Below are positions 1-64,000 of a stretch of 64,000 bases of DNA, piece after piece. Position 1 is the first letter of the stretch; every line of letters starts with the position of its first letter. The notes beneath the pieces are model-generated. The model saw only the letters and a list, made by a program, of their open reading frames with translations. It did not search any database and was not told the DNA's origin. This DNA comes from Sphaerolaimus hirsutus (taxonomy: Eukaryota; Nematoda; Chromadorea; Monhysterida; Sphaerolaimidae). The translations under genes were made by a program, and so were the position numbers. Where the stretch lies: the NCBI GenBank assembly GCA_964036195.1, contig OZ038460.1:18169504-18233503 (forward strand), read 5' to 3'.

Positions 1-11
1 CACTTTGACGA

Positions 12-186
12 TGGCGGAATTGCCTCGAATTGTGCAGGGGCAGAATTAATTCGGAAAGGGCGGAAAGCGCAAAGCGTTTGCACAATGTCCGCACTCTTTT
101 TATGCATGGTGGAATTGCCTCGAATTGTGCACGGGCCGAATTAATTCGGAAAGCGCAAAGCGTTTGAACAATGTCCACACTCTTTT
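12..186. repeat. Two-unit tandem repeat, about 90 bp period
   Basis: Unit 1 (12-100) and unit 2 (107-186) both run from GGAATTGCCTCGAATTGTGC through GAATTAATTCGGAAAG and AAAGCGTTTG to a common CACTCTTTT end, with a few substitutions and a 9-base difference in length. Pieces of the same vocabulary (GTGTGCGGTGCGCCA, CGAACTGCACTTG) recur to about 1375. No coding potential is seen. Confidence 0.8.
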
Positions 187-1683
187 GAGTGTGCGGTGCG
201 CCATCTAGGCAAGCAAACATTGGGACACTTTCTAGAGGGTGGAATTCAGTTTAAGTTTACACAAATATGCCACACAGTGAACTTCAATATCTTTAAAACA
301 AGTGGATATTACTAAAAAATTTCTCTATTCATTTTTGAAGACAAAGCCTAGATCTACCTATAAAATTTTTTTCACAAATATATTTGGCAAGATAAGTGAG
401 ATGTGTTTCTCACAACAACCTTCTCTAATGGGTGGAATTGAAAGTCAAGGGCGGAATTGAAAGTGCCCCAATCATTTTGAAACTTGCTGCGTGGAAATGT
501 TATGACACGCAAATCAGCGAAAAGTGTACGAATTCGTCCGGACTCCGTTTGAATGTCCAAAAAATGCCTGAAAAATCCTTTAAAAAATCGTTCGAACTGC
601 ACTTGGAGTTCCGCCTTGGCGGGACTTGAAAACGTTCGAACTGCACTTGAAAATTTTGAGTGTGCGGTGCGCCAATCTCTCCAGTGGAGAGTGCATGACG
701 GCAATAGGAATTGTGACGCAATATTTTAACGATTGGAATAGATCGGGTCACGTATGAAAACTTGGCCCTTATCCCAGTTACCAGTTGCGTATTATACAAA
801 TGAGAGTGAAAACTCAAAGTTGGCTGAAAATCGTTAAAATTTGCTTCGCTTTGCCAATTTCCACCATCATAATCGCTATTTTTGTTTGTATACATGGTTA
901 TATAGCTATTGTGAGCCTATTTTATTCATATTTATAGCGGATTTCGAAGTTTTGGCCGGCTGCCAAGTTCTCTTCTGTTGGAACAGAGCCAATGAATGAA
1001 AAAAATAAAATAAAAACAAAAACTGTAGTTTGAACGGTCAAATTCTTTCGCTTTGAACGAGCAACGTTGAAAATTTAGATAACTTGGGCATGGGACGCAC
1101 GCGGCGAAATGTCCATTTTTCTGTTAATATGATTTTTCTTTTTCAATTTCTAGCGTCCGCGTGGGACACAAGTTTCGTTGTTCGCTCTATTCACGAGCGA
1201 ATTCTAACTCTCCGATTTTGTAGGATGAAATGTCCGCTGACTTTATGCGTATGCATAAAGTATTTTGTTTTTACTCACCCCTCATGTACAGAAAGTACAG
1301 AAAGTAACTTTCTTTTTCTGGTCCAGGCACCAGCTAGAAACACTGGTACCGTTTGAACCCCAGTGTGTGGTGCGCAATTGGCAATAGGCCAAGATTTCTC
1401 ATTGTGTTCAAATGCGCGAAAGGATACAATTAAATTTTACTGTATTTGTATGACGATTTTTCTTATGTCGCTCATAATTCGGTTTTATTCACACTGACAC
1501 GGTATCTCCGATGCACAGTAATATAATAAGTTATTTTTCATTAGAAACCAAGTCATTTGGAAATTCACCCAAGCAGAGCCGTCAGTTTTCAAACAGAAAC
1601 ACAATAGTCATTGCGACCATTTCCCGGTGCATTTGGTACGAGTGTGTTGCAAAATAAAAAGTAAAAAATTTCGAAATTGAACG
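187..1683. other. Upstream non-coding region of the plus-strand gene
   Basis: AT-rich sequence with repeated short motifs (GTGCGGTGCGCCA near 190 and 660, GTGTGGTGCGCAATTGGCAATA near 1366). The open frames here have no codon or homology support. A promoter for the gene starting at 1684 should lie here, but I cannot point to a convincing TATA box or initiator. Confidence 0.5.
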
Positions 1684-1782
1684 ATGGCCGATGACTTGTC
1701 CCTGATTTTCGACAAAGGAAATGTCGTTCCAGTTTATTCCGCTGCGTGCACTTTAATTGCGAAATTGGATACCGGTGAATTC
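1684..1782 (+). CDS. Unrecognised plus-strand gene, exon 1 (start codon)
   Basis: The frame opens with ATG at 1684 and reads 33 codons, beginning MADDLSLIFDKGNVVPVYSA and ending TGEF, before a strong donor GTGAGT at 1783 (phase 0). Joined to 2185-2335, 3045-3186 and 3897-4089 it makes a continuous protein of about 194 aa in which all three splice phases agree (0, 1, 2). That agreement is the main evidence for a real gene. The N-terminal half is acidic and hydrophobic with no signal peptide or membrane segment, so a cytosolic or nuclear protein is likely. I do not recognise the family. The last exon carries a block reminiscent of a cold-shock/OB fold, so a nucleic-acid-binding role is possible but unproven. 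The gene converges on canoe at 8675. Confidence 0.7.
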
Positions 1783-2184
1783 GTGAGTTAATTGTTTTGA
1801 AACATTTTTTAAACCCACATCCCTTTTCGATTAGAAGAAATGATAGGTGGAGGTAAAAATGTAGAAAATTCGAACATTCTTTTGTGTTTATAGGCTGCAT
1901 TTGCAATCGATGAATCAGACCATGGGTTTTTTTGGTCTGTCTGGCGTGATACGATTTATCGAGAACAAAATTATAATCTGACCCATGTAATGTGGCACCA
2001 TTTGCAGCATCGATTATGGGGGGGGGGGGGTTATTTTTCCTTACGCTCACAACAGCGGGGAGTATTTCGAGGGGACTTATTCGGGATATACAGATGTGTA
2101 CTTCTAAAAAACCAAACAAAATTAATTTCACTGTTTTAAAACACACTGTTCCCGGTCATAAAATAACCTTTTAAAAATCCGCAG

Positions 2185-2335
2185 GTATATTTGCCCCAGA
2201 TTTTGATCAAACAATTGGATCTGCGCGCACACGATGAGTTGATTTTGGTGATGAAAAGGCTGCCCTCTGGAATAAAATTTGAAGTGGGGTACATGAAGTG
2301 CACTTTTGAGGCAGTTGATGTGAAAATTCGTGGCG
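2185..2335 (+). CDS. Unrecognised plus-strand gene, exon 2
   Basis: It starts after the acceptor TCCGCAG at 2184, reads VYLPQILIKQLDLRAHDELI and continues to KIRG, then ends one base into a codon at the donor GTAAGT (2336). It contains 50 whole codons, and the alternation of hydrophobic and charged residues looks like beta-strand protein. Phase 0 in and phase 1 out match its neighbours. Confidence 0.7.
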
Positions 2336-2577
2336 GTAAGTTACGGATTTTGATGGATTTTAAAACTGTAAGCTATGTGGCTGGAAAGGAGAACCGACCA
2401 AACTGTATGCTATGAAAACAGATTGAAAATTCTGACTAAAAAATCCCCGTCAGATATCCCCCCCCCCCAAAAAAAAAGTCGGGGAAATGATAACTCCCCA
2501 GGGACTTATCAAAGATACACGGTACTAAACGTTACCTATACTCAACTATTCCATTCGCAGAGCCATCTCGAAGCAGA

Positions 2578-3016
2578 TCAGGTGCCACTCCCAGACCCTG
2601 TAAAATGCCCTATAGAACGTCAAGTGTCAAAAGTCATGGAAAGAAGTTTGCCATTTTCCAGGGCATTTGCCATGCTTTTTGACACTTTGCATACCCGGCG
2701 GACCGCAAAGTATGCGTTCAAAAATTACTTATGTCTTCATCGATAACGCGCGAGCTGGATACTTTCACTTTCACAACAAATGTAGAATATTTCAGAAAGA
2801 AAAAGTTTTTGTACTAAAACGTTGTTTTTTGTTTTTCCAGAGTAGTTTTACTAATGATAACGTCATGGTCTGGTTCCTTCAGGAACCGCATCGGATGCGG
2901 TCTGACGAGTATATGACATTTTACATTGTCTAGGGCATTTTACATGACTTTTGACACTTTGCATGACATTTGACATTTTACAGGGCATTTTACAGGGTCT
3001 GGGACTGTCACCTGGC
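2578..3016. mobile_element. Family A fold-back element interrupted by a family E element
   Basis: The left arm (2578-2691) has GGTGCCACTCCCAGACCCTG and the palindromic centre CCATTTTCCAGGGCAT. The right part (2914-3016) has CATGACATTTGACATTTTAC and CAGGGTCTGGGACTG. The two are separated by 2692-2913, which begins TACCCGGCGGACCGCA and ends TGCGGTCTGACGAGTA, the inverted termini of family E. It lies in the intron between exons 2 and 3 of the plus-strand gene. Confidence 0.65.
2692..2913. mobile_element. Family E element (TA-flanked) nested in family A
   Basis: Its inverted ends, TACCCGGCGGACCGCA and TGCGGTCTGACGAGTA, match the better copies at 40329 and 58867 (TACTCGGCGGACAG). TA dinucleotides at both ends would fit a Tc1/mariner-type insertion. 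Its position inside family A shows that it inserted later. Confidence 0.55.
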
Positions 3017-3044
3017 GGCGTCCCATCACCCATCAAACGTCCAG

Positions 3045-3186
3045 ATTCAAGAGCCATCAGAAATTATCGCCAAGCAAATCACAATGCGAACAATAGCGCG
3101 CGGCCGTATAATGTGGAAGAAAGGTTACCTTTGAGTCGAAAATTGGTCGATAATTTGGAGCAAATCCGTGGCAGTGGTAGAATTGT
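3045..3186 (+). CDS. Unrecognised plus-strand gene, exon 3
   Basis: The acceptor ACGTCCAG precedes 3045. With the G carried from exon 2, the exon reads DSRAIRNYRQANHNANNSAR, then a basic leucine-rich stretch ending in LEQIRGSGRIV. It closes two bases into a codon at GTGAGT (3187). The asparagine- and arginine-rich first half looks like a flexible linker. Phases agree with exons 2 and 4. Confidence 0.7.
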
Positions 3187-3236
3187 GTGAGTTTAAGCCT
3201 AAAGCTGTAAAGGGTTTTGTTATTTCTGTAGGTTTG

Positions 3237-3262
3237 GACCCCCGCGTGGGTTGAGATAGATG
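3237..3262. repeat. Short palindrome ACCCCCGCGTGGGTT with AGATAGAT tail
   Basis: One of three short G/C palindromes with a related tail; the others are at 4224-4250 and 50081-50110. It sits just 3' of exon 3. Confidence 0.45.
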
Positions 3263-3397
3263 AGTAAACCCCCCGGTTTGGACCCCCCCCCCTCAAAAAA
3301 GCTGCCAGTTATCAACCTAAAGGCTTAATTTATTTTAGTGATTGATCTTCTGTTTCCGCATTATACGCCTTTGAAGAGCCTGAATATTGGGGGCAGG

Positions 3398-3605
3398 CCT
3401 GATACGCACATCTGCCCGTTACGCACATTTGCCCGGTTTTTTCACTTGACACGTTTTCAAGTGATTTTCAGATATGAGTAAAGTGAAAAAAGTTGCGCAA
3501 TGACATTAGTGAACTTTTTTCACTTCACTCATATCTGAAAATCTGTTGAAAATGTGTCAAGTGAAAAAAAACAGTGAAAAATAGCCATTTTTCACTGTTT
3601 TTAAC
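3398..3605. repeat. Fold-back repeat
   Basis: Arms around CACTTGACACGTTTTCAAGT and GTGAAAAAAGTT pair with the inverted sequence on the other side of about 3505 (AACTTTTTTCACTTCACTCA, AATGTGTCAAGTGAAAA). It is preceded by two direct copies of ACGCACATYTGCCCG (3399-3433). Probably a MITE remnant in intron 3 of the plus-strand gene. Confidence 0.6.
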
Positions 3606-3896
3606 TTGACCCTAAATTGTCCCTAAAAATGTCTGCTATGTGCAAGAATTAATGATTTTGAAAGTGGAAGTGGGCAAAACGTCACAAAAGTAAGTCTTTT
3701 CGCAAGATACCTAGTGAAGCGAATAAGTACTGAAAATTTCAGGTTTTTAAACTGCATCGATGCTTGTTTTTTTATAAACTAATTTAAAGAAACCCCGGCC
3801 ATCCCCAAACCAAATTCTAGATAAACACATGTAACACAAAATGCCCTCAATTTTTCATTCCAAACTTTTCAAAATTCACTCTTTCACTATTCCCAG

Positions 3897-4089
3897 ATAC
3901 GCCGGTTCATTCGCGTGCGTTCTCCACGCGAAATTGTCTGGGCGGGAGCAAAAAGGCACCGTGTTTTTGCACACGGAATTCTGGCCGAGCAGCGACAAGC
4001 CGAAAACGGGAGATACGTGCGATTTTGTCGCCGTGTCACATCGCAGGGTTCGTGTAGGCTTTTTGAAGGTTTTTGATGCAGTTTGTTGA
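3897..4089 (+). CDS. Unrecognised plus-strand gene, exon 4 (possible end)
   Basis: It starts after ATTCCCAG and completes a GTA codon with the two bases from exon 3. It reads YAGSFACVLHAKLSGREQKG, then TVFLHTEFWP, then PKTGDTCDFVAVSHRR, and runs in frame to a TGA at 4087-4089. The spacing of a VFLH block followed about 15 residues later by a GD-x-x-x-F strand is like cold-shock/OB-fold domains (CSDE1, CARHSP1), although the classical aromatic RNP1 motif is not evident. A GT after AGG (4048) could be a donor, so the true C-terminus may lie in an unseen exon. Confidence 0.6.
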
Positions 4090-4223
4090 TGGATTACCCG
4101 GGGTGGGGTTCGGACGGGATTGAGTTTTCGGAATCGGGATTGGGATTTTTGGACCGGTTTTGGGGTTGGCATTTGGACTTTTCGTGATCGGGATGAGGAT
4201 TCACACGGGTTTTGTAGATTTTA

Positions 4224-4250
4224 ACCCCCGCGGGGGTTCATATAGATCAC
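4224..4250. repeat. Short palindrome AACCCCCGCGGGGGTT with ATATAGAT tail
   Basis: A perfect 16-bp inverted repeat followed by CATATAGATCA, close to the palindromes at 3237 and 50081. A nearby inverted pair, CAGTTGACATCCGGATGTCA (4259-4282), may be part of the same element. Confidence 0.5.
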
Positions 4251-4759
4251 CTTCGGCCCAGTTGACATCCGGATGTCAACTGGGCGAACGGTTTTTCATA
4301 AATTTTTTAGTTTATGGGATGCAAACCCATGTTCGAATGCAAATCCTTCAAATGCACTATTCGAGGCTTGTGGTGATGGATGATGATTAAAGTGGATGGA
4401 TAATTATTTCGCCAAAATTTTCAAGAAATCGCCACAAAATAGTCAGCGGTAGTAGTCCAAATTTTTGCCTAGGGATAGTTTTTGGACTAATCCCCTCCCC
4501 CATCCCGCCGCAGTTGGATACCCCTGAGACTATAAAAGTACCACCCCTTCACAGATTCTGACTCGGGGAAGCACCGATTTCGAAGTGATCCAAGTAACAT
4601 CGGTGCCGAGTGAATGCCCGGAAATTGGCAGGGAGCCAAGCGGCCGGCGTAAATCAAAGTCGGCGTCCAGCACTTGCAGCAGCTGTAAGGATGTTCCCAT
4701 GTGATTTATTCGTTTGGATTGGGTTTGTTGGTAGCCCCAATATTTGTCAAAATTTATTT

Positions 4760-4990
4760 CTGGGGCCAGTTCCGCAAAATAAGAAGTGATAATTAACATG
4801 GCAAAGGCGAAGTAAAAGCGCAAAAGCCACGTGAAATGGCAAATGAAATGGCGAAAGCGAAGAGAAATGACTTTTTATTTTTTTACTTCGCTTTTGCCAA
4901 TTCACTTGCCGTTTCACTTCGCCCTCGCGATTTTATTTCGCTTTTGCCATTTCACTTCTCACTTCTCATTTTGCGGAACTGGCACATGGG
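4760..4990. mobile_element. Family G fold-back element
   Basis: The ends CTGGGGCCAGTTCCGCAAAA and TTTTGCGGAACTGGCACATG are inverted repeats. The interior is built from AAGTGAAATGGCAAAAGCGAA-like units facing each other. A second copy is at 38343-38557. The long open frames across it are artefacts of the repeat. Confidence 0.7.
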
Positions 4991-5770
4991 GACTTCCGTT
5001 CCAAAAGTTCACAAGCGCCAAATCCAGAAAAATCGAGTTAAGCGTGGATTTGACCTCCACGTATAGTTTTTCACATTTTAGAAAAAAAATCAGCATTATA
5101 GTCCATTTCGTTCCTGAGATACAGTGGTACCGATTTTTAGAAAAATCACAATTTTCATATCTAAAGTTCACATATCCATCTCAAATCCCCTATGAAAAAC
5201 AGAAGTTTCACGTCGAAAGTTCACATATCCATCCCAGACCACAGGAGTTTCATTTCATAAGTTCACAAGTCCAAAAAATAGTTTCATTTCCAAAAGTGCA
5301 CGCGTGCTCCGGATCGCTCGCGAAGAGCCGGCTGGAATTCCCATACAAAATAAAGTTTCATTTCCAAAAGTTCATACGTGAATTTCCAAAAATATTTTGC
5401 TCTATAAATCGAGTACGGGTATAAATATAGATCTGAAAATTTAGGTTTGGGTACTTTTCGAATAGGGCTTTTCAGTGGTGTAATTGGTTTTGCCCCGCGA
5501 TGCACCGTTAGGAAGTTATTCACGTTTCAAAGTTCAAATTTTCAAATTTACTCCTTATTTTGGGTGGTTTACAAAATATGACATAACTCCCAAAATATTT
5601 GCCATCCGACAAAATTTAGAGACACAAAAATTGTAGACAAATGTCCGAGATATCTGAAAAGTGCAGGGCAAGCTTTGTCGCCCAAACATGGCGCTGCCGG
5701 GCCAGCGCCAAACTTTAAAATAAGATTTTGAAAAATCGGAAAATCTGGATATGTGAACTTTTAGAATGAA
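4991..5770. repeat. Block of interspersed TTCCAAAAGTTCACA units
   Basis: At least eight copies of a TTCMAAAAGTTCACAWR-like unit occur at irregular spacing (for example near 5000, 5215, 5260, 5290 and 5362), and the block ends near 5765 with the inverted form TGTGAACTTTTAGAA. A related block is at 9565-9840. Confidence 0.6.
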
Positions 5771-6028
5771 AGTCCCCACATGGTCTTTTTTCGGGGAGGG
5801 GTTTTTCTGCGTACACATTGCCGCACCACACACTGGAATATGGCAATATGAATTCAAACGTTTTTTGTTACGCACGTGCATAACTCAAGTCGATTTTAAA
5901 AATTTTAGTCAGGACAAGACTGAAAAACTGCGAAATTTCGTGCGGTTAGGGTCGTATTTAATTACGCAAAAATTGCGTTACATATACCGTATTAGCTTTA
6001 ATTATCCTGCGTGAATTAAGCCCCTCGA

Positions 6029-6229
6029 AATACCCGGGGCAGTCCCAAGCCCTGTAAAGTGTAAAGTAAAATGTCAAATGTAAAGTCAAATGCAAAGTCA
6101 AGTGTCAATCAAAACAAAAAAGAAAAGATTTTATTACTGAACTTTGCATGACAATTGACACTTTACTTTACATTTAACTTTACATTTGACACTTTACTTT
6201 ACCCTTTACAGGGCTTGGGATTGGCACAT
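6029..6229. mobile_element. Family A fold-back element
   Basis: Inverted ends GGGGCAGTCCCAAGCCCTGT and ACAGGGCTTGGGATTGGCAC enclose AAATGTAAAGTCAAATG units and their inverse. Non-coding. Confidence 0.7.
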
Positions 6230-6714
6230 GGTCTGAGCGAGCTGAGGAAAGAAATTCGAAAAAAGGTTTTTCTAGGTAATACGGTAATTAATTGTAATGG
6301 CAAAACGTAGGTGTTTACAGCGTGGCATTCATTCTACATTCGCAGTGACGTGACGCGTGTAAAAAAAAATTTGGTTTGAAAAAATCTGAGTTGATATTTT
6401 TCAGGTTGAACATCGAATATTTAAAAAAAAATTTAAATTTCAAATGACCTGTATAGAAACGATAAATTGTTCCGGCTCTGTATTCTAAGGACCGCACACT
6501 TTACAGAAAATCTATACTAATAAAGAACCAATTTACATGGCTTCCATTTTCAGAAAATGTCTATTGTTTATCCTATTACTTGATTCGTCAAAATATGTTT
6601 TAAATTTTTTTTGTAAAGCATGAGGTCCGATCAGTATACTTTTCCGTCCATAGACCTACCGTCTCGTTTGCTCACGTTTTTATAGCTTTATTTTCCATCC
6701 TGGAAATGTGTCGT

Positions 6715-6990
6715 GGGTTATTATACTCGGCGGACATGATACTCTGCCCTCGCACTTATTTATGTCTCACGTTGGAAGCGTGCCAATGATGATGAAGCAT
6801 CTGTTTTTTGTATAAAAAATGAAAAAGTCATTGTATTGAATAAGTTGACGTATATTGTTATAACACAGATCACTTTTTCAACTTTTTATGAAAATCGCAT
6901 GGATAAAAAATAGTTGGCGCGCTTCCAGCGGGAACCACGTGTGCAGGTAGTAAAGTGACTGGAGTATACCTAAATTCTTTTGACGAATCC
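6715..6990. mobile_element. Family E-related fragment
   Basis: It begins TATACTCGGCGGACATGATA and contains CTCACGTTGGAAGCGTGCC, itself a short inverted repeat. The same block recurs at 27640-27680 and, split by a hAT element, at 60052-60600. Confidence 0.5.
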
Positions 6991-8439
6991 CGTTTATAAT
7001 GCATCATTTAAACGGCCACGACAAAAATTTTTGGGCTTTTTTAAAATTTTGTCATGTAAATTGAAGATTTGTTGTGTCGGGGCCTTTGATCTCGATCACC
7101 TCTGTTGCCCAGGACAAGATTCGAGTTTTTTTTGTCGTTTGTCAATTTTTTGTTTCCGTTTTTTTTTTGCAGTTGAGCTCATAAGTAAAAATAGCATCAG
7201 ATTCATTGTAAACGTTGGAACTGTGACAAATTTTTCGCTAGATGCAGCCCCCAAGGCACCGCCAGCGATCCATGCATTTTTCGCTGCGAAAATTTCTCGA
7301 AAAAAAAAACATGCAAAAATCATCTTTTAAAAAATTCTTCCAAATTTGGGGGACTACCGGTGGCCTAAAGATGATCAAAGTTACAAAATTTGAAACAAAA
7401 AGACTCCTAGAAATACAATAAAATTCATGGAAAATACATACTCATCAGTCATATCATATGCACCAAATTTTGCGGACAAAAATCTTGCTACGGGTATGAA
7501 TCTTCGGGAAAATAATACATGAATTGGGAAAAACTAAATAATATTTAAACTATAAAATACGGTAATGGACAGTCAGTGTTATCAATGTGTGTAATAAGGA
7601 GCTTACACTGGGAAAAAATCACATCAGGGCTGAAATCCATTTGACCAGACATGTTTTTGTCGGGCAACCCGACTCATTGTATCAGAAATTATACTACCAT
7701 TTACACAAGTTTTGTCGGGCCTCCCGAAATAACGGGCAAATTGAATTTCGTCCCAGGCATCAGACATACTTATCAAGGGCTTCAAATCTGATGACATTAT
7801 TTTGTATTTGTATATTGGTTTATGTTTGATGCCTAAATCCAATTATGTTGAAAAAATCTTGTGCGCAGTGCAATAAAAACGCAATGGCAATGGAAGTATA
7901 TAAATATTTCGAACTAATATTATATGTAAAATTCACAAATGTGGACGCTATTATCACGAGTGCAACAAAACGAGAGAAAAAACTAATGAAAAAAACGGAA
8001 ATTCCTTTAAAGTGACGAGCATTTTTCACAATCCTGCAGCATAAAAAGTGGGAGGGCCACGGAATACCATCGTTTTTTTATACAAAATTGGGTTGGGTCA
8101 CTATTTTCTAATCAAAACTCAATCGAGTAAAGTTGAAAAAAGTAGATATTTCACGCGAAAAAATCTTTCAAAAATACAACACCAGTGTTGCAGGGCTTTT
8201 GGTGGGCGAGAACATTTACACACTGATCTTTTGGCGTTAAAAACATAGACAAAATCCATTAATGGCATCTGAGCAGAGATATAAATCAGGTACCAATTCT
8301 GCACCATGTCAAGTGTCAAATTAAGGACAACGATAAGTAAGTACCCTCAATTCCTTTGTTAAGTGACAAGCAAAGTTTCAAATATCATGCGAAAATCCTC
8401 TGGGAGCTTGAAAACTGACAGTCACTTAAAACCGCACAC

Positions 8440-8535
8440 GCACTAGTTTACGGCACCGAAACTTCGGGAACTGATAAATCAGTTTTTTACGCATTCGAGT
8501 TTACCGAAATGCCCGTCAACAGTAGTTGACGGAGA
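8440..8535. mobile_element. Family B fold-back element, half copy
   Basis: CACTAGTTTACGGCACCGAA, then CTGATAAATCAG, CGAGTTTACC and CCGTCAACAGTAGTTGACGG correspond to the left arm and centre of the better family B copies (24775, 60866). The right arm is missing. Confidence 0.55.
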
Positions 8536-8674
8536 ATGATAATTGTTTTTCTACACGTTTTCTGGTTTCGAAATATTCGCCACTTTATGGTGTGTGGCCA
8601 CAACGCATTTGAAACTTGACACTTTACACACCGCGAACTAAGTGGCACTTTTCACCGCGCAACTTTACATCACT

Positions 8675-8812
8675 TTATATCGCGCTGCCCTGGTGCTGCT
8701 CAATGTCCCTCTGCGCGCTGGACACTTTCGTCCGGTCTTTTGGCGCGTTTTCGCCCAACTGCGCGGCGAAAAGTCGCATCTTGTCTCTGAACGGCAAGTT
8801 GGCGCCGTCGAG
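8675..8812 (-). CDS. Afadin/canoe exon 18 (C-terminus and stop)
   Basis: After a 13-C tract and GCAG, the exon reads LDGANLPFRDKMRLFAAQLG, then ENAPKDRTKVSSAQRDIEQ and GSAI, with TAA at 8677-8675. This block is the conserved tail of canoe/afadin. From memory of the family, it is closer to the arthropod pattern (KMKMFA, followed by KISRAQRDID) than to the vertebrate one. Phase 0. I found no clear AATAAA within 600 bases downstream. Confidence 0.92.
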   Translation of the reverse strand, partial: LDGANLPFRDKMRLFAAQLGENAPKDRTKVSSAQRDIEQHQGSAI

Positions 8813-11800
8813 CTGCGGGGGGGGGGGGGATTTTTTTATTTCAAAAATTTCGTCGTCAATTTAAAATGAATTTTAAATGAAAGTAGCTTGAGAAAAATTT
8901 CACGAGACTAGCTACAGAATCTTTAACATTTTACAGGGTTCGGGAGTGGCTTCTGCTCATGTCTTGCGTCAAAAGTAATTTGCTTTTTTGCAGACCACTA
9001 AGTTTCTTTATTTTTGTGAACGTATGACATTTTTCATGACGAGATTCTGTAAATTTTCGCAATAAGCTACCGTAAACTCTGCCGAATCCGGGAAAAACCT
9101 TAAGCTGTAAAATGTGATGCCAAAAGTAAAATATAATGCAAAGTGTAAAAAGTCCTGTAAAATGTGACGCAAAATTGCCAAACGCCCAGTAGAATTTTTT
9201 TGACATTTTACATGACATTGAACACTCAGCATGTAATTTCTTACCCACACTGACATTTTACAGGGGTGCCAAACCAGCACTCGATCCAAACAACCCCATT
9301 CCCACCCAAAACCGACCGAATTTCCAGCCCTCTCTTTCTGATTCAACTGCTGTTCCAATCTGCGCTGCCGGGGGTCCCTGTAAACTTCCTGACCCCCCAA
9401 CACTTGCGTTCTGGTCGGTCGAGCGTCGTACACGTATGTCGGTTGGGGGGACACCTGTGTAATGGGGGGGGGGGGGTTTGTTGGATCACTAAGGATGGAA
9501 GAGACTGTTGTTGCTATTCACTGTTGACTGTTGCTATTCAGATTATTCGGATGTGCAGTTGAAGAGTACTGTTCTAAAAGTGCATAAACGACAAATCCAA
9601 AAAAAAATCGAGTAAAGTGTGTATTTGACATATTAGTTGACCTATCCTATAAAAAATTGGCTTTATAAATAGTCCATAACGTTCCATTTCCGAATTTTCA
9701 CACCGAAATTGCACAAGTGCACCATGAAAGACGGGCCTTCCACATCGGAAGTGCATAAGTATATCTCAGACCACTAGAAATTTATATTTCGACAGTGCAC
9801 AAGGCTAAAAATACTGTCATTTCCAAAAGTTCACCATTCGTCAACCAAACCACACAAACCTCACCACACTAAAAAAGATCGTTAAAAAAATCACCTGCGC
9901 AGCGGCATACATCTGTTGCTGCTGCTGCGGCGGGGGCGGCGGAAAATCGCCAGAATTCTGCATCTGATGCCCGCCGCCCGACCCCCCGTCCGTGCTGCCG
10001 TCCGAACCGAAATGCACATTTTTACGTTTCGGTGGCGGGGGAGGGGGTGCTTTTTTGGACGTTGAAACGTTCGTCGACGTGCTGGTGGACGTTGCGGGGG
10101 CCAGGGTCATTTCCGGTCTGGAAAGTGGGAGGGGTTTGGGGAAGTGAGAGGGTAACAAGTTTTACATGTACAGAAGAGTTTTGTACATAAAATTTGGATA
10201 CGACAATAAGATTTGGATACACAATTGACACTAAGGGACTGCCCCTGGTGCTTGTACAGTCAGGAGTCAAGAGTAAAATACTTGTCAACTTGCGGGACTG
10301 GCCCCAGGACTGGTGCCGGTCCCAAAGTCAAGTGTCAAATGTAAAAATGTCATACAAATTTGTCAAGTGTCACATGTATGTAAAAATATCATACAAATTT
10401 GTAAATTGTGTCAACATTTCAGTAATAAAATATTTGCTCTGATTATCACTTTACATGACACTTGACACTTCACTTCACACTTTACAGGGTGCAGGAACTA
10501 AACACCCACCAAACCCCCCCCCCCCACTAACCCCTCATCCTCCACAGCCAATCTAGACGCGTTCTGTTCAATCTCATTTATACTATCGAATGGTCTCTGG
10601 TGCTGGGGGCTGGATCGATTTCTTGGCGCGCCAATAGAAACTGTGGTCGGCAATTGGTGCTGGCGCATGTTTTGGTGCCTTTCTTGGGCTTCCCGCGCCA
10701 GTTGCGCCTGGGGGTTGGTTTTGATGGATTTTATGGGGGGGTTTTGGTGTTGATTGGTGTTCCAAAAATGAGTGTTTTTAATAGAAAATATGATTAAATA
10801 TAAATTAGATTAAACAAATTTGAAACTTTTTTTTCAAGGAAATATACACCATGTTTTACATTTGAGTGGTTTTCTGGAGTTATATTTGATGATATTTTCC
10901 GAAAATCGCTCATTTTTGTAATTGTATTTGTGATGTGGATTTTAGGTGGGTGCACTGCACTGTTTTGGAGGTAAGTGTTTTTTAGAGATGGTAAAGCGAT
11001 TTGTTTTTGTTGGGGTTCGGACAGTATATGTCCAAATCGACAATGAATGCAGAATTTCAGAGGAAAAAGATTGTCCGAACCCTAAAAACAAATATTCGAA
11101 ATATAAATAGATAAGCAGATATCTAATTTTAGATAGTATGTAGAGAAAAACCCGCAATAAAAATTCAGGCAGCGCCCCAGCAGAAAATGCGAGTGGGAAA
11201 AACAGTTAAACTGTTCGGACAGGACACTTTACTAAAAATGTTACCATATTTTCTCGAATAAAGTCACATCACAAAAATGCCCGAAATCCACGCATAGTGG
11301 AAGCTATGTAAAGTGACGACGAAAACTTTTTGGCTGTTCTAATCAGATGAAATATGGTAAATTTCATTGTAAAGCGTGCGGTCCGCGGTCTAGGTAAATA
11401 TAAATAAAAAACGACATTGAATATTCTATCGAAATATTATGGGAAGAAGTAAAAATGCCCACCAAGCAAACAAGTTAGCTTTTTTAGGTTGGGGTTAGGT
11501 AGATTTTGGACATCTGTATTTTTTGATAGGGGGACAGCTGGATGGATTTGGGTGAATACATGATTTAAACAAATTGGGTTCAGAAAAAAGGCGTTTTGAT
11601 AATTATTTTTAATTTGAATTAAACGATCACTTTTAAACAATAAAGTGCTGTTTTGCAGGTACTTTTACCAGTGTTTGCTGACATAGTGTCGTTTTTGAAT
11701 AATATTTTCCGAAAAAAGCTTTTCTTCACCAGTACTAAATACTAAATAGGTAGATGAAAAATGAGGGGGCTATAGGGGGGTAATCAACAGAGGGGGGGGG

Positions 11801-14800
11801 GGGTAATCAACAGATTACTGTAAAAAATCGGTGACAGACACATTACTGCCGTTTTCTCAGCGAGACAGATAATATCCAGCCAAGGGGGGGGGGCAGCCCC
11901 CCCCTACCTAACCCCCTTTGAGAAGCCCTAAAACAGCACAACAACACACTACCTACGAGAATAATCGTTTCTGGAGACTTTGATCGTACGGTCGGTGTTG
12001 TAGCTCCAGAATGTAACCGCTGCATTTTGTGGGCGCTTTTTTGGAAATTTCGATTTTTGAAAGAAATCGTAAATTTGTTTTTGTCAAAGATTAGACTATC
12101 GATCGGCTTGGAAACTAGCTGCGGAAACATTCATATTTGTGTTTTTTTCTTATCGAAAAACGCCTGCGGATGCCTGGCGGCCATCACAAAGCAAAATGTG
12201 ATAAGAATGCAAAATGCCGCGCGGCAAATTTTTTCGGAGTGATTCAACTGGTTCGAGGGACCATAAAAACTCTAGTCAATTTTGACTTTCTGTAACCCTG
12301 TTTTTAGAAACAGTCATACAAAATGTATTTAGAAAGTTTTTTGAAAGTTACCTAAAAATTCGAACACTAATAATACAGCAAACAAATATAAAATCAATCC
12401 ATAAAATCTCGAAAAAGCCTGAAATCTTTTTCCCGCCACTGCCATCGCTACCCCCCCCCCCCAAATGAAACCCCCCCCCCTCCCAAACCCCCAAATTCAA
12501 CCTACATCGTCGCTATTCTGCTTGTTGTGCGAGTGCTGCTGCAGTTTCATATCGGCCAACATTCGACTTTCCGCCGCTGCGAAATATTGGTCGTGGGCGC
12601 GCGCCCGCTCAGCCGCCGATGAAGCAGATAGAGATTCGGCAGAGGAACTGAAATCGAGAGATTACGGTAGTTTATTTGAGGGGTTACGGTAGCGGGTTGT
12701 TGTGAGTGACTAGTGGAATGTGGAGCGAGAAATTTTGGGCTATGGGCTATTTTTGGCCCAAAAATCTCGAAAACGCTTAAAATCTGAAAACATTTTCCCG
12801 GCTTTGCCATCGCTATCTACCCCTCCCTCAATGTAACCCCCTCCCGAACCCTCAAAATTCAACCTACATTGTTACCTAGCCTGGGAGTCTGTTATTGTTA
12901 CCGTATTTTTATGAATAGCGCCCACGCACAGTATTAGACCATCGAAATTTGGAAAACTGTTTAATCTATTTTGAACACATTTGAGTTTACTAGAATGAAT
13001 GTTTCTCGATCGCCGTCAGCAGCAGTTGACATTAGTAAACTTAAATGTGTCAAAACAGATTTATGAAATTCCCAAATTTCAGTGGTGTGGTACTCAATGT
13101 GCGCATGGCCATAAAGTGGCGTGAAGTTGTGAACCAATCTCACAAATAAACCGTCATTGGTCGAGGACTTAAAAAACGTTTTTGTTGTTTATAAATCAAT
13201 GTTGTACAGGGTAAATTCTACCGCACCTGTAAACTTCAAAGTCCCCGCCCCCCCGCCCAAAAAACCCCAAAAAAACCAACGCAGAATTATGACTCGTCGG
13301 CCTTCCATTTCCATTCACAACCGGCTGCACATATGGCGGGGGTGCGTCGGTGCTACCGTTATTTTCAATCGTGTCGTTTTCATTCAGTCGACTACGGTAG
13401 GCTAATTCTAATTTGACCATACGGTAGCGCCTTTGTTCGTCATCGGTGAGATATTCTTTTTGTTCCAAACGCTGAGCTTCGTCGCGCAATAAACGGACCA
13501 TCTGAGGGGGTTTTTGTTGTTGTTTTAGGGCGGAGGGGGGGGGGAATTTTCGAGGGAACTGCTTTGGACTTTGAGTTGACTTTTGGTGGCATTTTATGTT
13601 GTATATACCTAGGCTCTTTCGACGTTTAGAAAATAAAAGGGAGAAAATAACGATGAAAATGGGTGAAAATAGCTAAAAATAGGTATAGAAACACAAATAT
13701 AACTGAGATTGGTTGAAATAAAGTGCTATGTGTCAAATGTCACGCAAAATGACATTCAAATTTGTCAAATATCATGCAAAGTTCACTAAAAAAATATTTT
13801 CTTTTTACTTTGATTGACATTTGACACTCGACTTGACACTTGACATCCCAAAACCCACCTCCTCTTGAACCATCTTATCCAACTGTTCCTTCTCATCCCT
13901 CTGCCAGCCTGCAATAGCCCTCTGCCCGGAACTGGTCTGACTCAATCTATCCCCCGCCAACATGTGCACCTGCGCCGGCCCCAGCGAGCTCTGCGTGCTG
14001 TGCGGCGAACTGGCGCTGCCCCCGGCAGAGGTTGTCATTGTTGGGTTGACTGTTGGCAGAGTGCCAGCGTTTTGGGGGTAGGGAGGGGTGGGGGTAATTG
14101 AGTGTGCTTGGTTTTGTTGTTGATGATGGTGATTTTGATGTTGAGGGGATGTGTGCGGGTTGTAGGGCTGGGGAGAACGCTGCGTGGGGGGTTTTGGGCG
14201 ATGTTATTTGCGGCCGTATGTGAAATGAGAAGGGGTTTATCAGATGGGAAACGAAGAATAGTACAATGTGCACTTTGCGAACAAAAATCAACCCAAATGC
14301 CATAAACATTACTTCCTACAGTCCAAAAAACACCACACATTTCACGTCATTAATTCGGAAAGGGGGACATTTCGAGATAAGGCAATTAATTCAAGGGGGG
14401 GGGGGTTAACCCAATGACACACGGTATACATATGACACCCAAAAGGAGAAACAAACCTCATACCACTCAACAAACAAAAATAAAACCAAAACCCACCCCA
14501 ACAAACCTGCGCCATCTGCCCATTCACCTGGGGTTGCCGGTGTCCATGGCCCGCATAGGGCGGGGGTGGCATCTGCCCATTGCCGGGCCCGTGAATGTGA
14601 CTGGTGGACAGAGACTTGGCCTGGGGGTGCCCCATTTGCTGGTGGGGGTGCTGGGGGTGGTTGAGGGTACCCCCTTGGGAAGTGGGTCCGGGTCCTGGTA
14701 GATTGCCGTATTGGGAGGAGACCACGCGAGACTGCGGTTGGGGGGGGGGGGGTTTGGGGGGTTGAGAAATTTGGGGACCTGGTGAGAAATTTTATTTGAC

Positions 14801-17800
14801 AGATGAGTTTTTTCGTATTTATGATCGGAGCCGCGGTGAATCGTAAAATTTTATAAGCGTTTTTTGGACAAACGAAAAACAACAACAACGCGCTGCCATA
14901 AAGAAGCTCGAGTGAATTAAATTTCGTCTCAGAAAGTCACATTCAACTTATCTCAAGTGAGTCAACTGGTGCCAGTCCTAGGCCCTGTAAAATGTCAAAT
15001 GTCATGCAAAGTGTCAAATGTCATGTGAAATGTCCTAGAAAATGTCAAACGTCCGTTTGCATGACATTTAACATTTCCCAGTGAATTTTACTTGACTTTA
15101 CAAACTTTGCATGATATTTGACATTTTACAGAGTCTCGGACTGCCCCCTGGTAGACACTTGAACCAACTGAATAAATCAACCCATCTTTCAAATCACACG
15201 CAACACGTAAAATATTTATGCACATGACAACAACAAGACAATTCCAAACACAATAGAATAGGAAACTTGACGTGAAAATGCAATGGAATTTGCGGAATGC
15301 ATTGTGAATGAATCATCTAATCGGCACTGACCGCAAATATTTATTATCATCATCACAAAAACGTGCCAAAACGCCAAGTTAAGTGTCGTCATTTATGTAT
15401 TCAAATGACCTAGAAAAACGACAAGAAATGGCGCCGTTTTTAGATCGGCGTCATTTCACACTGGCGTCAGGGATCTGATTCAATTCGAACAAAGGGCGGA
15501 CTTAAGGTGTCCGATCTTCAAATTGAATTTGGGACCAGGTGCAATGCACGAATTTCCTCTGATCACGCAAAATTATCGGTTAGCCAAAATCGCCGACGCC
15601 ATTTTTTTATCAGCGCCGTGATAGGCGCCATTCCATTGCTACACTAAGTTTATTTGCATTGTGACTTGGCCGCGCATATAAATTTTTTGACAATTCATGT
15701 AAACGCGTTGCGCACACCAGTACACCACCAAAATTTGGCAAACTCATAAATATGTTTTGAACGCATTTGAGTTTACCAGAAAAATGGCCTGTCAACTGCT
15801 GTTGACGGCAATCACAAATTATCCATTCTGGGAAACTCAAATCTGTTCGGAACCAATTTACGAGTTTCCCAAATTTCGACGGTTTACTGTTGCGCGCTGG
15901 CAAAAAAAACACACAAAGAGCCCCCCCCCCCCACCAAAATAAAAAAAATGTCCACACTCACCTGCGAGTGATAATGCGGCAACTGCTGCCCTTGGCTCGG
16001 TGCCAAGCCGGGGTTGTAATATTGAATTCTCTGTTGACTGTTGTAATTGGCGCCCCCTTGGGGAACTGCGCTGGTCGACGCGAATCTTTGGTGCGCTAGG
16101 CTACCTGAGATTTAAGATTAATTTTTTGAATTGGTAAATATCTACTTTTTAGTTGGGTAGGCTTTAAATGGGACGATGTTTTAAAGGATAGGGGTCTTAA
16201 ATAATTTTTTATTGAAGCCTATAACTGGGGCCAGTCCCACACCCTGTCAGTTGATGTACTTGTCAAAATAAATGTATTAAACTTACAAAATATGTCACCG
16301 ATTACAACTATACAATAACCACGAATATTACACAACCTTCTTACTTGAAAATCACCTATACAATGTCACAAACTGTAAAACGTCACATTGTGACATTTTA
16401 CAATGACGAATGACAAACTTTAAGACAATTTCACCAGACGTAAACATAAAACCTAAAACTCCACCCACCAGAATTTGTATACTGCTGTTGAACTGGCTGA
16501 ACGCCCGGCGGCTGGTCGTCCAAAATTCTCGCCAGCCCGTTATAAAAGGCGGATCTTTTAGCTACTTCAAACTGCACCGTGTCCCCAGATGACGCCATTA
16601 TTCTGGCCGCTCTGCGATGTGTGAAATTTAATTGAGCGAGATTTTTTACGGGTAGGTAAACTAGTTGACAGCCGAAATTTACAAGATCGGTTTCAATAGA
16701 TTTGAGTTTCCAAAATTGTGAATCTACACGCTAGTTTACGGTCGAAATTTTCAGAACTGATAAATCTGTGTTAAATATATAATGTTTACCATTATGAATC
16801 AGTTTTCATTCACGTCAGCAGCAGTTGACGGAGTCCTGATTCCGGTAAACTCAAATGTCTTCAAAACGGATTTAAAAGTTTCAGAAATTTCGGTTGTCAA
16901 TAGTGATGGAATGGCGCCATGGCGCTGGCGCCATTTGAGGGCGCCAAAGGGCGCCGCGCCATGGCGCCATTGGCGCTTGGCGCCCTTTTTCTGTGGCGCC
17001 CTTGGCGCCTGGCGCCCGCATTCTGAAAGGCGCCATGGCGCCCTTGGCGCTTGGCGCCCTTTTTCTGTGGCGCCCTTGGCGCCTGGCGCCCGCATTCTGA
17101 AAGGCGCCATGGCGCCCTTGGCGCTTGGCGCCCTTTTTCTGTGGCGCCCTTGGCGCCTGGCGCCCTGCTTTAGAAGGGCGCCAAAAAGGCGCCAGCAGGG
17201 TTTCACAGTGAGTGCTGTGTAAACGAAAAAAAATGAAAAAACGCATCCGTGGATGATCTAAATTCGCCAGAAAAATGGACGGAGTGGTGTGAGTGGGTGG
17301 AAATCTTTCGTCCAACGGTTCATCAGATCTGTCTGACGGATCAGAAGACAAGAATGATGGACTGTCTAACTTGCAAAATCATAAATAAACGGATTAAAAT
17401 CGTTGCAATTAGGAAACATTGTTCGGAACGGTCTATTTGTAATGAATGGATTGTTGTCAAATGACAATTTCCATTGCGTTTGAATTTGTCATGTGGATTT
17501 TTTTCAAATTTTTTTTATTGGTAGCCTTGTTTTTGTTGATTACATCCTGGAGAACGCCAATTAAGAAGTGAATGCGCGTGCAATGGTGCTGTAGAAACAT
17601 TTTTAGCACACGCATGGTGTTGTAGGCACTTTTTTATCCTGGCGCCCTTGGCGCCTGGCGCCCTATTTTCCGAATGGCGCCATTGGCGCTTGGCGCCCTC
17701 TTTCCGTGGCGCCCCTGGCGCCTGGCGCCCACTTTCTGAATGGCGCCATGGCGCCCTTGGCGCCTGGCGCCCTTTTTCTGTGGCGCCCTTGGCGCTTGGC

Positions 17801-20800
17801 GCCCACTTTCCGAATGGCGCCATGGCGCCCTTGGCGCCTGGCGCCATTTTTTTTGGCGCTTTTCCATCACTAGTTGTCAACGAGCCAAAAAGTATGTATT
17901 TTTTCATATTTTTAATGGGTATATTTTTTCATGAGAATGTAAAGTGGCCTGATTTAAATACCAGACATCGCATAATAAATGAATCAAAATAGGTAATCAA
18001 ATTACAATTGATAAAATAGGTACACGCAAATTAAAATGCGCATTTATTTTATGGAACAAAACCGGTTCCTGTACAATTTACAAATTTATTTACAAGTGCC
18101 ATCAGGGACCATTTCCGCTTGTTCCCTTTAAATTGTGAAGTAAAGTGTCAAATTTTATGCAAAAAGTCAGTTAAAATAAAAAATTTTAACAAAAGATTGT
18201 ATTACTGAAGTTTTGACATTTTGCATGACAATTGACAAATCTGAACGACATTTTACATGACATCTTACACTTTACACCATGTATCGCGAAAAAAACTTGT
18301 CGCGTTAATTAAATACATTTGATTGAAAAACTCACTGTTCCTGTGTAATATTGATCAAATTGTGTCCGTTAACTTTTAACAATTGATCGCCCGGTTCCAA
18401 TCTGCCGTCCTGCGAAAAAATATATAAAAAATGTAAAAACATATTCAAATGCTCACTTTATCATTTCCAGCAAACTTTTGCATAATCATTCGACTTTAAA
18501 ATCATAAATAATAAAAGACGCGGCGAAAATCTTCCATTCAAAGACGACGCGCGGTTTTTCAAAAGCGAACATACATAAATACATGAATAAAAATAAAAAT
18601 GGCCCATTGAGAAAATTGTGGGAAAATGGGATATCCAGCAAAGATATCATATGCGTCAGCAAAGATATCATAATCGCATGTCTATTATATCAGTCAAGGG
18701 AACGGGGTCAGTGTCAGTGCAATATTTTTATACCGGCCGCGGTTAGACATTCCAGTGTTCGAAAGTGAAATGTGAATTTTCGTAAAAAGACAAGTACAGC
18801 TGGCAATTGTGTAATTTGTCAAGTGACAAGTAATTATTGACACGGAATGGTCAAGCTTTGAGAAATATGACAACTATTTTGTGACTCGAAGCCATAGTCA
18901 GTCGATTACCATCATCAATAAAGATTTGTCACTGCAAACTTGTCACATTTCGTGTCAAATACAACATCAATTATCACTACTTATCTGATTATTCACAAGT
19001 AGTGATGGAATATTGTTAGCGCAATATCTTCATACTGGCCGCTCTTGGGCATTGGCTCTTAGTTTTCGAAAAAAGTGAATCTTGATAAAAAAGACAACTA
19101 CAGCTCAAGTGACAAGTGATTTTTGACACGGAATGATCAAGCTTTGATAATGTGGCAACTGCTTTGTGATTGGAAGAAATTGTCAGTGGACTGCCATCAT
19201 CAATAACAAAATTTCACTGCAACTTGTCACATTTTATATAAAATATTCATCAATTATCACCACTTATCTGATTACTTATATATAACTAGTGATGGAATGT
19301 CACTATTTGAGGGCGCCAGATGGAGAAGCGCCATGGCGCCAGGCACTTTTTGAAAATGGTGCCACGACGTCATTGTTTTTGGCGCTTTTCCATCATTATA
19401 CATAACTTGTTTTACTATCGAAGTGAAATGACAATTTAGTTGGCTGCCTGCCAAGCTACCAAAAATATGCGCAATTTTGTCCAACCGCCGCCAGAAATTG
19501 CCGCACAATGAACCAGAAAATGATCTCATCACTGAGGCAATCACCTCCAAAACTTCGATATCATTCGATCACAATAAACTCACAACAACGCATAAAAAAA
19601 CTGGAATTTCATTTCAGAAATTGAAACAAGACACTGTTACTTTCGGCAGAAATTACACTCGAGCGCGCGTACAATTTTACCGGAAAAAAAATCGCATAAA
19701 AACTGTCTCAAATTGGAACGCGGCACACGGGAAACGCGCAAAGAAAAAAGCGTGTAAAATAAAAACCTACCACAAAAACGTGGGGGGGTTGCAAAATTTC
19801 CACACAGGTAACAATAAATAAAGCCGGGTAGCATCATGGGAGCGATCGCATCAAGCATCGCGCGCGTTCACAGGCGCCCGAAAATTGCCCGGCGGCGGAA
19901 AAGTGTCGGGCAAAATTGGACAGGTGCCAAATTTTGCGGAAAATAAGCCTAGGAAAATAAGATTTTTGAAAGCCGTCAACAATAGTTGACAGGCTCTCAT
20001 TATGGTCAACTCAAACGTGTTCGAAACAAGATTAAGGCAATTTTCACAAATTTTGACGGTGTTCTACAATAGTGTGCAGCGCCATTATTTCGTGACATTT
20101 TCCGCCGCTGCAGCCAAGCCAAAGCGCAAACATTCGGCCCCTCGCGTGCATAATCACAGGCATTTCCAGTTAACGCAAAATGTAAGCTACATGGAGCTAA
20201 AGCCATCGAAATTCGTGCTTGTAGGGTTGGGAATAATATTTTTAATTTTTTTAAAGAATATTTTTGAATACTATTGAAGTGGTAATTATGTGGCATAGGG
20301 CACTTAAAAACGTGTATTTTTGTGAAATGACAACAACCAGAAATGTAGTGATATTTGCTCAAAAAGGGCAATTCTTATTTTGGGCAGCAGAATACAAAAT
20401 TTCAGCACTATTTACTGTAGCCCTAACATTTTAAAACTGTCGTTTTAAAAAATTATTTGAAAAACACAACGACCAACCCCAGCCTTGAAGCTAGTAAAAT
20501 CAAATCAGTGCGTAAATATTTGCTCATACATTATGAGCACCCGTCCCATGAGTACAGAAACATACACACCGTTTAAGTAGCTTAATAATACGGAAACGTG
20601 TGACTAGTATACATCAAATATGTAAATATACATATTGACCGAGAAAGCTTTACTATTGCCCCTGCTTGAATACTGTCGCCACATACTAAATATAGCGCCT
20701 GAGCACACTATTTAGTTGACAATCGTATTTTCCAAAATTTCCAACAGTTTTGAACACATTTGAGTTTACCAGAACGAGGACTCTGTCAACTACTGCTGAT

Positions 20801-23800
20801 AGTTATCAAAAATGGTTCCTTTTGCGAACTCAAATGTATTCAAAACAGATTTCTCAGCTTTGGGAATTTCGGTTGTCAACTAAATCCATAGACGTGATGC
20901 CAAAAAACGTCGATTTCGTCCCAGTGATGAAATTGAATCACTTTGAACAAATTAAGTCACTTTTGAATCAATTTGACCAATTTCCGGCACTATGAATCTG
21001 AAAAAATACCCAAAAATGTGCTGGGCTTATAAATTATGAACCCAGGGGCGCTAACCAAATGACTTTCGGAAATTCCCGAATGTCAACAGAAAGACCCCGG
21101 TTCAAATTTCCTGAATAAAATTGGATGAAGCTATTTAAATTGACATCAAACACGATCAAATTCTAATGATCTGGTATTAATCAGAACCAGAACAAAATTT
21201 GAGAGCAAATGCACTGAAACAGTCAATATTACCGCGCTAATCACTTGTAAATAGTGTCAGAAATAATTCAAATAGATGGAAATCATTTTAGGACACATAT
21301 TTACTAAAACTGAATAAATGTAATCCGGTCAGCCTTCACGCTGTATAAATAGCCGAAATGCACTGAATATATGTGGTCGGCAGACAATTTGACAAATACT
21401 ATTACATTTGTTCCATTTCACTGTATATCAACACTTGTTTAGTGGGGTGCCGAGATGCAAGACACTTGACTATAAAAATTAAAATTCGATATAAAGTTAA
21501 AAAATGAAACTTGGCTTGATCGAAAATATGCTAATTTACCTTTTTAGAACAATTACATTTTCAAAAATGTTGAAAAATAGATATTGAGTTTAAACACCAG
21601 GAGTCAAATGATATGAACCCTTAATAACAACAGTTCATTTTAATATTTATGTTTTGCAGTTGAATATTTATCAGCAAACAACTTAAAACCATATTTTTCA
21701 GTTGACAGAAAGTTTCAATTGACGATCAGTCAACTTGGCATTGTGCCATCAGTCAACCCAGTGTGCAACCAATAGTGATGACACTATTCACACAAAATCC
21801 CACTCACAACCCTGCAGCCCCCATAGATTATTTACGTGCCATGTTTATTTGACAGAATTCCAACTGGGCTACTGAATAGAAAACATTAAATACCATTCCA
21901 TTGATTTTCAGATGAAAGGCGTGCCGCCATATTTTCAAAACAATACTTTCGGTGAGTATGAATCGAAAAAGTACCGTACTTACTCGAATAAACGCCCCCC
22001 CCCCGACTTAGGTAGAATTTCTCCCTGTTAGACAATTACAATTTTTAGCAAATTACCCCCTAGAATAACTCCCCCTTTAAGCATTTGAAAATTTGCTGTG
22101 TTAATTTTGAACAAAAGTTGTTCTGTTAACGACCATCACCATCAAAAAAAGTCTCAAGGGGAAAAATTTCCAGTGGAATAATTCGAGAAAATACGGTATT
22201 TATTTTCGCGGCTGGGCTAAGATTTTAGGGTCGCGCAAGGTTTTTTTCACAAGTGCAATAGAATTGAAACTGCAGAGCAAATAAAACATATTTTACTGTG
22301 TAAATAGGCGTAAAAAGTGGTTTCTTTTGGGGCGCTAAGACAAAACAAACATGGGTAGGTAAATACATTTGTAAATAAATATATAACAAGTTTCTGAATG
22401 ACTTTCACCTTGAAAAATATACACTAAACCTCAATTAGGTATGTCAAATCTGGACTAAAAATGTGACACACTATGAATGATGTCAACACATTTTATTTAT
22501 GGAAAACTAAAATAATAAACCAATCAAACCACACATTATCGTTTATTCCCGGCCATATATATATAAAAGATTATAGCGACAGTGAAAGCGCCAATAATTT
22601 GGCGCCAGGCGCCATGGAAAATAGGTGAAATTTTTTACACCATGCGTTTGTATCGCAAGAATGTTTAGCTTCATCTGATTAGGGGGCGGCACCAGTAAAA
22701 TTTCCACGCGCCAAAGCGCAGGGGTTTAGTAGGGGGGGGGGGGGGGGGTTACCCACAAACGCCCTTCAGCTATAGAAAAAATCTTAACAATCTATTCTGA
22801 AACCAAAATTTTGGCTACTGCTATTTTGGCCCCTCCCCAACAATCCGCCAGCTATCTATTTATCTGGAGTGATTTTTATCTGGGGAATAGCAATTCACTA
22901 TCTATATGAACACACGCAGGGGACCAAATAAACCAGTCCCCTGCCAAAGCGTTTTCAAAGGCGCCACAGAAAAAAAGGCGCCAGCGCCATGGCGCCATCC
23001 CAGCACTAAACACTACACCAAAAACCACCAAAAACAATGGAAAATGATGTATTGAGCGAAGTGATTTTCTAAAAATGACACATTGAAATCAAAAAACGCG
23101 AGCCGGCGAATCAATGTGACATGAAAAAATCAAGGGCGGATCATATGAAATTTAGACGAAGGCCCTGAACACATTAGTTGACAGCCGACATTTCCGAGGC
23201 TGATAAACCTGTCTTGAACACATTTGAGTTGACTGGAATGAGAAGTTGATCAACTCCCGTTGACGGAGATTGAAATAGATCATTATGGTACACTCAAATG
23301 TGTTGGAAACAAAATTATCAGTTTTCGATTGTCAACTAATGTGGCTAGGGAAAATGTCACTGGTCACCTATACGAAATTTTGAGACTGAATATCAAATTT
23401 AGCAGCTGGGTTCAGACGATATACTGTTATCGAAAAAAAACAGACTTTTTGACATTGAATATAGTTTATAAAAACAACAAAATTGTGACTGCCGATCTAT
23501 GCGTTTAGAATCTACACATAAAAATTTGTGATAATATTAACATATAGCGTCCGAACCAGTTCCAAATCCGCATTTGTGCTTTTAAAACTTTTAAAAAAAC
23601 TTAAAAGCTAGACAATGTCTGAAATCAGTTTTCTTAAAACTATTTGAAAAAGGCATTTTTCGAAATCTGTTTCAGTAAATTTTATCATGGTAAAAACCAC
23701 AAAACTAAAACACAAAGCTCGCAGAAACCGCAATCCCGTCAAAGTCAAACTTTTCAAACACCCAGAAATAACACGGCGCCATATTCAAACAATTGGTTGC

Positions 23801-26800
23801 TTACTCACAAACAAAGATGGGAAATAATTTTTTCAAGTGAAAGACGTTTTTTTCAAGTTAAAGAAGTTCATAGTATTTTTTAATCCCCTACTTTCGAAAA
23901 AAAAAACAATTTTCGAATTTGGATTGTAATTTATCAAACAATTAAATCATAAATAGGATGATTTACGAGTGTTTACAATAAGCAAACCAAAGTGATATTT
24001 TGATGTATTCAAAAAAATTCCGTTGAACACAGCTAAATTACCAGCGCAAGTTTGTCCTTCACACCAATTTGATCGTACTTAAAACTTAAAAAAGCAAAAA
24101 ATTAAAAATACTCGAAAAATACTTCTAAATTTTCGAATATTCCCACTGGCCCATGAAATGCTACACAAACGTATGCACTATTCACAGCACTCGAATGCAA
24201 ACAAAACTCTTTATAGCGGCTTAGAAGCAGCGACTAACCCTTTTACTACAATCGCTTTAAAATGCCACACAGATTTACGGGGTGGCCCAGGTAAAGTGTG
24301 ATAACACAAAATGAGACACCCCGTATGCGAAAAAGATCACTTTATATTCATTTAAGATCATTTTCAAGTGTGAAAATAGTGGCAAGTGATAAGAAAAGCT
24401 GCATGAAAACGTAGTCTAGTAATTAGCTACCTAAATATACAAAAAAACAAAAGCTTAGGATACTTAATAACAAATACTTAGCACTTTTATCGTCAACTTG
24501 CATTGAGATGAGTGGGAACTCTCTCAGACCCTGCGAAATTCTCTGTAAAATGTAAAATGTCATGTAAAGTGTCTAAAGTCATGTAAAACAGGGCATTTTA
24601 AATTTTCCAAAACAGCCATTTTACAGGGTCTGGGACTGCCCCCAGAGACTTTCTCAGGGTACCGAAATAGCTCCTGATTACCGATTACCTTTCGATAGGA
24701 AATCACTATGCCATGAAGCTACATTTGGCACCTATCCAAGCGCAGACACTACGATGTGCCTAGGTATACACATTGAGTTTACATGCGAAGTTTCAAAAAC
24801 TTATAAATCAGCTCTGAAGGCATTCGAGTTTACTGGAATGAGGCGTCTGTCAACTGCTGTTGACGGAAATAAAGATCACTCATTCTGGTAAACTCAAATG
24901 TGTTAAAAAAACACAGATTTGTCAGTTTTGGAATATTCGGCAGTAAAGTTGAGTGTAAACATGCGTTACAATACCCAGCGGCCAATAAATCATAAAAAAG
25001 AACCGCAGTTTCAGCGCCAGGCGTCACCACATATGAATTTTTGAAGACAAAAAAACGTAATTCAAACGGCCGAAAATTCCAAAAATCGAACTCACATAAT
25101 AAGCGGCGCTGTTCGGCATAACTTTCTTGATGTAAATGCCGCTGGTCGCCTGCGACTCGCCCTGCGAAAGGAAAAACGCAAAATTGGCAAAATTCCAAAT
25201 TAGGCATTTAAAAAAATCGTTATTGTTGTTTTTAAAAAACCTGGCTGGGAGCACACGGCCGACGAATGGGGTAGCGAGGGTCATTTCTAACTTGATTGTA
25301 ACTCGGCGGGAATTTCATTCTTCTAGAATGAATAAAAACGCATGAATTTAGAAGCCTAGAAAAGGGAGAAAAACGCTGGAAAATATTTTATGAAAAATTT
25401 CCGGAAAAAAATGACATTGAAAAACAAAATCGAAGGCACAAAATTACGAAAAATAAGACCTTGTCAGAACTGAGGTCACACATCACAAAGGTATATATCT
25501 CTGTCTTCACCTACAATTCAAACACGTAATACCTAATCTGAACTCTAACACACGCGTAATCTGCATACGAATTCAGGGAATGCCAATGCCCATTTGCATA
25601 CAGTAAAATGATGAAAACACGCGCCGCTGTGGCATTTGCTGCTGTCGTTCCAAAATTATTCGGACAGTGTATTTTTGAAGTTGTCTGAAGCGATATACAT
25701 TTTTGAATTGAAATATTGCTTTTTATGCAAAAATGAATCACACATTCGCGACGGAAATTTCTGTTAATGTCTCACTGGATAAATTTTTTTCTCATTTTTG
25801 TAGTCATAAATACAAAAAGCCCCACAAACACTAGCTTGCAGCTGAAAATTTTCAGACTGACAAGTCCGTTTTAAACACTGCATGTTTGTCAGAATACACA
25901 TTTGAAACAGATTTGTCAGTTTACAAAATTTCAGTCATAAATGGCCCAAAAACACTGGTTGACATTGCAAATAAATGTCAACTGAATGTCAACAAAATAA
26001 CACAAAAAATTTAAAAGCATCACACTTAACATAAACAATGAAAATTAAGTGTCACGATACAAAATTAACTATGCTCTATCACATTGGAAAGTTGAAATCA
26101 CATTTAGTTGATTACAGTTAACACAAATTTTGATGTCAACCAACGCCACAAAGTGACCACAGAACAAAACAGTACTGTCCGAATAATTATGAAACAGACA
26201 AAGTATTTAAAAACACACGAATACCTACATTCCTCAGAGAAAGTGACCATTGTCCACTCCCAATGACCATACAGAAAACGTATGCATGTATTTATGTATT
26301 AATAAGTAATATCAATACACGCAGTACAAAATGCAGGTGCATTTTGACACGACACAAACGCATTGATATTCGTTTATTTGACCTGTTTTATGGGTGAGGA
26401 ATAGAATAGCTATAGCGAATAAAAGCGCCAAATTTTGGCGCCAGCGCCATGACGCTTTTCAAGGGAGTGAGGTCAGGTGGCAGTCCCGCATACTGTAATG
26501 TGTGAAGTAAAATGTAAAATGTCATGTAAAATGTGAGTTTTTCAACACAAATATGCAAATCGAAAATCTGAAGAAAAATTCAAAATTTAAATGCGAGAAT
26601 ATCGAGATCTAGCACATTTTTTCACATCGAATAGAAATATCCAAAATGTTGAAAAAGAAACCATAACGTTTCAAAGCGGTTACAGAATGATTGCGCCAAA
26701 CGCCAAAAACATGGCGCCTTTCAGTTTGGCGCCAGCGCCATGGCGCTTTTCAATTACTAGTACAGGGACATTCTGCAGAATAAATACTACCTCCAAACAC

Positions 26801-29800
26801 TTGAGAATGCCTGAATAAATATTAGCAACTAGCGAAAATGCAAAATTTGAAAATCGACGAAACTCAGCTTTCATGTTATGATGTAAAGGCTTTTCGCATT
26901 TCGAATGGCAAATTAAAATGGCATAAAATAAGAGAAACCTCTCGAATTGTGGAAAACCGGCTTTGCAGACATTCACGTAATAAATAACGATGGCAAACGA
27001 AAATTTCAAATGTCGAAAAAAATTTTGACTGTTAAATTAATGGAGTGAAAGTTTTATTTTTATCTACCCTGTGAGCTAAAATTCACAGCTAAAATTGTCA
27101 GCTAAAATACTATGTTTTTATTCGCTACAATTTTTGTAAAACGGTAATATTTTAAAATAACACCTTATTGACCACTTGAAATTTTTTGAAAATGTAGCAT
27201 ACTATTTTTTTCTGAAATTAAAAATTTGCATTGCAAAAATATATATAAAAATCATGTTGATAAATGGAAAATTACCATGTTTCCAAAAGTGCAAATTATT
27301 TCTGTAACGTACATTTTCACATTTTGCCATCGCCAGTCGCAAACAGCGACTAATCTGCTGCCCAAAAACACAGGGAATTTGATACCAGACAATCGTAAAA
27401 TGACCTCCATTTTACGTTCACTTTTACAACATGTGATAAAATTCGAAAGTGACCCGTGTGACGCATCAATGGAACTTCTCTTTTCACATAACATAAAGTA
27501 GCATAAAGAAAATGGTGAAATACAGAATTTCAAAAAGCAGCATTTCCTTTCAACAAAAAATATATATAAAAAATTAAATAGAAAAAATGGCTCGCTTAGT
27601 CAGGGGGTAGACATGAATCATTGAAGACTGGGCATGGGCATTTACTTATGTCTCACGTTGGAAGCGTGCCAATGATGATCAAATGGTAATATGGCAATGC
27701 TAATGGTAATCTACCTGACCTTGTCACTTAATCACATTTGAAATTGACTCTGGCCTCCCATACTACCCCATCCGTCGTTCCAGCGATAAAACAACCAATA
27801 AAATGCTTAACGACGTCACAAAAAGCAATAAAACGCTTAACACACCTGCGCCTGCACAATACTCAGTCCAATTCCACCATTTCTTTTCCCAAATGAAACG
27901 TGCTCCAGGCGGGGGGCGGAGTCGGGCTGCTGCACCACCATCTGCAAAGGTAAATTGGTTTGAGTGGGGAATATTGCCTTACACACTATCAAGTTGACAA
28001 CGACACCAAATGTCAACTGGTCCCGGTCCCAATTCAAAGCTTCCGGCCTTGTACGTTGCACACACCGCAATATTTTTTCAGCACTACAGAGTCATGCGCA
28101 ACATGATTCAACACATTTGCGTTCGAACGTCGTTCGTCAACAAGCCTTGAATTGGGATGGGAACCAGTTGACATATGTTGTCGTTGTCAACTAGTGTGTT
28201 AAAGCCGTTAAGTGTGTAGGGTTGGCCGATGTTTTTTTTAAAACGTTTTTTATTAAAAAAAAACGTTTTTTTTAAAAAAAAAACATGACGTCCGAAATGT
28301 TTTTTTTTAAAAAAAAACATCAACCGAAATTTTTAGTACTAAGCACTAGGTATTTTGCAAAATTTTTGCGCGCAAGCGCGCAATTTCACACACAAATTGA
28401 CATTGGTGGTTGTTTTCATTGGTTTTGTGGCATTTTTAGTATCAAAGTATCCATTTCTATGTGCTACCATGGGTTAATAAGCCGTCATATGTTGCTGTAG
28501 TTATATAATATTGAGGTAATGTGCTTCCATGTACCTCCACAGTGTGTAGCATCACTCCCAAAGAAACAACCTCCTTTTTTAACCTTGTTTCATCACTATT
28601 CCGTGCGAAACTTTACCTGAAGTCACGAACATTCGACTATAAGGCGATATACGAACGATATGTCGACAAAAAATGGATATTTTTGACACAAATCACCACT
28701 TATAATGCTATCCCATGGCTCAACAGCCATTATATGGTCATATATAACATCACAGAGTATTGCAACTGTCTGATATACCTATATATGTTGACACAAGGTC
28801 ATATCTGGGAGCTTTTAAAAAAAAACGTTTTTTATTAAAAAAAAACGTTTTTTATTAAAAAAAAACGTTTTTTTTAAAAAAAAAACATCGAGTTAAAAAA
28901 AAACGTTTTTTTTCCAACCCTATAAGTGTGTCAATGTTTAATTGCGTGTTTTATCGGGTTGTAGTATAAATTTGAGATGTATGCATTTATTGTACGAGCT
29001 ACTGTAATTAGGATGAATTTTATGACGTTTTGGAAGTGTGTCGCGATAGCATTTATGTTTCATGTATACGGCGCACAGAATATCATGTGTTAAAAATAAA
29101 ATGGTGGATTTGCAAATAATGGATCTTCACAGGTACGAAAATGAATGATCCCATTCAAAAAAATGTGACAATTCTGTAAAGTGTAGATGTTATATCATCA
29201 TTAATTGTGGAAAAATAAATTTATTACGATTGAGAGTGTGTGCAGAGATCATTTTCGTTAAAAGAAATGAACACGAAAAATATTGTTCCTTTTGTCAAAA
29301 TTGCAAACCTTCGCTTTTGAAAAATATAAACTCCTGAGGATCGACATTTTCTAGATAAGCTGCATGTATAATCATCTTGAATTTAACAACAAAAATATGC
29401 ATCAAAAAGCACCAACTGCAAAAAACATCAATTCAAAAACACACATTCTCCGAAGCCGCCGCATTCAATTGCAATTTATCATCGCAATATTCCGCCGATC
29501 TCAGAACAGCGGCGGACGGATAAGAATATCTACTCCGCGCATTCGTATCCAAATCCGCATTAGCACCGCTATCATCAGTTCTGCGGCGCCACACTTCGCA
29601 CGTGGAAGAAGTCATCGCCTGTCCAACGTGTTTAGCCTGATCCGTTCCGTGGTGGTGTTCGACAGCACCAGGTACCCGTCGCTGGGCATCGTGTTGTCCG
29701 TGCGTATCCATATCTTCATCATCGGAGTTGTGCATGCGCACGCGGGGCCCGTTCTGCCGCAGCGCCTGCTGGCGCTTCTCCAACTCGATCTCCGCGTCTC

Positions 29801-32800
29801 CGCTGGAGTCCTTGGCGCTGGGGCCTGGCGCCGGCGCCAAGTCAGTTGGCGCCGCTCTGGCGCTGGGGACCGGTTTTAGAGCTGTTTGGTTCGCGGTGGC
29901 GCACAGCAACGGCGTGGGCACGCAGCCCATTTTAACCAATTTATCGCGCCGGCTCAACATGGGCGAGGCGCCAGACGCGTTTTCGCGATTTCGCTGTTCC
30001 AAGGCCGCGTCATAGTCGGCGCTGTTGTATTGCCGATGGCTGATCACGGATTTGGTGAGCATGTGATCACCCTCTTCACCGGCTTCACAGCCTTTGTGAA
30101 GGGTGGTGAGGCAGTGTGAAGCGGCCGGCGCCCAGGAATGTCGCAGTTGGGTGTTCCGCGCGGCCGCGCCGTTGTGTCTGGTTGCGGGGCACAAGTTCGT
30201 TCCTGCCGCCGCGACATTTTCAGCAAGAAGATCGCGATTCTGATCCTGGAGCGAAATTTAATTTGCCCGATACGTTTTTGTCGGGCGGCCCGGTAGATTG
30301 AGTCTATTTGAATTTGCACGCCGCGCCCGATTCCATCAAAAAGCAGGGTACAATTCCAAACAAAACTCAAATCGACCAAACCCGACCAAAAAAACAAAAA
30401 TCGGGCAAATTAAATCCCGTCCCTGGCCGCGATCCCCATCCATCGCCCTCGTATCCACCTCAGTATCCAAATCAGTTCCCTTCACCACCAACATTGGCTC
30501 TCCATTCTCGTGCCTCAGTACGGCCGGCCTAGATAGACTGCCGCGCGGCACGGCGTCGCTGCAGTCGGCCGCATTATCTGCCGCCGCGGCGGCGCTGCAC
30601 GAGCCGTTGGGTTGTTTGTGTGCCGCGGCTGCGGCTGCAGTTGCAGTCGGCGCGGCGCTGCCGTTGTTAGTTGGCTGCTGTTTCTTGCGATGGCCGAACA
30701 GCGACTTCATGTTGTCTGTGTTTGGGCGGCCGCGTGTGTCTGTGCTGGTGTGTTGGCTGGAAGGTATGCGTTGCACTGGGGGCTACCGTAATTTGATGAA
30801 TTGAGTCGCGTGATGAATACTCTGCCGAATTTTCCTGAGGTTACCGAATTACATGGGAGAATTCAAAGTGGTCTACACACAAGTTTTCGACCAAATATTT
30901 GAAAACCCGTAAATCAGCTTTGATTGGATTTGAGGATACCACAATGTGATGTTTGTCAACTACGGTTGTCAACTGAGATCCGTTCAAAGCTGATTTATAA
31001 GTTTTCAACAGTTCGCTTGAAAACTAGTGTCTGTATGTAGGCACATTATGCCTCAAAAAATCTCATCATTATAAAAAGTCTATCATTCAGGTGGGTTACG
31101 GTAGACCCCAATGTAAAGCATACTACCCTGCAGTCAGTCCAGTAGAAAATATGTAGCTAGCAGAGAAGCTTATTGCATGGAACCAGGGAAGCTCCGCGGC
31201 GCGTGTGATCAAATTATACGCCGCCGCGGCAAAATATTTATGATAAGAATGATAATAACGAATGAAAATGATAAGCCCTCAATATGTTTATAGGCTATAA
31301 TAGGGAATGGATAGATGGGTAGATAGTCCCTGCGGTAAAATGGATGTAGAATTGCATTTTTGGGGATTATTATCAAAGGTGCCTTGGGGAAAAACAGCTT
31401 ATCAACTAAGTGTACATGGAGATGTGGGGCAACAGCAGTATAAATTTAGAGCCATTGGAAAAGATACAGAAAGGAATGAAAAACATATTTGTGATGTACA
31501 CCTGGTTTGAAAAACAAAGCTTTCAAAAAGTGGGACGTTTTATAACTCAAAACCTATAAAAAAAACCCGCAATAACAATCAATTATACAGTAAACCTCGA
31601 AATACACCCAGGGGGTCAACTATTCACCAGCAAAATTCGCGGGGGGGGGGGCGGGAGGCTCAATTCAAGCATATACGGTAACTACCTAACACCATGACCC
31701 AATCAAAGAGCAGTGAAGCTTCCATAATACAAAGCAAGCTTATCAGTCACACAATGACACCTATACACGCTGGGGAGCATAAATGGGACTAATCCTAGTG
31801 TCACGCACACGTAGGGTTGGAAAAAAAACGTTTTTTTTTAACTCGATGTTTTTTTTTAAAAAAAAACGTTTTTTTTTAAAAAAAAACGTTTTTTTTTAAA
31901 AAAAAACGTTTTTTTTTAAAAGCTCCCAGATATGACCTAGTGTCAACATATATAGGTATATCAGACACTGGCAATACTCTGTGATGTTAAATATGACCAT
32001 ATAATGGCTGTGGAGCCATGGGATAGCATTATAAGTGGTGATTTGTGTCAAAAATATCCATTTTCGTCGACATATCGTTCGTATATCGCCTTATAGTCGA
32101 ATGTTCGTGACTTCAGGTAAAGTTTGGCACGGAATGGTGATCAAACAAGGTTATAAAAGGAGGTTGTTACTTTGGGAGTGAAGTTACACACTGTGGAGGT
32201 ACATGGAAGCACATTACCTCAATATTATATATTACAGCAACATATGTCGGCTTATTCACCCATGGTAGCACATAGAAATGGATGTTTTGATACTAAAAAT
32301 GCAACAAAACCAATGAAAACAACCACCAATGTCAATTTGTGTGTGAAATTGCGCGCTTGCGCGCAAAAATTTTGCAAAATACCTAGTGCTTAGTACTAAA
32401 AATTTCGGCCGATGTTTTTTTTTAAAAAAAAACATTTCGGACGTCATGTTTTTTTTTAAAAAAAAACGTTTTTTTTTAAAAAAAAACGTTTAAAAAAAAA
32501 CATCGGCCAACCCTACGCACACGTAAATATAAATATGCATATCTGTCTTGCGAATGGGGAAATATTGTCTTATCATGTGAAATGCAACAAGTGTCCTGAT
32601 GCCACGCTCAGACCCTGTAAAATGCCCTGTAAAATGTCAAATGTCATGCAAAGTGTCAAAAGTCATGGAAAATGTACCGGTAAAAAGGCAAACGAGGGAA
32701 ACCCATTATTTAACCACAGCGACTCGTAACCCATCGTCTCGTAAGCCAAAGTGCATCAAGATTTAACCCAAAGTACCTCGTCTCGTAAGCCGCAGCCAAT

Positions 32801-35800
32801 CATTCAACTCGTCACCCAAAGTGTGTCATTATTTAACCCCACTGTGTCATTATTTAAGCCATGAGTACATAGTACAAATTTTGTGTCATTATTTAAGCCG
32901 TGTGTACACATGTATTTAGTTCATATTTGTGTATTTTTTGAATGCCAGCGAATACATAGCACTGATGTGCTGGTGCGGAACCGACGTAAATATGTGTTTA
33001 CATGGTGACCAATGATACTTGCAATGTGGGATGAACAAGGGAAATAGATATATTTATCAGGTAACTCACAAATTTCATTTTAAACATATCGCGCCCACTT
33101 TCAAATCAAATCAATTTTATTACCCCCCTTGAAAAATGCATAAGAAACATATGCAATGGAAAATAATGTGGATAGAAATGAACAGCTTTTTCTCTCCATT
33201 TGATACTCTCATGCATGAAACACTCTTTATGTCTGTTGTCCATTTCGCTTTATTAGGACCAAAAGTATCCATGAGCCACTTACTCGAGCCCACCAGATAT
33301 TGACCACAGATGTCCAAGTGCATTAGCCAAAAACGACTGATCTTACCGCCACATGTAATGTCTATACATCCATCTTATATTTATGTATACATGTTATGTA
33401 TTTACCTGTACTGCGGCTTACGAGTCGACACATTGGGTTAAATAATGAGACACAATGGCTTAAATGATGACACACTTTTTCACGTTAATTGTGGCTTAAA
33501 TGTCGCCATACTTTGGCTTACCTAGCGAGGTACTTTGGCTTTACAGTCGATGGGTTAAATCTCGGGTAGCTTAAATCTCGCTATACTCTCAAGGCAAACG
33601 TACGTGCATTTTACATGACTTTTCACACCTTGCATGACATTTGACATTTTACAGGGTCTGGGACAGCCCCCAGTGAGATTCAGTTCACAGTTTCGAGGTA
33701 TTTAATGCATATAAACGTGTACGTAACATATTTACATGCTTACAACGCTTTTCACATACATATTTAGGTATGTAAATGTTTATGTAAATTACTTGAAATT
33801 ATGTCAATACGTAAATGTATTATGTTCAGGAAGCACGGATAAAAGACAAATAAAATCATGATTTTTCTGGAGCGATCAAAATACCATTCTCGATTTTGAA
33901 ACCGGAATCTCGATCCGGAAAAATTAAACCGAGACTGAATTGTCGGAAATCGGGATCAGGGCGAAATTCTACGAGTGAACATGTGACAAGAAAACTGATT
34001 AAGTAAAAAAATATAATTTTTTTAGCGTTTTCTTGTCACTTGGCATTTGTTTTTTCAACTATTCCTTCCTTTTAAGTTCTTTTACTTCTCATTTCAAAAT
34101 CGTTTTTACGTCTCCACCGTGTTTGTGTTAAATCGGTACCAGGGCGCACTCCCAGATCCTATAAAAAGCCCTGTAAAATGTCAAAAGTCATGGAAAATGC
34201 CCTGCAAGATGGAAACCGAGTTGCCATTTTGCAGGGCATTTTCCATGACTTTTGACACTTTGCATGACATTTGACATTTTACAGCGTCTGGGAGTGGCAC
34301 CAGATGACTTTTTTCGGAACCAGCAATCGGAATCGGAACCAATTCCGGGTACCCGTTTCAATCCCATCCCACGATCATACATACACTTGTAAAGGTGTTC
34401 GGAAACACGAAACGTGATTATAACAGCGAGAAGCGACAAGAGCGCACACGCATTTCATGTGGGAATGGAAATTCATTAGTGACGCAGTTTGCTTGTGTCA
34501 CGCTGAAATGCATGAGAGAGCATGTTCTGAAACACAAATTACGTAAGCACTTTGAATTATCGACTGTGGAAGGGACTTTTCTGTACCTATGACGTGTTTC
34601 CTCGAAATACCCCCCCCCCTCTTAAATAAACCCCCCTTGAAATACACACAGCCAGCTGAGGAAAAATTACCCAACTCGAAATTTTCCAGATGAAGTTTAA
34701 AATTTGTTTCCACTCAAGTAAAAGTGATAAATTTTAACGTAAAAAATTCATTTCGGGTAATCCTGCAGCAACACACAGATCCCAGAAAACGCACTCAATT
34801 TAGTTTTGAAATTCTATCACCATTTATCGAAAAAAATACAAAAACATTAAAAACATCTATAAAAATATCCCTTAAAAACATCACAAAAACCCGAAAGAAC
34901 CGATAGAATAGAACAAAACGAAAAAAAATTTACCGTAAATATCACAAAAGAGAAATAATAGCTCAAAAGCCATGTGCAGTGGATTTGTGACGATGGCAAA
35001 TCCTTTGGAAAGAGTTTTTTAGTTTTAATTTTAATTTAGTTTTTAATTTTTAATTAAAAAATAGGATTCAAAGTTTAGAACACTTCTTGGAACATTTTGA
35101 CCTTTGAAGTTGAAGCTGAAATTGAAGTCTGAATTTTTTACAGAAGAACTCGATTTTTAACTGTTTTCTCCTAATGCTATAATAAAAATTCCAAAAAACT
35201 TTTTTTTAAATCAAAAATTAAAAAAAACTTTTTAAAATTTCTCCTCCATTTTTGTTCACCATCCTTACTGAAAGGGAAACGGAAGGGTCTGTCAGCCAAA
35301 GTGTAGCTGGAGCAATTATCACAAATTGCACTGGCCGCCCCAGCGAATGGAAGCTTATGCAAAAACGTCACATATTTTCACTGTTGAGCCATTGCATCTG
35401 CGCACACTAGTTGACAGGTGCCACTCCCAGACCCTGTAAAATGTCAAATGTCATGCAAAGTGTCAAAAGTTATGGAAAATGCCCTGCAAAATGGCAACTC
35501 GGCTGCCATTTTGCAGGGCATTTTCCATGACTTTTGACACTTTGCATGACATTTGACATTTTACAGGGGTTTTACAGGCTCTGGGAGTGCCCCCTGGTAG
35601 TAAACTGATAATTTAGTAAAGTTAAAAGTCAATTTTGTGTGACGTTTAAGTTTACAGGGATAATGTGTTCGTCAACTACGGTTGACTTGACGGAGAGTAA
35701 AAAAAACTTATTCTGCGACGCGTCAAGTACACGTTGTCAACTAAAAGTGCAGCACCTCAGACTGCGGTTCAACGTTTACCACTTGGTTTACAAATGATTT

Positions 35801-38800
35801 CAAAAATTCGTTTGAAAAAACACGCTTGTGAAACACGTTCCATTTGTAAAACTTAGGTCTAGATAAATCTTTTGAATGAATATTTTATAATAAGCTCAAG
35901 TGCCTGTCACTTAAATTTGCAATTAAAACTTTTCCTGTCCAATGCTTTCTTTCACGGTGATTGTGTGAGAAATGGCAAAGTTTTGAAAAATTTGAAAAAT
36001 AATCGAAAAATCTATTTTTTAATCTAAAAATCAGATTAGTGAAAATGTTCTGGAAAATGGAAAATCTAACAAAACTAAAAAATCAGAAAAAAGTTTTTCC
36101 CGGATTGAAAATATTCGAAAAACGATCAAAACAGAAAATACCATAAACCCCCAAAAAAAGCCACTTCCCCACCAATGCCTCATCTCATCAACACAGAAAA
36201 ATGGGGAGGGGGAAACGTTGATCAATAGACAACAGCTCAACTTTGAAAACGTGCACCTTGAAAACGTATAGCAATAGTTCGGTTTTGCATGAATCGCATG
36301 TGAATATATATTACGAATGCATGATACATATGAAAGCGATAGCTTTGACTGAACAAAAATGACTGTACTTAGCCCCGCGCACAGTTTTCAGTTGACGCAC
36401 GAAATTTTGCGAACTGGCAAAACAGCTTTAGGCGTATTTGTGTTCACTGGAATGAGTGGTCCGTCAACTATTGCTGACAGACATCGTACATAAATCATTA
36501 TGGTGCCACCACACCCAGACCCCGTAAAATGCCCTGCAAAATGTAAAAAGTGATGCAAAGTGTCAAAAGTCATGGAAAATGTTTGCAAAATGGCAACCGA
36601 GTTGCCATTTTGCAGGGCATTTTCCATGACTTTTGACACTTTGCATCACTTTTGACATTTTGAAGGGCTTTTTACAGGGTCTGGGAGTGCCCCTGGTAAA
36701 CTGAAATGAGCTTAAAACGCAGTTATTAGTTTTCTAAATTTCGGCCGTCAACTAGTGCGCGTGGCCATATCCAACGATGGAAAAAACACAGAAATTGAAC
36801 ACAGAAACTCATTGAGTTTCTGTGTTTTTGTTTTACACAGAAACACGGAAACTCACAAATTTTGAAAAACTCAAAACTCAAATGAGTTTTTTTTGGAGAA
36901 CACAGAAACACAGAAAAGTTTTTTTGAGTTTTTGTGTGTTTTTTCAGCGCAGCGGTTGAATGCACATTAATTCAGTTAAACTAAACAAGATAAGATAAGC
37001 ATGTATAGTATGTAAATATGTACATAATGTATTCATATTTTATAATGGTACAAAAAAGAATTTCAAGATGGCATGCACATCTCATGGTGGATTTGACACT
37101 TTAAGTTTCAACATTTAAATATACCTTATTACCTCAAATTAATCCCCCCTTGAATTGACCCCCCTCAAAATTGACTGGTGAAATAATAAGCCCCCCCCCT
37201 CTAAATAGCCCCCTCCGGGATGATGTACATCATGTATCCAATGTACATGATGTATTTATTACTGCTAATTTGAATCACAGCTACACATAGACTTTACTAG
37301 GTTGTGTAGCTATCTACATGTTTATTTCAAATATATCCTGTTTGTATGCATTTATAACCTGTTTTGGGTACGTAAATGCCTTTTTACTATTTTCTATGAT
37401 CCTTACAAAACTTTCTGATGAAAAATTAAACTCCCATGGGGGTATTTCGAGGTAAATGGTAGTTGTAGTTCAAATCAATTCTGTAGTCTTCCATACAGTG
37501 CACATCAATTGAAGAATTTTGGAGTACTACATAAATTGTCATTTCTGGGCATTTTGTTGCTGGTGTTGTGATGTTGATGTCCTCATTGTGGACATTTTTT
37601 TGGACTTTTTGACACTTGAATGAATACACAAATGTTATGTGGGGTTAAAACATGTGTAAAACCAATATTTTATAAGAAAACCACTGTTTCCAGATCGAAA
37701 TGCTGTAAATCAAAATTTTTTGGGGGGAAACTCGAATTTTTTTGGAAAAAACTCGAGGTTTTTAGAAAAAAAACTCAAAAAACTTGAGTTTTTACAAAAA
37801 ACACAGAAATAAAAACAGAGTTACTCAAGTTTTTTTCGAGAAAAAAAACTCAAAACACAGGTATTCATTTTTGAAAAACTCAAAACACAGAAAGTGTTTT
37901 TTTTTGGAGAACTTACCCATCGTTGGCCATATCAGCTAACTAACGGAAATACACATGATAAACTGACCGCGCACTTTTAAATCGAAATCTACCATATGAA
38001 AGCTGAATTAAAAAACCAAAGATTATAATATTTGTTCGGTCACATTTCAGAAGAGTGACTTGTTGTGCCTACACACACTAGTTTTACCGTGAATTAAAGG
38101 AAAACTGAATTTTTTTCAAGTGCAAATGAATTGCTATGTTATGCGATTATGCGGAATGAAACAGTTAAAATAAAGTGCACAGTGTCAGGCCGCCTTTATC
38201 AATAAAGTTGGCACTGGTCATAAGAAATGTAATGTCGTTGCATTTGCCGAAAAAATGATCAGAATGATCAAATTAAAGCACCACACTAAAGTTATTCATC
38301 GGACGAAATCCTAATTAGAATGGAATAACTGTTCGTATCTAACTGGGGCCAGTTCCGCAAATTGAAGTGAGAAGTGAAATGGATAAAGCGGAGTAAATTG
38401 GCAAACGCGAAGTGAAATGGCAAGTAAATTGGCAAAAGCGAAGTAAAAAAAATAATAATAAAAAGTAATTTCTCTTCACTTAGCCATTTTACTTCTCATT
38501 TCACTTCGCTTTTGCCATTTCACTTATCATTTCTCAATTTGCGGAAATGGCAGCTGGCCAACGAGTTTAAACAAGGCAATATTTAATCCTCTAAAGTTTA
38601 CACCGCTCTCACGAGTCAATAAATTCGGTGCACAATTTCACACACGTCACTTTATTCATCAAATTACGGTAGTTAGCATACTTTTCAGTAAGCGTTCAGT
38701 CCGATCAATATGAATGTGCATACATATAAACACGGGGAAAGACAAAAGACTCGAAGACAAATTGAAGGCACTAGCTATTTATAGGCAAATGGCTCTTTGC

Positions 38801-41800
38801 ATGAGTGAGGCGCTCAGAAGCCATGGTACGTTTTAGTATTAAGCACTGCGTTATTCAAATTTTTCTTGAAGAGTCTGGGGTTGGGATGCTAGGTTTTTTA
38901 AATTGTTTTTTTTTCAAATACCCGTTTTTTTATTTTTGAAAAAATTCCCAAAAATTTGACGTTTATTCACTGGACAGTGAAATGGCTGGTACGACTTCTA
39001 CCTAAATAAACGACCATTTATTTAACAAACAACCAACACAAAGCATGAAATATTATAAATACTACTTAATTTTTTTACACTTCCTCCGTTTATCCCATCT
39101 CTCACTAATTAAACATCTTTCAAAATAAAGGGACATTTTGAAATAAAGTTATAAAATAACTTCCATCAAATACAAAAAAACCCGCGGCCCAATCATTTAT
39201 GCATGGACATTTAACTAGGCACAGAAAGTGAGATACATAACTCATCGAATAACTGCACCAGGAAATCGGACATTTATAAATAGAAAATGCATCAATCTAG
39301 GTAGTACGTAATATCGTTGGGGGGGGCACCCAAAGCTCACGGGGGGTGCCACGAATAAATCAAGTTTCATATTTATGCGTAAAGTTCCATTCAGAAATCC
39401 CACTGGAGCCGGGCGTCAACTATTATAGCGCCAAGTTTGAGCACTAAACAATTCAAGTGACAGATATTTATAAGCATAAGTATTATAGAGCCTAGCTATG
39501 CATAAGTTTAAGTGTATAAGTTTTATAAGCTTGACACCAACGCAAAGAAAGGATAAGTTCAAAGACGACACACATTACAAATTTATAACTTCGACACACA
39601 TTACAAAAAATTCATAGTGTCCATTTTGAGGGTGGGGTATTTCGAGGATATACGGTATGTATAAAAAACTTTTTAGATGTGAAATCTCTTGTTTTTACGA
39701 AAATAAATATTTGTACATACACCGGTCGGACGGTATACAAAGAAATTTGCGATATTTTGATTAAAAAACACGTAAAATTTTTAAATTTTACCCATAGTAC
39801 ACGCAATGTAACATGAATAAATAGACTTATTTATTTTGCAATATAAAGTATATGCGCTACATGAAAGAATTTAGGTACACATTTTTATGCCTAAGCCCAG
39901 GGGTCAGATTCAATTGGAACATAACCTGGTAAACTTCAATCGCGTGGGCGCCTACGTTCAAATTGGATCTGACCCCAGAGCCCAAACTGAGTACCCCCAG
40001 GTAAAAGCCCAAATATAAAACCCACGCTCACATCAGGCCCCAGTAGCGCCCTACGCGCATAAAATGCACGGCACTGCGTACACAAAAATAGTATCCATAC
40101 ATAAATACATAGGTAGTGCAGCGCAGCGCATTCGGCTGGCAAAGCTTGAAATTGCTCGGCGGCAAAGTCACTCAATGTTGGATGCATGTTTTGGACGCGT
40201 GCCAAGTGTGTAGAATAATAAGCCACGTGAAGAGGTTTTTGAGAGAAAAGTGAAAGGTTAAAAAGTATTTACAAAAGTTATTGATTCGAAGTTCCCTATA
40301 CTATACTTTCTAATAGTATATTTACTTATACTCGGCGGACAGCGACGTTTGCGCGGAATCCTACCGTAATTTAATGAATAAAATCGTGTGATAAATTTCT
40401 TAATTAAATATTCGATAGCAAAAACGAAAAATTATGATGAAAAGTGTGTAATTTTTGGTTCATTATTCAGGTGGGTTATGGTAGGTTTCCATTCCATACT
40501 AAGTGTGATGTCCGCTGAGTATACTTTCTATTATCACCTGAAAATTTGAATACGCGCACTAGTTGACTTTGCCAACAGGTTGTAATTTCAATTTAGATTT
40601 TAGTTGACGGGTCACAGAACAAAGTACAAACGCACATGCCGCAATTGTTTCTTTTTATATGGAGACATGAATACAATAAAATCGTTCACGACCAGTCAAC
40701 TAAAATCTGAACCGACATAGAAACCAGTTGACACTCAATACGATGCGTCAACAGAACACAAAAGAGCCTCGAAAATCTACACAAGCCCAAAAATATGATG
40801 GATCACCACAAAATGACACCAGTAGAGTGCCGCCAATAAAAATGGAACCATACATAGCTCCCAAGGCTATCAGAAATGGGATTCATACCATGCATTCATG
40901 CAAGTGCTTTTGCCTTTTGTTGCGTCTACAGTGGAAAACTGATAGATATGTATATGCCTATACAATGGCAGTGAACAGTGTAAGAGATTGGTAGTAGATT
41001 TGTGTGTGGAGAAGTATGCTAAGTGACATCCATGGGATGTGTCGGGATGATGATTTTGAGGGGTTTTGTCAAATTTAGAGAATTTCAATAGAAACTTTGT
41101 TTAAACCTATGCAATTTTTCCTTTTGTCTGATAAAAATGAAGAATGGCAATATATGCACTGAAAATTTTATTCAGGTAAGGGTGACAATCATCATTTTGA
41201 TCTTCACTTGCAAAAGATATTAGTTCAGATTTCCCAGACCACAGCTGTAAAATGTCACATAAAATGTCTTATAAATGTTGAATGCCCATTTTAAGAGAAA
41301 CCAGTTATGAAACTAAAAATTACTCCCACTTGAATAACATCCTTTTCTCAGATGAGTAGGAAAGACGTCACATGTATAAAAACGTTTTATCTATGTAATC
41401 TGTAATAAACATGTACTCATTTGCTACTTTTATTCACTAGTATTGATTTTTTTAGCATGGATGAGGGAATTCTTACACAAACATACATATTTATGGGGTT
41501 AATTTTACCGCTTTCAAACTAGGCATGGCCAGAGCTTTTTTAAATGTTTTTTTAAAATACAAATTCAAGCATCAAAACTGTTTTTAGGGGGGGGGGGGGG
41601 ACAGAATACCCCTCAACCCTTGAATAAACTCCATCAAAAAGTGATGAAAATTAATTCCACTGGGGACTTATTAGAGGGTAAACAGTACTACAATGACATA
41701 CATTGTGCAGCAATTTAGACAGACCCCATAAAGTTTTGAATAACTTGTCACTGGGTAATCGGATTAACGTCAAATTGTAGGTCAACATTAACAACTAAAT

Positions 41801-44800
41801 AGGAAAGGATCCCTGAAAATATGGCAGCGATAGCTCCTCTGGTTCACAAGTTATTCATGCAAACGCGTGATTGACAATTTTCAACCACCTAGCTTTACAA
41901 CCAACTACGCAAGCACATGCATTTAGGCATGCAGCTGCGAAAAGGAAATCAGAAAAAAGGGAAAAAAACAATCCGAACTTTCCGAAACAAAAAACAATCC
42001 GAAACAAATTCTTGCGCCCATCAAAGCAAACGACCCAATTCACACAGACATTCGGAAACAAAGTTTCCAAAAATGGCCTGTCACAAATTTATGAGATTCA
42101 TTTAAATCACGCGAAAATTTGTCCTAACTGTGTGTTTCCAATGGGGGAGAAAGTTGTCAAAACATTCATACATATTGGACATTTTACATGTGAACATGAA
42201 TAACCTTGACCACCTGACAGTACAAACATGGGAAATTATGTATTGCACCTGTAATGTGGATGTAAATAAATAGGTATTTATGTAATACATAAATAGTAGT
42301 TTACTGGGGATTGTCATTCAAAAAATATAGATAAATATGCAAAAAAATTATAGTTGAATATATATTTGCCTATACACACCGATATTGAACTTTTTTAATA
42401 CCTGGAAATTATCTGCATTCCGTACTGCACAGTGTGAAATCTTAAAAATGACAATATTTTAAAACTATACATAACCAAAAAAATGTCGTTTCATGTGCCA
42501 TTTCTTGTTTGGCACCGTACCCGTTCCACATAAATCAAAAATATTAAGACAATTATTTGTCTCACAAACGAAAACCAGCTTTAAGTCCCAAATTGCCATA
42601 AATAACAGACATTTAAAAGTGCAGAAAACACTGCTGCAGTTTAGAAAATTTAGAAACCTCAAAAAGCATGATTTCTATTCTACACTATCAGTTTGCGGCA
42701 TATACAGAACAATACTTGAAATTGAAGCTCCCAACTACAATACATAGAATGCATACTTACATTTGATGGAATCTGTTTGATAGATAAAAGTTTTAACAGT
42801 TTAATGTATGGCATTTGTATTCCATACAATTTCGGTTAATGCCGGAACTAGAAAAGGCTAAAAGTAAAAACTGATAACTGAAAGTAAAAAGCTCGTGAAT
42901 GGCCGAAATATCAAAACTGAAAAATGCGTTCTGAAACTACGAGTGAAGAGCTTCACAAAAAAACTGCATAGAATAAACACACACACAAAAACGACATCCA
43001 AATAAATCACAAAAGTGCACAAATCCCATCCATAAAGAGCCAGAAAAACATGGCTTTTCAAATTGGAAACAAGTGTCCTACCACTAAAATAGAAGAATAA
43101 AAGTGGAAATTGGTAAAACAAAACGACAAAATGGCACAGCGACAGTTGCCGCCGCGCTGCGACATCAGGGGTCAGATCCAATTGGGGCGTAGGGTGCATT
43201 GAAGGCGCTCGAAAAGCGAGTAAGAGCCAAAGTAAAACCCAAGCTAGTTGACAAGGACACCAAATGTCAACTGGTTCTCATCCCAATTCAAAGCTAGCTC
43301 ACGAGCCGACGACCGACGTTCAGATGCAAAGTGTTGAATCGTGTTGCAAATGAAGTATATGTGTATAGAATGATGCCTAGTTTTCGCCAGTAATCTTTAA
43401 ATTGGAACAAGAGCCAGTTGACATTTGGTCTCGTTGTCAAGTAGTGTGTGTAGGGCATTTAAGGCGCCTTGGGTGTACCTTAAGTTCCAATTGAATTTGG
43501 GTCCAGTAACATGCTGCGATTGCATTTTAATAATTGAATATGCATTTTCTGTCTAGCAAAATCAAACTGACATGGCTGGATAATTGCCAAAAAGCTTTTT
43601 TAGTTGACACATAAAGTTATGATCCTATACAAAATAAATATGCTGACATGAATAAGATTCTGGGAACATTTTTTGGCAGGGGGATTAATCAAAGAGACAA
43701 TATTTTCCCTCAAAACTTTTCGGATAAATCAATGAATTTCTGGCAAAAATTAAGCGCGATCACACTCAGTTATAGAAACCATTATCGTGATGAATGTCTA
43801 ATTAAAATGAATTTGCATTCCAATTTAATGACTCAGTGTGAGCGCAGTGTGTTTAAAAATTTTTAAATGGTTTTTGCATGTCAAACGGGGGATTAATCAA
43901 GCGTGGTGGTACTTTCAAATAGCTTAAAAGAAAAAGCTATATACAGTTGATTGTCCAGTGCTCTTACTTAAAAAATAAAACAACATGAAAATGGCTGGCT
44001 TTAAAAATGAGAGAAATTGAAACAAAAATCGTATCAAGTAAATTTAAATTTAATGATTTAAAGCAGGAGACAATCCCACCCTTCAAGTGTACTGTCAAAA
44101 GACAAATTTAAAGCAAAGCGTTGAAATTTCTAGTCACTCAAAAATTAAAGTTACAAAATTGCCGGCGAAGTTTTTGTAGAAAATGTGAAACTTTACTTAT
44201 CACCTTAAAAATTTGAAACTTGATCTAAAATTCCCCATTCAACAGGGGTGCGGGTCTGCGGGACCAGATTATTACAAAACGAAATTCAAGCACCAGAAAA
44301 TGATGAGTAACAATAACATGAAGAAATCGTACTAAAATCGCATGACTAATCATAACCGCGATCAATAAAAAGGACTGCATGAATTTTTCCACACTAAACA
44401 GGAACCAATCCCAAGCCAAATACTCTGTCAAGCCAAGCCAAAATTTCAAATCTAAAACTCAACCTAAATTTCAATTTTGTTTTCCCCTCATCAGATTACA
44501 CCCCCAACCTCAAAAAATTTTTTTATATTTTTTCACCGTTCGTTTGACACTTTACATGACACTTTGCATGTCATTTGACACTTTACAGGGCTTTGTACAG
44601 GGTCTGGAGTTGGCACCTGGCAGAAATTATTACAACAACAACACGGCACAAATTGTGCATACAAAAACGGATCGACAAAATCATTCCAAAACCGAAAATA
44701 ACGCAATTTTTCAACACCAAAGCTTGAAAAAAACACGTTACAAAACACGCAAAAACACGCGATACTTTTTTAAAGGTATTTCGCATTTTCACAGTTGACC

Positions 44801-47800
44801 GATTTTAGGTCAATTTCGCAAATTGAAAAACTAGTTTCATTTCGGACGCTAGCAGACATAAATAAATAGCTTTACACGCAGAAAGCTCCATGATACTTGG
44901 GCGTAAGTTTCATTGCAATAAAATCTACGTTGTTGATAGATTGTCATTGACAGTTATAAATGAAAATAAAAGAATATGGGATATGGAATATTTGCATGTT
45001 ACCTAAATACCTTGATATTTTTACACACGGAATGTGGAAATCCATCAAAATATACTAAATACCTAAATAACTGCTTCGATTTTGACAACTACTTTTTTGT
45101 GAAATTGGTTATAATATTCAGGATTTCGTAAAGCACCCTAACTACGATTTATGACTGATAGGATTGAATTCAAGTTATATAACATACAAAAATTCTACAC
45201 TGTTTAGATGAATACAATCACAAATGTGTGACCAGTCGACTATGTATATGCAGTATTTGCTCGAATCATTCCCCTGGGGAATTATTTTTTCGTCAGACTT
45301 TCTTGAGGGGGTACTATTCAAGAGGGGGAATTATTCAAGGGGAGTAATTATTTCGTCATATTATTTTTAGCATGTTTCTATCAACTCATTTCATTAAATA
45401 TGCTTTATGAACAACATGAAATGTCATTTCTGTTCAAAATATACACAACTTATTTATCATATGCCTAGAGCTGGGAACTATTCGAGGGGTATTTTTTCCT
45501 CACTTGTCTGACAGGAAGGAATTATTCCAAGAGGAGGAATTATTCAAGGGGAGGAATTATTCAAGCAAATACGGTATATATGTATCTTGATAAGGCACCA
45601 TTTCATCAAGCAACCTACTACTTCCAGCATATTCACTCTACTCCTATCAAAAAGACATAAAAAATCTAATGAACTTTCTCTACCCAACACGGAATAAACA
45701 CATGCACAATCATTTGTATATTGTCATTGAAAATGTCAGCACATAAAATAAAATCCAAAATAGGTAACCTAGAAATAAATAATAAAACCTAGATAAAAAC
45801 CCGAGTCAAAAGCTAGAAATAACTAGAAGCCTTCAAGTTTCCATCAAGTTTAATGCCATAAAGTTGTATCATCCATGCAGCAATGTCACACGCACGCTGA
45901 AACTTGACTTGTCTTAATCCGAAGGTTTAAACTTTTACTATAACATATCAGAAGCTTATTATGTGGGGGGAGGTCCCCCCCCCCAAGAGTTAGTGATTTG
46001 AGGCGTCAGAGAATATTTTTGTGTATTTGAGTGACAATTGGATGACAATTTTAGCCAAAGGGTTGCATCGATATATCGTATCAAATATATAACATTTTTG
46101 ATATCGATGTCGAAAGTCGATATCGATTATTTATGAAAATATATTTATTATTTGAGTATCGATATCGAAAAAATTTAAAAAATATTTCATATTGAGTATC
46201 GATATCGAAGGTAGTATTTATCATTGCGTCGATAATATTGTACACGTATAACAATCAAATGGTAAAAATCCGATGGCGCCAGGGGCCAGATCCAATTAGA
46301 ACAGGGCGCCACGAAAACTCAATTTCAAATTGTAAAAACTTTGATAACCCCCCCCCCAAAAAAAAAGAAAGAAAAAACCGGCACCAATTCCGAGACCCGA
46401 TCCAGGAGAAACTATGCCAAATGGCGCCATAAATTACTTTTGCCAATCCATTCAATGGGAGGAAATAAACAGCCAGCCATACATACGGAATGAGCAAGGT
46501 AAATATAAGCTTACAGAGCTGTGAAATCGACTCGACTCGACTCGATATTAGCAAATACCCGGGTTCGAGTCCGGGTTACTTTAACCCGAATGTTGTTCAA
46601 TTGTCTTATCAATATTGACTCACATGAATTCAAACAGGATCTGGACTGAATTCAGGATCTTGGACAAGAAATGTTATTCCTGGTTATAAAAATGAATTTT
46701 CTTGCCCATATACTTTCAGAAAAAGTCTAGATTTGGTAGAAAACAGTAAGAAGTGTTTGACAAATTTCAGTCGTAAACTAGTGAGCGGGCCACGCAACAT
46801 TTGTGGATCCTACATAATTCGTATTTCGAAAAAAATTCAACAACAATATTTACTTTAACACGAGTCGGGTCGGGTCGAGTCGAGTCAAATTCCGAGTCTC
46901 AAACCAAACTAAAGCGCGCCAATGAATGAATGAGTGCATGCAGCTTCCTGCCATTAGCAATTTATCGCCATTGACATGACGAAACTGCACACTGAACGTG
47001 CCCACTGCGAAATTCACCTAAGCCACTTTCGTGGGATAAATTATGTTTGATATTCACCTACAAATTCGATCGGGAAAATTCGATGGTGGTGAAGAACACA
47101 GGGGGAAAAACGTGGAAAATGCAGTCCAGGAAAAGGGATAAAAAAGTTTTTAAACACCGGGTTTTTTTAAACAACGTTTTAACCGGGTATTTTTTTCAAA
47201 AGTTCATCAATATATCTAGATAAATATGAGTGAACAGGTATACCAGACTAGTGGCAGTACTTTTTTATATAAAAACGTTGGAAAAAAAACCCTGAACATC
47301 CCAACTCAGAAATAACAAAGCCCATTCAGACTTCCACATGGATTAAAAGTGAACACAAATCACATTATTTTGCACTTGATTACACTTCAATAAATTTAGC
47401 ACAATGGTGCAAATTCAGTAAATACTGAGGCATGATTCATCTTTTACACAAGGCATACAAATATTTTAATGCAATTGTAAGGCTGTTCGTAAAGTACTGG
47501 GACACCACATTTTCTGGGGACCAAACTAAAATAGAGATATGGAAAATATGTTTTGAATAATGGTTTAAAAAATGTTTTTGCTGCTTTAAAACAGCATTTC
47601 AGTCTTTTTCTTGTCTATAAGTGCTGTGCACTCTGGTTGACAGCTGAAATTTCCAAATCTGATAAATCAGCTTTGAACACACTTGAGTTTACCAGAATGG
47701 AGAGTACATCACTGTTAATGAGGATAAGATGATAATTTTTGAATATGTGAGCAAATTTTTTGCTATTTTGATGTGATGGTCAATTGAATAATGCATCTTG

Positions 47801-50800
47801 TAAGCATTTGGCACTATCTCAGCAAAGAACTCAGTCAAATGGTAGAAATTACACAATTTTTGAAGGCTGAAAATTCAGCAAATAAAGCCACGTAGAGTGC
47901 AACCTCAGAAAATATATGGAACAGACCAAAATATATATATATCTAAAACAAGTGCCTCACTATGATAAGCAAACACAGAAATCGAGAACCACCATTCAAT
48001 TTCAGCTAATTCAACTGCAAATTCAATTTAAATTTTAAACTGGAAAAGCCACAGTACATTCACACAGTAATATAAATATGACAGGTCATGCTTTCAGATG
48101 CCAAACACAGATAAACTATATAATGCTGAAATGGCGGAATGTGAAATGGCACATACCTAAAAATGGAAAATATATAGATTGAAGGAGTGGCTAGAAATAT
48201 TTATTTGTTATTTTTAGATGGAAAAAATAAATGATTTTCGGTAACGGCTGACTTATTGCGATAACACCGTGAAACTTTTTTCCAACATTAATGTTCAAAA
48301 ATTTTGACAACGCTTTTCAATTTTTGTTTTGTAAAAAGCAAAAAAAATGTTTTCAAACGATTCAAAAGGACTTGGTTATCCGGGGCCAAAGCAGATCCCT
48401 ATCAAGCCACAATTTTCAGAAAAAAATTCAAACGCAGTGACAATGACAAATAAATCTTCGAATAGGGTACAGTTAACTTTCAACTTGAAATGTCAACTGC
48501 TATAACTCTTTTTAACAAAATAACAGACCTATCTGCAAACAAAGTATGCATAAAACTCTTCTTCAAGTGTCACTTAATGTCATTCAAAAAGGAATAACAA
48601 AGTGAAAATAACGGGGAAAATTGTCGAGATGTCTCTCGAAAACGTTGCATCAAACGTTGCACTTGAACAAAATTGAGTAAACATAAGTATCCTCTCTTTG
48701 ATAAATATAATACGTAAATATTTCACAAAGTATGAAAATGAACGCATTTGCATTCAGATGCATTTATACTTCACAAAATACTTCATAAAAACGAACTAAA
48801 ATGATGCACTTTTACATTTCAATGTGACTCCTAATTCGCATTATGATCTGAAAATGTCCCATGGGGCGAGTTATGAAATTCTAGATGAAAAAAACCTGCC
48901 GCTTTATAGGATTTTCGACATGAAAGGCATGGAATTCGATTCGGAACGACAAAATTGAATTGGGCGGGTCAGTTGAGTTGAAGGAAATTCGGGCATTTAC
49001 ATATTTACATCGACCAAAAAAGCTTGAGCATGTTGCCCGAAATCTTAGAATTCCGTTAATTTTCCTTTTTTTGAAAAAACTTCCACGAAATTTTAAACCC
49101 ATACGATCATTCACAAAACAAAGCAAAAAAACGACAAAATTCAAAAATTCAAATTTCTCCATCAAACGCCAATTTTACGCGGCGAAAACCGCAAATTTCG
49201 CGCGCGCGAGTTTAACGGCAAAAGTAAAAGATGTCCCATGGAAATAGAAAATCTCATGCAAAGTCAATAGAAAATGTGAAAATGGCTTAAGGTCGCCGAC
49301 CCCGGCACTGTTATTTATTATTCAGCGTAAAATTGACAAAAACGTCGGAAAATGTTCGTCTATGAACTTTGAGGATGATCTACCGTATTTTTCATGATAG
49401 AACGGCACATCTAAAATTAAATAATGAATTAAAAGGCACTAGTTTAAAAATGAAAAGGTTTTTTAATTTAAAGGATCCCGATTCCGATAAAATTTTGGTA
49501 TTTTTCAATCACGATCGCGACAAATCAAAATGCCCGTAGGAAAGTCCCCTTCTACGTTTACGTTTTACGTAAAAATGTCAATACGTGAAGAAACTTAGGC
49601 TGGAATCGTGCCAAACTGCTAAAAAAATGCCAAAAAAGTTGAGCACGGAACATTTCGAAGAAAACTCTAAATGACGTCTTTTAGAGAAATGGTAAAAATG
49701 CAGCAGCGCCATTCTATAAGAAGAAATATGGTAGCCAAACAAATTTTCCGTTTTTTAAAACCTATCTATGTGATCAGGAGAAATTAAGAATATTTTAATT
49801 TATGATAGAGAAAAATTAAAGTGAAAGGTAAAAAACGAGTAAAATTTTCAGAGCAATTAGGTATTTTTTATGGATTTATAGATTTTTTATGGATCTAAAT
49901 AAAAAGAAAGAATAGGCACTGCGCACACCAGTGCACCATCGAAATTTAAGAAACTTATGTATCTGTTTTGAACATATATATTTGAGTTTGCCATAATGAT
50001 AACGATGGCGATCAAAAACTATTCATTCTGGTAAACTCAAGTGTGTTCAAAACATATTTATGACAGTGGTATTCTAAATTTTGACCCCCGGGGGGGGGGT
50101 TGCATAGATAGTTGAAAAAAGCTTTTTACAGGGTCTGGGAGTGGCCCCAGAGTTTCCAAAATTTCGACGGTCTACTAGTATGCGTGACCAAATGGGCCCA
50201 TACACACTGGATGTCAACTGAATTCGTGTCAACTAAATGTCAACTGAATTTAAGTGATACTGTGATTTCAACTTATCTATCTGATAGAGCATAGTTAATT
50301 TTACACCATGACACTTCATTTTCATTGTTCCTGTTAAGTGTGATGCTTTTTACAAACTTCTTGTTTTATTCAATTGACACTGAGTTGACGCGAATTTGCG
50401 ATGTCAACTAGTGTGTGGGCCCATTAAAACGCAATGACACCAGAAAACCTAAAAGAATCATCCACGGACAATTACGAGAAATTTCCAAAACTATACAACG
50501 CGAAATTTGCTCAAATTTGACTGACGCGAGTGTAGTTTCTTCAATTTTACCAAAAATTAAAGTGACGCATGGAAAAGTGATTTTTGGCGGTTTGACCTAG
50601 TTTCGAATAGATTTACGATACGTGGAAACAAGACAAAGTTTCAATAATAAATAGGATAGGTATGTAAATATTAGAAATGTAATGTTAGTAAAATTTTAAT
50701 GTGAGAAGGTTAATGTTAATAAAGTATGTTTTTATTTTGTATCCATTCATAAAATCAGTGACCAAAAATTGAACGGCGCTATCAGAAACTACATCACAAT

Positions 50801-53800
50801 GCGCGCGACACACTTCCAATACCAGTCAACGTGGTAAGTAGGGTTCAAACGATATATCGTATCGAATATCGAATATCGGATATCGACCATTTTTTAATAT
50901 CGAATATCGAATATCGATATCGAAAATTTTGAAAAAATATCGAATATCGAATACCGATATCGAAAATTTTGAAAAAATATCGAATATCGACCATTTTTTC
51001 GATATATCGAACCTGTATTGTGTCCCCAAATTTACTTTTCATTTTGAGATGTTTATGGTTGATCTGATGTGCTTATAGTATTGTATTTGATGAGTAAAAG
51101 TACAGTATTGATAATGTCATTGTTGTTGGAGTGCTAAATTTGAAGCCAGAAAACGCTGATATACGTTTGTTGCAACATGCCCTTAAGCAATTAGGTTAGG
51201 ATGAACTGTAATATCTACCAATTCTTTTTTGTCTGATACACTTTGATTCATCATGTTTTTCTTCTATTGTCTACCATTGAGTGATGTAAAGCTTGTTAAA
51301 ATCACTTGCACCATTCAAATTTCAGTAAAGAGATGATTAAACATGTGTGCAACCACATGAAAATACAATATGCCACTTGACCTTTCAGACTATACCAAAA
51401 GCAAGTTGCGATATCGAATATCGAAATATCGAATATCGACCATTTTTCAATATCGAATATCGATATCGAGGTTCCATATCGTATCGATATCGAATATCGA
51501 GTTTCAGAAAAAAAATATCAAATATCGAATATCGATATCGAAAATTTTGAAAAAATATCGAATATCGAATATCGATATCGAAAATTCATATCGTTTGAAC
51601 CCTAGTGGTAAGTGACAAGTAAAGTTATAAGTGGTAAGTCAAACGACAAGTAAACTTCAATTCACTTGACAAGTATTTTCAGTAACAAATGGACCCATCT
51701 CTTCATGTCTACTTACCGCTTACAACGTTTCGCATCATTTATCCACCAACAGAATAAACCCCTACCCAAATCCTCAAATACCCAAATACTCAACCCAAAT
51801 ACTCAAGTACCCAAATACTCAAATACCCCAACACCCAAATACCCAAATACTCAAAAATCCCAAATACCTTATCCGCAGGCGGCCCTTGGCGCTGTTCCAA
51901 AGTAATAGCTTGAGCACTGTCGAAGTGCACCGTCCAAGTACCAGAAGCGCTCGGCTGAACTATAACTCGGCATAGACCTGCGATTTGGGTGGATTTGGAT
52001 TAAATTTGCATTTTTTTGTCTATTTGAGAGTTTAGAAGGGAGGATAAAAAGTTGGGCGGGAAATAGTGTTTGCCGATTTTGAGTGGACATGGCTAGTGAA
52101 GTGTTGGGGGGGGGGGGGGGGGGTAAACGAGGGGGGTCTAGAAAGGGGTCGGGGCGGCGTTCAAACGTGAACTCGATCCGAAGGAGTAAAAACAGATGAA
52201 AATATTAAATAATGTTTAATAATTACAGATTTGAAAAAATTGGCAAAAAATTCACTTTGATACATAAAATTGGGGGGGGGGGGATCTCTCAAAACTAGCT
52301 CCACATGTAAATATAAATTGGGCCTTTTATAATCGGAATGGAGCTGAACCCATTCGGGACTAGGGTTGGAAAAAAACGTTTTTTTAACTCGATGTTTTTT
52401 TATTAAAAAAACGTGGGTTTTTTTAAAAGCTCCCAGATATGACCTTGTGTCAACATATATAGGTATTTAAGACAGTGGCAATACTCTGTGATGTTATATA
52501 TGACCATAGGTTATACAAGGAGTTTGTTACTTTGGGAGTGAAGTTACACACTGTGGAGGTACATGGAAGCACATTACCTCAATATTATATACTACACCGA
52601 CATATGACGGCTTATTAACCCATGGTAGCATATATAAATGGATGTTTTGATACTAAAACTGCCACAAAACCAATGAAAACAACCACAAATCTCAATTTGT
52701 GTGTGAAATTGCGCGCATGCGCGCAAAAATTTTGCAAAATACCTAGTGCTTAGTACTAAAAATTTCAGCCAATGTTTTTTTAATCAAAAAACGTTGTTTT
52801 TAAAAAAAACATCGGCCAACCCTATTCGAGACCCCAAAGTTCAATTTAGAAATATCTACATCCTTTTTGGCGCTACTTTGCTGTGGCGCCATTGATGCTT
52901 GGCGCTAAATATTCAAAAAACACCATGGCGCTTTTGGCCCTTGGCGCCAAAGTCTTGGCGTTTTTCACAGCACTATACAAAACCGGTGAAAAGAATGTGT
53001 TCGCTTAAATCTGATTTGAATGTAAGCGGCGCAATACTTATTTAGGCGGGGGCTAAAAATTGTATCATTGGATACTAAAAGTAAATTTCTTATGGAAATT
53101 GGGTAACATCCGCTTTGCAGCTACTTTTATGGCTTTTTATCATTTAAAGGCATCAAAAAGGGTGGATTTTCAACCAAAATGTAAAAGTTCTGTGTAAAAG
53201 GTTTCTCGAAATAAATAACTACAAAACCAGGGGAAAAAATATATTTACTAAGCTTTATTCCCGTTATTCCGTGGCAAAACTTTACAATCCAGTGCATATA
53301 AATAGAAAATCCGATCTTAAAAAAAGGGCACTTGAATATCGCGCGGGAATATTCCCATAAAAACGCACTTTATGTAAACACTTTTCAAAAGCGAATATCA
53401 CAAAAGAGAAGAAAAAAGATGCCACCATACATAGACACGCGACGAATAAAAGTGGACCAGGTGCCGATCCCAGACCCTGTAAAAAGCCCTGAAAAATGTC
53501 AAATGTCATGCAAATCATGGAAAATGCCCTGCAAAATAGCAACCGAGTTGCTATTGTCCAGGGCATTTTCTTTGACTTTTGACACTTTGCATGACATTTT
53601 ACATTTTACAGGGTCTGGGATTGGCACCAGGCACTCTTTGCATTTGTGCCACCGCAATAACTATAGCCGTTCTAGTTATCTTGAACCCACAGCAGTGGAA
53701 ACGTGACCCGAAAAGAAACCCGTTTTTGACCCGAAATTTCGGGTTTCCCGAGTCGGAATTGAATAAACATTTAAGTCAGTTTGGAAATGTAAGACGAATG

Positions 53801-56800
53801 TAAGAATCAGCTCTATTCACTAAAATCTGAGTCTAAATGAATGTCCTAATTCTGAAAAAAATCAAAAAGGTTGAAAATGGGTTCTTAGATCGCCACATTT
53901 CAAATAAATGTTCAAAATAAATTGAGCCGCTGGATAAGATTGGGAATGGAAAATTCCGATTTCAATAAGTGAAAAGTGATATCACCGACAAGTAAACTTA
54001 CAACTGACAAGTATTTATTCCCAAATTCACTTGTCACTTACACTTTTCTAGTCACTTGCACAAATGAAGCATTGGCACCAGAACCCGATTTTTGCAAACC
54101 CGATTCAAAATCCGGGTCGGGTTTCCATCCCTACCAAATTGTTACACTTCCCTTTGACATTGAGCGACCAAAAATCCGAACCACAAAAATTCCCACGGGA
54201 ATAATCGCGTTCCAGTGTCACAGACCAAAAAAAATTGGGCCAATCTTATGTTTTCTGCGCGCATGATTTCTTGATATATTTTCGCGAGGTCATGGGTCAA
54301 ATGGAATGTAAATGAAAGTGGGCCATGGAAATAGGCTTAGAGTAGACTCCATGAGTAATTCGATTTGCATGTGCAAAATTCATATAAAATGTGGTTGAAC
54401 CACTTGGAGGACTTTTCTGGGGGCAGTCCCAGACCGTGTAAAATGCCCTGTAAAATGTCAAATTGTTATGCAAAGTGTCAAAAGTCATGGAAAATTCCCT
54501 GGAAAATGGCAGACGTGCGCTTGCCAATTACAGAATATTTTGCATGACTTTTGACACTTTGCATGACAGTTCAATTTTACAGGGCACTATAAGAGTTTTC
54601 ACACTTTCACTTGCACAAAGATAGATGCGAAAAATAGATGCGAAAGTCTTGATTTTTATCCACTGAATATGACTAATGAATGTGCAGGTGACCCTTTCAT
54701 TTGGATCAACTCTGGCGCCAAGTTGACTGAAAATCTTACGAAAAAGTAATCCTAATCTTTGCAATCAGGTCACAAAATCACAAATTACCCCGTTAAAAGA
54801 TTACCAACATCAAAAGGGAGTTCAAGACAACGCAACAATACAAAACAATACATCCACAATCGTGTTTAAACATGATATTTAGGCACGCCGAAAGTCATGT
54901 AAAATAACATACAACTATAAAATCACCCCCACAAATAATAATAGGACACTTGACAAAGTGTGCTGCGATGCACATTGCAGTACATGGGGTTTTATCGTTC
55001 CCTCTCCATGTAGAGGTATGGTATAGTGTCACACATGAGAGTTGTCGGTTTGAGGTTTGTCACTTTGTTTTAAAAAAACAAAGTTCAGATAGAATTTAAA
55101 AGTCTGTTTAGTTTGACTGTTTATCAGTTGTCAGGTATCAGAAATATCAAAATGTAATTGGTAAGCACATTAAAAAAAAAGTTGCACTGCAGGGATCGGA
55201 GGGATCGGTTGAAGGGATCGGTAATTTTAACCTGAAAGGTAGATAATAGATGCGAGAGATAGAGCCAGCCATGTGAAAAGTGACACCCAAATTAACTAGA
55301 AAATTTCATATATTTTATCCATGATGTTTGCACTTAGGGGTGTAAAAAGACAGGATCAAAGTAAAAGTGACCAATTTTCAGCCCAAATTCACAGTTGTTG
55401 AATTCAAATGGACTATGTTGAATGAATGAATAACCCTGACTGATTTTTTCCATTGTTGATCATGTTGAGAATAGGGTTCAAACGGGACCAGTTTTTCGGA
55501 CCGGGACCGGGACCAGAAATTTTCTAATGTCGGGACCGGGACCGGGACCGGGACTGGGAGGTCGGACCGGGACTGGCTTTTTTCAATTGTCAGGACCGGG
55601 ACCGGGACCGGGACTGGGATTTGCCGAACCAGGTACCGGCACCGCGGTATTGTTTGAACCTTATTGGTATGTAATATCCAGCCAATGTTGTTCCACACAC
55701 CTCCACTGTGTGAAGGACCACTCTCAATGTATTAGCCTTTTCTTATAACATTGTTCAAGCAGTATTCCATTGCCATCTTCACTTGAAGTTGTGAATATAT
55801 GATGAAACGCAATGTACGCAGGATTTTTTTGGGAGGGAGGGGGCGGCGCCAGTTGTAGGTGCCAACACCATGCCAGTATTGGCGCTGGCGTTGGCGCCAA
55901 CGTCTACAATATAGGTATCTTTATATACCTATATTTCGTACTAGAATCATGTTGGGGACCTTTCTAACGCTGTCACATTATGGAAAATACATAGTAATCA
56001 TTGGCTGGGTATTTGCGCGCTCGCGCGCAAAAAAATTTAGATGTTCCTACAAAATCGCTTTAGAAAAGTGCCATTTCTGGCAAATTTTCTTGATAAATAC
56101 GTTTTTTTCCATCCCTTGTCGGGACCGATATAAAATTCCGGGACCGGGACTGGGTGGTCGGGACCGGGACCGGGACTGGCTTTTTTAAATTGTCGGGACC
56201 GGGACCGGGACTGGGACTGGGGTGTCGGGACCGGGACCGGGACCGCCCCAGTCCCGACTTTTTGCCGAACCATGTACCGGGACCGCGGTCCCGTTTGAAC
56301 CCTAGTTGAGAACACAATAAAGTGACAAGTGCTCATTAGATAACCTAAGTGAAGTGACAAAAATTCAACCCAGCCACCCACCAGCCGACAACCTTCAAGA
56401 ATGGCACTATAAACACATGCACACAAACTGCTCAAATCAAATTGAACCAGTGGGGACACTTCATGAGTGCACCGCGCGCATCAAAGGAATAGCACTGAAT
56501 AAAATTGGAGCAAGTGAACACAACGATCCACTTTGTGCTATGCCATGGCTCAAGGGACCCAATTTTAGAGAGTCTGCTTTAATTTTACTTTTACGATTTC
56601 ATTATAATCACTGTTTTTGAACTAAGATTTAGAAAAAAGCCTATTATTTTAGGTGGGTTCGAGTTTGATTAAGTTGTCGCTTTAAAAAACCTGCTGAAAT
56701 AAAATTCAATTCCAATGATCCAGGGCTAAAATAACCTCACTGCAACAACAATAACATCAAGAAGGCTTTTTCACGGGAATAAGACTGAGCGCACCGCAGC

Positions 56801-59800
56801 GCATGTCACCAGCATGTGGTCTAAATTAGGGAATGAAATTATGGCGCTGGCGCCATTTAAAAATGGCGCGGCGCCATTTTATATTGGACACAAGTTACTA
56901 ACAAAATAAGGTTGGAATATTTCTGACTATCGAGCATTCTCAATATTGAGGGTAGGGCTATAAAATAAATATCATCCCCTTTTGAAACAACCACGAAATA
57001 ATTAATTTTCAATGGCGTCAAAAATGAGAGGATCTTTTCAATGTGCAAAAAAATTCTTTGTTGGGTTTTTTTGGCACCATGGTTACAGGTGAATACAATA
57101 AGTGATAAGAAAAGTGATTCATCAGGTGTTCATCAGGTTGCAACTGAGCAGTTAATGATATGCCAAGAAAACTTGTTAAAAAGTGGCAGCTAGCAGAATT
57201 GGAATCAGGTGTAACTCACAGACCCTGTAAAATGTCAAATATTCAGTAAAAAAATTAATTGTCATTTTTAGGGCTTTTTACATGACTTTTGACACTTTGC
57301 ATGACATTTGAGATTTTACAGCGTCTGGAAGTGACCCCAGACCATCACAGCGCCATTTCTCCCTGGCACATTGCCAACGCTAACTCACTTCTCATGTAAA
57401 GTGCCTTAGAGCAGATGACCGGTGCTACATACAGACCGAGTAGCAGACACAATAAAAAGTGTAGTCAACAAGTGCACATGCAACAAGCGTTGACAGCACT
57501 TGACAGATTGCACATGGAAACTTGCAACTTTTTCCTGGCACAAACATTTCAGCGCGAAGTTGAAAAGTGACAGTTGGAAAGTGTGCAGGAGGATAATTAA
57601 AGTGGCGAGGCTAATTAAAAACAAAGCGTTCTAGAAAAACTATAAAAAAGAAAAATCACAGGAAAAAAACAGGCTTTTGCACAAGTACTTTTGCAAAGTA
57701 GCTTTTGCACTTTTGCACAAAACTCTAAATTCTCAATTGAATCAAGAAAAAAGTGCCCGCCCGAACACAATGCGCAATCTACAGTCGCATCAAAGCCGTT
57801 CGAAAAGTGCGCGCAAATGAACTTCCGTTGTGTTCAAATATTGAAGTACGTAAATACACGTAATTCGAACGGGACAGGGATTTTATTCACCCGGTGGAAA
57901 ATCTAGTACTCCATAATTTAGTACCCCACTGAAATTTGGCAACTCATAATCTTGTTTTGAACACATTTGAGTTCACCAGAATGAGGAGTCCGTCAACTAA
58001 TATTCACTTGGATCAAAAACAACCATTGTGGTCAACTCGCATGGGTTCAAAACATATAAAATACTGAGTTTCCCAAATTTCGGGCTAAAAACCTGTCGGG
58101 TTAATCAAAATCCTCCCCAGTGGAGCGACAAAAATGCCGCTACAGCATTTCCCCGCCGCGCGAAAATCGAATTTGGAATCATACTTCAGAATCTCAGAAC
58201 AATCTTGGCAAGTGTCCAAAATTCGGAGATGGGAGATTTTCAGTCGGGATAAGGCAAATTATCGAAGAATAAAACGACGCTACCAAACATCGATTTTCCA
58301 TTTCATTGGGCATTCGCGCGCGGGTCAAGACCTAATTACGATACCAAAATACAGGTAAAGATGGTAAAAGTGACCCATGCACGAGCGCAGAATTGTTTAC
58401 CGGTGGGGTGTCACTTAATTAGAAATGAATGTGCCTAAAGGCACTAGTTTTGGGGGAGGCCAGGCCACTTTACATCCTGGAAAATTTACATTCTTCCACA
58501 AAGCGACAGTTTACATACTATGGTACATTATGTACGAAATTGTGTTGTCTGTTGTGTGTACTTAAAGATTATCATTTCGATTTCAATTCATTTCGCACTT
58601 GTCACACAAATAAAATTCGGGTGCATGCCAATACCCATGCTGATTTTGTGGAGTCATGTAATTTTCATAAATTTTTCACATCTGTTGCATGACCCTTGAA
58701 TGTAAAGTGTGCGAAAAGCACGGGATGATACATTTTTTACATGATGTTAACAGATGCAGTACTGTGGAATGTAAAGTGTCCAAATACAGAGAATGTGAAC
58801 TGTCTAGGATGTGAAGTGACGCTAGCTCGTTTTGGGGTGGGAAGAGGCATGTCAGTTTTCTACTTATACTCGGCGGACAGCACACTAGTCTGAAAACCTA
58901 CCATAATTTAATGAATAAAATCTTGTGATAAATTTCGTAATTAATTATTCCATAGTAAAAACGAAATATTATGATGAAAAAACTGTATAATTTTTGGTTC
59001 ATTATTCAGATGGGTTACGGTAGGTTTTCATACTAAGTGTGCTGTCCATCGCGTATACTTTCATCGAAAATCAGATGTACATAAACTCCAAATGAGTGGC
59101 ATCACACCCCCGCTAAATTCTATCTTTGTCCAAAAATATTTTGTAAAAAACTTTACATATTCAGCGTTTTTTAATTCCACTGTAACTTAGAAAACTCATA
59201 CCTAAATCGACTTTGGATGCACTTAAAAATAAATGAGAATTGATAAATATTGGAATTTTAAGTTTTGTGTGAAATGACAGCGAATTATGTATTTTACACC
59301 AAAAAAAACTTAAGCAAGGCAAAAATCAAAATCAGTGTGATTTTCCTAGGGACTTTGCAATGTTTATATTCACCATAAAAAGTCTGATATCCGATTTCAG
59401 TGCGATATTGTTTTTATCTTTCAAACTTATCAATGTCGGCATTGTAAAAAACGCTTGAAACTTGATACTCAAAAAAATAAATCGCCAAGACAAAATTCAA
59501 TATCACTCTAAAAATAGTCTTTTTTCAGCCAAATATCGCATATAATCGCTGTGACAATTCTGGCGCCAATCATAAATGAGAAAACACGATACAAATCAAC
59601 ACGCTGTAGCTTCTTAGTTCTTATCTGCGCACGCAAAAGTCTTATTTTGTGTATAATAATGTGGACAGATTAATGTATAGTCTGCAAACTTTACAGTGAA
59701 ATCTACCATATTCCGTCGGAATAGTGAACCAAAAATTAGCTCTATATATATATTTTTTTCACCGTGACACATTGCTTGCAATATTGGATAATTTTGTATC

Positions 59801-62800
59801 ACATAACTTTATTCCTCAAATTATGGTAGCATTCTGTGCAAGGCATGCGGTCGGGTAGTATACATAAAGTGTATTTACTTATGGAAGGGAGGGACTAATA
59901 AACCCCCTAGGGGTACTAAATATCACTTTTCATACTTCATAGGAAAGATATCGTTTGGGGATAGGCAATAGAAATCTTATAAAATTGTAAAATGCGTTTT
60001 TATTTAATATTCTTGATGAAAAATGTCTAATAATGCTTCAAATATATTTAGTTATACTCGGCGGATTTGATACTCTGCCTGCACTCGCGCTGATTTATGT
60101 ATCATGTTGGAAACGTGCAGGGACGTATCCAGGATTTTTGAGCGGGGGGGGCTGCTTGTTTACGGGGGCCGGCGAACGGGGGGGGGGGCTCAGCCCCCCC
60201 CCTAAATTTTTTCCCATATAGGGACGGAAGGCGTTTTGGCGCTAGCGCCATACATAGGCGCCACGCCATGGCGCCATTGGCGTTGGCGCCAGCACCATGA
60301 ACCGCTTTATATGTATGTAAATATGCATACATATACTGCGAAACTCGCAAAAAATGTGTTGATTTTCAACGATTTTGGTCTAGATGGACCGATCCGTTGA
60401 AAATACCATGCGCGGAGAAGCAATTGCGCGCCAGCGCGCAAAATTTTTCAGAAACATCGAAAAATATATAGGAAAAGTTGCATTTTCCGGGACGTTTTAG
60501 GTCTCACCCCGGGAAGGGAGGGGGGGGGGGGGGGCTGCAGCCCCCCCGCCCCCCCCCCCCTGGATACGTCCTTGGAAACGTGCCTATTATAACAAAAGCA
60601 TGCGATATTTGTAAAAAAGTGTTTCAATAGACGAGCAGATAAAAAATTAAGCGGCTCAAAACATAAAACACTGGATTAGCATAGTTTTTCCGGTTGCGAA
60701 ACAAATACACTAAATTGGGCAACGTATAATTTTACATACCTACTTACAATCAATCAAGTTACACAAAAATGGGAAATAGAATCAAGAAACTTCAAAGGAT
60801 TCAAACTAGAGATGGAAAAACGCCAGCATAAATGGCACCAATGGCGCCGTGATGTGATGGCTCAATGCACAGTGGTTGACAACCGAAATATCCAAAGCTG
60901 ATAATTCTGTTTCAAGTTTGATCTTTGAGTTGACTGGAATGAGAAGTCCGTCAACTACTGTTGATGGTTTCAAAGTGATGTGTTTAAAACAAATTCATCG
61001 ATTTCTGCGATTTCCGTTGTCAACTAGTACGCGGCCATTACTTTGCGCCGGTTAATATAATTGGCGCCGTTAGGTTTTTGGCTCCATTTCAAAAGGAAAA
61101 TAGCGATTTTGAGCGAACATTGGGGGTAAAAACCTCAAAAACGCTAAAGATAACTAAATAATTGCCGATTGGGGGGTATCCAAAAATGTCACCTCGCAAA
61201 AGATTGATAGCTGGAGGGGAGGATAAAAAACGACACATCGGGACCCCGTTTAAACCCTATACCCTCCTTATTTCCTATTCAAAACATAATCAACAAAATC
61301 AGAAAAATTCAGCACCAGAAAGTAAAACCCACTAACCCCTCTTCTGTAGTCCCTCCAGAAAACCCAATAGTCCCTTGGGTAACCCCTTTACATTATCCGC
61401 GCTATACCCATCCTCGGGTAACAAAAATGGCAGCGATAATTCAATATCTTCCTCTAGTTTTATAGGCTGGCCCTCAGCGTGCAGAGCTGAATCGGCTTGG
61501 TTTATGGCTACCTGAAAATGGGAAAGAAAGTGAAAGTGGGTAAGAAATGGGTTAGTCGAGTGGGTAAAGTGAGTGTCCTGAGGGAAAATTCAATCAGAAT
61601 TTCTTGTGGCCACTTTCTAATAGCACACAACCGGAATTTGCACACATTTGGGTTTAACACAATGAATGATTTATGATCGCCGTTAACAGTAGTTCACAGA
61701 CTCCTCATTGTGGTAAACCAAAATGCATTCAAAATTGATTTATGAGTTTCCCAATTTCAGTGGTATACTATTGCCGGCACGCTTGCAAACTTTCATGCGT
61801 CAATTTGTCTGTAGCCCAGGCGGGCATATTTTCAAATTTTTCCATCACTACAACGACCGTCAATTGACACTCTCTAAGAAGCGTGTATCAATTTTATGGT
61901 CGAGTGTCCTTTAATAAAAATATTTTTGAAAAACCTTATTTTAAAAAAACAACCCAAACCCACCACAATAACATCCTCAATCAATTCCTTCGGCACGGGA
62001 CTTTCATCGGGCCCGCAAATATATCTTTGCAATAAACTGCGCACTTGCACACTGTTCAATTTGTAACAAGTGGAACCTAAAACCGCCAAATCTCCAGTGG
62101 ACGATTTTGGGGCCTCTAAAAGTTTTAGCGCCTGGGTAATCCTGTCCAAATGGCATTCTGCAGCAAGTTCTAAACCTTGGCGCTGTGCCCATGACTGAAA
62201 ATTTTGTTGCGGATTTTGTATCAAAGTGTGTGGAAAAATGGAAGGTGAATGGTTAAAAAAACAAATTTACCTACAAGGAAAGTAATAAGTGACAAATATG
62301 TAAAGTAAAGATGCTAAGTCAAGTAAACTTGAGTAGGACAAGTGTCGTCACCTTTGTCAAATTTGTCACTTACCAGTTTACTTCATATTTAACTTGACAC
62401 TTGACAGTTACTAAAGTTTATTTGACATTTGACTGACAACTTGGTGCCACTCCCAGTAAAATCTCAAATGCCCTGTAAAATGTCAAGTATCATGAAAATT
62501 GTCAAAAGTCATGTAAAATGCCATGTAAAAAGTCAAACGACAGGTAAAAAGAAAAAAAACTTGAAATTCTCCATGACATGCAAGACATTTGTCATTTTGC
62601 AGGGTGCAGGACTGCTACCCGACCTATCACTTCCCATCACACGTTCACTTTCAAATTTGGACCCCCCCCCCCCAGAAAAAAACCCACCCCCACAAACCTG
62701 AACTCTAGCCAATCTCTCCTGCAATCGTCTAGCCCATTTTCTGCTGCAATAAACAGTACCCTCCCTGCTAACAAGCCAATTAAACAGGTACATATTGACG

Positions 62801-62900
62801 TAATGAAATAATTGACTGAATAATTGAATCGTGAAGGCGGCGTTCAAACGACACGATCTCAACATCGACATTGCTGAAGATAACATTCTCACGCAGCTGT
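8675..62900 (-). CDS. Afadin/canoe gene, 3' part (18 exons found)
   Basis: Afadin/canoe is a scaffold at cadherin-based adherens junctions. It links nectins (through PDZ), Rap1/Ras (through N-terminal RA domains), alpha-catenin and F-actin. This gene model is supported by ordered homology on one strand: the second half of DIL, a PDZ domain with a GIGL carboxylate-binding loop, the coiled coil, and the conserved C-terminal block LPFRDKMRLFAAQLGE. All 18 exons have GT/AG borders and consistent phases, giving 939 complete codons plus a stop. RA and FHA are not in the window, so the 5' end lies past 64000. The largest intron (27942-51867) contains a separate candidate gene and at least five transposons. 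Two exon ends (13227, 14497) were chosen for phase and remain uncertain. Confidence 0.9.
8925..9270. mobile_element. Family A fragments
   Basis: TTTACAGGGTTCGGGAGTGG (8931-8950) is a right end. Region 9108-9270 holds inverted TGTAAAATGTGATGCCAAAA and GACATTTTACAGGGGTGCC units. They fill the intron between exons 17 and 18. Confidence 0.5.
9317..9454 (-). CDS. Afadin/canoe exon 17
   Basis: It follows a 13-C tract and ATTACACAG. It reads VSPQPTYVYDARPTRTQVLG, then GQEVYRDPRQRRLEQQLNQK and ERAGNS. The GAQEVY-x-DPR segment is a short conserved stretch of canoe proteins near the C-terminus. The donor (GTCGGT) is weak but is the only one in phase 0 that joins exon 18. Confidence 0.85.
9565..9840. 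repeat. Second block of AAAAGTTCAC-type units
   Basis: Units such as CTAAAAGTGCATAAACGACA, GACAGTGCACAAGG and TCCAAAAGTTCACC resemble the block at 4991-5770, including the AATCCAAAAAAAAATCGAGT linker. It lies in the intron between exons 16 and 17. Confidence 0.5.
9895..10117 (-). CDS. Afadin/canoe exon 16, proline- and glutamine-rich
   Basis: Reading from ACTTTCCAG: PEMTLAPATSTSTSTNVSTS, then KKAPPPPPPKRKNVHFGSDG, a GGSGGG run, and FPPPPPQQQQQMYAAAQ. The donor is CAG/GTGATT. Proline clusters of this kind in afadin are sites for SH3 or profilin-type partners; here that is inference. Start phase 2 fits exon 15, end phase 0 fits exon 17. Confidence 0.85.
10292..10496. mobile_element. Family A fold-back element
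   Basis: Ends GGACTGGTGCCGGTCCC and TTTACAGGGTGCAGG, with direct and inverted AAGTGTCAAATGTAAAAATG units between them. It lies in the intron between exons 15 and 16. Confidence 0.55.
10532..10707 (-). CDS. Afadin/canoe exon 15
   Basis: After CAACCCCCAG it reads AQLAREAQERHQNMRQHQLP, then TTVSIGAPRNRSSPQHQRPF, then DSINEIEQNASRLAVEDEG. An overlapping frame is open over part of the exon but stops early, so this frame is preferred. The donor GTTAGT is followed within 10 bases by a run of 12 G on the coding strand. The exon begins with a short helical stretch continuing the coiled coil. Confidence 0.8.
10708..11956. other. Intron between canoe exons 14 and 15
   Basis: AT-rich with no repeat family that I can place securely. 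It contains a G/C hairpin at 11883-11910 (G run, CAGCC, C run), a duplicated GGGGGTAATCAACAGA motif (11777-11815), and a short stretch near 11200-11395 with family E-like vocabulary (GCGTGCGGTCCGCGG). Confidence 0.5.
11957..12019 (-). CDS. Afadin/canoe exon 14
   Basis: After AAAATGCAG it encodes RLHSGATTPTVRSKSPETII and a final L, 21 codons in phase 0. The donor GTAGGT was chosen because it joins exon 15 in phase; a second GT four bases further downstream would shift the frame. The serine/threonine-proline sites are typical of phosphorylated linkers. Confidence 0.75.
12506..12647 (-). CDS. Afadin/canoe exon 13
   Basis: The acceptor GATTTCAG leads to SSAESLSASSAAERARAHDQ, then YFAAAESRMLADMKLQQHSH and NKQNSDD, with the donor GTAGGT. 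The middle is helical and charged. G-runs of 12 and 10 on the coding strand follow the donor. The exon needs two bases from exon 12, which is why exon 12 is ended at 13227. Confidence 0.78.
12940..13130. mobile_element. Family B fold-back element
   Basis: The left arm (CATCGAAATTTGGAAAACTG, TTTTGAACACATTTGAGTTT) and the right arm (AATGTGTCAAAACAGATTTA, CCCAAATTTCAGTGG) are inverted around a centre with GCCGTCAGCAGCAGTTGAC. It lies in the intron between exons 12 and 13. Confidence 0.65.
13227..13501 (-). CDS. Afadin/canoe exon 12, coiled-coil segment
   Basis: Beginning MVRLLRDEAQRLEQKEYLTD, then DEQRRYRMVKLELAYRSRLN, this aligns with the afadin coiled coil, the segment in vertebrates implicated in alpha-catenin contact. 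After the helix come PPPYVQPV and a tail. I end the exon at 13227 (ACAG/GTGCGG) because that phase joins exon 13. The last 16 residues, containing FLGFFGRGGGDF, are therefore encoded by a G-rich stretch and may be wrong; an alternative donor after TTG (exon end 13277) gives the wrong phase for exon 13. Confidence 0.75.
13718..13850. mobile_element. Family A element
   Basis: GTGTCAAATGTCACGCAAAA and its inverse (TTGACATTTGACACTCGACT) face each other in the intron between exons 11 and 12. The terminal CCCAGACC motif is not preserved. Confidence 0.5.
13859..14049 (-). CDS. Afadin/canoe exon 11, start of coiled coil
   Basis: From CCAACAG it reads VNPTMTTSAGGSASSPHSTQ, then SSLGPAQVHMLAGDRLSQTS, and ends IAGWQRDEKEQLDKMVQEE. 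The last segment matches the vertebrate afadin block beginning PWKRDAKEKLEK and continues directly into exon 12. It needs one base from exon 10. Two other frames are partly open but lack homology. Confidence 0.82.
14497..14731 (-). CDS. Afadin/canoe exon 10
   Basis: Preceded by a 13-C tract and AACCGCAG, it reads SRVVSSQYGNLPGPGPTSQG, then a histidine/glutamine/proline-rich stretch, and ends near HRQPQVNGQMAQ. The first possible donor (after CAG, exon end 14507) leaves phase 0, which does not fit exon 11. A GTGGGT ten bases further on (exon end 14497) restores phase and adds VCW. An unseen microexon is the alternative. Confidence 0.72.
14968..15155. mobile_element. Family A fold-back element
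   Basis: Inverted ends CTGGTGCCAGTCCTAGGCCC and AGAGTCTCGGACTGCCCCCT with AAATGTCATGCAAAGTGTCA and its inverse inside. It lies in the intron between exons 9 and 10. Confidence 0.7.
15700..15900. mobile_element. Family B fold-back element
   Basis: Arms CACCAAAATTTGGCAAACTC, TTTTGAACGCATTTGAGTTT and the inverted TCTGTTCGGAACC, GAGTTTCCCAAATTTCG flank the centre CTGTCAACTGCTGTTGACGG. Confidence 0.65.
15962..16104 (-). CDS. Afadin/canoe exon 9
   Basis: After AAATCTCAG, and with one base from exon 8, it reads GSLAHQRFASTSAVPQGGAN, then YNSQQRIQYYNPGLAPSQGQ, ending PHYHSQ at the donor GTGAGT. It is a low-complexity linker between PDZ and coiled coil, poorly conserved in afadins. Phase and splice sites are clean. 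A run of 12 G on the coding strand lies about 30 bases past the donor. Confidence 0.82.
16224..16405. mobile_element. Family A element, degenerate
   Basis: GGGGCCAGTCCCACACCCTG at the left and AAAACGTCACATTGTGACATTTTAC at the right; the centre is diverged. It lies in the intron between exons 8 and 9. Confidence 0.5.
16469..16611 (-). CDS. Afadin/canoe exon 8, end of PDZ domain
   Basis: With two bases from exon 7 it reads QAARIMASSGDTVQFEVAKR, then SAFYNGLARILDDQPPGVQP. This is the alpha-B helix and last beta-strand of the afadin PDZ (vertebrate counterpart ERAAELM, then VTLEVAKQGAIYHGLA). It ends one base into a codon at GTGGGT. The match is strong and unambiguous. Confidence 0.93.
16655..17885. 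mobile_element. Family B element split by a GGCGCC hAT element
   Basis: The left arm, centre and most of the right arm (16655-16900) show GTTGACAGCCGAAATTTACA, then GTCAGCAGCAGTTGACGG, then TTCAGAAATTTCGGTTGTCAA. The final GTTGTCAA is duplicated after the inserted element at 17873. An internal stretch (CTACACGCTAGTTTACGGTC) shows that a second, partial family B copy is present. Confidence 0.65.
16901..17872. mobile_element. hAT-type MITE with GGCGCC arrays
   Basis: The termini are TAGTGATGGAATGGCGCC and GGCGCTTTTCCATCACTA. A perfect 8-bp duplication, GTTGTCAA, flanks them (16893-16900 and 17873-17880), as expected for hAT insertions. The left array (16909-17195) has three copies of a roughly 62-bp unit made of GGCGCCCTTGGCGCCTGG-type words. 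The right array (17638-17860) has the same words. About 440 bp of ordinary AT-rich DNA lies between them. The long open frames here come from the array and are not genes. Confidence 0.88.
18095..18285. mobile_element. Family A element
   Basis: AAGTGTCAAATTTTATGCAA and ACATTTTGCATGACAATTGA are inverted around 18180. The outer CCATCAGGGACC is a degenerate terminus. It ends about 50 bases from exon 7. Confidence 0.5.
18336..18409 (-). CDS. Afadin/canoe exon 7, PDZ core
   Basis: After TTTTTCGCAG it reads DGRLEPGDQLLKVNGHNLIN, then ITQE, and stops two bases into a codon at GTGAGT. The DG-R-L-x-x-GD-x-LL-x-V-G signature is the central PDZ strand pair. Identity with the afadin counterpart (DGRLAAGDQLLSVDG) is very high. 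Confidence 0.95.
18713..19286. repeat. Tandem duplication, about 287-bp period
   Basis: The first unit has GCAATATTTTTATACCGGCC, then AAAAGACAAGTACAGCT, GACACGGAATGGTCAAGCTT, CATCATCAATAA and TTATCACTACTTATCTGATT. The second repeats the same order from about 19018 with scattered changes. Both units end next to the hAT terminal motif TAGTGATGGAA (19000 and 19287). Confidence 0.75.
19287..19398. mobile_element. Small hAT-type MITE of the GGCGCC family
   Basis: Ends TAGTGATGGAATG and GGCGCTTTTCCATCATTA. The flanking 8-mers TATATAAC (19279-19286) and TACATAAC (19399-19406) differ at one base. At 112 bp it is a deleted relative of 16901-17872. Confidence 0.8.
19925..20080. mobile_element. Family B element, partial
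   Basis: AAAGCCGTCAACAATAGTTG and then TCAACTCAAACGTGTTCGAA with CAATTTTCACAAATTTTGACGG give the centre and right arm; the left arm is missing. Confidence 0.5.
20695..20895. mobile_element. Family B fold-back element
   Basis: TTAGTTGACAATCGTATTTTCC, then GAACACATTTGAGTTTACCA, the centre GTCAACTACTGCTGATAG, and the inverted CTCAAATGTATTCAAAACAG and GGGAATTTCGGTTGTCAACT. Confidence 0.7.
21974..22200. mobile_element. Family F fold-back element (CGAATAA type)
   Basis: Ends TACCGTACTTACTCGAATAA and AATAATTCGAGAAAATACGG are inverted. A C-run follows the left end and TAACTCCCCC lies inside. Related copies or halves are at 45252-45577, 31590-31680, 34600-34680 and 37130-37210. Confidence 0.6.
22585..22995. 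mobile_element. GGCGCC-family hAT-like element, diverged
   Basis: It begins near GACAGTGAAAGCGCC with GGCGCCAGGCGCCATGG and ends GGCGCCATGGCGCCATCCCA followed by GCACTA. This is similar in plan to 16901-17872, but I could not find matching 8-bp flanks, so its borders are approximate. A 20-G run lies inside (22731-22748 region). Confidence 0.5.
23165..23345. mobile_element. Family B fold-back element
   Basis: ATTAGTTGACAGCCGACATT, GAACACATTTGAGTTGACTG, the centre TCAACTCCCGTTGACGG, then CTCAAATGTGTTGGAAACAA and CGATTGTCAACTAATG. The arms pair well. Confidence 0.7.
24505..24652. mobile_element. Family A fold-back element
   Basis: CTCAGACCCTGCGAAATTC, AAATGTCATGTAAAGTGTCT and the inverse CCATTTTACAGGGTCTGGGA with GCCCCCAGAG at the right. 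Confidence 0.65.
24775..24965. mobile_element. Family B fold-back element, well preserved
   Basis: The left arm has ACATTGAGTTTACATGC... AAACTTATAAATCAGC and CATTCGAGTTTACTGGAATG; the centre is CTGTCAACTGCTGTTGACGG; the right arm has CATTCTGGTAAACTCAAATG and CAGATTTGTCAGTTTTGGAA. It lies about 130 bases below exon 6. Confidence 0.7.
25096..25161 (-). CDS. Afadin/canoe exon 6, PDZ core
   Basis: A 66-base exon in phase 0. After TTTCGCAG it reads GESQATSGIYIKKVMPNSAA, then YY, at the donor GTGAGT. The GIYIKKV strand and the following SAA loop are diagnostic PDZ features (vertebrate GIYVKSVVKGGAA). It is joined to exons 5 and 7 without any frame shift. Confidence 0.95.
25828..25990. mobile_element. 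Family B element, degenerate
   Basis: ACACTAGCTTGCAGCTGAAA, TTTCAGACTGACAAGTCC and the inverted ACATTTGAAACAGATTTGTC, AATTTCAGTC. The centre is lost and TTGACATTGC remains at the right. Confidence 0.45.
26411..26760. mobile_element. GGCGCC-bearing element with family A fragment inside
   Basis: The left end AAAAGCGCCAAATTTTGGCG and right end TGGCGCCAGCGCCATGGCGC with CTTTTCAATTACTA are inverted. The outer 8-mers do not match, so one border may be rearranged. At 26470-26540 it contains family A words (GGTGGCAGTCCCGCATACTG, AAATGTCATGTAAAATG). Confidence 0.5.
27846..27941 (-). CDS. Afadin/canoe exon 5, start of PDZ domain
   Basis: From ACCTTTGCAG it reads MVVQQPDSAPRLEHVSFGKR, then NGGIGLSIVQAQ, with donor GTGTGT. 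GIGL is the carboxylate-binding loop that grips the C-terminus of nectin-type ligands (vertebrate afadin: NGMGLSIV). It is 96 bases, phase 0 at both ends, and separated from exon 4 by the 24-kb intron. Confidence 0.94.
28217..28922. mobile_element. hAT-type MITE, TAGGGTTGG family, copy 1
   Basis: It runs from TAGGGTTGGCCGATG to TTTTCCAACCCTA and is flanked by a perfect 8-bp repeat TAAGTGTG (28209-28216 and 28923-28930). Both subterminal regions are arrays of AAAAACGTTTTTTT and AAACATS words. The 400-bp core contains an 18-bp palindrome at 28366-28383 and ACCTCCACAGTGTGTAGC. No transposase frame. Confidence 0.92.
29220..29225 (-). promoter_or_regulatory. Possible polyadenylation signal AATAAA
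   Basis: AATAAA on the minus strand, about 210 bases after the stop codon of the nested candidate gene. Such hexamers are frequent in AT-rich DNA, so this is only positional support. Confidence 0.3.
29433..30245 (-). CDS. Nested candidate gene, exon 2 (long GC-rich frame)
   Basis: A single frame stays open for 271 codons and ends in TGA at 29435-29433. It begins DQNRDLLAENVAAAGTNLCP after CTCCAG and includes HRQYNSADYDAALEQR, RRDKLVKMGCVPTP, a proline/alanine-rich stretch, then EIELEKRQQALRQ and a histidine- and aspartate-rich part. The region is far richer in GC than its surroundings. In-frame upstream sequence meets a stop just before the acceptor, as expected for a real 3' splice site. 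No family is recognised. It is soluble-looking, with no signal peptide or membrane segment. It could also be an alternative terminal exon set of canoe, but it has its own start. Confidence 0.6.
   Translation of the reverse strand, partial: DQNRDLLAENVAAAGTNLCPATRHNGAAARNTQLRHSWAPAASHCLTTLHKGCEAGEEGDHMLTKSVISHRQYNSADYDAALEQRNRENASGASPMLSRRDKLVKMGCVPTPLLCATANQTALKPVPSARAAPTDLAPAPGPSAKDSSGDAEIELEKRQQALRQNGPRVRMHNSDDEDMDTHGQHDAQRRVPGAVEHHHGTDQAKHVGQAMTSSTCEVWRRRTDDSGANADLDTNARSRYSYPSAAVLRSAEYCDDKLQLNAAASENVCF
30459..30710 (-). CDS. Nested candidate gene, exon 1 (start codon)
   Basis: ATG at 30710 opens MKSLFGHRKKQQPTNNGSAA, then alanine-rich repeats, then RHENGEPMLVVKGTDLDTE. The donor CTGAG/GTGGAT leaves phase 0, which joins exon 2 across a 213-base intron. 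An in-frame ATG at 30776 would add 22 residues. Basic residues followed by low complexity suggest a flexible cytosolic or nuclear protein. A whole gene inside a canoe intron on the same strand is the simplest reading. Confidence 0.58.
30862..31035. mobile_element. Family B element, degenerate
   Basis: AAATATTTGAAAACCCGTAA and GATTTATAAGTTTTCAACAG are inverted around GTCAACTACGGTTGTCAACTG. It lies just upstream of the nested candidate gene. Confidence 0.55.
31812..32515. mobile_element. hAT-type MITE, TAGGGTTGG family, copy 2
   Basis: It is inverted relative to copy 1. The ends are TAGGGTTGGAAAAAAAACG and ACATCGGCCAACCCTA, with a perfect 8-bp duplication CGCACACG (31804-31811 and 32516-32523). 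The core palindrome is at 32349-32366. The core is nearly identical to copy 1, indicating recent activity. Confidence 0.92.
32590..33675. mobile_element. Family A element split by a 9-bp-TSD element
   Basis: The left arm (32590-32694: GCTCAGACCCTGTAAAATGC, AAGTGTCAAAAGTCATGG) and right arm (33591-33675: CATTTTACATGACTTTTCAC, CAGGGTCTGGGACAGCCCCC) belong to one fold-back element into which 32695-33590 was inserted. Confidence 0.7.
32695..33590. mobile_element. Element with 9-10-bp duplication and ATTTAACCC/CGTAAGCC arrays
   Basis: Identical AAGGCAAACG sequences flank it (32685-32694 and 33591-33600). The left subterminal half has CTCGTAAGCC, CATTATTTAACC and CCAAAGT words in several copies; the right half has their inverses (GGCTTACGAG, GGTTAAATAATG, ACTTTGGCTTA). 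The ends, GAGGGAAACCC and CTATACTCTC, are only loosely inverted. A 9-bp duplication would suit Mutator-like elements. No transposase. Confidence 0.7.
33881..34371. mobile_element. hAT-like element with CGGAATC-type arrays, holding family A
   Basis: The left part is CATTCTCGATTTTGAAACCG and CGGAATCTCGATCCGGAA; the right part is ATCGGAATCGGAACCAATTC and CCGTTTCAATCCCATCCC. Flanks CGATCAAA (33873-33880) and CGATCATA (34372-34379) differ at one base. A family A element lies inside at 34139-34305. Confidence 0.55.
34139..34305. mobile_element. Family A fold-back element, well preserved
   Basis: CAGGGCGCACTCCCAGATCC, AAAATGTCAAAAGTCATGG, the centre GAGTTGCCATTTTGCAGGGC, and the right end CAGCGTCTGGGAGTGGCACC. 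The arms pair almost throughout, so it could form a long hairpin. Confidence 0.75.
35400..35750. mobile_element. Family B element with family A inserted
   Basis: CACACTAGTTGACAG (35403-35417) is a family B left end, broken by a complete family A element. Family B continues from about 35600 with AGTAAACTGATAATTTAGTA, the centre GTCAACTACGGTTGACTTGACGG, and GTACACGTTGTCAACTA. Family A is therefore the younger insertion. Confidence 0.65.
35412..35600. mobile_element. Family A fold-back element, well preserved
   Basis: GGTGCCACTCCCAGACCCTG, AAATGTCATGCAAAGTGTCA, the palindromic centre GCAACTCGGCTGCCATTTTG, and the right end GCTCTGGGAGTGCCCCCTGG. Confidence 0.8.
36370..36765. mobile_element. Family B element with family A inserted
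   Basis: The left arm and centre are GTTTTCAGTTGACGCACGAA and CCGTCAACTATTGCTGACAG. Family A (36502-36698) then interrupts at ATTATGGT, and the right arm resumes AAACTGAAATGAGC, CTAAATTTCGGCCGTCAACT. A GGT/TGGT repeat at the two junctions may be the duplication. Confidence 0.7.
36502..36698. mobile_element. Family A fold-back element
   Basis: GCCACCACACCCAGACCCCG, AAAGTGTCAAAAGTCATGG, the centre ACCGAGTTGCCATTTTGCAG and the right end CAGGGTCTGGGAGTGCCCCT, in family B. Confidence 0.78.
36772..37925. mobile_element. hAT-type element with CACAGAAA arrays
   Basis: Inverted ends CAACGATGG and CCATCGTTG with a perfect 8-bp flank GCCATATC (36764-36771 and 37926-37933). The subterminal regions (36780-36955 and 37690-37915) are arrays of CACAGAAACTCA and AAAACTCAAAA words in both orientations. 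The middle is ordinary AT-rich DNA with a family F fragment (37130-37210) and no coding frame. Confidence 0.85.
38343..38557. mobile_element. Family G fold-back element, copy 2
   Basis: Ends CTGGGGCCAGTTCCGCAAAT and ATTTGCGGAAATGGCAGCTG; the interior is AAGTGAAATGGCAAGTAAAT and its inverse. The same as 4760-4990. Confidence 0.7.
38880..38955. repeat. TTGGGATG terminus fragment
   Basis: TTGGGATGCTAGGTTTTTT followed by T-rich words matches, as an inverse, the right end of a possible element at 47147-47310 (AAACCCTGAACATCCCAA). Only one end is present. Confidence 0.35.
40329..40523. mobile_element. Family E fold-back element, best copy
   Basis: TATACTCGGCGGACAGCGAC and the inverse GTGATGTCCGCTGAGTATAC form the ends, with GGAATCCTACCGTAATTTAA facing GGGTTATGGTAGGTTTCC inside. 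TA occurs at both borders. A twin copy is at 58867-59056. Confidence 0.7.
44515..44626. mobile_element. Family A right half
   Basis: TTTGACACTTTACATGACAC, CATGTCATTTGACACTTTAC and CAGGGTCTGGAGTTGGCACC. The left half is not adjacent. Confidence 0.55.
45252..45577. mobile_element. Family F fold-back element
   Basis: Ends GTATTTGCTCGAATCATTCC and GGAATTATTCAAGCAAATAC are inverted. The subterminal parts are repeats of GAATTATTCAAGGGG. The core is AT-rich. Confidence 0.65.
46055..46250. repeat. ATCGATATCGA-type array
   Basis: Words such as CATCGATATATCGTATC, ATATCGATGTCGAAAGTCGA and GAGTATCGATATCGAA resemble the arrays of the element at 50839-51604. The start GGGTTGCATCG recalls its terminus. 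No flanking duplication is found, so this is probably a truncated relative. Confidence 0.5.
46526..46905. mobile_element. Possible element with ACTCG arrays
   Basis: GAAATCGACTCGACTCGACT near the left and GAGTCGGGTCGGGTCGAGTC with GAGTCAAATTCCGAGTCTC near the right are inverted arrays. A family B remnant (AATTTCAGTCGTAAACTAGT) lies inside. Borders are not secure. Confidence 0.45.
47625..47715. mobile_element. Family B left arm
   Basis: CTCTGGTTGACAGCTGAAAT, CTGATAAATCAGCTTTGAAC and ACTTGAGTTTACCAGAATGG. The right arm is absent. Confidence 0.5.
49915..50185. mobile_element. Family B element with a family A end and a palindrome inserted
   Basis: The left arm and centre (CACCATCGAAATTTAAGAAA, TTTTGAACATATATATTTGA) and right arm (CATTCTGGTAAACTCAAGTG) are followed by ACCCCCGGGGGGGGGTT with ATAGAT (50081-50110) and CAGGGTCTGGGAGTGGCC (50130-50147), after which family B ends with GTTTCCAAAATTTCGACGG. 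Confidence 0.6.
50839..51604. mobile_element. hAT-type MITE, TAGGGTTCAAACG family, ATATCG arrays
   Basis: Ends TAGGGTTCAAACGATATATC and ATATCGTTTGAACCCTA with a perfect 8-bp flank GTGGTAAG (50831-50838 and 51605-51612). The left array (50851-51010) and right array (51409-51590) are almost pure ATATCGA words. The left array closes with ATATCGAACCTGTA, which looks like a decayed copy of the terminus. The core of about 390 bp is non-coding. Open frames here are artefacts. Confidence 0.92.
51868..51977 (-). CDS. Afadin/canoe exon 4, DIL-to-PDZ linker
   Basis: With the single G from exon 3 it reads GLCRVIVQPSASGTWTVHFD, then SAQAITLEQRQGPPADK, at the donor GTATTT. It corresponds to the vertebrate segment starting GFCRLIPHTRSPGTWTIYF that follows the DIL domain. 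The acceptor AAATCGCAG is clean. It is isolated by introns of 24 kb and 9.4 kb. Confidence 0.93.
52361..52824. mobile_element. hAT-type MITE, TAGGGTTGG family, copy 3 (deleted)
   Basis: Ends TAGGGTTGGAAAAAAACG and ACATCGGCCAACCCTA. Flanks TTCGGGAC (52353-52360) and TTCGAGAC (52825-52832) differ at one base. It is 240 bp shorter than copies 1 and 2 because part of the core and of the arrays is missing. The core palindrome is at 52709-52726. Confidence 0.88.
53458..53632. mobile_element. Family A fold-back element
   Basis: CCAGGTGCCGATCCCAGACC, AAATGTCATGCAAATCATGG, the centre GCAACCGAGTTGCTATTG, and the right end CAGGGTCTGGGATTGGCACC. Confidence 0.75.
53690..54145. mobile_element. Possible element with GACCCG arrays
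   Basis: CAGTGGAAACGTGACCCGAA, TTTTTGACCCGAAATTTCGG at the left and AAAATCCGGGTCGGGTTTCC at the right are inverted. No matching flanks are found. The plan is like the other array-bearing elements. Confidence 0.45.
54418..54597. mobile_element. Family A fold-back element
   Basis: GGGGCAGTCCCAGACCGTGT, AAAATGTCAAATTGTTATGC and the inverse TGCATGACTTTTGACACTTT. The right end is degenerate (ATTTTACAGGGCACT). Confidence 0.65.
55472..56304. mobile_element. hAT-type MITE, TAGGGTTCAAACG family, GGGACC arrays
   Basis: Ends TAGGGTTCAAACGGGACC and GGTCCCGTTTGAACCCTA with a perfect 8-bp flank GTTGAGAA (55464-55471 and 56305-56312). The left array (55480-55660) and right array (56117-56295) consist of GGGACC words. 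The left array closes with a near-terminus (GTTTGAACCTTA at 55652-55663). The core has an 18-bp palindrome (56013-56030) and stretches homologous to the core of the TAGGGTTGG family. Confidence 0.92.
57213..57342. mobile_element. Family A element, degenerate
   Basis: GTGTAACTCACAGACCCTGT at the left and CAGCGTCTGGAAGTGACCCC at the right, with TTTGACACTTTGCATGACAT inside. Confidence 0.6.
57915..58090. mobile_element. Family B fold-back element
   Basis: CACTGAAATTTGGCAACTCA, TTTTGAACACATTTGAGTTC, the centre CCGTCAACTAATATTCAC, then AACTCGCATGGGTTCAAAAC and GAGTTTCCCAAATTTCGG. Confidence 0.6.
58867..59056. mobile_element. Family E fold-back element, second good copy
   Basis: TATACTCGGCGGACAGCACA and the inverse CTGTCCATCGCGTATAC, with AAAACCTACCATAATTTAAT facing GGGTTACGGTAGGTTTTC. 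Nearly the same as 40329-40523. Confidence 0.7.
60052..60620. mobile_element. Family E-related sequence split by a hAT element
   Basis: TATACTCGGCGGATTTGATA, ATGTATCATGTTGGAAACGTG, then the hAT insertion, then GAAACGTGCCTATTATAAC. The uninterrupted relative is at 6715-6990. Confidence 0.55.
60118..60574. mobile_element. hAT-type MITE, CAGGGACGTATCC family with G/C homopolymers
   Basis: Ends CAGGGACGTATCCAGG and CCTGGATACGTCCTTG with a perfect 8-bp flank GAAACGTG (60110-60117 and 60575-60582). Subterminal arrays are long G runs on the left and C runs on the right (for example 60516-60560). Its core has the same 18-bp palindrome type (60424-60441) and GGCGCC words (60238-60290). Confidence 0.9.
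60805..61090. mobile_element. GGCGCC-type fragments around family B
   Basis: TAGAGATGGAAAAACGCCAG and CACCAATGGCGCCGTGATG precede a family B fold-back (60866-61035: CAGTGGTTGACAACCGAAAT, CCGTCAACTACTGTTGATGG, TTTCCGTTGTCAACTAG). GCGCCGGTTAATATAATTGG follows. Possibly a hAT remnant with family B inside. Confidence 0.5.
61337..61511 (-). CDS. Afadin/canoe exon 3, end of DIL domain
   Basis: After CATTTTCAG it reads VAINQADSALHAEGQPIKLE, then EDIELSLPFLLPEDGYSADN, then VKGLPKGLLGFLEGLQKRG. The QLPFLLPEDGYS motif is a near-invariant afadin signature. The exon ends one base into a codon at GTTAGT, and the in-frame TAG just beyond the donor confirms the exon border. Confidence 0.96.
61610..61775. 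mobile_element. Family B element
   Basis: GAATTTGCACACATTTGGGT, a centre with GCCGTTAACAGTAGTTCACAG, then AACCAAAATGCATTCAAAAT and GAGTTTCCCAATTTCAGTGG, in the intron between exons 2 and 3. Confidence 0.6.
61964..62194 (-). CDS. Afadin/canoe exon 2 (in window), DIL domain
   Basis: After AATTTTCAG it reads SWAQRQGLELAAECHLDRIT, then QALKLLEAPKSSTGDLAVLG, then STCYKLNSVQVRSLLQRYIC, ending ELIEDVIV. This is the helical core of the DIL (dilute) domain that afadin shares with myosin V. The GLELAA-x-CHL and CYKLNS motifs are strongly conserved. It is 231 bases, phase 0 at both ends, with donor GTGGGT. Confidence 0.96.
62440..62625. mobile_element. Family A fold-back element
   Basis: TTGGTGCCACTCCCAGTAAA, AAAATGTCAAGTATCATGAA and the inverse CATGCAAGACATTTGTC, ending CAGGGTGCAGGACTGCTACC. 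It lies in the short intron between exons 1 and 2. Confidence 0.6.
62698..62900 (-). CDS. Afadin/canoe exon 1 (in window), DIL domain
   Basis: From CAATTTCAG, after two bases of a shared codon, it reads SCVRMLSSAMSMLRSCRLNA, then AFTIQLFSQLFHYVNMYLFN, then WLVSREGTVYCSRKWARRLQ. This matches the afadin DIL segment with ALTIQLFSQLFHFINMWLFN. The partial first codon shows that another exon lies further 5' past 64000. A 10-C tract precedes the acceptor and a 12-G run follows the donor. Confidence 0.96.
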
Positions 62901-63249
62901 CTGAAATTGGGGGGGGGGATTAGGCGAGACGGAAGAAATTTTTGAAACGATTTTTGAATGGGGGGATAAGGGCGGCGATTTAGTAAATATATAGGCTTTT
63001 TCGAGGCATAGAAGCGAAAATAGGTAAAACTGCTAAAATATGTGAAAAGTAGGTATTAGCACTTATTTATATAGCAAAAAAGTAGCTGAAAACAAGTAAT
63101 GAAGGGTATAAAGGCAGGATAATTAGCGATTTTGAGCAAAAAATAGGGTAAAATTTCCCAAAAAAGCTCCAGATTTAGCTGGCCGTTTTCGGATAGGTGG
63201 GGGTTCAGGGGATAGTAGCCAAAAAAAATTGCCTCCATGATAGGGCTCC

Positions 63250-63415
63250 GCACCTGTACGCACAAACGCCCGGCGCGCACAAACGCCTGGCACGCACAAA
63301 ATGAAAGTCCGGTACGCACAAACGCCCGGTATGCACAAAACTGTAGCTGTGTGCGTGCCGCACAATGTGCGTGCCAGTCGTTTGTGCACGCCGGTCATAT
63401 GTGCGGGCGTGGCCA
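63250..63415. repeat. Inverted array of ACGCACAAACGCC words
   Basis: Five or more direct copies such as TACGCACAAACGCCCGG (63257-63340) face the inverse TGTGCGTGCC and CGTTTGTGCACGCCGG (63350-63396). This resembles the subterminal arrays of the hAT-type elements, but no flanking duplication was found. Confidence 0.6.
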
Positions 63416-63489
63416 GGCTCTCCGTTGATGAAACGCGCTAAGAGTGAAACGCGTAACCGCGCTCTTACGCGTTTCACATAACGCGTATT

Positions 63490-63580
63490 TACATAATTTT
63501 ACATGACTTCTGACAATTTGCATGACATTTTACAAAGCATTTTACCAGCCTTTTGACACTTTGCATGACATGACACTTTG
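63490..63580. mobile_element. Family A right-arm fragment
   Basis: TTTACATGACTTCTGACAAT, TTGCATGACATTTTAC and TTTTGACACTTTGCATGACA, without the terminal CAGGGTCTGGG. Confidence 0.45.
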
Positions 63581-63914
63581 ATAAATGAACACTTTTATCA
63601 AACAGGGAGACAGCGTGGCAATTCTATGACGTTAACGGGCGACGGTGGCAGTAATGTGCAGCACGGTTTGCATAACTTGAACAGCGCTGGAGTTATGCCC
63701 AGCGCGGTTCACATAACTTGAACTGCGCTGCGCATGCATCAGCGCGGTTGACAATCGGGCGTGAAACGTGCCAGCGCTCGCTTGGAGTGAAATGTATTTA
63801 CAGTTGTCACATGACTTTTCACTTTACTTAAAAACGTGCCAAATATTTTTTTTGGAAGCATCCAGGTGCTCATGTATGGGGGGCAAACACAAAGTGGGGG
63901 GGGGCATGTGAAAA

Positions 63915-64000
63915 TCCCCTGCCCGCAAGGGCGTACGCAGGGGGGGGGGCGGGGGGGGCGGCCGCCCCCCCCCCCCCCGTTCGCCGGGCCAGACATAAAA
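63915..64000. mobile_element. Possible start of a CGTACGCAGG-type hAT element at the window edge
   Basis: AGGGCGTACGCAGG followed by G runs and then C runs resembles the left end of 60118-60574 (CAGGGACGTATCCAGG plus G runs). The right end lies outside the window. Confidence 0.35.

What the first reader, a model, noticed from the sequence alone, without database searches (positions are those of the whole stretch)
50839..56304. Two hAT elements share a terminal repeat but carry different subterminal arrays
Elements 50839-51604 and 55472-56304 both begin TAGGGTTCAAACG and end CGTTTGAACCCTA, and each has a perfect 8-bp target duplication (GTGGTAAG, GTTGAGAA). One has arms of pure ATATCG words, the other of GGGACC words. 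In both, the left array closes with a decayed copy of the terminus. hAT transposases are known to bind short subterminal repeats, so these look like binding-site arrays that were homogenised independently, perhaps tracking different transposases.
Basis: partly seen in the sequence, partly recalled or inferred. Interest (0 to 1): 0.8.

Follow-up and report, generated by a model that had tools for sequence, protein, structure and literature searches.

The report
Jumping genes with swapped end-tag arrays
Several small jumping-DNA elements in one stretch of an unidentified genome share nearly the same tips but carry completely different short repeated words next to them, most likely docking sites for the enzymes that move them, so the docking code may change faster than the tips.

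Summary
E1 (50839-51604) and E2 (55472-56304) look like intact hAT-type insertions with perfect 8-bp target duplications, inverted repeats of 17 and 18 bp, and different word arrays (ATATCG; GGGACC). The 'decayed terminus' closing the left array is real in E2 and unsupported in E1. The arrays are words punctuated by A/T spacers, not pure repeats.

The picture is wider than reported. The window holds five TAGGGTT elements with 8-bp duplications (chance mean 0.4). Three (E5a, E5b, E6) form one family with a third array, A9CGT9. E2's middle is partly homologous to theirs (score 109 against a shuffle maximum of 34), so related elements carry different arrays. A fourth array, GGCGCC, sits on a TAGTGATGG element, E3. 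In E1, E2 and E3 the two arms are direct, not inverted, copies.

Best reading: non-autonomous hAT elements whose subterminal transposase-binding arrays turned over while the tips were kept. Each part has precedent (Ac/Ds, Hermes, diverse hAT binding motifs). No transposase or genome could be examined, so 'different transposases' is untested. New variant of a known kind.

The parts
50831..50838 (.). E1 left target-site duplication GTGGTAAG
50839..51604 (.). E1, 766-bp hAT-type element, 17-bp perfect terminal inverted repeat TAGGGTTCAAACGATAT
50852..51012 (+). E1 left ATATCG-word array with A/T-rich spacers, 40-bp block period
51409..51591 (+). E1 right ATATCG-word array, a direct (not inverted) copy of the left arm
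   Evidence: direct 167, inverted 49, shuffle maximum 29
51605..51612 (.). E1 right target-site duplication GTGGTAAG
55464..55471 (.). E2 left target-site duplication GTTGAGAA
55472..56304 (.). E2, 833-bp hAT-type element, 18-bp perfect terminal inverted repeat TAGGGTTCAAACGGGACC
55485..55619 (+). E2 left GGGACC-word array
55620..55663 (+). Decayed internal copy of E2's right terminus, 86% identical to 56261-56304, same orientation; makes 55472-55663 a two-ended mini-element
55668..55824 (-). E2 core segment 1, homologous to the E5/E6 core (opposite orientation relative to E5b/E6)
   Evidence: score 109 vs shuffle maximum 34 for E5b; 68 vs 40 for E6
55940..56112 (+). E2 core segment 2 with the GCGCGC motif, homologous to the E5/E6 core in the same orientation as E5b/E6
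   Evidence: 63 vs shuffle maximum 36 for E6; 49 vs 42 for E5b
56116..56304 (+). E2 right GGGACC-word array and right terminus, direct copy of the left arm
   Evidence: direct 128, inverted 20, shuffle maximum 25
56305..56312 (.). E2 right target-site duplication GTTGAGAA
28217..28922 (-). E5a, related 706-bp element, tip TAGGGTTGG, A9CGT9 arrays at both ends, duplication TAAGTGTG
31812..32515 (+). E5b, related 704-bp element, inverted relative to E5a, duplication CGCACACG
52361..52824 (+). E6, shorter member of the E5 family, duplication TTCGGGAC/TTCGAGAC (7 of 8)
16901..17872 (.). E3, 972-bp hAT-type element, tip TAGTGATGGAA, GGCGCC-word arrays in direct arms, duplication GTTGTCAA
19287..19398 (.). 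112-bp single-array element of the E3 family, duplication TATATAAC/TACATAAC (7 of 8)
46056..46240 (+). Old decayed relative of E1 with ATATCG words; no right end or duplication recognised

Best explanation
E1, E2, E5a, E5b and E6 are non-autonomous hAT-type elements moved in trans by hAT transposase made elsewhere in the genome. Shown: conserved tips (TAGGGTT), 8-bp duplications, word arrays beside both tips, three unlike words on TAGGGTT tips, and partly homologous middles in E2 and E5/E6. Inferred: the words are subterminal binding sites for the transposase's BED/Hermes-type DNA-binding region, many weak sites per end raising local enzyme concentration, while the tip is what is cut. Inferred: arrays turn over by block duplication and conversion within an element, so a new word can replace the old one at both ends while tip and core persist. 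The direct orientation of words in both arms gives the element two unlike ends, as Hermes needs; in E2, part of it may also reflect a composite origin, because the left arm carries its own right terminus.
For: Five TAGGGTT...AACCCTA elements with 8-bp duplications (4 exact, 1 with one mismatch) against a control mean of 0.4, maximum 2. Word counts far above shuffles. ATATCG clusters 3 of 3 and GGGACC clusters 2 of 3 in these elements or an old relative. Same unit in E5a and E5b at both ends, no gap columns in the 197 array positions counted against 2 in the core. E2 core homologous to E5/E6 core. Direct arms in the 3 of 3 elements tested: E1 167/49, E2 128/20, E3 292/46 direct/inverted. Literature: Ac transposase binds subterminal AAACGG hexamers (PMC3260210, passages); Hermes BED domain binds short subterminal repeats, symmetrised LE/LE ends are inactive, and repeats STR2-7 are antisense on the left end and STR1-5 sense on the right (PMC10368747, passages and section 8); hAT-type DNA-binding regions prefer CGG, GCGC or AT-rich motifs, and for the four hAT-encoded proteins with motifs these match subterminal regions of their elements (PMC8097297, parts 1-2 of 3).
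Against: No transposase was found: no Pfam family in the six frames of 48001-58000 or in single strands of 1-9999, 7001-16999 and 27001-36999, and none above its cut-off in ten ORFs (one sub-threshold DUF3597 match). The rest of the window was not scanned, and frames read through stops may hide weak matches. The duplication motif nTnnnnAn (recalled as typical of part of the hAT superfamily) is met by 4 of 7 duplications tested (the 112-bp E3 relative was not among them). Only the E5/E6 family has more than one intact copy here. Most lax GGCGC clusters have no clear tip. Similarity of A/T spacers among E1, E2 and E3 is not established as homology. In Hermes the right-end repeats did not contact BED domains, and mutating inner left-end sites left about 70% activity (PMC10368747). 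Some Ds1 elements move without the hexamers, and tested Ds-like elements did not move despite having them (PMC3260210).
Confidence: 0.6

Rival explanations
1. The arrays are ordinary simple repeats that grew by slippage beside the tips and have no role in transposition.
For: Short repeated words and block duplications are what slippage and unequal exchange produce. GGCGC clusters also occur without a clear tip. Some Ds1 elements move without subterminal hexamers.
Against: ATATCG clusters lie only in E1 or its old relative, and 2 of 3 GGGACC clusters in E2. Both arms of each element carry the same word. The unit is constant across E5a and E5b with no gaps in the 197 array positions counted, although they are made of long A and T runs, which should slip easily.
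Confidence: 0.22
2. E1 and E2 are macrotransposon-like composites: two copies of a small two-ended unit in the same orientation, moved together by their outer ends, which is why the arms are direct repeats.
For: Arms are direct in E1, E2 and E3. E2's left arm contains its own right terminus. A 112-bp single-array unit of the E3 family exists. Ac macrotransposons are described in maize (PMC9910405, passages).
Against: No left terminus is found at the start of the right arm in E1, E2 or E3, and no right terminus closes E1's left arm. E3's left-arm match (2.7% of stretches) used a variant end chosen after the fact; the E3 end itself gave 88%. The sequence after E2's inner terminus is homologous to the E5/E6 core, so it is family sequence rather than random host DNA.
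Confidence: 0.3
3. E1 and E2 are unrelated elements that share a 13-bp tip because one transposase, or convergence, fixes it; the arrays reflect separate origins, not turnover in one lineage.
For: E1 and E2 share nothing clear between the arms: middle alignment scores 21 and 20, and E1's middle matches E5b and E6 no better than shuffles.
Against: It does not explain E2 and E5/E6, which share a tip head and core segments but not the array.
Confidence: 0.35

Closest known systems
Maize Ac/Ds family (hAT), especially Ds1 and Ds-like elements
   Same: 8-bp duplications, short shared tips, subterminal hexamers (AAACGG) bound by the transposase, non-autonomous members that share little but the tip (PMC3260210, abstract and passages).
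   Different: The tip is not Ac's 11-bp repeat (recalled); AAACGG occurs 0 times in E1 and 2 times in E2. Arrays here are of several unlike words, in direct arms.
Hermes (hAT) subterminal repeats
   Same: Many short sites beside both tips; end asymmetry. Read from the tips inward, Hermes STR2-7 are antisense at the left and STR1-5 sense at the right, which I infer means one strand overall, as for nearly all words in E2 (PMC10368747, passages and section 8).
   Different: Hermes sites are AAG(T/C), dispersed rather than arrayed.
CGGBP-type / hAT-19 DNA-binding proteins
   Same: Related hAT DNA-binding regions have CGG, GCGC or AT-rich preferences that match subterminal regions of their elements (PMC8097297, parts 1-2 of 3); the words here (GGGACC array with CCGGG, GGCGCC, ATATCG) fall near those classes by eye.
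   Different: That work measured proteins; no protein is known here, and motifs were not compared by computation.
CMITEs of Acropora corals
   Same: Small elements of one genome whose tips and internal parts evolve at different rates; tandem arrays of MITEs (PMC2872659, abstract and sections 9 part 1, 13 and 17).
   Different: piggyBac type, TTAA duplication; there the internal part is conserved and the tips vary.

Membership tests
hAT superfamily | 8-bp target-site duplication | tested here: met
   E1, E2, E3, E5a, E5b exact; E6 7 of 8
hAT superfamily | Short terminal inverted repeat beginning T/C-A-G-N-G type (recalled) | tested here: met
   TAGGGTT in five elements, TAGTGATGG in E3
hAT superfamily | Duplication motif nTnnnnAn (recalled) | tested here: inconclusive
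   4 of 7 duplications tested; window frequency 0.099
hAT superfamily | hAT transposase (BED, RNase H-like, hATC) in an autonomous relative | not testable with these tools
   No whole genome held; nothing above cut-off in the window parts scanned
Non-autonomous hAT / MITE | Short, non-coding, several copies per genome | tested here: inconclusive
   E5 family has three copies in the window; E1 and E2 have one intact copy each plus fragments
Ac/Ds family | 11-bp Ac/Ds terminal repeat (sequence recalled) and at least three AAACGG in subterminal regions | tested here: not met
   Tip TAGGGTTCAAACG; AAACGG count 0 (E1), 2 (E2)
Ac-type macrotransposon | Two complete elements whose outer ends move together | tested here: inconclusive
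   Inner right terminus found in E2; inner left terminus not found in E1, E2 or E3

The most novel reading that the evidence does not exclude
The subterminal array is a swappable address code: within one hAT lineage the cut tips and core persist while the whole set of binding words at both ends is rewritten (between A9CGT9 and GGGACC, direction unknown), in step with a changing transposase DNA-binding domain, so coexisting families escape each other's transposase and their own parasites. A CG step inside every array may be the constant heart of the code.
Probability: 0.2. Interest if true: 0.75.

Novelty: new variant of a known kind. Interest (0 to 1): 0.46.

Why it matters
How coexisting families of DNA transposons avoid moving each other is, as far as I know, little explored. 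A genome in which closely similar tips carry three kinds of subterminal word (and a fourth sits on another tip), two of them beside homologous core segments, lets one ask directly whether the array or the tip sets specificity, and how both ends of an element change their sites together. It would also give a natural series for testing how hAT DNA-binding regions gain new preferences.

Tried and rejected
Related sequence elsewhere: exact end or core patterns gave 0 matches in viral contigs and in genome contigs; E1 gave none in phage records. These collections are prokaryotic or viral, so absence says little. Rfam (gathering) and ARAGORN (bacterial code) found nothing; the host remains unidentified.

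Literature: a search for tip and array strings found no paper with the E1/E2 tip or arrays; 7 papers held only the short TAGTGATGGAA string and none is about transposons by title. 'hat superfamily' with TAGGGTT gave 0, and a six-term search on homogenisation gave 0. In the listings (some capped: 12 of 33, 12 of 78, 15 of 22) I saw no title or abstract start reporting the same arrangement. That is absence from this open-access library and these listings only.

Rejected or left open: that E1's left array closes with a terminus. That E1 and E2 arrays descend from one array with shared spacers: E1 to E2 was beaten by 2 of 300 shuffles and 1 of 300 genomic sets, E2 to E1 by 1 and 17; E1 to E3 and E3 to E1 by none; but comparisons from the old copy at 46056 were near chance, and reverse-complement scores were similar or higher in several comparisons, so it stays open. 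That 28342-32390 is one 4-kb element: it is two separate 0.7-kb insertions, each with its own duplication. That CG is enriched in every array: it is not beyond base composition in E2 and E3.

A first comparison of E3 blocks was out of phase and was replaced.
Full report
Observation. E1 (50839-51604, 766 bp) and E2 (55472-56304, 833 bp) have perfect inverted tips of 17 and 18 bp sharing TAGGGTTCAAACG, and perfect 8-bp duplications. A scan of the whole window for such pairs recovered both, with 2 rows in all from 20 block-shuffled windows. Words are dense in both arms of each and nearly absent from the middles (0 in E1, 1 in E2), but they are short runs of words separated by A/T-rich spacers, with a block period of 40 bp in E1 and repeats of about 60 bp in E2.

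Arm orientation. The two arms of each element are direct copies: direct/inverted alignment scores are 167/49 in E1, 128/20 in E2 and 292/46 in E3, with shuffle maxima of 29, 25 and 34. In E2 the tip with its first GGGACC is inverted, and the right arm holds 2 opposite-strand words, one of them in the tip, against 14 on the + strand. This can be read as polarity, since Hermes needs unlike ends and symmetrised left ends are inactive (PMC10368747, passages), or as history, two copies of one unit side by side.

Internal terminus. E2's left arm ends in a copy of its own right terminus: 44 bp, 86% identical, same orientation; 0.17% of 11,630 stretches score as well for the 13-bp tip. The 8 bp after it (TTGGTATG) do not match E2's duplication, so the outer element moved as a whole (inference). 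In E1 the same claim fails (42% of stretches); in E3 the E3 end gives 88% and a variant end picked afterwards 2.7%. No inner left terminus is found at the start of any of the three right arms (42%, 99.8% and 69%). A composite origin is therefore partly supported for E2 only.

More elements. Pairing TAGGGTT and AACCCTA (at most 1 mismatch each) with 8-bp duplications (at most 1 mismatch) gave five elements, control mean 0.4 and maximum 2: E1, E2, E5a (28217-28922), E5b (31812-32515) and E6 (52361-52824). E5a, E5b and E6 are one family with A9CGT9 arrays; in E5a and E5b AACGTT cores are 20 bp apart over three successive units at one end and two at the other, while E6 keeps one core at each end. 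E3 (16901-17872) has another tip, TAGTGATGGAA, and GGCGCC arrays; a 112-bp single-array relative sits at 19287-19398. In that scan, which used a lax tip, 7 rows passed at 1 mismatch or fewer (E1, E2, E3, E5a, E5b, E6 and the relative) against a control mean of 0.86; the 3 further rows at 2 mismatches are fewer than chance gives.

Shared core, different array. E2's middle has two segments homologous to the E5/E6 core. Segment 1 scores 109 against E5b (shuffle maximum 34) and 68 against E6 (40), in reverse orientation; segment 2 scores 63 against E6 (36) and 49 against E5b (42), in forward orientation. So one half has been inverted in one lineage (inference). This is the best evidence that array and core have separate histories. 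E1's and E3's middles show no such match.

Turnover of arrays. E5a and E5b differ at 8 of the 197 array positions counted; by reading the alignment, 5 of these are only two kinds of change, each present in the left and in the right array, as conversion between arms would give. There are no gap columns in those positions (core: 2). E3's two full left-arm 74-bp blocks are 98.6% identical; left-right pairs are 90.5-91.9% and the two right blocks 90.5%. In E1 the left block at 50896 is as like its right-arm counterpart (97.5%) as its left neighbour (97.5%); other pairs are 85-95%, one block being truncated. The number of cases is small.

CG. ATATCG, GGCGCC and A9CGT9 contain CG, and GGGACC makes one where words join (CCGG). 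Arms of E1, E2 and E3 have 8.8-10.6 CpG per 100 bp against 3.7 in the window, but observed/expected is about 1 in E2 and E3 and high only in the A/T-rich arms of E1, E5 and E6, so a special role for CG is a guess.

Comparison. Ac/Ds gives the precedent for shared tips, subterminal hexamers and unlike interiors; 486 of 903 maize elements with Ac tips share little else with Ac, and none of the Ds-like elements tested responded to Ac (PMC3260210, abstract). CGG, GCGC and AT-rich preferences measured for hAT-type binding proteins, with matches in subterminal regions of the elements (PMC8097297), fit by eye the three hexamer classes here.

Limits. One 64-kb window of an unidentified host; no genome, no transposase. 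Pfam scans covered all six frames only for 48001-58000 and one strand for three other stretches, plus ten ORFs.

Noticed in passing
28217-28922 and 31812-32515: Two 0.7-kb copies of one element, 95.8% identical, lie in opposite orientation about 2.9 kb apart with different duplications, flanking a stretch with long open frames (29436-30782, minus strand) that matched no Pfam family above its cut-off.
   Followed up: partly
60118-60574: E4, an element with tip CAGGGACGTATCCAGG, duplication GAAACGTG, long G and C runs beside the tips and GGCGCC-like words inside; a similar end lies at the window edge (63926-64000).
   Followed up: partly
28363-28383, 32349-32369, 52707-52733, 56013-56033, 60422-60448: A GCGCGC-N-GCGCGC palindromic motif beside a run of A recurs inside elements of different tip families (E5, E6, E2, E4).
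   Followed up: no
1315-1362 and 61240-61259 (minus strand): Lone decayed ends like E2's: TGGGGTTCAAACGGTACC and TAGGGTTTAAACGGGGTCCC; no partner end was recognised.
   Followed up: partly
2939-63595, many places: Short repeats of about 17-19 bp such as TTTCCATGACATTTGACAC and relatives recur across the window.
   Followed up: no
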